Translations under genes and position numbers: made by a program | Notes under the pieces: model-generated | Seen by the model: the letters and a program-made list of their open reading frames with translations, nothing else | What the model was told of the DNA's origin: nothing | Database searches by the model: none | Assembly: GCA_016215155.1 (NCBI GenBank) | Contig: JACRLQ010000020.1 | Location: forward strand, 1-52,059 | DNA: 52,059 bases | Reading direction: 5' to 3' | From: Nitrospirota bacterium | Lineage (GTDB): Bacteria > Nitrospirota > Thermodesulfovibrionia > Thermodesulfovibrionales > UBA6898 | Shown here: piece by piece, positions 1 to 52,059 of the stretch | Layout: the number at the start of each line of letters is the position of its first letter | Position numbering within the stretch: the first letter of the stretch is position 1

Positions 1-450
1 ATCAAAGTGCGCGGCGAGTAGTGAATCATTTTGCCTTGATAATGCGAAGAAATTAAATCCAACATGATGGAGCGCACGCCTAAATAATTTGTCTTCAAAG
101 TTTTGTGGATTCTTGATTTGAAGATGAATCTGCTTTTCGGAAACCGTAATCTTCTCGATACTTTTCTGGTTGAAATTAAGCAACAATGATTGATCTTTAT
201 CGGATCGCTCGATATAACCGAGTTTTTTCCGTGGTTTGCCTTTCTTGCCTGGTAAACCGGCCATTTGAATGATAGGCCAAATGTGATTGTGAGCTATTAA
301 AGCACTGTCCAATTCTTTAAGGTAGTTATTACAGCTGTCGCAAACAGAACCTTTAGGTAGAACAATATTATTCTTAACTATTGCCTCCGGAAAAACGTGA
401 GCAATGCCTTGAGCAGAAGTGGATGGTTTACGACAATAAATACATTTCAT
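1..450 (-). CDS. HNH endonuclease (HNH_5-like), partial at window edge
   Basis: The minus strand is open for 150 codons from ATG at 448-450 to the window edge, so the C-terminus is missing. The N-terminus has a zinc-knuckle pattern (MKCIYC, then VCDSCNN about 40 residues later) around a degenerate HNH core (AHVFPEAIV). This is the layout of HNH_5-type nucleases, whose two CxxC pairs bind zinc beside the catalytic His. A basic stretch (GKKGKPRKK) follows. The gene starts 3 bases after the stop of the 126-aa gene at 454-834, so the two are probably co-transcribed. It sits downstream of an attC-like site, so it may be cassette cargo. The substrate is unknown; HNH genes of this type are common in mobile and defence contexts. 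Confidence 0.65.
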   Translation of the reverse strand, partial: MKCIYCRKPSTSAQGIAHVFPEAIVKNNIVLPKGSVCDSCNNYLKELDSALIAHNHIWPIIQMAGLPGKKGKPRKKLGYIERSDKDQSLLLNFNQKSIEKITVSEKQIHLQIKNPQNFEDKLFRRALHHVGFNFFALSRQNDSLLAAHFD

Positions 451-453
451 ATC

Positions 454-834
454 TCACGACCATATCTTTTTCAGAAAAATTTGTTTCGTTGTATATTCTT
501 GGTCTTGGTACTCGACTTTGCAGCCTTTAATAGAAGACGCCCTCAACACGACGACAGCGCCATATGGTATATATTTATTTCTCTTATTCAAATTTATAAA
601 AAGATTATCCTTGGCTGCAAGATTTTTCGTTTCATCTCTGGCCGCCTCTATTTTTTTCGTCTGTTCTTCCAATTCAGACAAAACTTTTCCCTTGTGCTCA
701 TCTTCAAACAACATTCCATAGTTCGAAGATAGGTTATCACTTTTTTCCTTATAGTCGCCCTTTCTATCACTCGGGGAGTCTGAGCTTTCATCGTATGGTA
801 ACCAACGGCCATATTTTAAATTTTTTATTGTCAT
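454..834 (-). CDS. Hypothetical 126-aa protein, cassette-borne
   Basis: I do not recognise this protein. It is hydrophilic with no signal peptide or membrane segment. Residues about 45-75 (LSELEEQTKKIEAARDETKN) are charged and heptad-like, suggesting a short coiled coil. A more beta-rich C-terminus (AVVVLRASSIKGCKVEY) follows. The ATG at 832-834 has a weak GAGA ribosome site and lies 8 bases beyond the GTTAAGC core of the attC-like palindrome. First genes of integron cassettes typically start just past that core. It is followed at 3 bases by the HNH gene, so the pair may work together, for example as a nuclease and a partner; that is only inference from position. Confidence 0.55.
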   Translation of the reverse strand: MTIKNLKYGRWLPYDESSDSPSDRKGDYKEKSDNLSSNYGMLFEDEHKGKVLSELEEQTKKIEAARDETKNLAAKDNLFINLNKRNKYIPYGAVVVLRASSIKGCKVEYQDQEYTTKQIFLKKIWS

Positions 835-842
835 TTTTTCTC

Positions 843-926
843 GCTTAACGATGTATTTCAGCCGACGGGGCTATCACCGCCGAAAAACCGCCAAGGCTAC
901 TACCGGTCAGCTGGCAATGTTATAGC
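843..926 (-). repeat. Integron attC-like recombination site
   Basis: Read on the minus strand, the site starts with CTATAAC and ends with GTTAAGC, a perfect match to the attC core GTTRRRY. The last 23 bases run TCGGCTG, a 9-base spacer, then GTTAAGC, the same length and nearly the same bases as the widely shared attC 3' end (TCSGCTKGARCGAMTTGTTAGVC). The opposite arm (CAGCTGACCGG) pairs imperfectly with CCCGTCGGCTG, as expected for a folded single-strand attC. The site separates two minus-strand genes, and the downstream gene starts 8 bases past the core. No integrase is in the window. Confidence 0.6.
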
Positions 927-966
927 TTTATTAACTTTTAATTCTGGAGCCTTATTTGTATTGGTC

Positions 967-1377
967 TCAAATTTCATAGTCAAGGAATTCCATCGTTATC
1001 ATTGGTCTGATTGTGGAGTTGTAATGAGCCTTCATATCGTGCTGTGCCTTCTCGGCTCTATTGCATTCGATCATATCTATATTTTCTCTTTCGGCTTCTT
1101 GGATCTCTTGAAAAGAGATTCTTTCGCCTAGAATTCTCACTTCATAGATTAAGCAACTAGCAATAAAGCTTGCTTCCAAATCACTATAGTAGTCGTCCCA
1201 ATAACCGAATGTTGGGTTTTTTGTGCATTGAAATGCCCCGTCCTTATCGCCATATTCCCAAAGTAGAAGCCTATACGGTTGGTCGCGAACATTATATTCC
1301 TGGAGAAAGCTCCAGTAATCTTCGCTTTCTTTGCTTTGTTCTTCGTCGTCCCCGTCTGTGTCGTCACCGGTGCTCAT
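967..1377 (-). CDS. Hypothetical 136-aa acidic protein
   Basis: I do not recognise this protein. The first 20 residues are strongly acidic (MSTGDDTDGDDEEQSKESED). An aromatic-rich middle (YWSFLQEY, LLLWEYGDKDGAFQC, YWDDYYSDLEASF) and a Glu/Arg-rich helical part (FQEIQEAERENIDMIECNRAEKA, given here as seen in pieces) follow. It is soluble by appearance, with no signal peptide. An attC-like site lies directly downstream in transcription order, so this is probably a cassette gene. A small acidic protein could be an immunity or nucleic-acid-mimic type, but nothing in the sequence proves that. Confidence 0.5.
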   Translation of the reverse strand: MSTGDDTDGDDEEQSKESEDYWSFLQEYNVRDQPYRLLLWEYGDKDGAFQCTKNPTFGYWDDYYSDLEASFIASCLIYEVRILGERISFQEIQEAERENIDMIECNRAEKAQHDMKAHYNSTIRPMITMEFLDYEI

Positions 1378-2013
1378 TTACAGTCACCGAAATTAATATC
1401 TTTCTTTCTATAACATTCTTTTTTATGCCGCTGCGGTATTTGCGCGGGTATGTTCTCGGAAACGTAAGTATTGCTGTTGAATCTTCATGGTTTTTCGTTG
1501 GTTAGACGGCAACTTTAGCGCCATAATAACGAATATCGCGGTATTATGCCGCGCGGTATAATTCGCCTGTTCCATTATTGTGAAAATAAGGTACGTGCAA
1601 TGGTAAGCTTTGATGCTTAATGAACAACAATATAAATTCCCTCGATTGTTTTGACATATTCCCCACAGTAAGCAGTTATTTTATACCTTGCGGCTCAGAG
1701 CAGTGTCAAGAGAAATCTGTTGATTATCGGGCGGACTCCAAAGCCTATGAATAGAAGAGCGAAACGTCGACTTCAGGAACAACGCCTGATTTTGCATCTA
1801 GCACTTTAGAAGTCCGGATAACGAACAGTAATCGAGGGTCGATGAGCTGCACAGATGCCTAGTTACGAAGGGCGTTTGTAATAACTGTCAACACGAATGC
1901 TGGTTAATATATCACAACTTTTCAACGATCCAAGGACCGTGAATCGTAAAAAGGCAGATCTTAATTTGCCAAAAGGTTTCTTCTCTCCGTTCTTCACTTC
2001 CACATCTTCTCGT
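1378..2013. other. Accessory intergenic region, no supported gene
   Basis: I see no convincing coding region here on either strand; longer frames in this stretch have neither ribosome sites nor recognisable composition. It is AT-rich compared with DNA right of 2450. It holds a GTTAGAC heptamer at 1501-1507 that matches the integron core GTTRRRY, a CTATAAC at 1409-1415 that resembles the outer arm of the attC-like site at 843-926, and an imperfect inverted repeat at 1522-1580. These could be eroded cassette junctions, but I cannot fold 1409-1507 into a good attC. Confidence 0.4.
1522..1580. repeat. Imperfect inverted repeat in cassette region
   Basis: The left arm (CATAATAACGAATATCGCGG) and the right arm (CCGCGCGGTATAATTCG, then CCATTATTG) pair imperfectly around a TATTATG loop. 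AAC at 1528-1530 and GTT at 1569-1571 sit symmetrically near the outer ends, recalling attC geometry, but the heptamers around them do not match the core consensus. It may be a decayed attC or an unrelated hairpin. Confidence 0.4.
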
Positions 2014-2250
2014 CTATCTTCTAAAGTCCTTTACATTCTTCTGGAACTCAGCGAAGTCTTTTTTGTCCCATGTGCCTGCCAGATGGTCGAGGGCATGATA
2101 GACAGCAGTGTGCTTCTTTTTCTCAATCCCAAGTTCTTTCCTGATTATCTTTATCAAAGCGGCATTGATGCTGGTGCCTTCCTGTTTCGCCTTTTCTTTA
2201 AGGGCCGTAACCGTGCTATCATCAAGCCCCCTGATGGTCATTGCTCCCAC
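2014..2250 (-). CDS. Orphan ribbon-helix-helix antitoxin (FitA/VapB-like)
   Basis: This 78-aa protein starts with a short beta strand (MTIRGLDD) followed by two helices (TVTALKEKAKQEGTSINAAL and IKIIRKELG), the ribbon-helix-helix fold of FitA/VapB-type antitoxins that bind operator DNA as dimers. The C-terminal third (KKHTAVYHALDHLAGTWDKK) is the part that usually wraps the PIN toxin. GTG at 2248-2250 is chosen because AAGGAGG lies 5 bases upstream; ATG three codons later is the alternative. No PIN-domain toxin gene is found downstream (1378-2013), so the antitoxin appears solitary, either a remnant or acting on a toxin elsewhere. Confidence 0.75.
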   Translation of the reverse strand: MGAMTIRGLDDSTVTALKEKAKQEGTSINAALIKIIRKELGIEKKKHTAVYHALDHLAGTWDKKDFAEFQKNVKDFRR

Positions 2251-2410
2251 GGCATCCTCCTTATCTCAGTCCCCATCCCGCAGCAGGAGACCGTATCCGC
2301 TTGCATATTGCCCGCTTCATAAGCCTGTGACTATTCTATATAATGAGAGTAAAGTATGTAAAAGAAAAAGTGGAAGCTGAGTACCCGCACCCTATAACTA
2401 AAAATAGAGC

Positions 2411-2438
2411 TTGCTTCTTTATAGCGTTTTAGTATAAA
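2411..2438 (+). promoter_or_regulatory. Predicted sigma-70 promoter of the cobamide operon
   Basis: TTGCTT at 2411-2416 and TATAAA at 2433-2438 are separated by 16 bases. Transcription would start near 2445, immediately ahead of the riboswitch P1 strand at 2451. A second candidate with TATAAT at 2339-2344 lies upstream. Confidence 0.45.
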
Positions 2439-2450
2439 AAAGAGTAGTAG

Positions 2451-2631
2451 TTCAGGTGCCGAGAGGCATAAAAGGGAATCCCGTGAGGAGAGATCCGATC
2501 CGGGAACGGTCCCGCCGCTGTAATCCCGACTCCGGGAGTGTTGGAGTAGAAGTCTTTGCCGGTAGTACGCCACTGTTTTTATAAAATGGGAAGGCTGGCA
2601 AAGGCCGGGAGAGTCAGAAGACCTGCCTGAA
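2451..2631 (+). ncRNA. Cobalamin riboswitch aptamer
   Basis: The conserved core is present in order: CAGGTGCC (2453-2460), AAAGGGAATCCCGTG, CGGGAACGGTCCCGCCGC, TGTAATCCCGA, and the B12 box CAGAAGACCTGCC (2615-2627). TTCAGG at 2451-2456 can pair with CCTGAA at 2626-2631 to form P1. Adenosyl- or methyl-cobalamin binding normally shuts expression off. Its target is the run of cobamide genes starting with bzaF. An intrinsic terminator at 2715-2750 is the likely expression platform. Confidence 0.95.
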
Positions 2632-2714
2632 TGATATTTCCGCCGGTTACATGAGTAATCGAGTGATCGACCTTCCCGCGGATGGAAGGAGAGGATGAAG
2701 TAAACCAGGGTGCA

Positions 2715-2750
2715 GTCCTCATGGCATATTTTATGCCTTGAGGATTTTTT
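2715..2750 (+). terminator. Intrinsic terminator of the riboswitch expression platform
   Basis: TCCTCATGGCATA pairs with TATGCCTTGAGGA with one mismatch around a short T-rich loop, followed by six T. It lies between the aptamer and bzaF, so cobalamin-bound riboswitch would be expected to favour this hairpin and stop transcription before the operon. Confidence 0.8.
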
Positions 2751-2766
2751 ATTTTACGGAGGAATG

Positions 2767-4068
2767 ATGACGCAGCTTGAACGGGCCGCACAAGGCGAGG
2801 TAACGGAAGAGATCAGGAAAGTTTCAGAAGCAGAGGGATTAGATGTCCCCGTCGTCTTAAGGCGGGTTGCGGCCGGGAAAATTGTAATCCCTTCAAACAG
2901 CAACCGCAGAAAAAAGGTCGTAGGAATCGGAAAGGGGTTAAAGACTAAGGTGAACGCCTCGATAGGCTCCTCGACCGAGATAGCGGACATCTCGATGGAG
3001 GTCGAAAAGGCAAGGATCGCTGAAAAATATGGGGCCGACACCCTTATGGACCTCTCCGTAGGCGGCGACATCGAAGGGATCAGGAAGGCCGTTTTGGATG
3101 CAATATCTCTTCCCGTCGGCACTGTCCCTCTTTACGAGGCCTTTGCCCTCGCAATCGAAAAATACGGGGCGGCCGTGAACATGCCTTCTGAGCTGCTTTT
3201 TGAGATGATCGAAAAGCAGTGTGAGGAGGGGGTCGGTTTCATGGCGATCCACTGCGGCATCAACAGAAGGACAGTAGAGATGCTCAGGAAGCAGCACTAC
3301 CGGTACGGCGGGCTTGTCTCCAAGGGCGGCTCATACATGGTGGCATGGATGGAACATAATAAAATGGAAAACCCGCTCTATGAACATTTTGACCGGGTCG
3401 TATCGATCATGAAAAAATATGATGCTGTTTTGAGCCTTGGAAACGGATTTCGCGCGGGCGCTATCCACGACGCCTCGGACCGCGTCCAGATCCAGGAGAT
3501 GCTCATCAACTGTGAACTGGCCGAGCTTGGCAGGGAGCAGGGCTGCCAGACGATGGTAGAGGGCCCGGGGCACATCCCCATCAACGAGATCGAGGCAAAC
3601 ATCATCATGGAAAAGAAGATGAGCGGGGAATCGCCCTTTTACATGCTCGGGCCGATAACCACAGACATCGCGCCGGGCTACGACCATATTACCGCCGCGA
3701 TAGGGGCCGCGCTTTCGTCATCCTTCGGGGCAGACTTCATCTGCTACGTGACGCCCTCTGAACATTTGGGGCTTCCCTTCCCTGAAGATGTAAGGGAGGG
3801 AGTGATAGCTTCGAGGATAGCGGCCCATGTCGGTGACATGATCAAGCTTAAAAATTTACATACGGACAAAACAATGTCGAAGGCCAGGCGTGACATGAAA
3901 TGGGACACGCAGTTTTCCCTCGCCATAGACCCTGAGAGGGCCAGGGAGATAAAATTAAAAAGAGGCAACGGCGACGAACACTCGTGTACCATGTGCGGAA
4001 AGTTCTGCGCGAACGACATCCTCCGCGGCATGTTCGAAGCCGACATGACCGGTTCGGATAAAAAATAA
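2767..4068 (+). CDS. bzaF: 5-hydroxybenzimidazole synthase BzaF (ThiC paralogue)
   Basis: This is a ThiC-superfamily radical-SAM protein of 433 aa that rearranges aminoimidazole ribotide. Seen in the sequence: the KVNASIGSS region near residue 70, MVEGPGHIP, LGPITTDIAPGYDHITAAIG, and a C-terminal cluster Cys407, Cys410, Cys414 (CTMCGKFC) for the 4Fe-4S cluster. ThiC makes the thiamin pyrimidine, whereas BzaF makes 5-hydroxybenzimidazole, the lower ligand of cobamides. I choose BzaF because the gene is under a cobalamin riboswitch, not a TPP switch, and leads an operon with cobU, cobT and cobS. ATG at 2767 gives 4-base spacing from GGAGG; ATG at 2764 is only 1 base away. The Cys spacing is CX2CX3C rather than the CX2CX4C of E. 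coli-type ThiC. Confidence 0.85.
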   Translation: MTQLERAAQGEVTEEIRKVSEAEGLDVPVVLRRVAAGKIVIPSNSNRRKKVVGIGKGLKTKVNASIGSSTEIADISMEVEKARIAEKYGADTLMDLSVGGDIEGIRKAVLDAISLPVGTVPLYEAFALAIEKYGAAVNMPSELLFEMIEKQCEEGVGFMAIHCGINRRTVEMLRKQHYRYGGLVSKGGSYMVAWMEHNKMENPLYEHFDRVVSIMKKYDAVLSLGNGFRAGAIHDASDRVQIQEMLINCELAELGREQGCQTMVEGPGHIPINEIEANIIMEKKMSGESPFYMLGPITTDIAPGYDHITAAIGAALSSSFGADFICYVTPSEHLGLPFPEDVREGVIASRIAAHVGDMIKLKNLHTDKTMSKARRDMKWDTQFSLAIDPERAREIKLKRGNGDEHSCTMCGKFCANDILRGMFEADMTGSDKK

Positions 4069-4592
4069 TGTCTGACCGTACCGGAACAATAACCTTTGTG
4101 ATCGGCGGGGCCAGGAGCGGCAAGAGTTCTTTTGCCCTTGATCGGGCTTCTGAGTATGAAGGTCAGAAGGTCTTTATTGCGACGGCCCAGGCCTTCGACT
4201 CCGAGATGACAAAGAGGATACAAAAGCACAGGCAGGAGCGTGGAGGTGATTGGGAAACCGTCGAAGCGCCGCTCGCCATCACAGGGGTCTTAAAAGACAA
4301 ATCCGGAAAATGCGGGGTCATCGTCATTGATTGCCTGACGCTATGGCTTTCAAATCTCCTGCTTGCAGGTATGGATGTTGAAATGGAAACGGGAAGTTTT
4401 ATCTCTTCGCTTTCGACTGTTAACTGCCCCCGGGTTTTCATTGTCTCGAATGAGGTCGGTATGGGCATTGTGCCGGAAAACGAGCTTGCCAGAAGATTCA
4501 GGGACATTGCGGGACGGCTTAACCAGAAGACGGCGGCCCTGGCCGATGAAGTATATATGGTGACCGCGGGGATACCTGTAAAGATAAAATAG
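4068..4592 (+). CDS. cobU: Adenosylcobinamide kinase / guanylyltransferase CobU
   Basis: CobU phosphorylates adenosylcobinamide and transfers GMP to give adenosylcobinamide-GDP, the substrate of CobS. The 174-aa length is typical of the family. A P-loop (GGARSGKS) lies at residues 13-20, the family motif DCLTLWLSN near residue 90, and [12 protein letters not shown] near the C-terminus. The ATG overlaps the TAA of bzaF by one base, indicating translational coupling. The enzyme is cytoplasmic and acts with CobT and CobS encoded directly downstream. Confidence 0.95.
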
Positions 4593-4602
4593 GAGGATGA
4601 AG

Positions 4603-5655
4603 ATGAAAGATACCATAGGGAAAATATCGCCAGTCAAGGAAGAATTTATCGAAAAGGCCCAAAAAAGGCTCGACAACCTCACGAAGCCGCCGGGCAGCCT
4701 GGGGAGGCTGGAGGAGATCGCAAGGCGACTCGTCGCGATCACCGAAAACATGATGCCGTCGCTGGACAAAAAGGCGGTCTTCACCTTCGCCGGAGACCAT
4801 GGAGTTACCGAGGAAGGGATCTCCGCTTATCCTAAGGAGGTGACGCCCCAGATGGTGCTGAACTTCTTAAGAGGCGGGGCAGGCATCAACGTCCTGGCCA
4901 GGCATGCCGGGGCGGACGTAGTCGTCGTTGACATAGGGGTCGATTATGATTTCGGAGACGTTCCAGGCCTCCTTGATATGAAGGTAATGCGCGGCACCAA
5001 AAACATGGCCAAAGGGCCTGCCATGACGAGGGACGAGGCGATAAAATGCGTCGAGACCGGCATAGAGATCGCAAACGGCTACGCAAAGAAGGGGTATAAG
5101 ATCTTCGGCACGGGAGACATGGGCATCGGGAACACTACGCCTTCGAGCGCGATTGCGGCTGTGCTTACCGGAAAACCGGCCTCGGAGGTCACGGGCAGAG
5201 GCACGGGCATATCGGCTGAGTCCCTCGGAAAAAAGGTGGCCGTGATCGAGGCTGCGATAAAACTCAACAGGCCCGACCCTGGTGACGCCGTCGATGTCCT
5301 CGCAAAGATAGGCGGCACGGAGATAGGGGGCATTGCGGGGGTCATCCTGGGGGCGGCCTCAAACAGGGTCCCCGTCGTTATAGACGGTTTCATATCCACC
5401 GCCGGAGCTCTGATCGCCTACTGCATGGAACCTAAGACAAAAGACTATATGTTCGCGGCCCATAATTCCGTTGAGATAGGGCACAAGGCGATGCTCGAAA
5501 AAATCGGACTGAAACCCATCCTGGACCTCGATATGAGGCTTGGGGAGGGAACGGGCGCGGCCTTGGCCATGCATATTATCGAGGCGGGATTAAAAATTTA
5601 TAAAGAGATGGCCACCTTCGGAGAGGCCGGGGTCACGGATGAGATCATCAATTAG
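4603..5655 (+). CDS. cobT: Nicotinate-nucleotide-benzimidazole phosphoribosyltransferase CobT
   Basis: CobT activates the lower-ligand base by transferring phosphoribose from nicotinate mononucleotide to form the alpha-ribazole phosphate. Family motifs are clear: [10 protein letters not shown] near residue 25, [20 protein letters not shown] near residue 65, [27 protein letters not shown], and the C-terminal [11 protein letters not shown] containing the catalytic Glu. ATG at 4603 is preferred because AGGAGG at 4591-4596 lies 6 bases upstream; ATG at 4597 touches it. With BzaF in the same operon, the likely substrate is 5-hydroxybenzimidazole, although CobT enzymes are often broad in specificity. 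Confidence 0.95.
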
Positions 5656-6471
5656 ATGAAGCGGCTGCTGCTTGCAATCCAGTTTCTGACGATCATCCCT
5701 GTCAGGGTAAAGGGAGATGTATCTGAAAAAGATATGGCGGGTTCGACGGTCTTTTTCCCCCTGGCCGGGGCATGTCAGGGAATTATGCTGGTATTGGTTG
5801 CCGCCGGGCTTCATGCCTTCCTCCCTACTCAGGTGGTATGCGGATTTGTTCTTCTTGCGCATATCCTCTCCAATGGAGGCTTTGACCTCGACGGGCTGGC
5901 CGATACCGCTGACGCAATGGCCGTAAAATCTTCAGGAGACAAGGACCTTGATATTGAAAAGCGTCTGTCCGTCATGAAGGACAGCTCGACGGGGGCATCG
6001 GGGGCGACAGCGATTGTAATGTCGCTTCTTCTTAAGTTCCTGCTTATAAGCGGGCTTTATCAGGCCGCGCCGCTTCCCGTGTTTTTGTCTGCCGTTTTTT
6101 TGATGACGGTATTTTCCAAATGGCTGACTGTGCCGGCAATGCTTCATGCGGGTTCCGCCAGGAGGGACGGCCTTGGAAGGATATTTATAGACCACATCAC
6201 ACTCTCACACCTTGCGGGATCGACACTGACGCTGATTCTACTTTCATTGGTCCCATTTCTTCCCCTGTTTAAGAGTATGACCCCGGCCAGTTATTTCGCC
6301 GGTATTTTGGCTCTCATTTTATCACAGTATATTTTCTGCATAGCGGCGGTAGGGTTTTTCAGGAGAAGGTTTGGCGGCTCCACAGGCGACACTTTTGGCG
6401 CGATGAGCGAGATATCTGAGATAATATTCCTTACAATGGTATTAATATGGTTACAACACTCTACCTCATAA
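5656..6471 (+). CDS. cobS: Cobalamin synthase CobS (adenosylcobinamide-GDP ribazoletransferase)
   Basis: CobS joins adenosylcobinamide-GDP to the alpha-ribazole (phosphate) in the cytoplasmic membrane, the last assembly step. The hallmark GGFDLDGLADTADA lies at residues 74-87, followed by DSSTGASGA. The rest is strongly hydrophobic with several membrane helices, as expected for the 250-270 aa family. The ATG directly follows the cobT stop codon with no gap. The end overlaps cobC by 25 bases. Confidence 0.95.
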   Translation: MKRLLLAIQFLTIIPVRVKGDVSEKDMAGSTVFFPLAGACQGIMLVLVAAGLHAFLPTQVVCGFVLLAHILSNGGFDLDGLADTADAMAVKSSGDKDLDIEKRLSVMKDSSTGASGATAIVMSLLLKFLLISGLYQAAPLPVFLSAVFLMTVFSKWLTVPAMLHAGSARRDGLGRIFIDHITLSHLAGSTLTLILLSLVPFLPLFKSMTPASYFAGILALILSQYIFCIAAVGFFRRRFGGSTGDTFGAMSEISEIIFLTMVLIWLQHSTS

Positions 6472-7145
6472 GACACGGCGAGACAGCCGGCGGCGAAACA
6501 AAAACGTACAAGGGAAGTCTCGATGTCCCCCTGTCCGATAACGGCATACGTCAGGTCGAGCAGTCCGCGGCGTTCGTGCTGGAGCATATCCGCGTCTCCT
6601 CGATTCTGAGGCAGCAGAGCTATTTGAGAGACATACATACCGACGGGCCGGAAATAAACGGGGAAAGACAACCCTCAGCGCGGCTGGATGCCGTCTATAC
6701 CTCTGACCTTGGCCGGGCAGTAAAAAGCGGCGAAATCATAGCCGCTCCCCATAATGTCATCCCGGTCAGTATGCCTGAACTGCGGGAGCGCAATTTCGGC
6801 GTATGGGAAGGGATGAGCTTTATCGAGATCCGGGACCAATTCCCCGGGGAGTTTGATGCCTGGGCCGGCAACCCGCTAAAATTCAGTCCCGTAGGAGGGG
6901 AAAGCACGCTTGAAGTAAATGAGCGGGTGCTTGACGCCATGGGCAAAATCCTTTCGGCCCATAGGGGAGAGACGATCGCAATAGTGGCGCACGGAGGGGT
7001 GAACCGCATAGTCCTCTGTCACGTACTGGGCATGCCGCTCGAAAATATATTCCGGATAGAGCAGGATCATGCTGCCGTGAATGTCATAGAATTCTGGGGA
7101 GAGACCCCGGTTGTGAAGCTCATCAACGGGGGTGTCAATGGCTAA
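6447..7145 (+). CDS. cobC: Alpha-ribazole phosphatase CobC, with an insertion
   Basis: This histidine-phosphatase superfamily protein removes the phosphate from alpha-ribazole phosphate or adenosylcobalamin phosphate. RHGET at residues 9-13 holds the catalytic His. ERNFGVWEG carries the general acid and AHGGVNR the second catalytic His. It is 232 aa, about 30 residues longer than usual. The extra segment lies at about residues 46-80, between a helix and the conserved DAVYTSDLGRA, and is rich in polar residues; I do not see clear palindromic DNA in it. The gene overlaps cobS by 25 bases and cbiP by a few bases. Confidence 0.85.
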   Translation: MVTTLYLIRHGETAGGETKTYKGSLDVPLSDNGIRQVEQSAAFVLEHIRVSSILRQQSYLRDIHTDGPEINGERQPSARLDAVYTSDLGRAVKSGEIIAAPHNVIPVSMPELRERNFGVWEGMSFIEIRDQFPGEFDAWAGNPLKFSPVGGESTLEVNERVLDAMGKILSAHRGETIAIVAHGGVNRIVLCHVLGMPLENIFRIEQDHAAVNVIEFWGETPVVKLINGGVNG

Positions 7146-8673
7146 GGCGCTGATGATTCTCGGCACCGGATCAGGCGCCGGTAAAAGTCTCATAGTCGCG
7201 GCCTTCTGCCGTATTTTTCGGGACATGGGACTGAATGTCGCGCCTTTCAAGGCCCAGAATATGGCGCTCAATTCCTTTATTACGGCCGGCGGCGGCGAGA
7301 TCGGAAGGGCGCAGGCGCTCCAGGCCGAAGCGGCGGGGATTGAACCCACCGTGGACATGAACCCCGTGTTGCTTAAGGCCTCAGGAGAAATGGGTTCCCA
7401 GGTGATACTCCAGGGCAGGGTCCATTCGATGATGAAGGCGACCGAGTATTACGCCTTCAGGAAAGAGGCATGGGAAGTTGTTCAAAATTCTTATGCCAGG
7501 CTTTCGAAGACCTTCGACATGATCGTTCTTGAAGGGGCCGGCAGCCCCGCCGAGATAAACCTTATGGATGTGGACATTGTCAATATGTCCATGGCAAAAC
7601 ATGCAAAGGCCCCCGCCTTGCTTATAGGAGACATAGATAAAGGCGGGGTCTTCGCCTCGCTTTACGGCACAGCCAAACTCCTTGGGAGGGACCGAAGGCA
7701 TATCAAGGGTTTCGTCATCAACAAGTTCCGGGGCGACCCCGAAATCCTCAGGCCGGGCCTCGATATGATAAAGGACAAAACCGGCATACCGGTAGTCGGG
7801 GTACTTCCTTACGTCCATGACCTCGGCCTTCCTGAAGAGGATGGGCTGTCCCTGTCACATGGGGCAAGGGGGCGGGGTAACGGCGCTAATGATATCCGGA
7901 TCGTCATAGTGAGACTTAAATATATATCGAATTTCACGGATTTCGATCCGCTCGGGCACGAGCCTGATGTCGAACTTGTTTATTCTATCAACCCTTCTGA
8001 TATAGAAAATGCCGACATGGTCATAATTCCCGGGTCTAAAAATACCGTAAAAGATCTTCTTTTGCTCAGGGAACTCGGCATCGACAAAAGCATAAAAAAA
8101 TCGTTCGCAAAAGGCAACGAAATTACAGGCATCTGCGGAGGATACCAGATGCTCGGAAGAAAGATCCTTGACCCGTATCATTCGGAAAGTCCGCATAAGG
8201 AGGTCGAGGGTCTGGGACTCCTTAATATCGAGACCGTTTTCGGTAAAGAAAAGACAACCTGTCAGGCAGAGGCGGAAATCGTCGGGGATCAGGGATCGGG
8301 GATCAGGGGTCAGGACCCGGATAATATTATTCTCAAAGGGTATGAAATCCATATGGGGGTGAGCAGCGGCGACATCGGACTTTTTAAGATCAGGAGGCTC
8401 CATGATGACTCAACCTCCGACCTTCAACCCTCAACTACTCTGTTGGACGGCTCAGCCAATAAAAACTGCTGGGGGACATATCTGCACGGGATCTTCGATA
8501 ACAATGCCTTCAGAAGGCTGCTTCTCAACCGGATCAGGGCAAAAAAGGGTCTGCCGTCAATGACCCCGTCCTTCGACTATTCAGAGATGAAGGAAAGGGC
8601 GCTGGACAACCTTGCTGCAATTGTCCGGGAACATATCGATATGGAATTCATAAAAAGGACCCTGAGGCTGTGA
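7138..8673 (+). CDS. cbiP: Adenosylcobyric acid synthase CbiP (CobQ)
   Basis: CbiP amidates the b, d, e and g side chains of adenosylcobyrinate diamide using glutamine and ATP. The N-terminal ATPase domain has GTGSGAGKS near residue 10 and APFKAQNMALNSF. The C-terminal type-1 amidotransferase domain has GICGGYQMLGR (Cys nucleophile) and GTYLHGIFDN (catalytic His). Two low-complexity stretches, around residues 383-397 (GDQGSGIRGQ) and 426-435 (TSDLQPSTTL), are encoded by short tandem-like DNA (GGGATCAGGGATCGG and CCTTCAACCCTCAAC) and look inserted. ATG at 7138 is chosen; GTG at 7132 is possible. The stop overlaps cbiB by 4 bases. Confidence 0.93.
   Translation: MAKALMILGTGSGAGKSLIVAAFCRIFRDMGLNVAPFKAQNMALNSFITAGGGEIGRAQALQAEAAGIEPTVDMNPVLLKASGEMGSQVILQGRVHSMMKATEYYAFRKEAWEVVQNSYARLSKTFDMIVLEGAGSPAEINLMDVDIVNMSMAKHAKAPALLIGDIDKGGVFASLYGTAKLLGRDRRHIKGFVINKFRGDPEILRPGLDMIKDKTGIPVVGVLPYVHDLGLPEEDGLSLSHGARGRGNGANDIRIVIVRLKYISNFTDFDPLGHEPDVELVYSINPSDIENADMVIIPGSKNTVKDLLLLRELGIDKSIKKSFAKGNEITGICGGYQMLGRKILDPYHSESPHKEVEGLGLLNIETVFGKEKTTCQAEAEIVGDQGSGIRGQDPDNIILKGYEIHMGVSSGDIGLFKIRRLHDDSTSDLQPSTTLLDGSANKNCWGTYLHGIFDNNAFRRLLLNRIRAKKGLPSMTPSFDYSEMKERALDNLAAIVREHIDMEFIKRTLRL
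8284..8314. repeat. Short G-rich repeat tract inside cbiP
   Basis: GGGATCA, GGGATCG, GGGATCA and GGGGTCA follow one another in near-tandem and stay in frame in cbiP. A related tract, CACTGACCACTGACCAG, occurs in cbiD near 16541. They look like repeat DNA captured in coding sequence at a loop. Confidence 0.45.
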
Positions 8674-9644
8674 TAGGGCCGCTGGAGCTTACCCTTGCCT
8701 TTCTGCTGGACCTGGCGATAGGGGACCCCAGGTGGCTTCCGCATCCTGTAAGGATTATCGGCAGCGCTGTCACACGCCTGGAAAATCTCCTCAGGCCCCG
8801 CCTCACCGGGAGCAGGGAAAAGATGGCGGGCGTTGTCCTTGTCGTCCTTATCGTCCTGCCCTCAGCCGGTGTGATCGCATTAGTCGAGAGGCTGCTTCGA
8901 ACCGAAGGGGGCATCCCGATGGTCGTCGGCAGAGCGGTGATCATATATCTTGTCGGCACCACCCTCGCGCTCCGCGAACTTACGGCCTCCGCGGTTAAAG
9001 TCATAAAAGCGGTGAAGGCCGGCATGGCTGATGAGGCCAGGGCGGATCTGGGTATGATCGTAGGAAGGGACACTAAAACACTCACAGACGACGGCGTACT
9101 CAGAGCAACGATCGAGACCCTCGCCGAAAATCTCTCTGACGGAATAATCGCCCCGGTTTTCTACCTTGCGATCGGAGGACTGCCGCTTGCGATCGCCTAT
9201 AAAGCGGTCAATACCCTTGACTCAATGGTCGGCTATAAAAATGAAAGATATATAAGGTTCGGATGGGCGGCCGCAAAATTGGACGATATCGCGAACTACA
9301 TCCCCGCAAGGGTCTCGGGACTGCTTATAGCGCTTGCCTCCTTTATTGTCTTCCGGTCGGTTTCGATAGCCGGATATTCTTTTAAGACTATGCTGAGGGA
9401 CGGCAGAAACCATACGAGCCCAAACAGCGGCATACCGGAATCCGCGATGGCGGGGGCATTGGGGGTCAGGCTGGGCGGGCCTTCGACTTATGGGGGCATG
9501 GTCGTTGACAAGCCATATATCGGTGATTCAAGGAACGACGATTATCTTGCCGCCTCGAACACGGCGGTCACCATTGTTTTTGCGGCCTCGGTCATGTCCG
9601 TGGCCGCTGCCGTATTTTCCCTTGCAGTAAGGAACATACAATGA
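8670..9644 (+). CDS. cbiB: Adenosylcobinamide-phosphate synthase CbiB
   Basis: CbiB attaches (R)-1-amino-2-propanol phosphate, made by CobD, to adenosylcobyric acid in the membrane. Family motifs are DLAIGDPRWLPHPVRIIG at residues 14-31, GRDTKTLTD near 130, ETLAENLSDGIIAPVFY, NTLDSMVGYKNERY, PNSGIPESAMAGALGVRLGG and the hydrophobic segments between them. The 324-aa length is normal. The start is GTG at 8670, overlapping the TGA of cbiP (GTGA), and the end overlaps cobD by 4 bases. Confidence 0.95.
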   Translation: MIGPLELTLAFLLDLAIGDPRWLPHPVRIIGSAVTRLENLLRPRLTGSREKMAGVVLVVLIVLPSAGVIALVERLLRTEGGIPMVVGRAVIIYLVGTTLALRELTASAVKVIKAVKAGMADEARADLGMIVGRDTKTLTDDGVLRATIETLAENLSDGIIAPVFYLAIGGLPLAIAYKAVNTLDSMVGYKNERYIRFGWAAAKLDDIANYIPARVSGLLIALASFIVFRSVSIAGYSFKTMLRDGRNHTSPNSGIPESAMAGALGVRLGGPSTYGGMVVDKPYIGDSRNDDYLAASNTAVTIVFAASVMSVAAAVFSLAVRNIQ

Positions 9645-10702
9645 AAACGCATGGCGGCAATGTTTATACGGCCTCACTGGCAACGGGTATCCCCGTAACA
9701 CGCCTGCTGGATTTCAGCGCTTCGATTAATCCCCTCGGCCTTTCAAAGGCGACAGTCGCTGCCATAAGAGAGGGAATTGGTCTGGTCCCTCATTATCCGG
9801 AGCCCTTCGCCGGGTCGCTCGCCTCCGCTATAGCGGGACATTTCAAAATCTCTGCCGCCTCCCTCCTATGCGGAAACGGGAGCACAGAGCTTATTTATCT
9901 TATACCGAGGGTGCTTAAACCAAAGACCGTTCTGGTTACGGCCCCTGCTTTTTCCGAGTACGAAAAGGCGTGCGGAGCAGGCAGTATCAGACCGAAAATT
10001 AAAATTCTCGCGTTGAAAAAGGAAGACAATTTCGATATAGATCCGGCGAGGTTCATCCAGTCGATGAGAGGCTGTGACATGGCCTTTCTCTGCAATCCCA
10101 ATAATCCTACAGGGAGACTTCTCAGGAAAAAAGACGTTATCAAAATCGCCGTGGCCGCCCGGAAATCAGGATGTTACCTTGTCGTCGATGAGGCGTTTAT
10201 CGATTTCTGCCCAAATGAATCAGTTATACAACAGGTCAAACGAAACCCTTTCCTTATAGTCCTCCGGTCGATGACCAAGTTCTATGCCCTCGCGGGCCTT
10301 AGGATCGGGTTCGGCGTCTTCCCGCTTAAGCTGGCCGCTGAGATTAAAAAACAGAAAGAACCATGGACGATAAATATTATCGCCGATATGGCGGCAAGGG
10401 CCGCTCTTGAGGACTACGGATACAGACTTAAGACCCTTCGGATCATGAAGCTCGAAAAGCGGTTTATGGAAAAAGGCCTGTCGAACATGGGCATTACATT
10501 CGTCCCCTCAGAGGCAAATTACTATCTGCTCCGGCTTAAAAGCGCGGCGGAGGTCAGACGCACTCTGGAGTCGAAGGGAATTCTTGTAAGGGACTGCTCT
10601 AATTTCGAAGGTCTTGACGGGACATATATCCGGATTGCTGTCAGGTCAAGGGCGGAAAATTCAATGCTGCTTAGGGAGCTGTCGGGTATATGCGCGGGAT
10701 AG
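9641..10702 (+). CDS. cobD: Threonine-phosphate decarboxylase CobD
   Basis: This PLP-dependent aminotransferase-fold enzyme (fold type I, histidinol-phosphate aminotransferase relatives) decarboxylates L-threonine phosphate to 1-amino-2-propanol phosphate, the substrate of CbiB. Seen: HGGNVYTAS and LDFSASINPLG at the N-terminus, CNPNNPTGRLL near residue 148, VVDEAFIDFCP, and SMTKFYALAGLRIGFG with the PLP lysine. Placement directly after cbiB with ATGA overlap supports CobD rather than HisC. It overlaps cbiA by 13 bases. Confidence 0.93.
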   Translation: MKTHGGNVYTASLATGIPVTRLLDFSASINPLGLSKATVAAIREGIGLVPHYPEPFAGSLASAIAGHFKISAASLLCGNGSTELIYLIPRVLKPKTVLVTAPAFSEYEKACGAGSIRPKIKILALKKEDNFDIDPARFIQSMRGCDMAFLCNPNNPTGRLLRKKDVIKIAVAARKSGCYLVVDEAFIDFCPNESVIQQVKRNPFLIVLRSMTKFYALAGLRIGFGVFPLKLAAEIKKQKEPWTINIIADMAARAALEDYGYRLKTLRIMKLEKRFMEKGLSNMGITFVPSEANYYLLRLKSAAEVRRTLESKGILVRDCSNFEGLDGTYIRIAVRSRAENSMLLRELSGICAG

Positions 10703-12111
10703 TTATAGCGGGTACCCACAGCGGCTGCGGAAAGACGACCATCACGCTCGGCATACTTGCCGCCCTTAAGAAAAAAGGGCTTAAGGTCCAGTCGTTTAAG
10801 ACCGGCCCTGATTTCATCGACTCCGGCCTTCACCGTATGATCACGGAAAGACCTTCCCGGAACCTCGACCTCTGGATGTGCGGTGAAGACTATGTAAAGG
10901 ATTGCTTCCGCCGCAATTCGGCTGACGCCGATATCTCAGTGGTAGAGGGTGTCATGGGGCTTTATGACGGGTCTCTCAGCACCGCCTCTCTTTCTGCCTG
11001 CCTTGGCCTGCCGGTCATTCTTGTGATCGATGCCTTCGGCATGGCGGAGACAGCCGGGGCTATAACAAAAGGTTTTCTCCAGAGCGCCTCTGACAAGGGA
11101 ATAAATTTGGCAGGTGTTATTTTTAACAGGGTAGCATCTGAAAACCACCTTAGTCGTCTGATCGGCGGGGTACGGGATATCAAGGTCCTCGGGCATCTCC
11201 CCAGGGACCTTGATTTCGAAATCCCTCACAGGCATCTCGGACTGACCACGGCGGAGGAGTATCCCCTCGCTGAGGAAAATATCGGCCGACTCGCGGACAA
11301 CGTATTAAGGCATATTGATATTGAGGAAATTGTAAAAATTCGTCACTCCGGTAAAAACGGGAGTCAAGAGACCTGCAACCTCCATAAAAGACTGGATTCC
11401 GGCTTACGGCCTGCCGGAATGACGGCACAAATCAGATTGGCTGTAGCCCGTGACCGGGCCTTCTGTTTCTATTATGAAGACAATCTGGACCTTTTGAGGG
11501 CAGCGGGCGCCGAACTTGTTTCATTCAGCCCTCTGTCCGATACCGCTCTGCCGGAAAATATTTCGGGGCTTTATATAGGCGGAGGATATCCGGAGCTATA
11601 TGCCGGGCAGCTTTCCAAAAACGGAGTAATGCTCGATGCCATAAGGGCATGGGCGGAATCCGGAAGACCTCTTTACGCGGAGTGCGGGGGCCTCATGTAT
11701 ATCTCCGAAGGCATACATGATTTTGACGGCAACTTCTTCAGGATGGCAGGTGTCTATCCCTTCGAGACGCTGATGAAAAAAGGGAGGGCAAGGCTGGGCT
11801 ATCGTGAGGTCATGCTTAAAGAAGACTGTATCGCAGGTAAAAAAGGACAGAGGCTCCGGGGCCACGAATTTCACTATTCCGAGATCGTAACGGAGACCAT
11901 GAAGGCCTCTTCCGATCGGACCCTTTACTCACTCATGAACAGCTCGGGGGACATCCTTTCAGACGAGGGCTTTTCTCAGAAAAAAACCCTCGCCAGTTAT
12001 GTCCATCTCCATTTCGGAAGCAACCCCGGCATAGCTTCGGAGCTTGTCAATTCATGCAGAGCTGTTGTCCCCTCTCCCCTGGAGGGAGGGGCTAGGGCGA
12101 AGGGGATTTAA
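10690..12111 (+). CDS. cbiA: Cobyrinate a,c-diamide synthase CbiA, with repeat-derived insert
   Basis: CbiA amidates the a and c side chains of cobyrinate using ATP and glutamine. The N-terminal domain has the P-loop GTHSGCGKTT at residues 7-16, FKTGPDFIDSGLH and VEGVMGLYDG. The C-terminal amidotransferase has YIGGGYPELYA, YAECGGLMYI (Cys nucleophile) and SYVHLHFGS (His). Residues 218-245 are encoded exactly by an 84-bp palindromic repeat element (11341-11424), sitting in the linker between the two domains. The last 16 residues (AVVPSPLEGGARAKGI) come from another palindromic repeat, which also supplies the reading frame to the stop. Both insertions avoid the catalytic parts, so the enzyme is probably functional. 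Confidence 0.93.
   Translation: MRGIVIAGTHSGCGKTTITLGILAALKKKGLKVQSFKTGPDFIDSGLHRMITERPSRNLDLWMCGEDYVKDCFRRNSADADISVVEGVMGLYDGSLSTASLSACLGLPVILVIDAFGMAETAGAITKGFLQSASDKGINLAGVIFNRVASENHLSRLIGGVRDIKVLGHLPRDLDFEIPHRHLGLTTAEEYPLAEENIGRLADNVLRHIDIEEIVKIRHSGKNGSQETCNLHKRLDSGLRPAGMTAQIRLAVARDRAFCFYYEDNLDLLRAAGAELVSFSPLSDTALPENISGLYIGGGYPELYAGQLSKNGVMLDAIRAWAESGRPLYAECGGLMYISEGIHDFDGNFFRMAGVYPFETLMKKGRARLGYREVMLKEDCIAGKKGQRLRGHEFHYSEIVTETMKASSDRTLYSLMNSSGDILSDEGFSQKKTLASYVHLHFGSNPGIASELVNSCRAVVPSPLEGGARAKGI
11341..11424. repeat. 84-bp palindromic element inserted in frame in cbiA
   Basis: The element begins CGTCACTCCGG and ends CCGGAATGACG, an 11-bp inverted terminal pair with one mismatch. It includes CTGGATTCCGG, typical of bacterial CGTCATTCC...GGAATGACG interspersed repeats. 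Its length is exactly 28 codons, so cbiA stays in frame. A repeat of the same type, with ends CGTCACCCC and GGGAATGACG, lies at 36102-36174 outside genes. Confidence 0.8.
12067..12105. repeat. Palindromic GC-rich repeat at the cbiA 3' end
   Basis: TCCCCTCTCCCCTGGAG followed by GGAGGGGCTAGGGCGAAGGGG forms an imperfect palindrome of the CCCTCTCCC type also seen at 21853-21894 and in cbiD. It encodes the last residues of CbiA. Confidence 0.65.
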
Positions 12112-12150
12112 TGTTTAGTAATTCGATCCAATTGAAAGGATAATATAACA

Positions 12151-13155
12151 ATGGAACATATAATACTCATCGGTCACGGAAGCCCGAAAAAAGAGGCCAA
12201 CAATATGGATATTGTCGGGCAGTTACTCCATGGCGCCATCCACCCGGGATGCTCAAACTCGTGCGTGCGCTCGGCATACCTGGAATTCGGTAAACCCGAC
12301 ATCATGGGCGCGATTAAACAATGCGTCGAGGACGGGGCAAAAAAGATAATCGCCCATCCTTATTTTTTGAGCTCCGGCATGCATGTTACAAAGGACATCC
12401 CTGAAATAATCGCCGGGGCAAGAGGCATGTTTCCGGATGTTGAGCTTTTATATACCGAACCGCTCGGCATACATGACAAGCTCGTGGAAATAGTAATCGA
12501 GAGGATAAAAAACGTCAGATTCAACGTCCCTCTTGATATCGAAAAAAGGAGCTTCGAGATAATCTCCGAAGAGACGGACTTAAGCGGCCTGACTTCGGAA
12601 CAGGCGCCGATCGTAAAGAGGGTCATTCATTCCACCGCCGACTTTGAGTTTAAGAATAACCTGGTCTTTCATCCTGATGCGGTCAGGGCCGGCGTCGAAG
12701 CGATAAGGGCGGGCAGGGATATTCTTACCGATATAGAGATGGTCAGGGCCGGGATAAATAAAAAGCTTCTCGACCAATGGGGGGGCAGGGTCATCTGCGG
12801 AATAACTGACGATGAAGTCGTTAAGATTTCAGAGACGACGGGACGCACCCGTTCGGAAATAGCAATGGAGATGGGGCTCACTGATAATATCGGCATAGTT
12901 GCCATAGGCAACGCTCCCACGGCCCTTTTGAAGGTGATCGAGATTTTAACAGGCGAGGGCGTATCGCAATACGCCCCTACAAATTCTATGCCTCTTATTG
13001 TCGGCGTACCTGTGGGTTTTGTGAAGGCGCTTGAGTCAAAGGCCCTGCTTGCCGCCCAGAATTTCCCGTTTATTACAAACCTCAGCAGAAAGGGCGGAAC
13101 ACCGGTGGCAGTGGCCATAGTAAACGCCCTCCTTAAAATGGCCGCGGAAAAATGA
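12151..13155 (+). CDS. cbiXC: CbiX-CbiC fusion: cobaltochelatase plus cobalt-precorrin-8 methylmutase
   Basis: Residues about 1-125 are a short CbiX-type chelatase that inserts cobalt into sirohydrochlorin: LIGHGSPKKEAN with the metal-binding His near residue 8, AHPYFLSSGMHVTKDIP with the second His, and EPLGIHDKLV. Residues about 130-334 are CbiC, which migrates the C11 methyl to C12 to form cobyrinate: IVKRVIHSTADFEF with the catalytic His, FHPDAVRAG, DIEMVRAGI, AIGNAPTALL and GVPVGFVKALESKALL. The fusion joins the first and the last ring-modification steps of the pathway. A 39-base gap before it, with AAAGGA 12 bases ahead of the ATG, is the widest gap between genes of the operon; an internal promoter is possible but not seen. 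Confidence 0.9.
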   Translation: MEHIILIGHGSPKKEANNMDIVGQLLHGAIHPGCSNSCVRSAYLEFGKPDIMGAIKQCVEDGAKKIIAHPYFLSSGMHVTKDIPEIIAGARGMFPDVELLYTEPLGIHDKLVEIVIERIKNVRFNVPLDIEKRSFEIISEETDLSGLTSEQAPIVKRVIHSTADFEFKNNLVFHPDAVRAGVEAIRAGRDILTDIEMVRAGINKKLLDQWGGRVICGITDDEVVKISETTGRTRSEIAMEMGLTDNIGIVAIGNAPTALLKVIEILTGEGVSQYAPTNSMPLIVGVPVGFVKALESKALLAAQNFPFITNLSRKGGTPVAVAIVNALLKMAAEK

Positions 13156-13901
13156 GAAACAGACTTGCAGTTTCACTTTTCACTTTTCACTTTTTACCCT
13201 GTGTTGTCCCTTCCGCATACGCAATGCATATCTCCGAAGGGATATTGCCTTTTAACTGGGCCGCTCTCTGGTTTGCCGTTGCCGCGCCTTTTGTTGCATG
13301 GGGGCTTTTGAGATTCAACAAAATCTCATCCGTGGATCTGTCGTTTAAGCCCCTTGTGGGCCTTCTGGCCGCGGTAGTCTTCATTATCTCCTGCATGCCG
13401 GTGCCTGTCCCTACCGCGGGCACATGCTCCCATCCCTGCGGCACAGGGATATCGGCTGTTCTTCTTGGACCGGCGTTAAGCATCCTGATCGCCTCTGCGG
13501 CCCTGCTCATCCAGGCGCTCTTTCTTGCCCACGGAGGGCTCAGCACCTGGGGCGCGGACATCCTATCGATGGGAGTGGTCGGGTCGATTACGGGTTTCCT
13601 TGTATTTAAGTTCTTGCGTGTTATAAAAATGAACATCTCAATCTCAGCCTTCATGGCCGGTCTGATGGCCGACTGGGCAACATACCTTACGACATCTGCG
13701 GTTCTTGCTTTAGGGATCAGAGGAGATGCGCCGTTTTTGCCTCTTTTCTGGAAAATATCCGCGGCCTTTATTCCGGCTCAGCTCCCCCTTGGAATACTCG
13801 AAGGCGCGATGACCGCTGGGATGGTTGTATTGCTTTACAAAAAACGGCCCGACCTGCTTGTCAAGATGCGGGTCCTGAAGCCCGAAGAGGTGACTCCATG
13901 A
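13152..13901 (+). CDS. cbiM: Cobalt ECF transporter substrate-binding subunit CbiM
   Basis: CbiM is the membrane S-component of the CbiMNQO cobalt importer. The mature family start MHISEGILP appears at residue 25, not 1. It is preceded by a 24-residue hydrophobic leader ending SAYA, which looks like a signal peptide cleaved just before Met-His. This matters because the N-terminal Met-His of CbiM coordinates Co(II). Other motifs are VPTAGTCSHPCGTG with Cys/His and the hydrophobic helices of the family. The leader is partly encoded by tandem CACTTTT repeats (13174-13195). It overlaps cbiXC and cbiN by 4 bases each. Confidence 0.92.
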   Translation: MRNRLAVSLFTFHFLPCVVPSAYAMHISEGILPFNWAALWFAVAAPFVAWGLLRFNKISSVDLSFKPLVGLLAAVVFIISCMPVPVPTAGTCSHPCGTGISAVLLGPALSILIASAALLIQALFLAHGGLSTWGADILSMGVVGSITGFLVFKFLRVIKMNISISAFMAGLMADWATYLTTSAVLALGIRGDAPFLPLFWKISAAFIPAQLPLGILEGAMTAGMVVLLYKKRPDLLVKMRVLKPEEVTP

Positions 13902-14233
13902 AGGTTGAAGGGGGAAGGTTGAAGGGGGAAGGAACAGGATCAGCATTGCTTTTTATAGTTTCGCTTGCGGCCTCTTGCCTGCTTATTACCAATGTTGTTA
14001 TTGCCGCTGATAAGTGGGAGGGGGTCGATAAATCGGTCGTCGAAAAATATGCCGCAGACCATGGCAGGCAGCCCAGAGAACCCCTTATAAACACCGATCA
14101 GGGGGACCTGCTCCTTTTTGTCTTTCTCGTTGCCGGGACGGCCGGAGGTTTTGCCGCCGGATATTACTGGAGGGTACTGACCGAAAAAAAACGTTCTGAT
14201 CCCCGGAAAGACAAGAGTGGGGGACGGGGCTAG
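13898..14233 (+). CDS. cbiN: Cobalt transport protein CbiN-like small subunit
   Basis: This small 111-aa protein has two hydrophobic segments, residues about 15-36 (ALLFIVSLAASCLLITNVV) and about 68-90 (LLLFVFLVAGTAGGFAAGYY), with a roughly 30-residue periplasmic loop between them and a basic C-terminus. That topology and its place between cbiM and cbiQ fit CbiN, which stabilises CbiM and stimulates cobalt uptake. Similarity to classical CbiN is weak, so it could be a functional analogue. The first 14 residues (MKVEGGRLKGEGTG) are encoded by tandem GAAGGTTGAAGGGG repeats and are not CbiN-like. ATG at 13898 overlaps the cbiM stop. Confidence 0.65.
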   Translation: MKVEGGRLKGEGTGSALLFIVSLAASCLLITNVVIAADKWEGVDKSVVEKYAADHGRQPREPLINTDQGDLLLFVFLVAGTAGGFAAGYYWRVLTEKKRSDPRKDKSGGRG

Positions 14234-14236
14234 ACT

Positions 14237-14992
14237 ATGCATGTATTCCGGGACATCGATAAACAAAACTCCTGGCTTTCGGCAATGGACGCCAGGGTGA
14301 AGCTGGTATTTGCCCTGGCTGTGCTTTGCATGGTCATCAGCTATAAAGGCTTCGCTTTCCCTCTGATGGTGCTCGCCTGCTGCCTCGGGGGCTGCCTCAT
14401 GATAAGGGTGCCGCTTCGTAAATTTCTTCTGAGGTTTTCGGAGCCTATGCTTATTGCATCTGTTGTTATTATCCTTAAGTTTTTCTTTTCCGGCCAGGAG
14501 GCCTTATTTTCGGCCCGGTTCGCCGGCATCACGATAACCGGATATACTGATGGACTCAGGGAAGGCCTCGCAATAGCATGCAGGATCATGGGAGCCGTCT
14601 CGGTCATGGCCTTACTTGGCTTTACAACATCATTTACGGACCTGATGTCCGCGCTTTCGTGGTTAAGAGTGCCTAAGGGTTTTGTAGAAATTCTCATGTT
14701 CGCCTACCGCTATATATTCGTGATCTTCGAGGATGCGCAGGTCATATATACCGCCCAGAAAAACCGGCTGGGCTATGCCGGTGTAAGGAGGGGCCTCGTG
14801 TCTTTCGGCACGCTCGCCGGATCTCTTGTGCTCAAGGCATTTGAACGGAGCCATGCCATAACGGTCTCGATGATTCAGCGCGGGTATGACGGCAATATCC
14901 CGATGCTTCAGCACAGACCCTTCAGGCCGCTTGAGGTATTTGTATCGATATTGACTGTATGCGTTGTGGGAGTTGCATGGAAAATACTGTAA
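14237..14992 (+). CDS. cbiQ: Cobalt ECF transporter T-component CbiQ
   Basis: CbiQ is the transmembrane coupling subunit that links CbiM to the CbiO ATPase. It has the family's N-terminal amphipathic start (WLSAMDARVKLVFALAVL), several membrane helices, and the C-terminal coupling helices with the conserved Ala-Arg-Gly type motif region (LKAFERSHAITVSMIQRGYDG is seen in parts: KAFERSH and MIQRGYDG). The 251-aa length is normal. It begins 3 bases after the cbiN stop and its end overlaps cbiO. Confidence 0.92.
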   Translation: MHVFRDIDKQNSWLSAMDARVKLVFALAVLCMVISYKGFAFPLMVLACCLGGCLMIRVPLRKFLLRFSEPMLIASVVIILKFFFSGQEALFSARFAGITITGYTDGLREGLAIACRIMGAVSVMALLGFTTSFTDLMSALSWLRVPKGFVEILMFAYRYIFVIFEDAQVIYTAQKNRLGYAGVRRGLVSFGTLAGSLVLKAFERSHAITVSMIQRGYDGNIPMLQHRPFRPLEVFVSILTVCVVGVAWKIL

Positions 14993-15831
14993 GACTGTAC
15001 ATGGACATAAGGTCCTTCAAATATCCCGATGGGACGGTCGCCCTGTCGGACATGCTGATCGAGATTAAAAAGGGTGAGTTTGTCGGCATCCTCGGCTCAA
15101 ACGGTTCGGGCAAGACCACCTTTCTGAAGGTCATGGACGGCCTTTTCAAGGACGTAGATGGGGTCGTAATGCTGGACGGCACTGACATAAAAAAACTTAC
15201 ACCAGGGGAGATCTACCGGAAAGTCGGCCTTGTATTTCAAAACCCGGATGAACAGCTCTTTGCGCCGACCGTATTTGAAGATGTATCCTTTGGCCCCCTT
15301 AATATGGGTTTCTCCGGGGCCGAGACGGCAGAACGTGTCGAAGGGGCCCTGAGGGATGTTGATATGGAGTCCTTTGCCAAAAAGCCGATCCATAACCTCA
15401 GTTTCGGCCAGAAAAAAAGGGTATGCATTGCGGGCCTTCTTGCGATGGGCCACGAGATACTTCTGATGGATGAACCGACGGCCGGACTTGATCCCATGGG
15501 TGAGTACCGTATGATGCGACTTCTTACTGAACTTAACCTCAGAAAGGGGGTCACGATAGTGATGGCAACCCACAGCGTCGATCTTGTCCCGATATTTCTG
15601 AGCAGGCTCTTTATACTAAGCAAGGGGAGACTGATACGGGGTGGTTCGCCCGAGGAGGTCTTCACGGCCCCTGATGATATGGAACAGGTCAAGCTGAGGC
15701 TCCCCCATATCGCTGATATGATCTACAGGCTCAAGCACGAGGACGGGATAGGGTTCGAAAAGATACCGCTCAGTATCGGTGAGGCCCGGAGGGAGATATT
15801 AAGGATAATGGAAGAGGGGAAAAAAGGCTGA
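14977..15831 (+). CDS. cbiO: Cobalt ECF transporter ATPase CbiO
   Basis: CbiO is the ABC ATPase of the cobalt importer. Motifs in order: Walker A GSNGSGKTT, the Q-loop FQNPDEQLF typical of ECF ATPases, signature LSFGQKKRV, Walker B LLMDEPTAGLD and the switch His in MATHSVD. The ATG at 14977 (MENTVRLYMD) has GGGAG upstream and overlaps the end of cbiQ by 16 bases; an earlier ATG at 14959 and a later one at 15001 are possible. It is followed 3 bases later by cobA. Confidence 0.95.
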   Translation: MENTVRLYMDIRSFKYPDGTVALSDMLIEIKKGEFVGILGSNGSGKTTFLKVMDGLFKDVDGVVMLDGTDIKKLTPGEIYRKVGLVFQNPDEQLFAPTVFEDVSFGPLNMGFSGAETAERVEGALRDVDMESFAKKPIHNLSFGQKKRVCIAGLLAMGHEILLMDEPTAGLDPMGEYRMMRLLTELNLRKGVTIVMATHSVDLVPIFLSRLFILSKGRLIRGGSPEEVFTAPDDMEQVKLRLPHIADMIYRLKHEDGIGFEKIPLSIGEARREILRIMEEGKKG

Positions 15832-15834
15832 ATT

Positions 15835-16353
15835 ATGCGCAGAGGATATATACAGGTCTATACAGGTACGGGCAAAGGGAAGACTACCGCGGCGCTTGGG
15901 CTTGCGATGAGGGCCGCCGGCGCCGGGATGAAGGTGTTGATTATACAGTTCATCAAAAAAAGAAGATGCTCTGAACATAAGGCCCTTGAAAGATTTGAGG
16001 ACCTTATAACGATAAAACAATACGGCGAGGGGTTCATACTTAAAAGAAAGCCCAGCTCCTCCGACATTGAAGCCGCGAAGGCCGGACTTGAGGAGGCAAA
16101 GCAGGCAATACAGTCCCGCCTTTTTGGTATGGTTATCCTCGACGAGGCCAATATTGCGGTCAACCGGGGCCTCATAAGCCCTGATGAACTTGTCGGGCTC
16201 ATGGAGATGAAACCCGGGACAATGGAGCTCGTGATTACCGGCAGGTACGCTGACGAAAAGATCATCGAAAAGGCCGACCTTGTGACCGAAATGAGAGAGA
16301 TAAAACACTATAAAGAAAAAGGAATAAAGGCAAGGCGTGGCATCGAGTACTAA
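15835..16353 (+). CDS. cobA: Cob(I)yrinate a,c-diamide adenosyltransferase CobA (BtuR)
   Basis: This ATP:corrinoid adenosyltransferase adds the 5'-deoxyadenosyl group to Co(I) corrinoids. It is 172 aa, of the BtuR/CobA/CobO family: YTGTGKGKTTAALGLAMR (P-loop) at residues 9-26, IIQFIKK, VILDEAN as Walker B and LVITGRYA near the C-terminus. It follows cbiO by 3 bases and overlaps the GTG start of cbiD by 17 bases. Confidence 0.95.
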   Translation: MRRGYIQVYTGTGKGKTTAALGLAMRAAGAGMKVLIIQFIKKRRCSEHKALERFEDLITIKQYGEGFILKRKPSSSDIEAAKAGLEEAKQAIQSRLFGMVILDEANIAVNRGLISPDELVGLMEMKPGTMELVITGRYADEKIIEKADLVTEMREIKHYKEKGIKARRGIEY

Positions 16354-16437
16354 AAAATTAAGGACCGGCTTTACTACGGGAGCGTGCGCCGCTGCAGCAG
16401 CCAAGGCAGCGACCATGCTGCTACTTCAAAGCAGGGT

Positions 16438-16473
16438 CCCTCCCGCCCCTGACCACGTATCAGGCGGAGAGGG
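16438..16473. repeat. Palindromic repeat inside cbiD (first)
   Basis: CCCTCCCGCCCCTGACC and CAGGCGGAGAGGG are imperfect inverted arms. The segment encodes VPPAPDHVSGGEG, which has no counterpart in ordinary CbiD at this loop between an N-terminal helix and the next strand. Confidence 0.6.
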
Positions 16474-16654
16474 AAAGGTTGAGTATGTCGAGATCCCCTT
16501 CCCCGACGGAAGCAGGCATGCTTTTGCTATTATCCATCCGTCACTGACCACTGACCAGGATTCACCAGTTGCCAGGGCATCGGTGATCAAGGATGCAGGA
16601 GACGACCCTGATGTAACGAATAAGGCTGAGATAATAGCTGAGGCAAGATTGCTT

Positions 16655-16696
16655 CCCTCCGCCCGCCCTGCTCCCCCCGAGGGAGAGGGCAAGGGA
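16655..16696. repeat. Palindromic repeat inside cbiD (second)
   Basis: CCCTCCGCCCGCCCTG with GAGGGAGAGGGCAAGGG. AGGGAGAGGGCAAGGG at 16680-16695 is the exact reverse complement of CCCTTGCCCTCTCCCT at 21863-21878, so the two belong to one repeat family. It encodes PSARPAPPEGEGKG in frame. Confidence 0.7.
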
Positions 16697-17338
16697 AATA
16701 ATGAAGCCCGAAATACTGTTTTAATCAGAGGCGGCAAAGGGGTTGGCAGGGTGACCAAGCCGGGACTTTCGGTCCCTGTGGGTGAGCCGGCCATTAATCC
16801 GTCGCCCAGAGAGATGATAAAAAAAGCGGTTGCCGAGGCGCTGGAAGGATACGCGCTTCCGGACGCTGAGGTAATCGAGATAACGATCTCTGTACCTGAG
16901 GGAGAGGAACTTGCAAAAAAGACCCTCAATGCCAGACTCGGCATTATTGGCGGGATCTCTATCCTCGGCACGTCCGGAATCGTACGGCCGCTATCTGCCG
17001 AGGCGTGGACATCGAGCATTACAGCGGCCATGGACGTGGCAAGGGCCACAGGCTGCCGTGAGGTAGTACTGTCCGCCGGAAGACACACGTACGGCATGGC
17101 GCGATCGATCTCGGGCAGTGTGTCGCACACCTCAACCGCATGGGGATCGCTGTCCCAAAGGAGAGGGATTTCAATACCGCGCGGGAAATCTATGATTTTC
17201 TTATAAACACCTATGGGCTATCCTTGCCGATGCTCCGGAGGGTCTGTGTTTCCGCAAAGAAGTACGCGGAAGGTATTACAGGGGGTGTCCCGGTCGTTAC
17301 GCATCTTGTAACCTATGACGGGGATATAATAACTGACA

Positions 17339-18625
17339 GTGAATAAACTCCATGTCATGGGAATAGGCTACAGGCCGCTTACAGATCGCTGCGCGGAGGT
17401 CCTCAGTAAGTCAGATGTGGTCCTCGCGTCAAACAGGCTTCATGAGGTATTCATGCGCTATGAGGAGTTTCCTCTATTTGAGAAAAAGCTCAAGATCATA
17501 AATAATGTCGGAGAGACGATGGAATTCATCCGCGAAAATCTTGGTGAGTCCTCCATCGTGCTTCTTGCCTCGGGCGACCCGCTGTTTTTCGGCATAGGCA
17601 GGATGGCGGTCAGGGAATTCGGCCCTGATTCAGTCGAAATAATCCCCGATCTCTCAAGTATTCAGCCGGCCTTCTCGGCGATCAAGGAGACCTGGGACGA
17701 CGCCTTTTTGATCAGCCTTCACGGAGGGCCTGACCCGAACAAAAGACGTAGACTTAATTACGGGCTCTCTGATCTTCCTTCGCTGCTGCGGCTGCACCGC
17801 AAGATTGGTATACTGACCGACAGGGAAAATTCTCCCGTTGCCATTGCAAAGGCACTAGGGCGGGGAGAGGGCAGTCAGGCGGGCAATGAGGGGCCTGAGG
17901 ACATGATTTATGTATGTGAGAGGCTCGGATATCCTGATGAAAAGATCACCGTTGGGACTCCGGCGGAAATTGCTTCGGGGTCATTTTCAGATCCAAATGT
18001 CGTGATAATAAAAATGACCGGCTGGGTTGAGGAAAAATCTTCAGGCAATAATTCAACCACGGGGTTCGGCCTGACCGAGGATGAGATCGCCCACACCCGG
18101 GGCCTCATTACGAAGGACGAGGTCAGGGCCGTATCGATACATAAGTTAAGGCTTCCGGATGAAGGGGTGCTCTGGGATATCGGCGCGGGCTCGGGGTCGA
18201 TATCGATCGAGTCGGCGAGGATCTGTCCCCGGCTGAGGGTCTATGCCATAGAAAAAAATGATCTGCGCCTTTCGGATATACTGACGAATATAGCTTCTTT
18301 CGGCCTCCGGAACCTTGAGGCGGTCAAAGGTGAAGCGCCTGACATCCTAAAAGATATGCCGGTCCCTGACAGGGTCTTCATAGGAGGCGGAGGAGACCGG
18401 CTGCCGGATATCATGCGCGCTGTAATCGGGAAGATGGAAAAAGGGATAATAGTTTTAAACGCGATATCCCTCGAAACCCTCAATACCGCCATGCTTATAA
18501 TGTCTGACAGCGGACTTGATCCCGAAGTCTCACAGATCTCGGTTTCGAGATCGAAGGTCGTAAGCGGACAACGGCATATGACCGCGCTTAATCCCATATT
18601 TGTCGTAAGAGGTGTGAAAAAATGA
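17339..18625 (+). CDS. cbiET: CbiE-CbiT fusion: precorrin-6B/7 methyltransferase and decarboxylase
   Basis: This 428-aa protein joins CbiE (residues about 1-205, C5 methyltransferase) with CbiT (about 235-428, C15 methylation with decarboxylation of the C12 acetate), as in CobL. CbiE motifs are VMGIGYRPLT and LASGDPLFFGIG. The CbiT SAM-binding motif is LWDIGAGSGSISIESARI, then AIEKN and RVFIGGGGDRLPDI. GTG at 17339 overlaps the tail of cbiD by 8 bases. A Gly-rich segment near residue 175 (GRGEGSQAGNEG) may be repeat-derived. Confidence 0.93.
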   Translation: MNKLHVMGIGYRPLTDRCAEVLSKSDVVLASNRLHEVFMRYEEFPLFEKKLKIINNVGETMEFIRENLGESSIVLLASGDPLFFGIGRMAVREFGPDSVEIIPDLSSIQPAFSAIKETWDDAFLISLHGGPDPNKRRRLNYGLSDLPSLLRLHRKIGILTDRENSPVAIAKALGRGEGSQAGNEGPEDMIYVCERLGYPDEKITVGTPAEIASGSFSDPNVVIIKMTGWVEEKSSGNNSTTGFGLTEDEIAHTRGLITKDEVRAVSIHKLRLPDEGVLWDIGAGSGSISIESARICPRLRVYAIEKNDLRLSDILTNIASFGLRNLEAVKGEAPDILKDMPVPDRVFIGGGGDRLPDIMRAVIGKMEKGIIVLNAISLETLNTAMLIMSDSGLDPEVSQISVSRSKVVSGQRHMTALNPIFVVRGVKK

Positions 18626-19341
18626 AAAAAGGAAAGCTTTATGTAATAGGTGTCGGCCCGGGAGACCCGGAGCTGCTTACGATAAAGGGCCAGCGGCTTC
18701 TTAATTCCGTCTCCTCGATCTGTGTGCCCAAGGGCAGGGAGGAGGGCAGCAGCCTTGCGCTTTCGATCGTGAGCAAGGTTATTGATCTCGATGGTAAAGA
18801 AATTATCGAGGCCCATTTCCCTATGAGAAAAACGAGAGACAAAGAGCATGGGGACGAACTCGATATAAAGTGGAACGAGACCGTTGACATCGTGATGGCA
18901 AGACTGAATTCAGGCAAGGACATGGCCTTCATCACGATAGGCGACCCAACGATATACAGTACTTTTTTCTATCTATATGACAGGCTCCTAGGGATCGCCC
19001 CTGACCTCGATGTGGAGATCGTCCCGGGGGTCTCATCGATCAATGCCTCGGCCGCGAGGGCAAGGATCTCACTTGGGCTTGCAGACGAAAAGATTGCTAT
19101 ACTGCCGGCAACGTATGTCGCAAACCTAAAAGACATACTGGCTAAATTCGATACCGTCGTCCTTATGAAGGTCCACAGGGTCTTTGACAAGGTCGTTGGT
19201 ATTTTGGATGAGATGGGACTTTTATCAAACGCGGTCTATATAGCAAGGGCCGGGATGGCCGACGAAAAGATTTTTACGGATATCAGAAATATCAGGGAGG
19301 ACGACTTAAACTACTTTTCCCTGATGATCGTAAGGAGATGA
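18622..19341 (+). CDS. cbiL: Cobalt-precorrin-2 C20-methyltransferase CbiL
   Basis: CbiL methylates C20 of cobalt-factor II/precorrin-2, the first methylation after cobalt insertion. The uroporphyrin-III-type methyltransferase fold is shown by VIGVGPGDPELLTIKG at residues 8-23, FITIGDPTIYST near 97 and IVPGVSSINASAA near 130. The 239-aa length is typical. The ATG overlaps the cbiET stop (ATGA). The alternative, another tetrapyrrole methylase, is less likely because CbiF and CbiH are accounted for elsewhere and VCVPKG-type CbiL residues (ICVPKGREEGSSLAL) are present. Confidence 0.93.
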   Translation: MKKGKLYVIGVGPGDPELLTIKGQRLLNSVSSICVPKGREEGSSLALSIVSKVIDLDGKEIIEAHFPMRKTRDKEHGDELDIKWNETVDIVMARLNSGKDMAFITIGDPTIYSTFFYLYDRLLGIAPDLDVEIVPGVSSINASAARARISLGLADEKIAILPATYVANLKDILAKFDTVVLMKVHRVFDKVVGILDEMGLLSNAVYIARAGMADEKIFTDIRNIREDDLNYFSLMIVRR

Positions 19342-19346
19342 TGGAT

Positions 19347-20105
19347 ATGTCCATGGTTTATTTTATCGGCGCGGGGCCGGGTGACCCGGAACTCATCACA
19401 GTTAAGGGAAGGAGACTGCTCGATAGCGCGGATGTCGTTATCTATGCCGGCAGTCTTGTCAACCCTGAAATCCTCAAAGGCATATCAGCGGAGATCCACG
19501 ATTCGGCCTCCATGGACCTCGAAGAGATCATCGCTGTTATCGAGCGGTCCGTTACGAAAGGACTTATGGTCGTCAGACTCCATACCGGCGACACCTCCTT
19601 TTATAGCGCAATATCCGAACAGATAGAGAGATTGAGGCAATTGGATATAAGCTTTGAGGTGGTCCCGGGAGTCTCGTCCGCGCTTGCGGGCGCGGCCGCC
19701 CTCGGACAGGAGCTCACCATACCCGAGATAAGCCAGACAGTGATCTTTACCCGCATGGAGGGGCGCACCCCGGTCCCCCCGCTTGAGCGGCTGGGAAGTC
19801 TTGCCGGGCACAGGGCGACGATGGTCATCTTCCTCAGTGTCGGGATGGTAGAGACGGTAAGGGACGAGCTCCTTAAGGGGTATGACGCGGAGACCCCGTT
19901 TGTAGTAATCGAGAAGGCCTCATGGCCAGGGCAGAAGATCGTAAGGGGGAGACTAAAGGATATCGTCGAAATCGTAAAAGAGGCGGGGATTAAAAAGACC
20001 GCGCTCATCTATGTCGGAGAGTCCCTGAAGGCCTCGGAGGGCCCTCTGGGAAAGGAATCGAAGCTCTATAACAAGGACTTCAGCCATGAGTACAGAAGGC
20101 AATAA
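19347..20105 (+). CDS. cbiF: Cobalt-precorrin-4 C11-methyltransferase CbiF
   Basis: CbiF methylates C11 of cobalt-precorrin-4. Seen: YFIGAGPGDPELITVKGRRL, VIYAGSLVNPEIL (typical of CbiF/CobM), RLHTGDTSFYSAI, EVVPGVSSALAGAAALGQEL and FTRMEGRTPVP. Several start codons cluster here (19338, 19341, 19347, 19353). I chose 19347 because AAGGAG ends 9 bases before it. 19338 would overlap the cbiL stop. The 3' end overlaps cbiGH by 20 bases. Confidence 0.93.
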   Translation: MSMVYFIGAGPGDPELITVKGRRLLDSADVVIYAGSLVNPEILKGISAEIHDSASMDLEEIIAVIERSVTKGLMVVRLHTGDTSFYSAISEQIERLRQLDISFEVVPGVSSALAGAAALGQELTIPEISQTVIFTRMEGRTPVPPLERLGSLAGHRATMVIFLSVGMVETVRDELLKGYDAETPFVVIEKASWPGQKIVRGRLKDIVEIVKEAGIKKTALIYVGESLKASEGPLGKESKLYNKDFSHEYRRQ

Positions 20106-21852
20106 CATAGCATTATTTTTCATCACGGAGAAAGGCCGCCTCCTTGCCCAAAAGCTTGCCGGACTATATCCGGATATGAAGATTACGAAGTACTCAGCGG
20201 CCTCGGTCGCCAAAAAATGGCAGGAGCACAGGGGCTTCATATTTATCATGGCAGCCGGGATTGTTGTAAGGACTGTCGCACCGCTATTGAAGGACAAAAA
20301 GACCGACCCTGCAGTAGTCGTTCTCGATGAGGCAGGAAGGTTCGCGATAAGTCTCCTGAGCGGCCATATCGGCGGGGCGAACGAGTTGGCTTCGGAGATT
20401 GCCGGGTTTCTGGGGGCAGAGGCGGTAGTCACAACCGCGTCTGATGTAAACGGTCTGGTTTCAATTGACCTTTGGGCGCAAAAAAAAGGGTTGGTCATCG
20501 AAGACTGGGAGATGCTGCCTCATGCCGGAAGGCGCTTTATTGACAGTGGGTCGCTTAAAGTATACGACGAGACAGGGATAGACCTTCCGCCGGGATTTAC
20601 GAAAACCGATGGACCCGCTGATGCGGACCTGCTGATAACCAACAAAAATCTGCCTTCAGTCAAAGGAGGCCTTTACCTGAGACCGAAGAACCTCGTTATA
20701 GGAATTGGCTGCAATAGCGGGACATCGGAAAAGGAGATCGAACTCGCTGTAAAAAGGGTCCTCAAGGAAAATGACCTTTCTTTCAATTCGGTCAGCCTGA
20801 TTGCGACGATCGACCTTAAGGCAGAAGAACCGGGGCTTCGAAAATTCTGCGCCGAATATTCACTCGATCTTATTACGTTCAGCCCGAATGAGTTAAACTC
20901 GGTAAACGGCGTGGCTGAGTCCGCTGCCGCCTTTAAGGCCACGGGGGCAAAGGCCGTGGCCGAACCTGCCGCCCTGCTCGGCGCGGGTTCCGACAGGCTT
21001 CTTGCAAAAAAACGGAAGTCCGGAAATGTTACCATAGCTGTCGCTGAAATAAATAAAGGAGTTAACGCAGTGGAAAAAGGCAAACCGGATAAAACAGGAA
21101 AAATTTACGTCGTCGGGACCGGGCCGGGTGATATATCCCATATAACACCTTACGCGCAGCGGGTCATAAAGGACTCGGACGTGGTGGTAGGCTACGGCAC
21201 TTACATCGAACTTATCAAAGACCTGCTGAAAGGCAAAGAGGTCTTCTCTACGGGGATGACACAGGAGATAGACAGGTGCAGAAAGGCTGTAGAGCTTGCC
21301 TCGGGAGGCAGGACCGTGTCGGTGATAAGCGGAGGCGACCCTGGTATTTACGCGATGGCCGGGCTCGTCTTTGAGCTGCTGAGACAGCAGGGCGAGTCAG
21401 CCCCAATCCCTTCGGTCGAGATAGTCCCCGGCATATCGGCGCTCAACGCCTGTGCTTCAAGGCTTGGGGCGCCTCTTATGCATGACTTCGCCTCGATCAG
21501 CCTGTCCGACAGACTCACCTCCTGGGAGGTCATCGAAAAAAGGCTCGAAGCCGCCTCAATGGCTGACTTCGTGATCGTGCTTTATAACCCCAAAAGCAAA
21601 GGCCGCACGGAGCAGATCGGAAAGGCCCGGGACATTGTCATGAAACATCGGGGTCCTGATACTCCGGTTGGCATAGTGCGGGGCGCCATGAGGGAAAACG
21701 AATCGATCGTAGTTACTGACCTTAGGCATATGCTTGATGCGGAGATCGACATGCAGTCGAGCGTTGTTATAGGAAACTCTAACACGTTTATCTGGAACAA
21801 CCTTATGATCACTCCAAGGGGATATGAAAAGAAAAAGCAGTTCAGTAAATAA
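20086..21852 (+). CDS. cbiGH: CbiG-CbiH fusion: cobalt-precorrin-5A hydrolase and C17-methyltransferase
   Basis: Residues about 1-330 are CbiG, which opens the delta-lactone and releases the C20 unit as acetaldehyde: FIMAAGIVVRTVAPLLKDKK, VVVLDEAGRFAISLLSGHIGGAN, VIGIGCNSGTS and the C-terminal VNGVAESAA region. Residues about 338-588 are CbiH, which methylates C17 and contracts the ring: VVGTGPGDISHITPYA, VVGYGTYIELIKD, VISGGDPGIYAMAGL, EIVPGISALNACASRLGAPL, FVIVLYNPKSKGR. The two act in neighbouring steps, so the fusion is sensible. It overlaps cbiF by 20 bases and the next gene by 29 bases. Confidence 0.93.
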   Translation: MSTEGNNIALFFITEKGRLLAQKLAGLYPDMKITKYSAASVAKKWQEHRGFIFIMAAGIVVRTVAPLLKDKKTDPAVVVLDEAGRFAISLLSGHIGGANELASEIAGFLGAEAVVTTASDVNGLVSIDLWAQKKGLVIEDWEMLPHAGRRFIDSGSLKVYDETGIDLPPGFTKTDGPADADLLITNKNLPSVKGGLYLRPKNLVIGIGCNSGTSEKEIELAVKRVLKENDLSFNSVSLIATIDLKAEEPGLRKFCAEYSLDLITFSPNELNSVNGVAESAAAFKATGAKAVAEPAALLGAGSDRLLAKKRKSGNVTIAVAEINKGVNAVEKGKPDKTGKIYVVGTGPGDISHITPYAQRVIKDSDVVVGYGTYIELIKDLLKGKEVFSTGMTQEIDRCRKAVELASGGRTVSVISGGDPGIYAMAGLVFELLRQQGESAPIPSVEIVPGISALNACASRLGAPLMHDFASISLSDRLTSWEVIEKRLEAASMADFVIVLYNPKSKGRTEQIGKARDIVMKHRGPDTPVGIVRGAMRENESIVVTDLRHMLDAEIDMQSSVVIGNSNTFIWNNLMITPRGYEKKKQFSK

Positions 21853-23134
21853 CCTCCCCTCACCCTTGCCCTCTCCCTCAAGGAGAGGGGGTGACGTCTG
21901 CTCCGGAAACGTCGCCTTTTTATGGGATGAATCATTTCTATGGGGAATTATGGCTTATAATGCCCTCTTAAAAGCAGGACTGCCGTTTGATCTGGTTAGT
22001 TCAGACGACATAAAAAAGGGGCAGCTCGAAAATTATACCATGCTTTTTGTGCCCGGCGGATGGTCGTCAAACAAGCTCAAGGCGCTCGGGGACGAAGGCA
22101 TCGAAGCTGTCCGGAGGTTTGTCCGGGATGGCGGCAATTATCTGGGTTTCTGTGGAGGGGCCGGGCTTGCAACCCGGGAAGGCATCAGCCTTCTTGATAT
22201 TCGTCGGAAGCCCACAAAAGAAAGGGTCCCGAGCTTCAGCGGCGGGATCGCGCTTTCGACAAGGCAACATGCCATCTGGGGCGGCATACGCAAACCGGTT
22301 TTCCATGCGTGGTGGCCGCCCCAGTTCGATATATGCGATGAAGATGTCCGGGTCCTGGCATCATATAAAAAAGCTTTGCCTGATGCCTTCACTTCGGATC
22401 TGTGCATAGGGGATGTCGGCCCACTTTCTGACTGGGCTGAGCTCGAAAAGACATACAGGATCAACCTGGACCCGGAGCGCTTGTCAGGCGAGCCCGCGGT
22501 GGTCTCAGGTAAATGTGGGAAAGGGACAGTGGTCCTTTCACTCATACATTTTGATACCCCTGATGACCCGGATGCGAAAACGGTGCTAATAAACCTTTGG
22601 AACGTCCTCTCCGGCGGTAAAACCGCAAAGACAAAACAGGCCTATTGCCGGACTGCCAAATCTGAGGGGGCGGCCCTTGACATCCGGACTAAAACCCTTC
22701 TGGACGATCTCGACAATGCCGTGGATGACCTTATAACTTTTGGAACCCGGAACTTCCTCTGGTTTTGGAGAAGCCCGCTTCTTCTACAATGGCGGCGCGG
22801 CATCCGTGGCCTCGAATACAATACCCTCTATAGCATGGTCCGCTCGGTGACTGATGAATGCAGGCGGGAAAACCTCCCTGAGGATGTTGGAAAGAAATTG
22901 CAAAAAATAAAAAAACGGTTAGTGCCATTCATTGAAAGGTCAAAACAGCTCCTGATATTTGAAAGGTTTGCCATGCAGCAGGGACATATTACCTTCGAAC
23001 AGTCCCACGACTCTAAAATCCAGAGTATAAGGTCGGAACTGTTCTCCTCATCAAAAAGCTATGGTGGACTTTTTAAGGAAATACTTGACGAGATCGATTC
23101 TTTATTATTCGAATTGTTGCATACGAATTATTAA
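21824..23134 (+). CDS. Glutamine-amidotransferase-like protein (biotin-protein-ligase N-terminal type), role unknown
   Basis: Residues about 29-265 resemble the BPL_N domain, a class I amidotransferase-like fold: NVAFLWDESFLWGIMAYNAL, LFVPGGW, VRRFVRDGGNYLGFCGGAGLAT with Cys110 at the nucleophile elbow, VSGKCGKGTVVLSLIHFD with a His in the expected late position. Residues about 290-436 are helical and charged (KTLLDDLDNAVDDLITFG, EILDEIDSLLFELLH) and unrecognised. The start at 21824 lies inside cbiGH, and residues about 10-22 (NLPSPLPSPSRRG) come from a palindromic repeat, so the true start is uncertain. It is the last gene of the cobamide run, so a cobamide-related amidation or hydrolysis is possible but unproven. 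Confidence 0.7.
   Translation: MKRKSSSVNNLPSPLPSPSRRGGDVCSGNVAFLWDESFLWGIMAYNALLKAGLPFDLVSSDDIKKGQLENYTMLFVPGGWSSNKLKALGDEGIEAVRRFVRDGGNYLGFCGGAGLATREGISLLDIRRKPTKERVPSFSGGIALSTRQHAIWGGIRKPVFHAWWPPQFDICDEDVRVLASYKKALPDAFTSDLCIGDVGPLSDWAELEKTYRINLDPERLSGEPAVVSGKCGKGTVVLSLIHFDTPDDPDAKTVLINLWNVLSGGKTAKTKQAYCRTAKSEGAALDIRTKTLLDDLDNAVDDLITFGTRNFLWFWRSPLLLQWRRGIRGLEYNTLYSMVRSVTDECRRENLPEDVGKKLQKIKKRLVPFIERSKQLLIFERFAMQQGHITFEQSHDSKIQSIRSELFSSSKSYGGLFKEILDEIDSLLFELLHTNY
21853..21894. repeat. Palindromic repeat at the cbiGH / amidotransferase junction
   Basis: CCCTCTCCCTCAAGGAGAGGG is an imperfect palindrome flanked by CCTCCCCTCACCCTTG and GGGGTGACG, seen in pieces. It follows the cbiGH stop codon directly and encodes N-terminal residues of the next protein. 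Bases 21863-21878 match the repeat in cbiD. Confidence 0.75.
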
Positions 23135-23357
23135 TAGAATTTTTTTCGTAGAGAGACAGACAGGAGTTCTGCCGTTAGTCCGGTGCTGTGGCTGAAAAGA
23201 GGGAAGATTTCTATAAATTCTTTTTCCGATTTATTTTAGCAGGTCTTCCAGGCTTCAACAACTTACTAATAAGGTCCTACTTTTATTTTGAGGTTTTGCC
23301 AATATTCATGGTATCATTCTCGCTCATATTAATTTTGCCATCGGAGAGATAATAAAG
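23135..23357. other. Intergenic region after the cobamide operon
   Basis: No gene or strong terminator is visible. The stretch is AT-rich. GGAGAG near 23343 serves as ribosome site for the next gene. Confidence 0.4.
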
Positions 23358-25073
23358 ATGACACATAACTTGTTCCGGCAGTCAATTCCCTTGCCAGCAA
23401 ATTTTCCCGGTACATCGACATTCCGTTTTGTCCGGAACTTCTCCTTTTTTGTTTTGCTTTTTCTATTTTGTTTCATCGTAAGCCCTTCGATACATGCCTC
23501 TGCCGGAACAGTTCAACTGCCTAAAACCGGGCAGACCTCCTGTTACGATTCCTCCGGCGGAGACATACCGTGCGGCAATACCGGTCAGGATGGTGAGTGG
23601 AGAGTAGGGGTTTCAGTGATAGGGGAACGTTTTACCTCCGGCGTGGGCGCGCAGGCTGATTGCGTGACCGACAACCTTACTGGCCTGATGTGGGTGAAGA
23701 CGCCGGACAGCGCTAAGAGATCATACAAGGAAGCTATCGATTACGCCGGGACATTGAATCTCTGCGGTTTTACCGATTGGCGTATACCGACGATCGTGGA
23801 ACTCGAAAGCCTTGTGAATGCGGGCCAGACAAACCCTGCCGCCTGGCTTAATACGCAGGGTTTCAGTAATGTGAAGTCAGACTACTACGGGGCGTCTTCC
23901 AACTACACATATGATCCTGACTATACGTGGCGCCTCTATATGCCCTTTGGCTTTGCGGACCACTGCGATAAGGGTGAAGGCAACTTGGCCTGGCCGGTGC
24001 GCGGCGGGCAGGCAACCGCGACGGCGGCTATCTGGAAGTCCGGACAGGAGATCTGTTACAACTCGTCTGGGACGAGTATCCCATGCGCAGGCACGGGGCA
24101 GGACGCTGATTTAAAGCCCGGCGCTGCCTGGCCTTCTCCCCGGTTCGCCGTAAACGGCGCTGCCGGCACAGTTGCTGATAACCTGACAGGGCTTGTATGG
24201 CTGAAGAATGCGAACTGTTTTGGAGCGGTGACCTGGGACCAGGCGCTTTCGTCCGCCAATAGTCTTGCAAATGGCCAATGCGGCCTTGCCGATGGCTCGC
24301 AGGCCGGAGACTGGCGGTTGCCGAACCGGAAGGAACTTTTTAGCCTCGTTGCTTTCGGCTATGCAGGCCCGGCCCTTGCAAATACGGCCGGGACCCTAAA
24401 GTGGACTGAAGGCGATCCTTTTGACTATGTGCAACCCGCTCCCTACGACTACTGGTCATCTACCACCTTTGCGTATGATCCATACTACGCGTGGGGCGTC
24501 TGGATGTACGCCGGCTATGTGACCTTCAACCATAAGAGTGAAGGCAACTATGTTTGGCCGGTGCGAGGCGGAGAGTCTTTCATTCTTTCGGTTTCCAAAA
24601 CAGGAGCAGGCACGGTGACAAGCAGCCCTGCGGGAATCAGCTGCGGTCTCAAATGCGAGGCGTTTTATTCTCTTAACTCCGTTGTCACATTATCCGCAAT
24701 CCCTGATACAGGTGGACTGATCTTTTCAGGCTGGAGCGACAGCGCAGACTGCTCAGACGGGACTATAAGCATCAGCGCAGACACATCATGCACGGCGACG
24801 TTTACTCTTTGTCAGGGTTCGCCGGTATCGGTCGGAGGCTCTATGTACGATTCGATCAACGCAGCTTTAGCCCCTGCCGCGTCAACCGACACAATCAAAA
24901 TCATGGGGATAAATCAGCCCGAAAACGTGACGCTTGCATCCGGCAAGACCATCAAGCTCGATGGCGGTTATGATTGCAGTTTTACCAGCAAGGTCGATCG
25001 GACAACGACAATCACGGGGTCACTGACGATTTCCAGCGGCACAGTTGAGTTTGACAGCATTGTGATATTGTAG
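23358..25073 (+). CDS. Secreted DUF1566 repeat protein
   Basis: This 571-aa protein has a long signal peptide (hydrophobic FFVLLFLFCFIVSPS, cleavage near SIHASA, about residue 50). Two Lcl/DUF1566 modules follow, at about residues 60-215 and 225-400. Each has the pattern CYDSSGGDIPC or CYNSSGTSIPC, then DNLTGLMWVK or DNLTGLVWLK, DWRIPTIVELESLV or DWRLPNRKELFSLV, and a Trp-Pro-Val-Arg-Gly-Gly end. An InlB-type B-repeat (VSKTGAGTVTSSPAGISCG) at about 405-490 and a short beta-helix-like tail come after. DUF1566 modules are common in secreted proteins of anaerobic sediment bacteria. The tail ends abruptly after VEFDSIVIL, so the protein may be a shortened relative of larger adhesins. Function is unknown. 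Confidence 0.85.
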   Translation: MTHNLFRQSIPLPANFPGTSTFRFVRNFSFFVLLFLFCFIVSPSIHASAGTVQLPKTGQTSCYDSSGGDIPCGNTGQDGEWRVGVSVIGERFTSGVGAQADCVTDNLTGLMWVKTPDSAKRSYKEAIDYAGTLNLCGFTDWRIPTIVELESLVNAGQTNPAAWLNTQGFSNVKSDYYGASSNYTYDPDYTWRLYMPFGFADHCDKGEGNLAWPVRGGQATATAAIWKSGQEICYNSSGTSIPCAGTGQDADLKPGAAWPSPRFAVNGAAGTVADNLTGLVWLKNANCFGAVTWDQALSSANSLANGQCGLADGSQAGDWRLPNRKELFSLVAFGYAGPALANTAGTLKWTEGDPFDYVQPAPYDYWSSTTFAYDPYYAWGVWMYAGYVTFNHKSEGNYVWPVRGGESFILSVSKTGAGTVTSSPAGISCGLKCEAFYSLNSVVTLSAIPDTGGLIFSGWSDSADCSDGTISISADTSCTATFTLCQGSPVSVGGSMYDSINAALAPAASTDTIKIMGINQPENVTLASGKTIKLDGGYDCSFTSKVDRTTTITGSLTISSGTVEFDSIVIL

Positions 25074-25114
25074 AATGTTCCTGGCGACTTGAATTGAGTT
25101 AATGGGCTCAAAAT

Positions 25115-25142
25115 AGTGTTCACTTATGAAATGGCGAACACT
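25115..25142. repeat. Hairpin in the 25074-25360 intergenic region
   Basis: AGTGTTC and GAACACT are perfect 7-bp inverted arms around a 14-base loop. There is no T tract, so it is not an obvious intrinsic terminator. The remaining intergenic DNA holds only the promoter at 25286-25313. Confidence 0.45.
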
Positions 25143-25285
25143 AAGAAAATCGTCATGCGTTTAGTTTTTTGTCGCTAAGGCCAGTTGACTTTTTATTATA
25201 TCAAGCCGATTCATATCGTTCTGCGCAAACTCAAGTTTTTACATCGCAACTTACCTGGGAACACCTGCCCCCGCCCTTTGTGCGC

Positions 25286-25313
25286 TTGACAAACAGTCCT
25301 GTCTTGCTAAAAT
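25286..25313 (+). promoter_or_regulatory. Sigma-70 promoter for the 216-aa periplasmic protein
   Basis: A consensus TTGACA (25286-25291) and TAAAAT (25308-25313) are separated by 16 bases, about 48 bases ahead of the ATG at 25361, which has GGGAGG upstream. Confidence 0.65.
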
Positions 25314-25360
25314 GGAACCACAACGACGTTACATAGTAAAAACACATTTGGGAGGATGAG

Positions 25361-26011
25361 ATGAAAAAAATACTGATTGCGGGGATTTTTGTTTTGTTTG
25401 CCGTTACAGCGATGGGAAACGTTGCTGAGGCCGGGATGAAAGGCAAAAAATCAGGGAAGATGCACTGCACCAAGACCGCAATTGACCTGAGAATGGACAT
25501 GCGGAAGCTATGGGAAGACCATATCATATTCACGAGAAACTATATTATTAGCGCTCTGGCTGACCTTGAAGATGGGGGCAAGGTAGCTGAGAGGCTCCTT
25601 AGAAATCAGGATGACATAGGTAATGCGATTAAACCTTTTTATGGATACGAGGCAGGGAAGAAATTGGCCGCATTGCTTAGAGACCATATTTTGGTCGCTA
25701 CAGAAGTTGTACAGGCCGCCAAGATGGGCAACAACGATGAGCTGGCCAAGGCAAACAAAAAATGGAATGCTAACGCGGACGATATAGCCGCTTTCCTGAG
25801 CGGGGCCAACCCTAATTGGCCTAAGCAGGACCTGACCAACATGCTTTACAAACATCTGGCGCTTACAACAGGAGAAGTTGTATCGAGACTCAAGAAAGAT
25901 TGGGCGGCTGACATAGATTATTATGATAAAGGTCATGAACACATGCTTATGTTTGCGGACGCACTGACAGATGGCATCATAAAGCAATTCCCCGACAAGT
26001 TTAAAAAATAG
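25361..26011 (+). CDS. Periplasmic helical protein of the 'acetylglutamate kinase'-misnamed family
   Basis: The signal peptide (MKKILIAGIFVLFAVTAMG, cleavage after AEA near residue 25) is followed by about 190 helical residues. The pattern LRKLWEDHIIFTRNYIISAL, RLLRNQDDIGNAIKPFYG, LLRDHILVATEVVQAAK, NADDIAAFLSGANPNW, MLYKHLALTTGEVV is that of a small family found in bacilli and environmental bacteria, sometimes mislabelled acetylglutamate kinase. Internal similarity between the DHIIFTR, DHILVAT and KHLALTT segments suggests a duplicated helical hairpin with conserved His, possibly a metal or cofactor site. True function is unknown. It has its own promoter. Confidence 0.7.
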   Translation: MKKILIAGIFVLFAVTAMGNVAEAGMKGKKSGKMHCTKTAIDLRMDMRKLWEDHIIFTRNYIISALADLEDGGKVAERLLRNQDDIGNAIKPFYGYEAGKKLAALLRDHILVATEVVQAAKMGNNDELAKANKKWNANADDIAAFLSGANPNWPKQDLTNMLYKHLALTTGEVVSRLKKDWAADIDYYDKGHEHMLMFADALTDGIIKQFPDKFKK

Positions 26012-26025
26012 TGTCGCATGGCTGC

Positions 26026-26073
26026 GAGGCCCTCTTTGACGGGCATGATGAGACATGATGAAAAGAGGGCCTC
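26026..26073. terminator. Long hairpin between converging genes
   Basis: GAGGCCCTCTTT at 26026-26037 pairs perfectly with AAAGAGGGCCTC at 26062-26073. The position, between the converging gene at 25361 and the minus-strand iron operon, suggests transcription termination in both directions. Neither side has a strong T tract, so this is tentative. Confidence 0.5.
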
Positions 26074-26077
26074 TGCA

Positions 26078-26227
26078 TCAGCAGCCGCCCTCTTTTGTCT
26101 TTTTCATTTCACATGTATCTGGACCGCACCCTGAGCAGTGCCCTTTTTTCTTCCATACAGACCGGTATAAAAGATAGAGCGCCCCACCGATAATTAACGC
26201 CATAAATATAATGTCTTTAATTCCCAT
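26078..26227 (-). CDS. FeoB-associated Cys-rich membrane protein, 49 aa
   Basis: This small gene encodes one N-terminal membrane helix (DIIFMALIIGGALYLLYRS), then a basic KKK and a Cys-rich tail (HCSGCGPDTC, ending GGC). This matches the FeoB-associated Cys-rich membrane protein family, short companions of FeoB. The ATG at 26225-26227 lies one base after the feoB stop, so the two are co-transcribed and probably translationally coupled. The tail has five Cys that might handle iron or an Fe-S cluster; that is inference. Confidence 0.85.
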   Translation of the reverse strand: MGIKDIIFMALIIGGALYLLYRSVWKKKGHCSGCGPDTCEMKKTKEGGC

Positions 26228-26228
26228 A

Positions 26229-28487
26229 TCACCCCCCCATCCCCAGTAATTTTCCGCCCTGGTATACTAAAAAAGCCACGCCCCAGGCCAGTACCATCTG
26301 ATAACCAAAGGCTATTCCGAACCATTTCCATGTGCCGAATTCGTGCCACATCGCGACAGCGACTATCACGCACGGCATATAAAGCAGCACGAATACTATG
26401 AAAGCATAGGCAGAAAGGGGCGTGAACTGTCCCTTGATGGCCTGCCTGAGCGAGGCCCGCCCGGTCTTCTCCTCGGCCGATTCCTCGGCCGACATAGTCG
26501 AGATGCCGGCGGTCGAAACAATATTGCCAATGGAAGCCGTAACTGCGCCGCCGAAGGACGTCACGATCTCCTTCAGGTCCTCGGTGAGAGTGGGGGCGGA
26601 ACCCTCTTCACCGGTCTTATCCGCGGCAGGCGCGTAGATCTCGCCCATCGTCCCGACAACGATCTCCTTTGCTATCAGACCGGATATGAGTGATGAGGAC
26701 GCCTCCCAGGTTCCGAAGCCCAGCGGCGCGAGCGCGGGAGCGATCACCTGGCCCATCTGCCCGAGATAGGAATCTTTCTTTTGCTCAACTCCCCAGGGGA
26801 GGTTAAGGAGAAACCAGACCAGCACCGAGACGGCGAGGATGTACGTCCCCGCCTTGATCAGAAAGTGCTTTCCCTTTTCCCATGTATGGATCATGAGGCT
26901 CCTGAAGGAAGGCATCCTGTAAGGCGGCAATTCCATGATGAACATCGGCGCCTCTCCCCTGAACAGGGTCCGTTTGAAGACCAGGCCCATTACGACAGCC
27001 AGCACGATGCCCAGCACGTAAAGGGACCAAAGGACAGTGCCGGCATTGGTTGCGAAGAAAGCGCCGATAAAGACGACATAGACCGGAAGCCGGGCGCCGC
27101 ATGACATCAGCGGAATCAGCAGGGCCGTAAGGGCCTTGTCCTTCGGGTTTTCAAGCGTCCTTGTGGCATAGATGGCCGGCACATTGCAGCCGAACCCCAG
27201 AAGCATCGGGATGAAAGACTTGCCATGGAGCCCTATCGCGTGCATCGTCCTGTCCATGACAAAGGCGGCCCTTGACATGTAGCCGCTTCCTTCGAGGAAG
27301 GTGATGAAGAACATCATCGCGAAAATGACAGGGACGAAGACGAGGACCGATCCGACCCCGGCGATAACGCCGTCGGTAACAAGCGATGCCATCCAGGCGG
27401 GCGCGTGAATAAACCCGATGATCGCCTTGACCCACCGCGTGAATGGACCGGCGGTCATTGAGTCGAGCCAGTCTGCGAAAGGAGCGGACATATCGAAGGT
27501 GAGCTTGAAGACGAGCCACATGGCGGCAAAAAAAATGGGGATGCCCGCATAACGGTTCAGCACCACCTTGTCGATCTTTTCAGTTATCTCCATCTTCCGG
27601 ACGTCAGGTCTGGTCATCACCTCGCGGGTGAGGCCCGAGGCCTGCGCATACCGGGCGTCAGCCATCACCGATTCGATATCTTCCCCGTGGGCCTCCCTAA
27701 GGTGCCTGAGTGTCTCTCCCAAAAGACCGCTTTCATCGAGTCCGGTCTTCTCCCGAACATGCTGGTCGCCTTCCATCAGCTTAAATGCCAGCCATCTGGG
27801 GGGATACAGGGCTGCAATCAGGGAATGGTCTTTCCTCAGATGGTCCTCGATTTTCCGTGCAGCTGTTTCTATATCAATTCCGTAGTTGAGAAGTGTCGGC
27901 ATTTTGGACGACGGCTTTTCCGCCCGGTCGATCGCCGCCTTTATAAGTTCGTTCAGGCCGGTCGTCCTTGTTGCGACTGTGCTGACAACTCTGACGCCGA
28001 GCAGCTTCTCTATCGCCCCGGAGTCGATCCTGTATCCCTTCTTCCGGGCCTCGTCATATATGTTCAGGGCCATGACGATGGGAATGCCGAGTTCCATCAT
28101 CTGGACGGAAAGATAGAGGTTGCGTTCGAGATTGGTCGCGTCCACGACGTTTATGATCACGTCGGGTTTTTCATGGACGAGATAGTCCCGTGCTACAATC
28201 TCCTCCTGGGTATATGGACTTAGACTGTAGGTCCCCGGCAGGTCAACCAGCCTGATCCTGCGGCCTTCAAACTCGAAATTTGCCTCTTTCTTTTCTACGG
28301 TGACCCCTGGCCAGTTGCCTACATGAAGTCGTGTTCCCGCAATGGCGTTAATAAGTGTGGATTTGCCGGAGTTGGGATTACCCGCAACCGCAACGGTAAG
28401 CGCCCTTTTATCCCCTCTTAAATTAAGGGGGGATTGAGGGGGGTTATCTCCGCCCAGTATTCTGTCTTCCATGATCTGCGTATTCAT
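26229..28487 (-). CDS. feoB: Ferrous iron transporter FeoB with repeat-derived N-terminus
   Basis: FeoB imports Fe2+ across the inner membrane. The G domain has G1 GNPNSGKST at residues 36-44, G3 DLPGTYSL and G4 NIYDE. The membrane part has the two Gate motifs around GFGCNVPAIYATRTL and PLMSCGARLPVYVVF with conserved Cys. The 752-aa length is usual. Residues 15-26 (NPPQSPLNLRGD) are not FeoB-like; they are encoded by a palindromic repeat (28411-28445), so ordinary FeoB would start near LTVAVAGN. ATG 28487 overlaps the feoA stop (ATGA), supporting this start. Confidence 0.95.
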   Translation of the reverse strand: MNTQIMEDRILGGDNPPQSPLNLRGDKRALTVAVAGNPNSGKSTLINAIAGTRLHVGNWPGVTVEKKEANFEFEGRRIRLVDLPGTYSLSPYTQEEIVARDYLVHEKPDVIINVVDATNLERNLYLSVQMMELGIPIVMALNIYDEARKKGYRIDSGAIEKLLGVRVVSTVATRTTGLNELIKAAIDRAEKPSSKMPTLLNYGIDIETAARKIEDHLRKDHSLIAALYPPRWLAFKLMEGDQHVREKTGLDESGLLGETLRHLREAHGEDIESVMADARYAQASGLTREVMTRPDVRKMEITEKIDKVVLNRYAGIPIFFAAMWLVFKLTFDMSAPFADWLDSMTAGPFTRWVKAIIGFIHAPAWMASLVTDGVIAGVGSVLVFVPVIFAMMFFITFLEGSGYMSRAAFVMDRTMHAIGLHGKSFIPMLLGFGCNVPAIYATRTLENPKDKALTALLIPLMSCGARLPVYVVFIGAFFATNAGTVLWSLYVLGIVLAVVMGLVFKRTLFRGEAPMFIMELPPYRMPSFRSLMIHTWEKGKHFLIKAGTYILAVSVLVWFLLNLPWGVEQKKDSYLGQMGQVIAPALAPLGFGTWEASSSLISGLIAKEIVVGTMGEIYAPAADKTGEEGSAPTLTEDLKEIVTSFGGAVTASIGNIVSTAGISTMSAEESAEEKTGRASLRQAIKGQFTPLSAYAFIVFVLLYMPCVIVAVAMWHEFGTWKWFGIAFGYQMVLAWGVAFLVYQGGKLLGMGG
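28411..28445. repeat. Palindromic repeat in the feoB 5' coding region
   Basis: On the minus strand it reads AACCCCCCTCAATCCCCCC then TTAATTTAAGAGGGGA. It is the well-known interspersed repeat type whose translation gives NPPQSPL. A relative lies at 37264-37314 between pstS and pstC. Confidence 0.75.
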
Positions 28488-28711
28488 TTAAACACCTCCA
28501 CCGCAATACTCTCCGCCTCTTTTTTCCTGAGAGAGAGGCTGTAATTTTTAATTGTCACCTCGATGGGGTCCCCAAGGGGCGCGACTTTCCCGACCTTCAC
28601 CTCTTCGCCCACCAGCACACCCATATCCATGAGCCTTCTCCTTAAGGGTCCTGTAACACCCATGCCCGTTATCTTCCCCTGTTCTCCGGGTTTCATCTTC
28701 GCCAAATTCAT
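28484..28711 (-). CDS. feoA: Ferrous iron transport protein FeoA (first copy)
   Basis: This is a 75-aa SH3-like FeoA protein, a cytoplasmic partner of FeoB: MNLAKMKPGEQGKITGM, LRRRLMDMGVLVGEEVKVG, DPIEVTIKNYSLSLRKKEAE. ATG 28711 is chosen over an upstream frame start because GGAGGTGT lies just before it. It overlaps feoB by 4 bases. Confidence 0.93.
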   Translation of the reverse strand: MNLAKMKPGEQGKITGMGVTGPLRRRLMDMGVLVGEEVKVGKVAPLGDPIEVTIKNYSLSLRKKEAESIAVEVFK

Positions 28712-28783
28712 TGGACACCTCCTGTATATTCGAAAAAAGTTAACTGTTTCAGACTGCAAATCACTTTACTCACGCAAGTCAAA

Positions 28784-29035
28784 TTAATACTTTATTACCA
28801 CCATGATCTTCATCGCCATCCCGCGGGCTATGGCAATCCTTGACTCATCGACCTTTAAAAGGACCGGTCCGTGGCCTTCGTTGTTCAACATTTCAACCAT
28901 CTTGCCGACACGCAGACCCAAATCTTCAATGTGGCACAATTGATTCCTGGCACTTCCGGGACTGCACCCCTGCTGTCCCTTTATCTCTACTATTTCGGCC
29001 AGTTCACCTCTGCTTAAAAGTCCAAGGGGCGCCAT
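28784..29035 (-). CDS. feoA: FeoA domain protein (second copy)
   Basis: This second FeoA-fold protein of 83 aa carries PLGLLSRGELAEIVEIKG, a Cys-containing insert (GCSPGSARNQLC), HIEDLGLRVGKMVEML, and ARGMAMKIMV. Two FeoA genes ahead of feoB are frequent in anaerobes. The ATG at 29035 has AGAGGAGG at suitable spacing; upstream codons of the same frame overlap the end of the beta-barrel gene and are less likely. It presumably assists FeoB. Confidence 0.88.
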   Translation of the reverse strand: MAPLGLLSRGELAEIVEIKGQQGCSPGSARNQLCHIEDLGLRVGKMVEMLNNEGHGPVLLKVDESRIAIARGMAMKIMVVIKY

Positions 29036-29084
29036 ATCGTTATATCCTCCTCTTTGTATATTCATTTTTTGCCTGCTCTCCGAG

Positions 29085-29861
29085 TCAGAATCTCCATGCG
29101 ATGCCGGCAAGAATTACGTAATCGGTTTCGGCCTCGTTTAACGCGCCCTTGACGCCTAGATTAACTGACAAAGCATCCGTAACCGTATAATTTATGCCCC
29201 CGAGAATAAAAGCAGGCGAAGAAGTCGAGGTTTTGTCCATATTGGTTTGGATTCCTGCATTGCCTATCAGCAGCATCTTCTCACTGACAGCCAGTTCCAT
29301 GGCCAGCGACGCGTACCATATATCTTTCTCCTCGTCCACTTTATTCTCATTTCTTGTGTAGGCAAGATTTAGATCGAACGTCAAAGGTTCAATCACCTTC
29401 GTAGTGATGAAGAATAGGTTGTATGCCGTTTTCCCAGTTCCCAGCCCCTTTACTTTGTCGCCCGTCGGCAGCGAAAGTCCGGGTTTCAATGCGAAACTGA
29501 GACCGTCTTTCTCGTAAAATTTCCATTTAAGCTCTACAGTTACATCGGAAATGCCGTTCTCCTTTGCCGTCCCGGCGCCATCTTCCTCAACCCTGCGCCA
29601 CAGATAGGGGATGCCAAGAATAACATCCACATTCTCCGTAACACCATAAGAAAAAATAGTCTCAAGCCCGAAACTCGCCTCTCTTGTCGTAGCGTCAAAA
29701 ACAACTTCCTTGTTAAAGCCAAACTCGCTGTTCACTTCGACCAGGAGGTGTCCTTTCCCTTGCGTTCCCGTATCATTGGTAATCAACATATCCTTCGCAA
29801 ACGAGTTGCCCGTCAAAACCAACGTCAAAGCCAGCATAAGAAGACCCTTAATAAACTTCAT
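29085..29861 (-). CDS. Outer-membrane beta-barrel protein (transporter/MetA-like)
   Basis: The signal peptide (FIKGLLMLALTLVLTGNSFA) is followed by alternating amphipathic strands and a C-terminal aromatic, AGIAWRF, the usual Bam-recognised end of an outer-membrane barrel. The pattern TGTQGKGHLLVEVNSEFG, TIFSYGVTENVDVILGIPY, LKPGLSLPTGDKVKG resembles the phenol-degradation MetA-like (PF13557-type) barrel family. It lies between the cytochrome gene and feoA in an iron-regulated run, so it may form a path for iron or electrons across the outer membrane; that is inference. Confidence 0.75.
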   Translation of the reverse strand: MKFIKGLLMLALTLVLTGNSFAKDMLITNDTGTQGKGHLLVEVNSEFGFNKEVVFDATTREASFGLETIFSYGVTENVDVILGIPYLWRRVEEDGAGTAKENGISDVTVELKWKFYEKDGLSFALKPGLSLPTGDKVKGLGTGKTAYNLFFITTKVIEPLTFDLNLAYTRNENKVDEEKDIWYASLAMELAVSEKMLLIGNAGIQTNMDKTSTSSPAFILGGINYTVTDALSVNLGVKGALNEAETDYVILAGIAWRF

Positions 29862-29965
29862 TTTTTCTCCTCACTATTCCCTATTTAATTAACCAAACTC
29901 TGCAAATTGCATCTCATGACTCTATGCGTTTTCCTATTTCTCTTGTTGTCCTTTTAGGCAATGGT

Positions 29966-30424
29966 TCAATATTTGACTTTAATTCCATTCATCTCTTCCT
30001 TTGTGACATCGGCCCATCTCTTCAGATTCCAGTTCCCTACCCATTGCTTAAACGATGCGAGGTTCTTCTGCCTTTCCTCATCGGTCGAGCCGAGATATTG
30101 ATACATATTGCCCGGTTTTCCTTCTTTGGTGTTCTTCCCGTCGTCAAGCCTCCTCATCACTGCCCCGCTGTCGGGCCAGCCGATAAAATAGATCAGGTTG
30201 GTATAGCTGTCCATTTTGGGACCTTTTGACTTCTCTTCATAATTCTTCTTATTGACCTTAAACTCCCGGTGTTCCGGAGAATCAGCGCCGTGGCATCCGA
30301 TGCATTTTGCGTCAATTATCTGCTTAATATCTGTCGTGTACTTTACCTCTACGGACTGTGCCGTACAGGGGCTGACCAGGGCAAGTGTCAGAAACAGTGA
30401 ATAAACAGCGGTATTACATTTCAT
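29966..30424 (-). CDS. Periplasmic c-type cytochrome, monohaem
   Basis: The signal peptide (residues 1-23) is followed by one haem-binding motif, CIGCH, near residue 41, in the setting DIKQIIDAKCIGCHGADSPEHR. A candidate distal Met lies downstream (GNMYQYL). No other CxxCH is present. GGAGG precedes the ATG and a Fur-box-like site lies at 30441-30459. In an operon leading to feoAB it may reduce Fe3+ in the periplasm or signal; this is inference. Confidence 0.8.
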   Translation of the reverse strand: MKCNTAVYSLFLTLALVSPCTAQSVEVKYTTDIKQIIDAKCIGCHGADSPEHREFKVNKKNYEEKSKGPKMDSYTNLIYFIGWPDSGAVMRRLDDGKNTKEGKPGNMYQYLGSTDEERQKNLASFKQWVGNWNLKRWADVTKEEMNGIKVKY

Positions 30425-30440
30425 ACGTCCTCCTAAGTGT

Positions 30441-30459
30441 GGTAATGATTCGCATTATC
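30441..30459 (-). promoter_or_regulatory. Fur-box-like operator of the cytochrome-feo operon
   Basis: On the minus strand GATAATGCGAATCATTACC matches the classical Fur box GATAATGATAATCATTATC in 16 of 19 positions. It lies 17 bases before the cytochrome ATG. Confidence 0.75.
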
Positions 30460-30482
30460 AATAATGCGTCAAAAAAAACCGG

Positions 30483-30932
30483 CTATTTACAGTTCCCGCA
30501 GTAGCCGTATATCTCCAGCTTATGCCTTATAGGCCTGAAATTATTTGCGGCTGCAAGCTTATTCTGAAGATTTTCTATCTTATCGTCATGCACTTCGATG
30601 AAATCGCCGCATTTAACGCATATAAGATGGTCATGATGCTCATGCCCTATCTTCTGCTCATAGCGGGTCTTCTGCCGTCCGATCTTGATCTCTTCCGCTA
30701 TTCCGGATTCGCAAAACAGATTCAGATTTCTCTGTACTGTCGCAAACCCGATCTCAGGATGCGCCCCGGAGATTCTCTTATGAAGTTCAGTGGCCGTAAT
30801 ATGCCGTCCGGATGACAAAAAAGCATCGAGAATGATTTGCCGCTGCTTTGTCTCCCGCAGACCCTTTTCATTTATATAGGCGGACAGCGTCTCTCTTGCC
30901 GTAATAAAATCCCTATTATTAATGATTGCCAT
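30483..30932 (-). CDS. fur: Ferric uptake regulator Fur family protein
   Basis: This is a 149-aa Fur-family repressor. The winged helix is TKQRQIILDAFLSSGRHITA through GFATVQRNLNLFCESGI. The metal region has GHEHHDHLICVKCGDFIEVHDD and the C-terminal YGYCGNCK, giving two CxxC pairs for structural zinc. It starts an iron locus and is the likely regulator. ATG 30932 is chosen; TTG 30938 is possible and no clear ribosome site is seen, so the message may be leaderless or weakly translated. A Fur-box-like sequence covers the start. Confidence 0.9.
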   Translation of the reverse strand: MAIINNRDFITARETLSAYINEKGLRETKQRQIILDAFLSSGRHITATELHKRISGAHPEIGFATVQRNLNLFCESGIAEEIKIGRQKTRYEQKIGHEHHDHLICVKCGDFIEVHDDKIENLQNKLAAANNFRPIRHKLEIYGYCGNCK

Positions 30933-30943
30933 TATCAATAATA
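30925..30943 (-). promoter_or_regulatory. Fur-box-like site overlapping the fur start
   Basis: The minus strand carries GATAATGGCAATCATTAAT, 15 of 19 matches to the Fur box, covering the proposed start codon. Autoregulation is likely. Confidence 0.5.
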
Positions 30944-31108
30944 ACAGCCACTGCTGCTTTTGTCAAGCGCTGATTCGCGCCGGGCTGCCGGAAAAATTAT
31001 CCGCCTGTTAATTGACAATTGTACCGGATCATAATAGCTTATTATTAAGCGGACCAACAAGAAGATAAGAGACATTGAAAAGGTCAGACAATTGTGAGGA
31101 GGACTTGC

Positions 31109-31996
31109 ATGATAGTAATAACGGGCGCAACAGGGAATGTCGGCGGTAAGATCGTATCGGGGTTGCTGACCGGGGGGCGGAAGGTGAGGTGCATAGCCAG
31201 GACCAGCGAAAGACTTCAGGAATACGCGCGCAAAGGGGCTGAAATCTCCGCCGGCAGCCTCGACGATACCGGTTTTATTGCGGCAAGTTTTGAAGGCGCT
31301 GATGCGGTTTTTGTGATGGTCCCTCCCAACTACACCGCCTCCGATTTCAGGGCATATCAAAACAGAATCGGCGCCTCGATTGCGGACGCCATCAGAAGGT
31401 CAGGTGTTAAATACGTGGTCAACCTGAGCAGCCAGGGGGCCCATCTTCCTGACAAGACCGGACCGATCAAAGGGCTGCACGATCAGGAGGAACGCCTAAA
31501 TAATCTTAAAGATGTAAACATCCTGCATCTCAGGCCCACATACTTTATGGAAAATCTCCTGATGAACATCCCCACGATAAAAAATACGAACATCGCCGGC
31601 TCCGCGATCAGCGGCGACAGGAAATTTGCCATGATCGCGACACGGGACATCGCCGCCCACGCGGTATACAGGCTTACCGCGAGGAATTTTTCCGGCAAAT
31701 CGGTCCAGGACCTGCTCGGCCAGAGGGACTTGTCGATGAACGAGGCCTTTTCAGTTATCGGGAAAAAGATCGGCAGGCCTGACCTGAAATATGTCCAGTT
31801 CTCATATGATGACGCGGAGAAGGGTCTGATCGGGGCGGGGCTCAGTGCCGATGTCAGCAGGTTATTTATCGAAATGAGCCGGGCGCTGAATGAGGGTCTG
31901 TTCGCGGTCAATGTCCCAAGGACCACTGAAAATAGTACGCCGACCTCCATTGAGGAATTTGCGGACCTCTTCGCGGAGGTTTATTCCAGGAGCTAG
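31109..31996 (+). CDS. NmrA-family NAD(P)-binding oxidoreductase
   Basis: This is an atypical short-chain dehydrogenase of about 295 aa. A Rossmann start (IVITGATGNVGGKIVSGLL) is followed by ARTSER, a conserved AVFVMVPPNY and VVNLSSQGAH. The typical YxxxK pair is not obvious, which places it with NmrA/azoreductase-like proteins that bind NAD(P) and often act as sensors or quinone reductases. GAGGAGG lies before ATG 31109. It is divergent from fur. The substrate cannot be told from the sequence. Confidence 0.85.
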   Translation: MIVITGATGNVGGKIVSGLLTGGRKVRCIARTSERLQEYARKGAEISAGSLDDTGFIAASFEGADAVFVMVPPNYTASDFRAYQNRIGASIADAIRRSGVKYVVNLSSQGAHLPDKTGPIKGLHDQEERLNNLKDVNILHLRPTYFMENLLMNIPTIKNTNIAGSAISGDRKFAMIATRDIAAHAVYRLTARNFSGKSVQDLLGQRDLSMNEAFSVIGKKIGRPDLKYVQFSYDDAEKGLIGAGLSADVSRLFIEMSRALNEGLFAVNVPRTTENSTPTSIEEFADLFAEVYSRS

Positions 31997-32011
31997 CTCC
32001 CCTTCCTTTCA

Positions 32012-32910
32012 ATGCTGAAGAAAGGACTTATCAGGCCGCCGCATCTTCGTTCTGAGACAGATCAGGAGAGGGAGAGGCATGCGACCTGGCTCGAACTTTT
32101 TTACGATCTGGTGTTTGTGGCCGGGATATCCCAATTGGCCGCGAACCTTGGCAGGGACTATTCTCTTACGGGCGTTCTGAATTTTGCTTTCCTCTTTGTC
32201 CCGGTCTGGTGGGCCTGGGTTGGTCATACCTTCTATCTTACGAGATTTGATTCAGAGGACGTTATTCATTGGCTGCTCACGATGCTACAGATCGTCGCCG
32301 TGGCCTCGCTTATAGTTTATTTGCCCGGGGCCCTGGGCAGAGACTCCTCTGGATTTGCATTGTCTTACGCGGCGGTCAGATTTATTCTTGTTGCTGAGTA
32401 CTGGCGGGCGGGAAGGCATATTAACAGTGTGCGGCCCCTTGTAAATCGCTACATGGCCTGATCATCGCCTTTACCTTATGGTGGGGATATTTTGACGGCG
32501 TAAGGGGCGCGGGGACAAGGCAGCTCACTTCGAGAAATCATGTAAGGGCCTATCAGCAGTGGCTTTACTCACATCTGCCCCTGACCATAGCTATCGCATC
32601 CGTGGCGGTAGGCATAAAACGGGTAATCGTGCAGCCCTCCGGCGGCATGCTGTCCTTTCATGAGGCCTGGGTTTTCTCTGCTTCCGTCGGTGTCTGCATG
32701 CTTTCCCTGAACACGATTTTTCTTTCGTCGTACCCGGGCAGACCCCCCGAGCAGGCATTACGATTTGTGCTGCCGCAGTACTTATTGGCTTTTTTGGCTT
32801 CAATGGCCGGCTTCTTCGGAGGGACCATGACTGCGAACGAAATCCTGACATATCTTACTGCCCTGAGTATATTTCAGGTGCTTCTGTCGCTGAGGCATCT
32901 GGCCCGGTGA
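32012..32910 (+). pseudogene. LtrA family membrane protein, internally deleted
   Basis: The N-terminal frame (to 32461) has the LtrA start: WLELFYDLVFVAGISQLA, then membrane helices to SVRPLVNRYMA. The C-terminal frame resumes at about 32460 in another register: LIIAFTLWWGYFDGVRG, YSHLPLTIAIASVAVGI and three helices, ending at 32910. A full LtrA protein is near 380-400 aa, so about 100 residues from the middle, including the ERFGLFTIIVLGE motif, are missing and the frame is shifted. It is a remnant or an assembly error; function is unlikely. Confidence 0.75.
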
Positions 32911-33035
32911 AAGTGGATTTTATTGCCTGCCGATGCCTTTAAATGGTTGAATAATAATATCCGGTTGTTTCAGATAAGGAGCCGGATTCTTACCAACGCG
33001 CAGCAAGCCGGAATGACATTATGAAGGAGGAGAAC

Positions 33036-33860
33036 ATGCTTAATTTTAAGGTCAATGAAGAAAGATGCATAAAGTGCGGTGAGTGCGTGAAAGACTGTGT
33101 GAGAAATATCATCGCATTCAATGAAGAATATCCTTCCATAATCCCCGGCAGGGAGGCCGAATGCATCCGTTGCCAGCACTGTTTCGCCGTCTGCAGCGAA
33201 GGGGCCGTAAGCATTCTCGGCCTGGACCCGGACAAAGCGGAACCGCTTATGGGGAACCTGCCCGAGGCCGCAAACCTGGCAATTCTGATGAAGGGCAGGC
33301 GTGCCGTCAGGCGATACCTTCCGGAACCCCTCCCTTGGGAGACGATAAAAGAACTTCTGGAGGTCGTCGCCCATGCCCCGACCGGGATCAATAACCGGCA
33401 AACCCTCTTCAGCGTCGTCGATGACCCCGTTGTAATGGAAAAAATCCGGCAGGAGACGATGGCGGGGATAAGAAAGGCAGTAAATGAGGGAAAGCTCCCG
33501 AAGGGACTTGAATTTTACTCAGGCCTTTTGGATGCCTGGGATTCAGGCGCTGATGTAATCTTCCGCGGCGCACCGCACATGCTGGCTGTGTCCACCCCAA
33601 AAAATGGGCCGTCCCCGGAAGCCGACACCCTCATGGCGCTTACGTATTTTGAACTGCTTGCGCAGAGTAAAGGAATCGGGACCCTCTGGGACGGACTTTT
33701 GAAATGGGCCATAACCTCGATCGTCCCCGGGATGAGAACAAAGATTGGGATACCTGAAGACCACTACATCGGCTATACAATGGTCTTTGGACGGCCCGAC
33801 GTAAAATATTGCCGTGTCGTCAAGCGGGACCTTGACCATTTAAACAGGATATCTTTTTAA
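33036..33860 (+). CDS. Ferredoxin-nitroreductase fusion protein
   Basis: Residues about 1-65 form a 2[4Fe-4S] ferredoxin domain: CIKCGECVKDC and CIRCQHCFAVC. Residues about 80-274 are a nitroreductase-type FMN domain: RRAVRRYLPEPLPWETIKELL, HAPTGINNRQ (FMN contact) and a C-terminal GYTMVFGRPDVKY. Such fusions occur in anaerobes and pass electrons from ferredoxin clusters to FMN. ATG 33036 has AAGGAGG at 8 bases; an earlier ATG at 33021 lacks one. Substrate is unknown. Confidence 0.9.
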   Translation: MLNFKVNEERCIKCGECVKDCVRNIIAFNEEYPSIIPGREAECIRCQHCFAVCSEGAVSILGLDPDKAEPLMGNLPEAANLAILMKGRRAVRRYLPEPLPWETIKELLEVVAHAPTGINNRQTLFSVVDDPVVMEKIRQETMAGIRKAVNEGKLPKGLEFYSGLLDAWDSGADVIFRGAPHMLAVSTPKNGPSPEADTLMALTYFELLAQSKGIGTLWDGLLKWAITSIVPGMRTKIGIPEDHYIGYTMVFGRPDVKYCRVVKRDLDHLNRISF

Positions 33861-33875
33861 CATTCGGCCATCATT

Positions 33876-34787
33876 TCATCTATCGTGCTTTATGAAGGTC
33901 CCGTTTCGGTATTCCTCAAAGGCCACACGCAGCTCTTCCTGCGTATTCATTACAATCGGCCCATACCACGCGACAGGCTCACCGATAGGTCTGCCTGATA
34001 TAAGCAGAAACCTTACCGCCTCATCCTCCGTCGTAATGTTTATCTCATCGCCTTTGTCAAACAGGACAAGAGTCCCGTTGCCCACATAGGGGTCCCTTGC
34101 GATATCAAAATAGTTTTCCCCGACCATTTCATAGGTGAAGGGGTTTTTTTCCTTACAGAAATAACCCCGCCCTTCAATAACGTACGCTAAGACATTATGA
34201 TCGTTTTTTGTCGGATGAGCATATTGAGCCCCGGGAGGGACCGTTATATCAAGATATTCCGGATCGATCACAATATCGCGGACCGGGCCGGCGGTTTTAC
34301 CGACCATGCCGCATATAATTTTGATTCGTACCCCGTTATCCAGCGCCACTTCCGGGATCTGCCCGCTTTTTACATCCCTGTATTTCGGGTCCATCATCTT
34401 ATGGGACGCCGGAAGGTTTGCCCAGAGCTGAAAGCCTCCCATCAGGCCCTCTTGGTCGCCCTTTGGCATCTCCTGATGTATGATCCCGCTTCCCGCCGTC
34501 ATCCACTGCACATCGCCGGACCTTATTGTCCCTTTATTGCCCATGCTGTCGCCATGCTCGACCTTGCCGTCAATGACATACGTGATGGTTTCGATGCCGC
34601 GGTGAGGGTGCCAGGGGAACCCTTTCAGATAAAATTTCGGATCGTCCGAACGGAAATCATCCAGCATTAAAAAAGGGTCGAACACCGGCACCTCGCTGAA
34701 GCCAAAGGCTCTTCTAAGGTGTACCCCCGCCCCTTCGATAGTCGGGATGCTCTTGAATACCTTTCTGATCTTTCTGGTTCGTTCCAT
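33876..34787 (-). CDS. Pirin family protein
   Basis: This is a bicupin of the pirin family, 303 aa. The metal site is complete: His60 and His62 in WHPHRGIETITY, His104 and Glu106 in GIIHQEMP. FDPFLMLDDF and GFQLWANLP are further family motifs. Bacterial pirins are Fe-dependent and often act as quercetinases or redox-linked regulators. The gene is alone on the minus strand, followed after 39 bases upstream by nothing co-directional, so its partner is unclear. Confidence 0.93.
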   Translation of the reverse strand: MERTRKIRKVFKSIPTIEGAGVHLRRAFGFSEVPVFDPFLMLDDFRSDDPKFYLKGFPWHPHRGIETITYVIDGKVEHGDSMGNKGTIRSGDVQWMTAGSGIIHQEMPKGDQEGLMGGFQLWANLPASHKMMDPKYRDVKSGQIPEVALDNGVRIKIICGMVGKTAGPVRDIVIDPEYLDITVPPGAQYAHPTKNDHNVLAYVIEGRGYFCKEKNPFTYEMVGENYFDIARDPYVGNGTLVLFDKGDEINITTEDEAVRFLLISGRPIGEPVAWYGPIVMNTQEELRVAFEEYRNGTFIKHDR

Positions 34788-34825
34788 ATATCTTTCCTCC
34801 CCTGGATAAGTCAGAATATAACGGT

Positions 34826-35227
34826 TTATTGTTCAGTTATGCCCGTCGGCCCATCGCCTATAAGCGGCAGTATTCTGTCCACTTTGAATATGACGAGATG
34901 CTTCGGCCCCTTGGCCTTGTCTTCCTCCTCCGAAATATGCCTGCGCGTCATGCGTGAAATAAGGGCCGGGTCGTTGTCTTCGCGCACCTTTGTGAGAAAA
35001 AGCCTCAGACCGCGATAGCCTCCGCCGTGCTCGATGAAGATGCACGCCGCGTGAGGATTTTCACGGACATTGCGGTAGGTCAGCCTCCGCCGCATGACAA
35101 ATGCGACGGTGTTGTCGTCCAGAACCCGGGGCGCAGAATAGACCGCTGCCGTTACCTGCCCGTGCCCGTCGGCTGAAGACAGCACGCAGAGGCCTACGGC
35201 CTTCTCAAAATATTCGCCAAGCGTCAT
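34826..35227 (-). CDS. Pyridoxamine 5'-phosphate oxidase family flavin-binding protein
   Basis: This 133-aa split-barrel protein has LCVLSSADGHGQVTAAVYSA at the N-terminus, VAFVMRRRLTYRNVRENPHA (flavin-phosphate binding pattern) and ACIFIEHG. The family holds FMN, haem or F420 and is used in reductions and haem handling. The gene is compact with no fused domains. It is transcribed towards the pirin gene with a 38-base gap, so co-expression is possible. Confidence 0.8.
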   Translation of the reverse strand: MTLGEYFEKAVGLCVLSSADGHGQVTAAVYSAPRVLDDNTVAFVMRRRLTYRNVRENPHAACIFIEHGGGYRGLRLFLTKVREDNDPALISRMTRRHISEEEDKAKGPKHLVIFKVDRILPLIGDGPTGITEQ

Positions 35228-35461
35228 TACTCCTCCCGTTGCCGTTCATGTCTCATTATATCACTGACCCCGGCAGGGTCCTACCAACTTCCTTTAAATT
35301 GTCAATCCATGACTTGATCGAGGAATACCGGTGTTTCCGGGTGTTTCAATGAGGACGGATTTGCAGGCCAGGGCCGGATGCAGATCCGGCAATTATTTAG
35401 TCGCCCGCCCAAGTCCTTAAGGAGCTGGATGTTGTCGTAAGGATACAACATCAGATAGGGA

Positions 35462-35884
35462 TCACTTTTTGGCCTTGGCGATGAACCAAGTGAAGGTGCT
35501 TTCAAAGGTGGTGTTATTCCCTTCGTCCACGACCTTTACCATGACGTCCACAAGGGTCCGCCCCTTTTCCGAGAGTTCTTTCTTTGCCCTCACGGCCCTG
35601 TCCGCGTCAATAAAGCCCGCTGAAAACAGTCTTCCCTTCGCCGGGTTTTTATATTTGACTTCGGCCCTCCTTACCACGGGGAAATAAGCCCCGTTCCAGT
35701 CGCCGAAGGTCCTCTCCAGGATCTCCCCGCTTGAGGCCTCAGCCAGGGCGTATTGCGCAGATGCATGAACGGTGCCCAAATGGTTCTGATAATTTACACG
35801 GTCTTCAAGCATAAGAATCGTGTCGGGGGCATCCGACTGCTTTATGGATAAGATCGTATTAAAAGGCAGTTCTAGAACATTCAT
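35462..35884 (-). CDS. Hotdog-fold thioesterase-like protein (DUF4442/PaaI type)
   Basis: This 140-aa protein resembles hotdog thioesterases: NYQNHLGTVHASAQYALAEASSG has the Asn-His and Gly-Thr-Val-His stretch at the start of the central helix, with the catalytic-type Glu in LAEASS. Later strands (VVRRAEVKYKNPAKGRLF, LVDVMVKVVDEGN, TFTWFIAK) fit the sheet. The acyl substrate is unknown. The 234 bases between this gene and the preceding PNPOx-like gene contain nothing I can support. Confidence 0.7.
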   Translation of the reverse strand: MNVLELPFNTILSIKQSDAPDTILMLEDRVNYQNHLGTVHASAQYALAEASSGEILERTFGDWNGAYFPVVRRAEVKYKNPAKGRLFSAGFIDADRAVRAKKELSEKGRTLVDVMVKVVDEGNNTTFESTFTWFIAKAKK

Positions 35885-35995
35885 TTTTCCCTTTCCTGCA
35901 AGTCAATAATGATAGCAGGCCGGGAGATGAGCTTACAAGGGCTACGGCACAATTAGTGTTCAGGGCCTTCAGCCACCGGAATTGTTCACTACATG

Positions 35996-36034
35996 TAACC
36001 GAAACTTAACATTCCCGTAATATTGCGGTAACAT
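35996..36034 (+). promoter_or_regulatory. Pho-box-like tandem operator upstream of pstS
   Basis: Four hexamers, TAACCG (35996), TAACAT (36007), TAATAT (36018) and TAACAT (36029), recur with an exact 11-base period. Direct repeats at 11-base spacing are the hallmark of PhoB/PhoP binding. The downstream gene pstS, 214 bases away, is a standard Pho-regulon member. Confidence 0.65.
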
Positions 36035-36066
36035 CTCTAATATAAACTACATCATGATACAGATGA

Positions 36067-36219
36067 GAACCTATCTCAAAATCGGTAATTCGCCGAAGAA
36101 GCGTCACCCCCGCGAAGGCGGGGGTCCACTTAAAGTCCCGGGAAACATGGATTCCCGCCTTCTCGGGAATGACGACAATGGGCCCGATTTGCAGATATAT
36201 GGAATTTTGAGATAGGTTC
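36067..36219. mobile_element. MITE-like element with perfect 16-bp terminal repeats
   Basis: GAACCTATCTCAAAAT at 36067-36082 is the exact reverse complement of ATTTTGAGATAGGTTC at 36204-36219. The 153-bp element has no coding capacity and encloses a palindromic CGTCAC...GAATGACG repeat (36102-36174). It lies between the Pho-box and the pstS start. No clear target duplication is seen. Confidence 0.65.
36102..36174. repeat. Palindromic CGTCA-type repeat inside the MITE-like element
   Basis: CGTCACCCCCGCGAAGGCGG, then GATTCCCGCC, TTCTCGGGAATGACG. Same outer ends as the in-frame repeat in cbiA. Confidence 0.75.
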
Positions 36220-36247
36220 GAATCAATCTTCGAAAAAAGGAGCAACA

Positions 36248-37258
36248 ATGAAAACAGCAGTCGGAATAATACTGGCATTGGCAATTTGTATATCCTTTAC
36301 ACGTGCGCAGGCGGCGGAAACGCTCAACGGCGCGGGGGCAACGTTCCCCTACCCTGTGTATTCGGCCTGGGCGTATGAATATAACAAGATAACCGGGATG
36401 AAACTGAATTATCAGTCGATAGGCTCGGGCGGAGGGGTGAGGCAGGTCACGGAAAGGACTGTTGACTTTGGCGCATCCGATGACCCGATGAAACCCGAAC
36501 AACTCCAGAAGGACAAACTGCTTCAGTTCCCCGCTGTTATCGGCGGCGTGGTTCCGGTCATCAACCTTGCGGGTGTAAAGCCTGGAGAACTCAGGCTTGA
36601 TTCGAGTTCACTCTGCGGGATACTTCTCGGGGAGATAAAATTCTGGGATGACGAGAAGATTAAAAAGAACAACCCGTCGGTCAAACTGCCGCATAGCGGG
36701 GTTACCGTTGTGTATCGTTCAGATGGCTCAGGCACTACCGCGATATTCACCCATTATCTCAGCGAGACCTGCCCCGCCTGGAAGGAAAAGGTTGGCGCAG
36801 GCAAGGCCGTCAAGTTCCCTGTCGGAATCGGGGGCAAGGGCAACGAGGGCGTGGCAAATTATGTCAAAAGGACCGCCGGCTCGATAGGATATGTCGAGTT
36901 CGCCTACGCCAAGCAGAACAAACTTGGACATCTGCAGCTCAAAAACTCGTCCGGCAATTTTGTCGAACCTGGATTTACCAGCTTTGAGGACGCGGCCGCA
37001 ACGGGCGATTTCGATCCAAAGAAGGGCTTCGCTCTCTGGCTGACCAACGCCCCGGGCAATAACTCCTGGCCGATTGCAGGGGCAACCTTTATACTCCTTG
37101 CGAAAGACAAGGCCGAGTCGAACAAAAAGGTCGTGAAATTCTTTGATTGGGCCTTTAAAAACGGTGACAATAAGGCCAAAGAGCTTGTCTACGTCCCTCT
37201 GCCGAAGGCGCTTAAGGAAAAGGTCACGGCCTACTGGAAGGCGAATGGACTGCAATAG
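36248..37258 (+). CDS. pstS: Phosphate ABC transporter substrate-binding protein PstS
   Basis: PstS binds phosphate in the periplasm for the PstCAB importer. The signal peptide (residues 1-22, ending AQA) is followed by GAGATFPYPVYSAW, YQSIGSGGGVRQVTERTVDFGASDDP, and YRSDGSGTTAIFTHYLSETCP, all phosphate-contact motifs of the family. The 336-aa length is normal. AAGGAGC precedes the ATG. It is the first gene of pstSCAB-phoU and likely Pho-regulated. Confidence 0.95.
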   Translation: MKTAVGIILALAICISFTRAQAAETLNGAGATFPYPVYSAWAYEYNKITGMKLNYQSIGSGGGVRQVTERTVDFGASDDPMKPEQLQKDKLLQFPAVIGGVVPVINLAGVKPGELRLDSSSLCGILLGEIKFWDDEKIKKNNPSVKLPHSGVTVVYRSDGSGTTAIFTHYLSETCPAWKEKVGAGKAVKFPVGIGGKGNEGVANYVKRTAGSIGYVEFAYAKQNKLGHLQLKNSSGNFVEPGFTSFEDAAATGDFDPKKGFALWLTNAPGNNSWPIAGATFILLAKDKAESNKKVVKFFDWAFKNGDNKAKELVYVPLPKALKEKVTAYWKANGLQ

Positions 37259-37263
37259 AGTCA

Positions 37264-37314
37264 TAACCCTCCCAACCTCCCCTTACCCCAAGGGGAGGCC
37301 TTGGGGGGTTAATT
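37264..37314. repeat. Palindromic repeat between pstS and pstC
   Basis: Nested arms AACCCTCCCAA with TTGGGGGGTT and CCTCCCCTT with AAGGGGAGG. It may act as a transcript-stabilising or attenuating hairpin that lets pstS be expressed above pstCAB. It belongs to the same type as the repeat in feoB. Confidence 0.75.
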
Positions 37315-37343
37315 AGCTCGGAAATCCGAAAGGTATTTAATGC

Positions 37344-38285
37344 ATGGCCAAAATTCTTAAGAAGAGCCCGGCTGATCTGATCTTTTCATCGGTCACCGCC
37401 CTTGCGTCCTTTTCGATAATTGTCTTCATCGCCGGCATCTTATATGTCCTGATCTCGGAGTCTTCGCTCGCGATAAAACAATTCGGGGTCATAAAGTTTC
37501 TGACCTCGACGGACTGGGACCCTGTAAAAGAGTCCTTCGGAGCCCTGACAAATATCTACGGGACGATGCTTACGACCTTTCTGTCTCTATTATTAGCCAT
37601 TCCCGTTGCGATAGGGATCGCCGTCTTCGTGACCGAAATCGCGCCCGGCTTTCTTAAGGGCCCTATCGGGATAGCGATAGAGCTCCTGGCCGCCATACCA
37701 AGCATAATATACGGCATGTGGGGGCTGTTCACCCTTTCGCCGATCATGGCCAACCATATAGAGCCGTTTCTGAAAAAAACAGTCGGCGGCCTGCCGCTTA
37801 TAGGGATGCTCTTCGAGGGCACTCCCATGGGGATCGACATCCTGACGGCAAGCGTGATACTTAGCATCATGATCATCCCTTTTACCGCGAGCATCGCAAG
37901 GGACTCTTTTAATCTGACCCCGTCCGTTGTCAAGGAATCCGCTTATGCGATAGGTGCGACGAAGTGGGAGGTAATCAAGAACATCGTCATGCCCTATTCG
38001 AAACTCGGGGTCTTCGGCGGCGTTGTCCTTTCCCTGGGCAGGGCCTTGGGCGAGACGATGGCCGTAGCCTTTGTGCTAGGGAACAACCACAGGATCACGA
38101 CGTCGCTGCTGGACGCCGCCGCGACCATAACCGTCACCCTCGCAAATGAGTTTGCCGAGGCGGACAATGATGTGTATCTTTCTTCACTGTTTTATCTCGC
38201 ACTGGTCCTTTTTGTGATGAGTTTTATCACCCTCGCCGTCGCGAAGATATTTCTCCTTAAGGCTGAAAGGAAGCATTCACAATGA
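37344..38285 (+). CDS. pstC: Phosphate ABC transporter permease PstC
   Basis: This is a membrane permease of 313 aa with six predicted helices. It has a long periplasmic loop and the cytoplasmic coupling motif SAYAIGATKWEVIKNIVMPYS, typical of PstC/PstA. RALGETMAVAFVLGNN is also family-typical. The end overlaps pstA by 4 bases. Confidence 0.95.
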   Translation: MAKILKKSPADLIFSSVTALASFSIIVFIAGILYVLISESSLAIKQFGVIKFLTSTDWDPVKESFGALTNIYGTMLTTFLSLLLAIPVAIGIAVFVTEIAPGFLKGPIGIAIELLAAIPSIIYGMWGLFTLSPIMANHIEPFLKKTVGGLPLIGMLFEGTPMGIDILTASVILSIMIIPFTASIARDSFNLTPSVVKESAYAIGATKWEVIKNIVMPYSKLGVFGGVVLSLGRALGETMAVAFVLGNNHRITTSLLDAAATITVTLANEFAEADNDVYLSSLFYLALVLFVMSFITLAVAKIFLLKAERKHSQ

Positions 38286-39121
38286 CACGGGAACTTATCA
38301 GGAAGGCGGAGGGCTTCGTCGCGCTTGCGTTCTGCACCCTGGCGGCAGGTCTGGGGCTCTTCTGGCTGGTGTTTATCCTGGGGGACGTGCTTATACATGG
38401 CTTCAGGGCGCTTACCCCCGCGCTTTTTCTTAGCGATCCTGCGCCGGCCGGAAGTGACGGGGGAGGGCTGAGGAATGCCTTTGTCGGCCAGCTGCTTATC
38501 ACGCTTGCGGCAACGGCGATAGGGGTCCCTGTCGGTGTGCTCGGCGGCACCTTCCTCGCGGAATACGCCCGCGGCAGGAAGATCGCCCGGATCATCAGCG
38601 TGCTTGCAGATATCATGGTAAGCGTCCCATCTATCGTCATAGGGACGTTCATCTACGCGATACTCGTAAAGCCGGCCGGCCATTTCAGCGGGTGGGCGGG
38701 GGCCGTGGCCCTCGCGATCATAATGATCCCCGTTGTGCTGAGGACTACCGAAAATATGCTTTCACTGGTGCCGTGGTCTTTACGCGAGGCGGCGTTTGCC
38801 CTGGGCGCGCCCTATTACAAGGTAATTATACAGATCGTATACCGCGGCGCGGCCACCGGCATCCTGACCGGGATTATACTTTCAATAGCACGGGTCGCGG
38901 GTGAGACGGCCCCGCTTCTTTTTACCTCGTTCAACAATTCATTTTTCTCGATGAACATGAAACAGCCCATCTCGTCCCTGACCGTGACGATATTCCAGTA
39001 CGCGATGGGACCGTATGACAACTGGCACGCGCAGGCCTGGGCGGCCGCATTCGTTATCACGTTTTTTATACTGATGCTGACGCTTCTTGGCCGAGTCATA
39101 ATCAGATGGAGGTATAAGTAG
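38282..39121 (+). CDS. pstA: Phosphate ABC transporter permease PstA
   Basis: This is the partner permease of 279 aa. It shows [25 protein letters not shown], the coupling motif [21 protein letters not shown] and [16 protein letters not shown], which marks PstA. ATGA overlap with pstC and one-base overlap with pstB show translational coupling. Confidence 0.95.
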
Positions 39122-39885
39122 TGCTTGAGCAGATAGAACTGAGAGTAAAAGGACTGAATTTCTATTACGCGGGTGGAATTCATGCCCTGAAGCAGATCAA
39201 CCTGCCGGTCCGCAGCAAACAGGTAACGGCCCTGATCGGTCCGTCCGGCTGCGGCAAGACGACCCTGCTGAGGTGCTTCAACAGAATGCATGACCTGTAT
39301 CCCGGCAACAGGTACGAGGGCGAGATCCATTTTGTAAAAGACGATATTCTCAGTCCGGATATGGATCTGATCAGTCTCAGAAGCAGGATAGGCATGGTCT
39401 TTCAGAAACCGACGCCATTTCCAATGAGCATCTTTGATAATATAGCCTACGGCCTGAAACTTAAAGGGGTCTCAAAGAGGCCTGAGCTTTCGGAGAAGGT
39501 CGAGCGGGCGCTGAAAAATGCCGCGCTGTGGGACGAGGTAAAAGACAAGCTTAATGCCAGCGCCTATGACCTCTCCGGAGGTCAGCAGCAGAGACTTGTT
39601 ATCGCCCGCGCCCTGGCAGTAAATCCGGAGGTCCTTCTGTTTGACGAACCCACCTCTGCGCTTGACCCGATATCTACTGCCAAGATCGAAGAACTGACCG
39701 AGACCCTGAAGAAGGAAGTAACGATAGTCATAGTGACCCATAATATGCAGCAGGCGGCAAGGATTTCTGATTGGACCGGCTTCCTTATGCTCGGGGAACT
39801 GATAGAATACGACAGGACGGATAAGATATTTACAGCGCCTTCGGAAAAACTGACCGAAGACTATGTGACCGGGAGGTTTGGTTGA
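39121..39885 (+). CDS. pstB: Phosphate ABC transporter ATPase PstB
   Basis: The 254-aa ATPase has Walker [28 protein letters not shown] (Q-loop, PstB-typical), signature LSGGQQQRL, Walker [14 protein letters not shown] and [14 protein letters not shown]. The GTG start at 39121 shares its G with the pstA stop codon. Confidence 0.95.
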
Positions 39886-40553
39886 TGAGTATTTTTGATG
39901 ATGAACTTCAGCAGCTTAAGGAAAAAATTCTTAAAATGGGCTCTCTGGTCGAGGACGCGATAAGGAATTCAGTCCACGCCCTCGTTGAAAGGGACAACGC
40001 ACTGGCGATCCGGGTAATCGATAACGACCGGCTGGTGAACACCCTTGATGTCGAGATCGATGAGGAATCGATCCGGCTGATAGCGCTCAGACAGCCGATG
40101 GCGACGGACCTTCGGTTTATCACCATGGCGATGAAGATCACGACGGACCTCGAAAGGATGGGAGACCTCGCCGTCAATATTGCCGAACGCGCACTGGAAC
40201 TCAATGAAGAACCCATATTGAAACCATATATAGACATTCCAAAAATGAAATCAATTGCCCAAGGCATGACGCGGGACGCCCTCGACGCCTTTGTGAGAAA
40301 GGACAAACAACTGGCAATTGACGTCATAACCCGGGACGACGAGGTGGACGACCTCAAGCAGGTCGTGCTGCATGAGCTTGCCTTATTCATGGTCAAAGAC
40401 CCCTCGACTGTTACCCGCGCCATGAAGATAAGCTTTGTCGCCACGTACCTGGAACGCATCGCGGACCATGCAACAAACATCGCCGAGATGGTGATTTATC
40501 TTGTCGAAGGGAAGATCATAAGGCATACGGTCCAGCCTTCCGAAAAGAAGTGA
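39885..40553 (+). CDS. phoU: Phosphate signalling protein PhoU
   Basis: PhoU is an all-helical protein with two repeated three-helix bundles that restrains PstSCAB and PhoR signalling. Repeated metal-binding motifs are seen: ITTDLERMGDLAVNIAE near residue 80 and ATYLERIADHATNIAE near residue 185. ATG 39885 is chosen with GGGAGG upstream; TTG 39882 is the alternative. It overlaps the pstB stop by one base. No phoB or phoR is in the window. Confidence 0.95.
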   Translation: MSIFDDELQQLKEKILKMGSLVEDAIRNSVHALVERDNALAIRVIDNDRLVNTLDVEIDEESIRLIALRQPMATDLRFITMAMKITTDLERMGDLAVNIAERALELNEEPILKPYIDIPKMKSIAQGMTRDALDAFVRKDKQLAIDVITRDDEVDDLKQVVLHELALFMVKDPSTVTRAMKISFVATYLERIADHATNIAEMVIYLVEGKIIRHTVQPSEKK

Positions 40554-40562
40554 TTTGATTTC

Positions 40563-40898
40563 GTGAAGACGGCAATGGGGCCAGGGGCGACAGGGCTCAT
40601 GGAAAATCCGGCTGAGGCCGACGGCGGGACATGGTGCGTCTATGTGCTCCGGTGCCGCAACAATTCTTTATATATAGGGATGACGAATAATCTGGGTAAA
40701 AGGGTCGAAAAGCATCAACTTGGGACCGGCAGCAAATTCGTCAGATCGTGGAGGCCGTTTGAGCTGGTCAAAACAATCCCCTGCGAAAATGCGGAAGAGG
40801 CGAGAAGGCTCGAATGCGATTTAAAAAAACTCACCAGAAAAAATAAACTCGAAGTCCTTGGACTTTCAGGGTCAGGGGAAGTTGTTAAAATAACTTAA
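40563..40898 (+). CDS. GIY-YIG nuclease superfamily protein (UPF0213/YhbQ-like)
   Basis: This is a stand-alone GIY-YIG domain of about 100 aa: WCVYVLRCRNNSLYIGMTNN followed by RVEKHQLGTGSKFVRSWRP, and a helix with ARRLECDLKKL. Such small proteins are DNA-structure nucleases in YhbQ-type studies. The first 12 residues are unlike the family, so the start may be the later ATG (MENPAEADG) at 40599. It follows phoU by 9 bases. Confidence 0.88.
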   Translation: MKTAMGPGATGLMENPAEADGGTWCVYVLRCRNNSLYIGMTNNLGKRVEKHQLGTGSKFVRSWRPFELVKTIPCENAEEARRLECDLKKLTRKNKLEVLGLSGSGEVVKIT

Positions 40899-40980
40899 AC
40901 CAATTCGCCCCCGGGTTATTGCGCATCCGGACCGTTTGCCGTATTATATTTAAACGAACCAGCAACGAAAGGAGCATATA

Positions 40981-41868
40981 ATGAGACTTGTGACCCGGGG
41001 AGACCTTGACGGAGTGACATCCGCTGTGCTGATTACGACCATGGAAGATATAGACCATACGGAACTTATCCATCCTCAGGACATCACCGACAAAAAATTT
41101 GAGATCACCCCCGATGACATTATGGCTAACCTCCCTTATCACCCTGCTGCCGCGATGTGGTTCGACCATCATGAGCTGACCGCAAGCAATGTGAGGCCGC
41201 CTGAAAATTTCAGGGGAAGACATGCCCTGGCCCCGAGCGTTGCACGGGTAATATACGATTATTATTCCTCGGAAAAACTTCGCAAGTATGAGTACCTTGT
41301 CAGCGAGACCGACCGCTTTGATGCGGCTACGCTTGATATAAAGGACGTTACCGACCCCCAGGGTGTCGTCCTGCTCGGCTTCACGATCGACTCACGCTCG
41401 GGCATCGGAAGTTTCAAGGACTATTTCAACAACGTGGTTTCATGGCTTAAGACCATGCCTCTCGATAAAGTGCTTTCACAGCCTGAGGTAAAGGAGCGTG
41501 TGGACCTTCTAAGGGAAAATAATGCCACCTTCCTGAAACTGCTAAAGGAGCACTCTAAGCCGGTGGGCAACGTCGTTTTCACCGATTTCAGAACAGTTGA
41601 ACGTCTGCCTGTGGGTAACAGGTTTTTGGTATATACGCTTTTTCCCGAAACCAATGTTTCGGTCAGGGTGCAGTGGGGCCCTGAAAAGAAATTCGCCGCC
41701 GTCACCCTGGGGCATAATATATTCAACAGGACCAGCAAGGCAAACTGCGGACATATCTGCAGTGATTATGGCGGCGGCGGACATAAAGGGGCCGGCGCCT
41801 GTCCCCTGCCGCCGGACAAGGCAGATGCCATGATTGAGGAAATCATCAAGAGGCTCAAAACCGCCTGA
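40981..41868 (+). CDS. DHH-family phosphoesterase
   Basis: This 295-aa protein has the DHH superfamily metal motifs: RGDLDGVTSA near residue 6, WFDHHE near residue 60, SETDRFDAATLD, and the DHHA1 motif GGGGHKGAGA near the C-terminus. The family includes oligoribonucleases, c-di-AMP and pApA phosphodiesterases and exopolyphosphatase-like enzymes. No extra domain identifies the substrate. It has its own AAAGGAG ribosome site and converges with topA. Confidence 0.85.
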   Translation: MRLVTRGDLDGVTSAVLITTMEDIDHTELIHPQDITDKKFEITPDDIMANLPYHPAAAMWFDHHELTASNVRPPENFRGRHALAPSVARVIYDYYSSEKLRKYEYLVSETDRFDAATLDIKDVTDPQGVVLLGFTIDSRSGIGSFKDYFNNVVSWLKTMPLDKVLSQPEVKERVDLLRENNATFLKLLKEHSKPVGNVVFTDFRTVERLPVGNRFLVYTLFPETNVSVRVQWGPEKKFAAVTLGHNIFNRTSKANCGHICSDYGGGGHKGAGACPLPPDKADAMIEEIIKRLKTA

Positions 41869-41948
41869 TCACAAAATTCCTCAGGCGTTAAACTACTGCC
41901 GCTACACCGGGTCAGTCGAAGAGGTCCGGAATCAACATTTATGGAAGG

Positions 41949-44213
41949 CTAGGTTTCCTGATCGGTCTTCTCGGTCTTGGCGCCTTCGGCCTTATAGTCG
42001 CATTCCTTATTAACGCAGACATAAGTTACCTCTCCGCCCTTAGACCATTTTTCACCGAGGAAGGCCGCCCCGCACTGGGGACACTTCTGGTTAACCGGCT
42101 TGTACCAGGTCGCGAATTTACACTTCGGATAATTCGCGCAACTCCAGAAGGACCGGCCCTTTTTAGAGCGCCTCTCGACGATGTCGCCTGCGTCTTCCGG
42201 GCATTTTACACCCGTGGCGATAGGCTTTGTCGTCTTACATTCCGGATACTTTGAACAGGCGAGGAATTTCCCGAACCTGCCCGACTTAAGTATCATGGGG
42301 GCCTCGCACTTGGTACATTTTTCGCCGGTATCGACAGGTTCAACCGCCTGATTTTCTCCATCAATAGGCATTGCATTTTTGCACTCGGGAAATCCCGAAC
42401 AGGCCATGAACCGTCCGTGTCGTCCCCACCTGATCACCATCGGCAGTCCGCACTTGTCGCAGGTCGCCTCGGTCGCTATGTCCTGGGGTTTTACCTTTCC
42501 GGGGATCGCGAGGGCCTCGGTGAGTTTGGCGTGAAACGGCTTATAAAAATCCTTTACGATCTTTTCCCACTTAGTCTTTCCGTCTTCGATATGGTCGAGC
42601 TTTTCTTCCATCGAGGCGGTAAACCCTATGTCCATGAGTTCGGCAAACCTTTCCACGAGGAGGTCGTTGACGACAACCCCGAGTTCGGTAGGAGAAAATT
42701 TCCCGTCGGTCTTCTGTACATATTTTCTGTCCTGTATCGTAGAGAGGATGGCGGCATAGGTGCTCGGTCTTCCGATGCCTTTTTCCTCGAGCGTCTTTAC
42801 CAGGGTCGCCTCGGTGTATCTTGGCGGCGGCTGGGTAAAGTGCTGTTTGGGCTGAAGATTCAGGAGCTTCAGGGTCTCACCCTCCTTGAGGTCCGGCAGA
42901 AGGGCCTCGCTTTCGTCCATCAGGTCGTCCGTGCCCTCAGTATAAAGAGTCATGAACCCCTGGAACTTTATCACGCTGCCCGAGGCCCTGAACACAGTCG
43001 CCCCCTTGCATTTTTCCGTATCGCAGGATATCTCGAATGTCGTCTGCTCGAATTCGGCCGGCGACATCTGGCTCGCGATAAAGCGGTTCCAGATAAGCTT
43101 GTACAGCCCATTTTGTTCCTTCGTAAGGTATTGCTTTATCTCCTCGGGACTGTACGTCAAATATGTAGGACGGACCGCCTCATGGGCCTCCTGCGCGGAC
43201 GCCTTGCTTTTATACTGGGGCGGTTTTTCAGGGAGATATTCTTTCCCATAGGTCTTTTCGACAAATTCCCGCGCGGACTGCTGGGCCTCGGCCGAGATGC
43301 GGGTCGAATCAGTTCTCATGTAGGTAATCAGACCAACCGAGCCTTCCTCCCCGAGTTCTATTCCCTCGTATAACTGCTGGGCGACCATCATCGTCTTTTT
43401 AGCGGTAAAGCGGAGCTTCCTTGACGCCTCCTGCTGAAGTGTGCTCGTGATAAACGGCGGCGACGGCATCCTCTTTCTCTTTTTGCGGTCTATGCCGCTT
43501 AAGACAAACCTGCTTTCGCCGATATCTGAAACAGCCGCCCCGGCGGCCTCAGAGTCATGGATATCAACTTTCTTATCTTTATATTTGAACAACCGGCTCC
43601 AGAAGACAGGTTTTGCAGACCCCTCAAATTCTGCATTGATCGACCAGTACTCCTCCTGCTTGAACGCCTCGATCTCCCGTTCCCTCTCGACGACGAGTCT
43701 GACCGAAACCGACTGTACCCTTCCGGCGCTGAGGCCCCGCCTTACCTTTCTCCATAAAAGCGGGCTCAGTTCATACCCGACAAGTCTGTCAAGCACGCGT
43801 CTGGCCTGCTGCGCGTCGACCTTGTGCATGTCGATCTCTTCGGGCTCTTCGATGGCCTTCAGAACGGCCGTCCTGGTTATCTCGTTGAACTTTATCCGGT
43901 AGATCTTTTTCTTCTTGTCTTTTATCTCACCCGCGATATGCCAGGCGATGGCCTCGCCCTCCCTGTCAGGGTCGGGCGCAATGTAGATAGTCCCGGCTGC
44001 TTTGGCCGATTTTCTCAGGTCCCTGATTACTTTTTCCTTCCCGGGGATCACGATATAGTTGGGCGTAAAATTGTGCTCGATATCTATGCCCATTTCCTTG
44101 GAAGGTAGGTCTTTTATATGCCCGACAGAGGCCTTTACCTCGAAGTCCTTGCCTAATATCTTGCTTATCGTCTTGGCCTTTGCCGGTGATTCAACGATTA
44201 CGAGCGATTTCAT
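41949..44213 (-). CDS. topA: DNA topoisomerase I TopA
   Basis: This type IA topoisomerase relaxes negative supercoils. The Toprim domain is at residues 1-110 (MKSLVIVESPAKAKTISKIL; the acidic DPDRE at 81-85), and the active-site Tyr298 lies in LITYMRTDS. Four C-terminal zinc-finger-type domains follow, for example CDKCGLPMVI, CTKCEAPMIL and CPQCGAAFLG. The 754-aa length is normal. ATG 44213 is chosen because AAGGAGG sits 6 bases upstream; ATG 44219 touches it. Confidence 0.97.
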   Translation of the reverse strand: MKSLVIVESPAKAKTISKILGKDFEVKASVGHIKDLPSKEMGIDIEHNFTPNYIVIPGKEKVIRDLRKSAKAAGTIYIAPDPDREGEAIAWHIAGEIKDKKKKIYRIKFNEITRTAVLKAIEEPEEIDMHKVDAQQARRVLDRLVGYELSPLLWRKVRRGLSAGRVQSVSVRLVVEREREIEAFKQEEYWSINAEFEGSAKPVFWSRLFKYKDKKVDIHDSEAAGAAVSDIGESRFVLSGIDRKKRKRMPSPPFITSTLQQEASRKLRFTAKKTMMVAQQLYEGIELGEEGSVGLITYMRTDSTRISAEAQQSAREFVEKTYGKEYLPEKPPQYKSKASAQEAHEAVRPTYLTYSPEEIKQYLTKEQNGLYKLIWNRFIASQMSPAEFEQTTFEISCDTEKCKGATVFRASGSVIKFQGFMTLYTEGTDDLMDESEALLPDLKEGETLKLLNLQPKQHFTQPPPRYTEATLVKTLEEKGIGRPSTYAAILSTIQDRKYVQKTDGKFSPTELGVVVNDLLVERFAELMDIGFTASMEEKLDHIEDGKTKWEKIVKDFYKPFHAKLTEALAIPGKVKPQDIATEATCDKCGLPMVIRWGRHGRFMACSGFPECKNAMPIDGENQAVEPVDTGEKCTKCEAPMILKSGRFGKFLACSKYPECKTTKPIATGVKCPEDAGDIVERRSKKGRSFWSCANYPKCKFATWYKPVNQKCPQCGAAFLGEKWSKGGEVTYVCVNKECDYKAEGAKTEKTDQET

Positions 44214-44243
44214 CAGCATCCTCCTTGACAGGTTCCTTGACTC

Positions 44244-44537
44244 TTAATTCCACAGGACCCTCCGTCCCCCGCCAAAAATCAGGGCATAGATGTCCTCTTT
44301 TTCAATGCTGCTTTTTCTCATAAGAATATAAACGAGCAGTGATTTTAATATATCGAGCTCGGCCTCATCAAGACTGCCCGCGGTCTCGAGCACCGCGAGC
44401 TCATCGGCGATGTCGTAGATGTCGGCGTCTTCGCAGCTGATCCTCTCGAGTATATCGTCGGAATAGAATTCCATTTCTTTAATGTCCTTGGTCATTATTT
44501 TAAGCATTCTGAATAGTTTTTTTGTCAAAGTGTCCAC
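44244..44537 (-). CDS. Small conserved-looking protein between dprA and topA
   Basis: I do not recognise this 97-aa protein. It is helical and acidic: LTKKLFRMLKIMTKDIKEME, DDILERISCEDADIYDIADE, LAVLETAGSLDEAELDILKS, KEDIYALIFGGGRR. It begins one base after the dprA stop codon and is followed by topA after about 30 bases, so it is in the dprA-topA run. The position resembles that of the Smg/DUF494 gene in some genomes, but the sequence does not clearly match it. Confidence 0.6.
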   Translation of the reverse strand: MDTLTKKLFRMLKIMTKDIKEMEFYSDDILERISCEDADIYDIADELAVLETAGSLDEAELDILKSLLVYILMRKSSIEKEDIYALIFGGGRRVLWN

Positions 44538-44538
44538 C

Positions 44539-45624
44539 TCATGATAGATAAAATCTTTTCCCGCCGGACTGCCTCACCACACCCTTAAGCTCGAGTGAAA
44601 GCAGCAACTCGAGCATCTTATGCACAGGTATCTTTACCTCTCTCGATAAGGAATCCACATGTTTTGGTTCCCTCGAAAGGTTCGAGCATACCCTGTTTTC
44701 ATCCTCGGACAGGGCGGCCTTTAATCTGTTTTCAGCCTTTATAAACCCTTTGAGTACGGGGGCCAGTTCCTCGATGACATCCCTCGTTTCGAGCACCAGC
44801 TTCGCCCCCTGCTTTATAAGAGAGTTTGTGCCCTCGGAATTCAGCGACGTGATATTTCCCGGGACCGCAAATACCTCTTTGTTCTGTTCAACCGCAAATC
44901 TGGCCGTTATCAGAGACCCGCTCGATTCCGCGGCCTCGACCACCAAAACGCCCATCGAAAGCCCGCTTATCAGCCTGTTTCTCCTTGGAAAATTCTCCTT
45001 ATTGGGGAGGGTCCCGGGGAGAAATTCGCTGAGCGCGCAGCCTGATTCGGCGATCTTTCCCAAAAGCCCTTTGTTTTCGGCCGGATAAAAGACGTCCAGG
45101 CCGGAGCCAAGGACGGCGATCGTCCGTCCGTGATTGGAAAGCGCGCTTTTATGCGCAAGGGTGTCGATGCCTCTTGCCAATCCGCTCACAATAGTAAACC
45201 CTGCCGAGGCAAGTTCTCCCGCTATCCGGTTGGTCACTACCTCGCCATAGGCAGTATTTTTTCTTGATCCTACCACGGCGATGGAGTATCTGTCCCCGGG
45301 CGCATAGTCCCCTTTCATAAAAAAGACCACAGGGGCTCCGTCAACCTCATTTAAGACCTCGGGATAAGCGGGACCATTATAATGAACGATCCGGATGTTC
45401 TTTTTCGCGCACTCGGCAATCTGTCTGTCCACTGCATTCCAGAGACCAAAACCCATGATACTTTCGACCCTCTCGGGGCTGATCCCCCTGACCGAAGACA
45501 GGTCCTTCGCATCGGCCTCAAATATATTTTCGGGCGAACCAAATACCGCGAGCAGCCTTTTTGAGAGTGCCGGCCCGATGTCAGGGACCTGGGACAGCCC
45601 GAGCCAGTATCGTGTTTCGTTCAT
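44539..45624 (-). CDS. dprA: DNA-processing protein DprA
   Basis: DprA binds incoming single-stranded DNA and loads RecA in natural transformation. The Rossmann-like core has VVGSRKNTAYGEVVTNRIAG, VSGLARGIDTLAHKSAL, TIAVLGSGLDVFYPAENKGL and FPRRNRLISGLSMGVLVVEA, and it ends with a winged-helix-type tail (VDSLSREVKIPVHKMLELL). A helix-hairpin-helix-like N-terminus (VPDIGPALSKRLLAVFGS) is present. The 361-aa length is normal. Confidence 0.95.
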   Translation of the reverse strand: MNETRYWLGLSQVPDIGPALSKRLLAVFGSPENIFEADAKDLSSVRGISPERVESIMGFGLWNAVDRQIAECAKKNIRIVHYNGPAYPEVLNEVDGAPVVFFMKGDYAPGDRYSIAVVGSRKNTAYGEVVTNRIAGELASAGFTIVSGLARGIDTLAHKSALSNHGRTIAVLGSGLDVFYPAENKGLLGKIAESGCALSEFLPGTLPNKENFPRRNRLISGLSMGVLVVEAAESSGSLITARFAVEQNKEVFAVPGNITSLNSEGTNSLIKQGAKLVLETRDVIEELAPVLKGFIKAENRLKAALSEDENRVCSNLSREPKHVDSLSREVKIPVHKMLELLLSLELKGVVRQSGGKRFYLS

Positions 45625-45628
45625 CTGT

Positions 45629-46819
45629 TCACCTGAGGTCTTTGTTCACCTTCAATCTCAGCGCGTTTAGCCTGATAAAGCCTTCGGCGTCCTTCTGGTT
45701 ATATACATCTTCGGCCTCAAACGTGGCGAGCCGGGTATCGTAAAGCGACCCCGGGGCCTTTCTGCCCGTCACCATGCAGTTGCCCTTATATAACTTGAGC
45801 CTCGCAGTCCCGGTCACCTTCTTCTGGACACTGTCGATCATCGTCTGCAGTGCCATACGTTCAGGGGAAAACCAGTAACCATAATATATCATCTCCGCGT
45901 ATTTCGGCATCAGGCCCTCCAGGATATGTTTTACCTCCCGGTCGAGGGTAAGGGATTCGACGGCCTTCCTTGCGATGTGCAGCACCGTGCCGCCGGGGGT
46001 TTCGTAGACCCCCCTTGATTTCATGCCTACGTATCTGTTTTCGACTATGTCCACCCTTCCTATTCCGTGTCTGCCGGCGATTTCATTGAGCCTCTGGAGC
46101 AGTCTGGCAGGGGACAGCTTTTTGCCGTTGATGCCTACAGGATTGCCTTCCGCAAACGTTATCTCCATATATTCAGGCTTGTCAGGCGCCTTTTCGAGAG
46201 GCGCCGTCATTGTATACATATCGGACGTGGGTTCTTTCCACGGGTCTTCGAGGATGCCTCCTTCGTAGCTTATATGAAAAAGGTTCATGTCGGTGCTGTA
46301 GGGTTTCTTTTTCGTAGCGGTGACCGGAATTCCATGTTTTCTTGAGTAGTCGATCAGCGATTCGCGCGAATCGAACGACCACTCTCTCCAGGGCGCTATA
46401 ATCTTTATGTCGGGTTTAAGTGCGTAACATGTCATTTCAAAACGGATCTGGTCATTGCCTTTTCCGGTGGCGCCGTGGGCCACGGCGTCGGCGCCCTCCC
46501 TAACCGCGATTTCTATCTGCCTTTTGGCGATCAACGGTCGTGCAATGGATGTCCCAAGCAGATAGGTCCCTTCGTACACGGCATTGCCCCTGAGCATGGG
46601 GAACACGAAGTCACGCACGAACTCCTCCCTGAGGTCCTCGACATATGCCTTCGAGGCCCCGGTCTTAAGGGCCTTTTGCCTTACTGCCTTAAGGTCCTCT
46701 CCCTGTCCGAGATCGGCGCAAAAGGCCACGACTTCAGCGTTATATGTCTCCTTGAGCCACGTTATCGCAACCGATGTGTCAAGTCCTCCCGAGTATGCTA
46801 GAACTATCTTTCTGACCAT
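45629..46819 (-). CDS. argG: Argininosuccinate synthase ArgG
   Basis: ArgG joins citrulline and aspartate in arginine biosynthesis. The PP-loop pyrophosphatase motif [16 protein letters not shown] is at the N-terminus, followed by [16 protein letters not shown]-like [29 protein letters not shown] and [18 protein letters not shown]. The 396-aa start at 46819 has GGGAGG upstream; longer frames upstream have no support. Other arg genes are not nearby. Confidence 0.97.
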
Positions 46820-46952
46820 CGTTAACCTCCCTAATAAATAAAGATCCGGCAAGACAAAGCGGTGATCCGTCCATAATAACCCAGATTGTGAGATTAAACC
46901 ATAGCACAAAATTTGTTTAAATGTAAATTTGCGGGACCGTAAAGAAGACTAG

Positions 46953-46969
46953 TTGATATTAAATCTCAA
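46953..46969 (+). promoter_or_regulatory. Fur-family operator-like palindrome before the second fur gene
   Basis: TTGATATTAAATCTCAA is an imperfect 17-bp palindrome (14 positions symmetric), 11 of 14 matches to the 7-1-7 Fur/PerR-type pattern TGATAATNATTATCA. It lies 18 bases before the Fur-family ATG. A related half, TTGTGAGATTAAA at about 46886-46898, faces argG. Confidence 0.45.
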
Positions 46970-46987
46970 TTTCAGCTAAAGTATCTC

Positions 46988-47413
46988 ATGCCACGGGAGA
47001 TATTCCAGCGATTCCTTATCGAAAAACGGCTCAAGCTCACAAAAGAGCGCATAGAGGTCTTAAACGAGGTCTTTTCAGCGCATGACCATTTCGGGCCCGA
47101 ACAGCTCTACTTAAGGCTCCGGAATGCCGGATCAAAGGCATCGAGGGCCTCCGTTTACAGGACACTGAATCTCCTCGTCGAAAGCGGACTTGTCGAAAAA
47201 ATAACGAGGACGGACAAGGGGAGTGTCTATGAGCATACCTACGGGCACACCCACCACGACCACATGGTATGTTCTATCTGTAACAGGATCGTGGAGTTTT
47301 ATTCGGAATACCTTGAGCAGCTGCAGGATGAAATATGCAAAAAACATAAATTCAGCGGCGTCAGCCACTCCCTTGAGATCAAGGGCTACTGTGAAACATG
47401 CAGGAAACAATAA
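46988..47413 (+). CDS. Fur-family transcriptional regulator paired with feoB
   Basis: This 141-aa protein has the Fur winged helix (LKLTKERIEVLNEVFSAHDH, ASVYRTLNLLVESGLVEKI) and a metal region (YGHTHHDHMVCSICNRIVEF, EIKGYCETCRK). It is a second Fur-type protein, distinct from that at 30483-30932. It stands 3 bases before a feoB gene, so it probably controls that feoB and itself, through iron or another metal. Confidence 0.92.
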   Translation: MPREIFQRFLIEKRLKLTKERIEVLNEVFSAHDHFGPEQLYLRLRNAGSKASRASVYRTLNLLVESGLVEKITRTDKGSVYEHTYGHTHHDHMVCSICNRIVEFYSEYLEQLQDEICKKHKFSGVSHSLEIKGYCETCRKQ

Positions 47414-47416
47414 AAC

Positions 47417-49366
47417 ATGAATGACGTTGACCATAAAAGCCATAAAAGGATAGTACTTGCAGGAAATCCAAATGTAGGAAAAAGTGTCCTTTTCGGGCTC
47501 CTGACCGGAAAATATGTGACGGTATCGAACTATCCGGGGACCACCGTAGAGGTCTCAACAGGTAACATTACGCTTGGCGGCAAAAAATATCTGGTAATCG
47601 ACTCCCCGGGTGTGAACAGTTTTATCCCGATGAGCGAGGATGAGAGGGTCACAAGGGACCTCCTGCTCGCCGAAAAACCTGAAAGCACCATCCTTGTAGC
47701 AGACGCAAAAAACCTAAAAAGGGGGCTGATGCTTCTTTTGCAGCTTTCAGAGATGGGTCTGCCCGCGGTTTTTGTGCTTAACATGGAGGACGAGGCGAAG
47801 GCGAAGGGGATAGAGATCGATTATAAAAAACTGCAGGAGACGCTTAAGCTTAGTGTTGTCGGAACGATAGCCCCGCAGAGAAAAGGCATTTCGAAACTTA
47901 AAGAGTCGGTGCTTTCTCCCTCCGTGGCCGACATTCGGGCGGATTATGGGGCTGTATTGGAGGGCTATGCTGAAAAAATCGCCCTGCTGATGCCCGAGGC
48001 CAATATCTCGAAGAAGTCACTGGCCCTTATGGTCCTGGGCGGAGACGAGAGCCTGAAGGGCTGGCTCAATGCAAATCTCGACGCCGGGAGGATCAAGCGT
48101 ATCGAAGACCTCAGGGATGAGGCCCAGACCAGATTCAGGGAGCCCCTGCCGCAGATCATCTCGGGGAAAAGAATCGCGGCCGCCGGGGCGATCACCGACG
48201 CGGTGATGATAAAAGGCGACCAGCAGACGGGTCATATCGCAAAATGGATAGGGAAGTGGTCCATGCACCCTTTCTGGGGCATGTTTTTTATGGTCTTCAC
48301 CCTCTTTTGTTTCTATGAGTTTGTCGGTGAATTCGGGGCCGGCGTCCTGGTCGACTTCTTCGAAAATACGATCTTTGGAAAATACCTCAGCCCGGGAATC
48401 GAAAAGGCCGTAAGATATATTGTGCCGTCGCAGCTGATCCAGGACTTCCTCGTAGGGCAATACGGACTCTTCACCATGGCGCTTACCTATGCCGTAGCGA
48501 TCATACTTCCCATCACCGCAACCTTTTTTATAGCCTTCGGCATGCTCGAAGACAGCGGGTATCTTCCAAGGATAGCCGTCATGACGAACAGGGCTTTTTC
48601 AACGATAGGGCTTAACGGCAAGGCGGTGCTCCCGATGGTCCTGGGCCTTGGATGCGGAACGATGGCCACGATGACCACAAGGATACTGGAGACAAAGAGG
48701 GAGCGGATCATCGCCACGTTTCTGATAGCCCTTGCCATTCCATGCTCGGCCCAGCTCGGGGTCATCCTTGGTATGCTGGGCCCCTATTCATATAAGGTGG
48801 CGCTCTGGTGGATGGGCACGGTTATTTGCGTCCTTGCCCTGGCCGGCTATATAGCCTCACGGGTGATCCCGGGGGAACGGCCGGATTTCTTCCTCGAGAT
48901 ACCCCCCGTCAGGGTGCCGCGGATAAGCAATATATTAATGAAGACGGTAAGCCGGATCGAATGGTACCTCAAAGAGGCGGTGCCTTTGTTTATATTAGGG
49001 ACATTGATACTTTTTATTCTCGATAAGCTCAAGATCCTGGGCTGGCTTGAGCATATCGCCTCCCCGGTCATCGTGGGCCTGCTCGGGCTCCCGCGGGAGA
49101 CAACCAGCGCGTTTATCCTCGGGTTTCTCCGCAGGGACTACGGCGCTGCCGGACTCTTCGAACTTTCGAAGCAGGGTCTTATGAATGAAGACCAGATAAT
49201 CGTGAGCATCATCACCCTTACCCTGTTTGTGCCCTGCCTGGCGAGTTTTTTCATGATTATAAAGGAGAGAGGTTCGCGGACGGCCCTCACGATGTTTGCC
49301 CTGATCACATCCTTTGCGCTGATCATCGGGGGGGTGGTTAACGGACTGTTAAGGATGTTCCACTAA
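47417..49366 (+). CDS. feoB: Second FeoB-family transporter, paired with a Fur regulator
   Basis: This 649-aa protein has G1 GNPNVGKSVLFG, G3 DSPGVNSFIPMSEDERVTRD (Ser in place of the usual Leu of DLPG), G4 NMEDE, and the FeoB membrane gates around LGLGCGTMATMTTRILETK and IALAIPCSAQLGVILGMLG, each with a conserved Cys. It is about 100 residues shorter than the FeoB at 26229-28487 and has no FeoA partner nearby. The substrate may be Fe2+ or another divalent metal. The 3' end overlaps mqnD by 18 bases, converging. Confidence 0.92.
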   Translation: MNDVDHKSHKRIVLAGNPNVGKSVLFGLLTGKYVTVSNYPGTTVEVSTGNITLGGKKYLVIDSPGVNSFIPMSEDERVTRDLLLAEKPESTILVADAKNLKRGLMLLLQLSEMGLPAVFVLNMEDEAKAKGIEIDYKKLQETLKLSVVGTIAPQRKGISKLKESVLSPSVADIRADYGAVLEGYAEKIALLMPEANISKKSLALMVLGGDESLKGWLNANLDAGRIKRIEDLRDEAQTRFREPLPQIISGKRIAAAGAITDAVMIKGDQQTGHIAKWIGKWSMHPFWGMFFMVFTLFCFYEFVGEFGAGVLVDFFENTIFGKYLSPGIEKAVRYIVPSQLIQDFLVGQYGLFTMALTYAVAIILPITATFFIAFGMLEDSGYLPRIAVMTNRAFSTIGLNGKAVLPMVLGLGCGTMATMTTRILETKRERIIATFLIALAIPCSAQLGVILGMLGPYSYKVALWWMGTVICVLALAGYIASRVIPGERPDFFLEIPPVRVPRISNILMKTVSRIEWYLKEAVPLFILGTLILFILDKLKILGWLEHIASPVIVGLLGLPRETTSAFILGFLRRDYGAAGLFELSKQGLMNEDQIIVSIITLTLFVPCLASFFMIIKERGSRTALTMFALITSFALIIGGVVNGLLRMFH

Positions 49367-50191
49367 TCCTACTGAAGATTCTGGCAACAGGCCCTTTCGT
49401 GCCGCCTGCCTGAAGAGCTCCTCGGCAGCCCCGATTCCCTCGGCGCCCATATCTAACGAAAATTGGTTTACATAAAGGTCTATATGCCTGTTGATTGTAT
49501 CATCGTCGAGTTCCTGGGAATGACTTTTAATATAAGCCATAGGCGTCTGTCTGTCGGAAAACGCGGACTCCAGACTCTCTCTGACGCACCTGTTTATCCT
49601 GCCTACTAAATCCGTCCCGAGCGACCTTTTCGCGATTATGCCCCCAAGGGGCAGAATCAGCCCGGTTTGCTCCTCCCACCAGTCGCCGAGGTCCAACATC
49701 TTGGTAAGCCCCGCCGCCTCATACGTAAACCGGCTCTCATGGATGACGAGCCCGGCGTCGGCCTCACCCTTATTTACGGCCTCGATGATCCTGTTAAAAG
49801 GCATGATCATTATATTGCCGCCCCTCAATCCAGGATCGTAAAGCTGAAGCAGAAGCCATGCGGTCGTGAGCGCTCCCGGGACGGCGATCTTCCTGCCCCT
49901 GAGTTCACGCATATCCATCGCTTCTTTTGAGACTACCAGCGGGCCGCAGCCCCTTCCGAAGGCTCCGCCGGAACGAAGGAGGCAATAATCCTCCCTCAGG
50001 TAGCCCAAGGCATGGAAAGAGACTTTTGAGACATCCAGCAGGCTCTGTCTGGCCATCCCGTTTAGGGTCTCGACATCCTCCAGTATCTCCTTAAATAAAA
50101 GTCCACCGGTATCGATCAGCCCATGCACCATGGCATGGAAAATAAACGTGTCGTTTGGGCAAGGGGAATATCCCAGAGTCAGGTCCTTCAA
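49349..50191 (-). CDS. mqnD: 1,4-dihydroxy-6-naphthoate synthase MqnD
   Basis: MqnD converts cyclic de-hypoxanthine futalosine to dihydroxynaphthoate in the futalosine pathway of menaquinone synthesis. It has the periplasmic-binding-protein-like fold with LGYSPCPNDTFIFHAMVHG at the start, VSKVSFHALGYL, GRGCGPLVVS, IAVPGALTTAWLLL and VIHESRFTYEAAGL. Length and motifs are typical. It follows mqnB with 4-base overlap, ATGA-type. Confidence 0.95.
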   Translation of the reverse strand: MKDLTLGYSPCPNDTFIFHAMVHGLIDTGGLLFKEILEDVETLNGMARQSLLDVSKVSFHALGYLREDYCLLRSGGAFGRGCGPLVVSKEAMDMRELRGRKIAVPGALTTAWLLLQLYDPGLRGGNIMIMPFNRIIEAVNKGEADAGLVIHESRFTYEAAGLTKMLDLGDWWEEQTGLILPLGGIIAKRSLGTDLVGRINRCVRESLESAFSDRQTPMAYIKSHSQELDDDTINRHIDLYVNQFSLDMGAEGIGAAEELFRQAARKGLLPESSVGLVEHP

Positions 50192-50931
50192 TCCGGCGTA
50201 CCTCCCATGGCCTCGAAGAACTCCGCCAGAACAATCCTGCAGTTTGCCGCTGCCTTGTCAAGATCCCATTTTTTTCGGTCTCGTTCTTCTACAACGTTGC
50301 TTATCCCGCGGACCTCTATCATCGGGACCTTATACATTACGCAGATCTGGGCCACGGCCGCCCCCTCCATATTTTCGCAGATCACCCCGTATTTTTTTTC
50401 GATCTGACGGCCCCTTTCCGATGTGCCGGTACATGCCGACACAGTCGCAAAAGGGCCTTTTTTTATTCTAATTGGATGCCTTCCGGGCCTTTTTGCCGAG
50501 ACGATAGAGTCAACAATTTTTGAGGCATTGCCCTGGTCGAGAGGAAATTCATTAAAATATTCTCTCCCTCCTGAAACCACGACCGGGATACCTATTTCAT
50601 CGAGAGTCTTCAGACCTTTCCCGAGCAGTACCCCTTCATCGGCATAGACCTCTTTGGTGGCGAAGGCCACGTCCCCAATCGTCAACCCCGAGCGCGGGTA
50701 CGCGCCGCCGACCCCGAAATTAATAATGAGTGACAGGGGATACTCTTTAATAAGTACCGTCGCCGCGTGTGAGGCGTTGACCTTGCCGAGCCCCGGGACC
50801 GCATGTATGACTTTGACCCCTGATATCCTGCCTGAGCAGATTGAAAGCGGGCTGTTGTTTCCCGCGACCTTGACCGGCTTTTTTATAAGCCCGTCCCCTT
50901 CGAAAGAAACGGCCGAGATCAGCCCTACCAT
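50188..50931 (-). CDS. mqnB: Futalosine hydrolase MqnB
   Basis: MqnB releases hypoxanthine from futalosine; it is a nucleoside phosphorylase-type hydrolase (MTAN relative). Seen: VGLISAVSFEGD, VIHAVPGLGKVNASHAATVL, LIINFGVGGAYPRSGLTIGD, CENMEGAAVAQIC with the purine-binding Glu-Met-Glu and VRGISNVVEERD. The ATG at 50931 (MVGLISAV) is the family-like start and has AAAGGA 6 bases upstream; TTG 50967 and ATG 50952 would be longer. The mqn pair is close to the rRNA operon. Confidence 0.93.
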   Translation of the reverse strand: MVGLISAVSFEGDGLIKKPVKVAGNNSPLSICSGRISGVKVIHAVPGLGKVNASHAATVLIKEYPLSLIINFGVGGAYPRSGLTIGDVAFATKEVYADEGVLLGKGLKTLDEIGIPVVVSGGREYFNEFPLDQGNASKIVDSIVSAKRPGRHPIRIKKGPFATVSACTGTSERGRQIEKKYGVICENMEGAAVAQICVMYKVPMIEVRGISNVVEERDRKKWDLDKAAANCRIVLAEFFEAMGGTPD

Positions 50932-51036
50932 TCCTATTCCTTTAGTGACCATATTCTTTATCAGCAATCCTCTGTCATCCGCTTATTTTTTATTGAAGGG
51001 TTTATAATATTATAATAGATACGGAAAGGATTTAAG

Positions 51037-51660
51037 GTGAAGATAGATACTATTGTTGTCGGGCCGCTCCAGGCAAACTGCTACATAATATACGACGAGG
51101 CCACCCTCGGCGCTATGGTCGTTGACCCCGGCGCCGACAGTGACCTGATCCTGGGCCGTCTGAGTGAAAAAGGTATGCGTCTGGAGCGGATAATATGTAC
51201 CCACGGGCATTTCGACCATATAGGGGCTGTCTCTGACCTGAAAAAAAAGACCGGCGCGGGGATCGTCCTTAACCGGGAAGACCTGGAGATTTATCAAAAC
51301 GCCGATGAACTTGCTTCTATGTGGGGTTATGACTTTGTCCAGCCGCCTGACCCTGATATGTATGTTAGAGAAGGGGATACCCTGTCCCTGGGGCGCAACA
51401 GGTTCCAGGTCTTACATACACCAGGGCATAGTCCGGGAGGGATATGCCTTTTGACAGAGGGTACGGTCATCACCGGGGATACTGTTTTTGCCGGCTCTAT
51501 CGGCAGGACCGATTTTTACGGCGGCAGCCTTGAGGCAATGAAAAAGTCCTTCATACGGGTAATATCGCTCCCTGACCGGACGCTCATCCTTCCGGGACAT
51601 GGTCCGCGCTCGACGGTGGGCAATGAAAAAGAAACAAATTTTTTCATGCACGAAATTTAA
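51037..51660 (+). CDS. Metallo-beta-lactamase-fold hydrolase (glyoxalase II-like)
   Basis: This 207-aa MBL-fold protein has the metal motif THGHFDHIGA (HxHxDH), a HTPGHSPGG His, TGDTVFAGSIGRTDF with the bridging Asp and LPGHGPRSTVGNE with the last His. It is close to YcbL/GloB-type thioester hydrolases that act on glutathione or related thioesters. The start is GTG 51037. It stands alone before the rRNA leader. Confidence 0.93.
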   Translation: MKIDTIVVGPLQANCYIIYDEATLGAMVVDPGADSDLILGRLSEKGMRLERIICTHGHFDHIGAVSDLKKKTGAGIVLNREDLEIYQNADELASMWGYDFVQPPDPDMYVREGDTLSLGRNRFQVLHTPGHSPGGICLLTEGTVITGDTVFAGSIGRTDFYGGSLEAMKKSFIRVISLPDRTLILPGHGPRSTVGNEKETNFFMHEI

Positions 51661-51941
51661 ATTTATCTTTTGTTTACAGGATATTATAAGGCTGAATCGC
51701 TCCGGATTTTATATTTATCTATCTATTTTGCGGGCTTTTACCAATATTTAATTTGCTTTTTTTTTCAGGATCATATATGATATGTTTTTGTCTGCATTAG
51801 AAAGTGCTTTTGCAGCATTAGATGTTCTCTAAACCTTATTAAATCTTGAGCACCGGGTTATGGGAATATTGTTCTTTGAAAACTATAGAGCAGGTCACGT
51901 TAGTTCTAAGAGTTTTAAGATTTAATGAGTAGCTAATCAAA
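51661..51941 (+). promoter_or_regulatory. rRNA leader with boxA antitermination site
   Basis: The region is AT-rich and noncoding. TGTTCTTTGAAAAC at 51870-51883 matches a boxA antitermination element ahead of 16S. A promoter is expected upstream, with TTTGCT and TATATGAT-like hexamers around 51750-51780 as one weak candidate. Confidence 0.65.

Positions 51942-52059
<118 letters not shown>

Follow-up and report, generated by a model that had tools for sequence, protein, structure and literature searches.

The interruption of cbiD in the 52,059-nt stretch of Nitrospirota DNA analysed here (the window) is very likely an assembly artefact or a minority variant, with the cbiD of the organism itself intact, and the bacterium has probably kept its capacity for B12 synthesis. 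We favour an artefact because the sole dnaG of the same assembly carries the same lesion and a true break in that gene would be incompatible with life.

The cobamide cluster of the window is interrupted at cbiD

A single long cobamide gene cluster runs along the + strand of the window behind a cobalamin riboswitch, from a thiC-like gene (2710) to a cbiG-cbiH fusion (end 21852; Table 1). Apart from cbiD, every gene of the cluster is open and of full length, in line with the original prediction, to which the other genes looked intact. Its description of an otherwise complete pathway stands for the remaining cluster genes and fails for cbiJ (precorrin-6A reductase, PF02571), which is absent from the window's genome. 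None of the 27 family genomes examined has cbiJ, not even those with otherwise complete clusters, so its absence is uninformative on the cbiD lesion. In total, cbiJ is missing from 56 of the 61 genomes searched. The thiC-like gene stands first behind the riboswitch and ahead of cobU-cobT (region 2437-4068). Its best model is ThiC, the BzaB model scoring below its cut-off, and its position may point away from thiamin and towards the anaerobic synthesis of benzimidazole, the lower ligand. At the other end of the cluster, the BPL_N-like gene after cbiGH (21824-23134) keeps its position in those relatives whose clusters are readable that far.

CbiD is the cobalt-precorrin-5B C1-methyltransferase. 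The window gene shares sequence with CbiD (TIGR00312, PF01888) as well as its neighbours and its operon position between cobA and cbiET, but it lacks 172 nt (57 codons and 1 base) of the C-terminal half when compared with every intact relative examined, and its frame is changed. The open reading frame at 16337-17206 matches positions 1-209 of 254 in PF01888 and 1-213 of 346 in TIGR00312, the latter with a score over the cut-off; beyond the match it continues in the wrong frame up to a stop. The rest of the gene lies in a second frame that is open from 17083 to 17343 and closes with a stop codon at 17344-17346, and a complete C-terminal half is not found in any single frame. Compared with the CbiD of a relative (G010), the N-terminal part matches residues 2-229 at 68% identity and the C-terminal part residues 284-372 at 70%.

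The size of the gap follows from the spacing of two conserved motifs. Each of the eight relatives measured has exactly 171 nt after the Arg codon of 'S-x-G-R' before the Thr codon of 'THVRHG' begins, whereas in the window these codons share one base. The broken gene, the loss of about 55-60 codons and the displacement of the remainder into another frame, all claimed in the original prediction, are therefore borne out. Its placement of the break after a YGM motif was mistaken, as the break lies at 17081-17084, a few codons before 'YGM'. We likewise rejected 'HTYGM' as a CbiD motif, since it is the 'THVRHG' stretch translated in the wrong frame.

Table 1. Coordinates of the cobamide cluster in the window, of the other interrupted genes of the assembly and of CobF loci in relatives. 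Locations without a prefix are window positions.
Feature	Location	Strand	Basis or remark
Cobalamin riboswitch, upstream of cluster	2437..2644	+	RF00174, 86 bits; the only one in the genome
thiC-like, cobU, cobT, cobS, cobC, cbiP, cbiB, cobD	within 2710..16353	+	all open, full length
cbiA, cbiX-cbiC, cbiM, cbiN, cbiQ, cbiO, cobA	within 2710..16353	+	all open, full length
cbiD, N-terminal part in its own frame (codons 1-249)	16337..17083	+	PF01888, TIGR00312; 78/78 invariant residues present
cbiD junction, 172 nt missing; flanking codons share one base	17081..17084	+	spacing in relatives; nucleotide alignment with G010
Out-of-frame tail of the broken ORF, to first stop	17084..17206	+	ORF reading
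cbiD, C-terminal part in a different frame, including stop codon	17083..17346	+	likeness to G010 CbiD; 12/12 invariant residues present
cbiE-cbiT fusion, cbiL, cbiF, cbiG-cbiH fusion	17339..21852	+	all open, full length
BPL_N-like protein	21824..23134	+	PF09825; synteny
dnaG, 61 nt missing, frame change	C35:15804-17422 (L258)		73% and 60% identity on the two sides
ftsH, 64 nt missing including the Walker A segment	L321 4894-6629		an intact second copy exists
gspL-like gene, about 152 nt missing	L259 16141-17017
CobF locus	L051 14782-15600
CobF locus	L052 14022-14834
CobF loci	L054-L058		between cobA and cbiET
CobF loci	G009:C164, G045:C20

The cbiD fragments have not decayed

A set of invariant residues was defined from 14 CbiD proteins of relatives, comprising 90 residues outside the missing block and 25 inside it. 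All 90 residues outside the block survive in the two fragments, which argues that cbiD has not decayed. The fragments contain no further stop or frame change, and neutral drift, if there has been any, amounts to less than about 0.015 substitutions per site.

The appearance of real pathway loss in this order is illustrated by the genome G043. Its decayed cob cluster also contains a cbiD shortened by deletion but differs from that of the window in having suffered multiple deletions (cbiA, cbiX-cbiC, cbiQ, cbiD-cbiL, cbiG) and in carrying a riboswitch-linked btuBFCD-like import operon within the locus. Along this locus (L214 703-19856), the import and nucleotide-loop genes are intact, and several deletions interrupt the corrin-ring genes; 31 codons from the start of cbiD adjoin the last 32 of cbiL.

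The only dnaG of the assembly carries the same class of lesion

We surveyed about 1.03 Mb (~30%) of the assembly using genes of relatives, of G004 and of E. coli. Besides cbiD (-172), this stretch of the assembly contains three clean internal frame-changing deletions with good identity on either side, located in dnaG, in ftsH and in a gspL-like gene (Table 1). DNA primase is indispensable, and a true break of dnaG would be lethal. A search of the whole genome found the two pieces of one dnaG as the only DNA primase gene, so the same class of lesion is present in an essential single-copy gene of this assembly. Full argumentative force belongs to dnaG alone because the genome holds an intact ftsH paralogue; we dropped the ftsH lesion as proof from an essential gene for that reason, and it adds by similarity only.

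The ftsH and gspL-like deletions nevertheless point to an artefact, as do runs of 7-85 Ns that occur in the assembly, several of them inside genes. Because of these runs, the assembly was probably scaffolded across local gaps. Either two pieces would have been joined with the loss of 172 nt of cbiD, or a minority deletion variant would have become the consensus; a scaffold join or gap-closing step is the presumed cause, and gaps closed without N would produce exactly such deletions. Weighing against an artefact, the excess of clean deletions over a control assembly is not significant alone (4/172 here vs 0/139 in G004; Fisher p=0.13). For this control, 0.54 Mb of G004 was sampled and no comparable lesion was seen at 139 places. 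Three calls were left uncounted. One, a -7 call in G004, lies in a match of only 33-47% identity and was not inspected; the others are a net +22 call in the start region on L305 and, in the window's genome (G000), an antisense ORF of the window.

The original prediction had left three readings of the broken cbiD, namely lost synthesis, a replacement enzyme or misassembly, and had leaned towards recent loss or error. Misassembly is the best supported of the three, by the same class of lesion in the only dnaG; the lean holds up for error and finds no support for loss.

B12-dependent proteins are encoded without a BtuC-type importer

Methylmalonyl-CoA mutase and a methyltransferase corrinoid protein, both B12-dependent, are encoded in the window's genome. 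A BtuC-type (FecCD) corrinoid importer was not found there, the only match being a sub-threshold one of 24 bits. Strong matches to a BtuC-type (FecCD) permease are present in 22 of the 23 near-complete genomes of the order that lack cbiC, compared with 10 of 29 that possess it (Fisher p=6.8e-6). The FecCD permease family is involved in siderophore transport, too. Because of this ambiguity, the stretches examined around the permeases were checked for cobalamin riboswitches, which were present in G001, G002, G004, G010, G031, G043 and at one of the two G003 loci. Since no FecCD permease was found although B12-dependent proteins are encoded, the organism looks, judged from its genes, like a prototroph, BtuC-type (FecCD) importers being the uptake type searched. 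The missing importer and the undecayed cbiD fragments both argue for an artefact and contradict a settled loss of de novo synthesis.

A genuine and very recent deletion of cbiD, after which the lineage would now be a corrinoid auxotroph with its other pathway genes still undecayed, appears unlikely. It would fit the clean break, with about 3 bases of possible microhomology at most, and the junction shows no repeat able to explain a misjoin, nor does the window contain any N, both of which speak against an artefact. Two of four genus mates lack both cbiC and cbiD, so loss does occur in the genus. There is also a published parallel in Dehalobacter restrictus PER-K23, where a 101-bp deletion truncates cbiH in an otherwise complete pathway (PMC4285132). 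The two cases are alike in that one internal deletion affects one gene and the rest of the corrinoid pathway is present. They differ in that D. restrictus, which is in culture, is auxotrophic for corrinoids and possesses transporters for them (PMC4285132), whereas in the window's genome no BtuC-type importer was found and the assembly has the same lesion in dnaG. The importer is near-universal in the pathway-less genomes of the order, and its absence here, together with the B12-dependent enzymes and the lesion in the only dnaG, stands against a genuine deletion. That the deletion is real and fixed, as the first step of pathway loss in a fresh corrinoid auxotroph that imports corrinoids without a BtuC-type importer, seems quite improbable.

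CobF appears to replace CbiD in relatives and is missing from the window's genome

The original prediction had proposed to look in the genome for a second cbiD or a cobF, and a genome-wide search shows that neither exists. No second cbiD was detected with the Pfam profile or with a full-length relative, and no protein reached the cut-off of 195.8 for CobF (TIGR02434), the best match (77 bits) being the organism's own CbiL. With neither a second CbiD nor CobF, the known replacement enzyme, present, the suggested replacement of CbiD is excluded as far as CobF is concerned.

CobF is the precorrin-6A synthase, which installs the C-1 methyl group and is described for the aerobic pathway. It resembles CbiD in its role in C-1 methylation and sits in the cbiD slot of relatives. 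cbiC is present in 31 of the 61 genomes of the order, the window's own counted; 20 of these 31 have CbiD, nine have CobF over the curated cut-off and none has both. The remaining two are G006, where a contig end cuts the locus, and the window's genome. In the seven CobF clusters with a readable slot, CobF lies exactly between cobA and cbiET. The nine CobF-positive, CbiD-negative genomes score 274-314 bits with TIGR02434, and those clusters that are readable far enough retain CbiG, CbiX and other anaerobic-type genes. In these nine genomes, CobF looks like a non-orthologous replacement of CbiD. We found no description of such a swap in the open-licence papers searched. Because these clusters combine an enzyme known from the aerobic pathway with the anaerobic CbiG, this clean exchange inside one order merits a biochemical test.

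The window's genome also encodes a stand-alone protein of 170 aa (C81:81060-81566; L064, L065) with weak similarity to the C-terminal half of CbiD and no significant Pfam or NCBIfam family. The match had stops in the alignment, and we rejected it as a degraded cbiD copy since the 170-aa protein is intact. Relatives carry about 40 loci for such a protein (L066-L094), spread over most genomes of the family. Genomes with no corrin pathway (G002, G004) have it, the carriers including two genus mates without cbiC and cbiD, and elsewhere it occurs beside an intact CbiD. Its presence without any corrin pathway and its co-occurrence with intact CbiD rule it out as a CbiD substitute. Hence, even with nine relatives carrying CobF in place of CbiD and a protein similar to the CbiD C-terminal half encoded in the genome itself, it is highly improbable that a different enzyme does the job of CbiD in this organism.

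That neither fragment has decayed would also fit a cbiD that still functions, by frameshifting or by the joint action of its two fragments, but this is hardly conceivable, as frameshifting is unable to restore 57 codons holding 25 invariant residues and the C-terminal part begins without a start codon.

Implications

A lone broken gene in an otherwise complete pathway is often taken as a sign of auxotrophy or as a hint of an unknown enzyme. For the cbiD studied here, either call is probably wrong, as three cheap checks show: a search for the type of importer that true auxotrophs carry, a decay test on the fragments and a look at whether an essential gene of the assembly bears the same lesion. 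Users of this genome should be wary of any single broken gene in it. With the lesion very likely confined to the assembly or to a minority variant, the living population would carry an intact cbiD and would make cobamides de novo via the anaerobic pathway.

Follow-up and report, generated by a model that had tools for sequence, protein, structure and literature searches.

How did two stretches of DNA that fold into hairpins come to be read as protein inside cbiD, a conserved gene of vitamin B12 synthesis? The gene lies at 16337–17206 (+) of the window, by which we mean the whole 52,059-nucleotide Nitrospirota stretch that was analyzed, and as assembled it encodes an N-terminal part of the protein (289 aa; Pfam PF01888, CbiD, E 3.2e-75) that includes both segments. 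Segment 1 (16438–16485, +) codes for PPAPDHVSGGEG, which makes up CbiD residues 35–46 (16439–16474), and segment 2 (16655–16695, +) codes for PSARPAPPEGEG, residues 107–118 (16655–16690). The reading that we favor, with a probability of about 0.8, is that segment 2, and probably also segment 1, stem from short hairpin repeats dispersed in the genome, copies of which came to lie in frame in flexible CbiD loops long ago and have since partly decayed. On this reading most such hits on genes have been purged, copies within loops and linkers have survived, and the corresponding loops of relatives have received repeats of this and of other families.

A first-pass annotation of the sequence had described both stretches as palindromic, and folding bears this out. 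For 46 nt at the best of nine offsets, the hairpin energies are -21.0 kcal/mol for segment 1 and -23.6 kcal/mol for segment 2. Equal or greater stability is found in only 0.5% and 0.1%, respectively, of the 46-nt stretches of the window, sampled every 4 bases.

Aligned with 20 relatives, both segments appear as residues that most of them lack. Loop length varies among these relatives, and in two (L027 and L029) loop 1 includes a long stretch that is free of the repeat described below. An AlphaFold model of CbiD, computed from 30 sequences (mean pLDDT 82.6, pTM 0.82), places segment 1 between a helix (14–33) and a strand (50–54), with ten-residue pLDDT means of 70 and 70, and segment 2 between two strands (98–106 and 127–132), with means of 85 and 53. 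Neither segment has regular secondary structure in the model, and both are predicted to occupy flexible loops. The loop positions rest on this model because the only PDB match, 1sr8, leaves both segments outside its well-aligned part.

A dispersed hairpin repeat family

The repeat to which segment 2 was compared consists of a tail, CCCTCACCCnn, followed by a CCCTCTCCC-loop-GGGAGAGGG hairpin. The tail, CCCTCACCC plus ~2 bases, is found on one side of the hairpin and is common to the copies, which gives the unit an asymmetric form. A strict pattern, CCCTCTCCC-N(2-14)-GAGAGGG, returned 18 rows at 13 places of the 3.43-Mb genome, compared with 0 for the reversed-pattern control. All 13 strict copies have the CCCTCACCC tail, two of them with one change.

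Variable loop length misplaced the right arms in first alignments, so a covariance model was built from four equal-length copies of the genome, including one in the window. That copy (21857–21889, +; 55.7 bits, E 3.3e-12 in the window, being itself a model-building copy) is near consensus and lies after an ORF ending at 21852; it may form the N-terminus of the ORF at 21824–23134, the start of which is putative. The model search of the genome at E up to 10 gave 69 rows and, after 12 opposite-strand duplicates were dropped, 57 places, 40 of which score 21 bits or more. Units are 33–35 nt long; several occur as inverted pairs of ~80 nt, and each member of a pair is counted separately in these numbers. 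Five of the six reading frames through the consensus are free of stop codons.

The family, which we refer to by its CCCTC tail, is present in 16 of the 27 genomes from the same taxonomic family (E up to 0.01) and, among 198 genomes sampled across the phylum, in 83 (E up to 1e-4). In other phyla, copies were found just outside cbiD in Geomonas propionica (L057) and Albimonas donghaensis (L073). Rfam gave no match to the repeat copies in four loci, nor to positions 12000–22000 of the window (E up to 1). A TPP riboswitch (Rfam RF00059; L123, 2598–2705, -) was seen ~1 kb from a repeat copy of the same genome as the window. Elsewhere in that genome, six copies of at least 21 bits lie within 1.6 kb, in both orientations and with no well-scoring ORFs (G000:C86:22176-23778; L008/L012). 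This cluster is possibly a hub of the family.

Relationship of the cbiD segments to the family

The first-pass annotation had noted 16 bases shared with an intergenic repeat at 21863–21878. The shared word exists, but it spans 17 identical bases and is inverted: 16679–16695 of segment 2 against 21863–21879, within the near-consensus copy at 21857. In the cbiD region, the covariance model scores segment 2 at 17.6 bits on the + strand (E 2e-4) and at 16.9 bits on the - strand (E 3e-4). Its E value is 0.01 when the search space is the window and 0.69 when it is the genome. Segment 1 scores 10 to 13 bits, with E values of 0.016 in the cbiD region (at 10.0 bits), 0.81 in the window and 8.9 in the genome.

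Could these matches reflect chance, in that Pro/Gly-rich loops written in GC-rich codons tend to look palindromic and to match a GC-rich motif? Segment 1 gives some room for this, given its window and genome E values and the 16 of 400 codon-order shuffles that equal its score with segment 2 excluded, although base shuffles of the segment alone do so in only 3 of 2000 cases. The score of segment 2, in contrast, was not reached in any of 400 codon-order shuffles or 2000 base shuffles (all shuffles were scored with a matrix from nine copies outside the window). The same loop holds better copies in four other loci (L021, L024, L028 and L048), and the window has a GC content of only 51%. We regard chance as a very unlikely explanation.

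Because of the covariance-model scores and the shuffle results, we assign segment 2 on sequence grounds to the CCCTC family as a decayed copy. Segment 1 is certainly a palindrome, but its sequence is only suggestive of family membership. The earlier claim that both segments derive from repeats holds for segment 2, and both segments resemble insertions.

Copies within other genes

The first-pass annotation had also listed cbiA among the invaded genes and described the genome as prone to invasion of coding sequence. The cbiA gene (10690–12111) does carry a copy at its 3' end (12070–12103, -; 21.8 bits, E 9.5e-4 in the window), which by its reading frame supplies the last residues of the protein, PSPLEGGARAKGI; local alignments of relatives stop before or near the start of this copy. 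In the genome as a whole, 8 of the 40 copies with at least 21 bits lie inside ORFs with Pfam domains, and these are spread over seven genes that carry the repeat in frame. Besides the 3' end of the window cbiA, the carriers are a MoCF-domain gene (an inverted pair, PLTPALSLHGEGDSDIPRPSGERIEVRG), a second CbiA gene (PSPPPSPSGGEG), a MobB-MobA gene (PSPSPSPTGGEG), DnaX (PSPPPSPSMGEG), a ResIII-type protein and a BadF/CoA-activase-type protein. The remaining copies comprise 5 at N-termini that are possibly untranslated, 2 in one unsupported ORF and 25 outside genes, all classes having been assigned by hand.

These numbers indicate depletion, not a propensity to invade: at least 0.81 of the window is coding, yet 8 of 40 copies count as genic, or 15 of 40 with the N-terminal and unsupported cases included. 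With so wide a gap between 8 of 40 and the coding proportion, copies in coding sequence look as if they have been purged and not favored. Coding copies have a mean score of 29.8 bits, as opposed to 36.8 for outside copies (p 0.06).

The comparison with relatives covered the second CbiA, MoCF, MobBA and DnaX genes, and 48 loci were checked with the model. At the homologous place, the repeat peptide is absent from all 15 relatives compared for the second CbiA, from 11 of 11 for MobBA and from 10 of 10 for the MoCF protein, an eleventh MoCF locus not covering the linker. The linkers of these relatives gave no model match except for a weak one in the MoCF linker of L199 (13.3 bits, E 0.46). The second CbiA of one relative (L186) has a 17.3-bit match elsewhere in the gene (E 0.047). 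DnaX is less informative: the linkers vary strongly among the 11 fetched relatives, so the absence of the repeat there proves little. One of them (G003, L220) has its own long repeat-like insert with two matches of 13.8–15.2 bits (E 0.15–0.34). In the dnaX linkers of two different genera (L217 of G000 and L220 of G003), AGTAAAACCCC precedes both inserts, which could reflect either a shared old insertion or a target preference.

Repeats in the same loops of relatives

Among the relatives, loop 3 of CbiD contains better CCCTC copies in three members of one genus, L021 (34.7 bits), L024 (29.6) and L028 (26.5). A deltaproteobacterium (L048; JACRCG010000057.1) has a 23.8-bit copy in the same CbiD loop and, further along the protein, an inverted pair of copies with 26.6 and 30.7 bits. 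A weak match occurs in the CbiD of a member of the Geobacteraceae (L039; 14.1 bits, E 0.78). Overall, in 4 of the 90 CbiD loci searched, cbiD itself contains a copy with an E value below 0.01.

The state of the gene in the window raises the possibility that cbiD is no longer under selection here and therefore collects repeats. The gene is interrupted at 17080–17083, where ~56 residues present in three compared relatives are missing and the frame changes; the C-terminal part (to ~17343) is open in a different frame. The missing residues and the frame change near 17080 mean that this may be a real deletion in a pseudogene or a misassembly. Yet relatives with longer open cbiD ORFs hold repeats in the same loops, and the adjoining cobalamin genes have open reading frames that match the expected Pfam families, which makes loss of selection an improbable cause.

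CbiD loops of relatives also contain repeats of a second kind. Tandem repeats of 7 nt were detected in 12 of 92 CbiD ORFs at p<0.01 against codon shuffles, where ~1 is expected by chance. These represent 11 distinct genes (L029 and L032 being one and the same gene): L021, L024, L025, L028 and L029 from the same taxonomic family, the Nitrospirota-type L033, L034, L036 and L037, and L039 and L053 of the Geobacteraceae. The cbiD of the window itself does not pass this test (p 0.13). In the four Nitrospirota-type loci, several CbiD loops consist mostly of 7-nt tandem repeats with differing units.

A third kind begins with GTAG. Within cbiXC of the window (12151–13155), a pattern search, the reading frame and alignments identify a GTAG-type palindrome, GTAGGGGCGTATTGCGATACGCCC, at 12957–12980 (-). 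Most relatives have a CbiC loop ~5 to 7 residues shorter at this place, but L025 and L033 do not, and the loop of L033 contains PNSELRTPNSS. In the MoCF gene, which carries the CCCTC pair in the genome of the window, three other genomes (G003, G005 and G011) have exact GTAG-type palindromes. Judged by eye, a further genome (G001) has a GTAG palindrome with a mismatch and another (G012) a GGGTCA tandem, while L202, L203 and L204 have none. The MoCF repeats of G000 and G003 differ, and both are preceded by GCGCGGAAA and followed by GGTGGTGTAATTCAGGT. Replacement at one site would fit these two repeats lying between identical flanks in two genera.

GTAG counts do not measure an excess, because the reversed-pattern control was unclean (12 matches against 35 for the motif in the genome of the window, and 15 against 2 in G001). 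Inner complementarity was judged by eye. In G005 the reversed pattern matched 66 times (2 and 64), against 7 for the motif, a sign of a further repeat family in that genome.

Do such observations require insertion at all? Ancestral low-complexity linkers might instead have generated repeats on the spot, through slippage and hairpin-templated mutation. The 7-nt tandems of the CbiD loops are slippage-type sequence, and linker length is variable in most relatives. The CCCTC copies, however, have family members scattered over the genomes in which they occur, unlike local products of slippage, and GTAG palindromes recur in the MoCF linkers of three genomes, with the caveat of the unclean pattern control. 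An origin on the spot is unlikely, in our estimation.

Alternatively, function could keep the segments in place, for example as mRNA hairpins that tune expression of the operon or through a role of the loop in the protein. The hairpins are strong, several cobalamin genes have such segments, and a loop-3 copy is common to three genomes of one genus (G024, G025 and G026). Nevertheless, the copies in the cbiD of the window are decayed, a fourth member of the genus of L021, L024 and L028 (G023, L022) has no CCCTC copy in loop 3, and relatives differ in peptide, repeat family and orientation. We consider maintenance by function to be most improbable.

Insertion followed by decay, the reading that we prefer, would proceed as follows. 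Repeats would disperse across the genome, and copies would arrive by insertion and be neutral. The consensus being GC-rich and mostly open, a copy that keeps the frame would add just a short Pro/Ser/Gly-rich peptide. Selection would remove most copies that land in genes, and those in loops or linkers with a length divisible by three would persist and then decay. Insertion ends and a target duplication are not visible because no near-identical empty site was found. In this bacterial group, the flexible loops of conserved enzymes and the linkers between their domains may be recurrent landing pads, a few positions at which unrelated small repeats (CCCTC, GTAG and 7-nt) arrive, decay and give way to one another time and again; much linker sequence of the group would then be recycled non-coding repeat. 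We judge this to be an even bet.

Comparison with known repeats

Palindromic repeats in frame within genes are already known from Rickettsia palindromic elements (RPEs) and from ORFs that bear repetitive extragenic palindromes (REPs), and the CCCTC family adds another case. According to the available text of PMC10969869, nearly half of the 44 RPEs of R. conorii are inside ORFs, and that of PMC2229807 describes one RPE-bearing enzyme that is translated and active, with altered affinity. The same texts give RPEs a length of ~105–150 bp and term them Rickettsia-specific (PMC10969869, PMC2229807). RPEs and the repeats described here are alike in that palindromic repeats lie in frame within conserved protein genes; CCCTC units differ in being ~33–35 nt (~80 nt as pairs) and in coming from another part of the bacterial tree. 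The RPE-like combination of an in-frame copy and orthologues without it is found for the second cbiA, the MoCF gene and mobBA, and for cbiD when compared with most relatives.

REPs, as presented in the main text of PMC3733652, are hairpins of 20–40 bp that occur as singletons or inverted pairs, mostly between genes and, for a minority, in ORFs of several species. The CCCTC family resembles them in size and distribution, with units of 33–35 nt at 40 places of at least 21 bits, 25 of them outside plausible genes by hand-assigned classes, but the 13 strict copies have neither GTAG nor CGTC at either end. The cbiC palindrome and some of the MoCF-linker palindromes of relatives do start with GTAG, like GTAG REPs. 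The same text describes different REPs at about the same site in recB of two Xanthomonas species; the new angle here, relative to that example as the text gives it, is that several repeat families repeatedly occupy the same loops.

GTAG REP families are often close to genes for RAYT (Y1) transposases, again according to the text of PMC3733652. The CCCTC family differs in this respect: no canonical copy was found in the flanks of Y1_Tnp genes (up to 1.5 kb fetched) for any of the seven such genes of the genome. Across the 27 genomes, CCCTC copy number does not correlate with the number of Y1 genes (Spearman -0.24, p 0.22). One genome, 70% complete, has 60 CCCTC matches and zero Y1 matches. A Y1 (RAYT-type) transposase as the local mover thus finds no support in the flanks or in the 27-genome correlation.

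STRR-like heptamer repeats, as described in the available text of PMC4692102, are tandem 7-nt units, like those in the CbiD loops of relatives. By description, which is the basis of this comparison, the CbiD heptamers differ in lying within protein loops of orthologous genes. Neither ‘CCCTC’ nor ‘Nitrospira’ occurs in the main text of PMC3733652, and word searches of the open-access literature found neither the CCCTC family nor a comparable reuse of loops described.

The CbiD loops and the MoCF linker, with different repeats across genera and, for CbiD, across phyla, form a natural series for studying the origin of new linker sequence and the way in which selection acts as a filter on repeats inserted into genes. 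Repeats scattered through DNA seem to keep feeding proteins with new loop sequence. There is also a warning for annotation: peptides like PSPxPSPxxGEG are repeat-derived, and matches between loops of unrelated proteins may reflect a common repeat alone.

Other repeats in the window

The first-pass annotation had counted cbiP and feoB among the invaded genes. For the CCCTC family this does not hold, as the window model search scores both at chance level: the best match is 9.7 bits (E 0.97) in cbiP, which has no relative in the compared loci, and 7.8 bits (E 2.9), close to the N-terminus, in feoB (26229–28487, -). These two genes and cbiE/T were rejected as carriers on such scores. The feoB gene may carry a repeat of another family, as the FeoB N-terminus, GGDNPPQSPLNLRGD, is similar to what we take to be peptides of another dispersed repeat. 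Stretches of PPLIRGG and SPPLRGGDKGEG, similar to this N-terminus, were seen in L145. Inside the ORF at 23358–25073 lies a 127-nt direct repeat (23881–24571), with the two units 70% identical and 564 nt apart.
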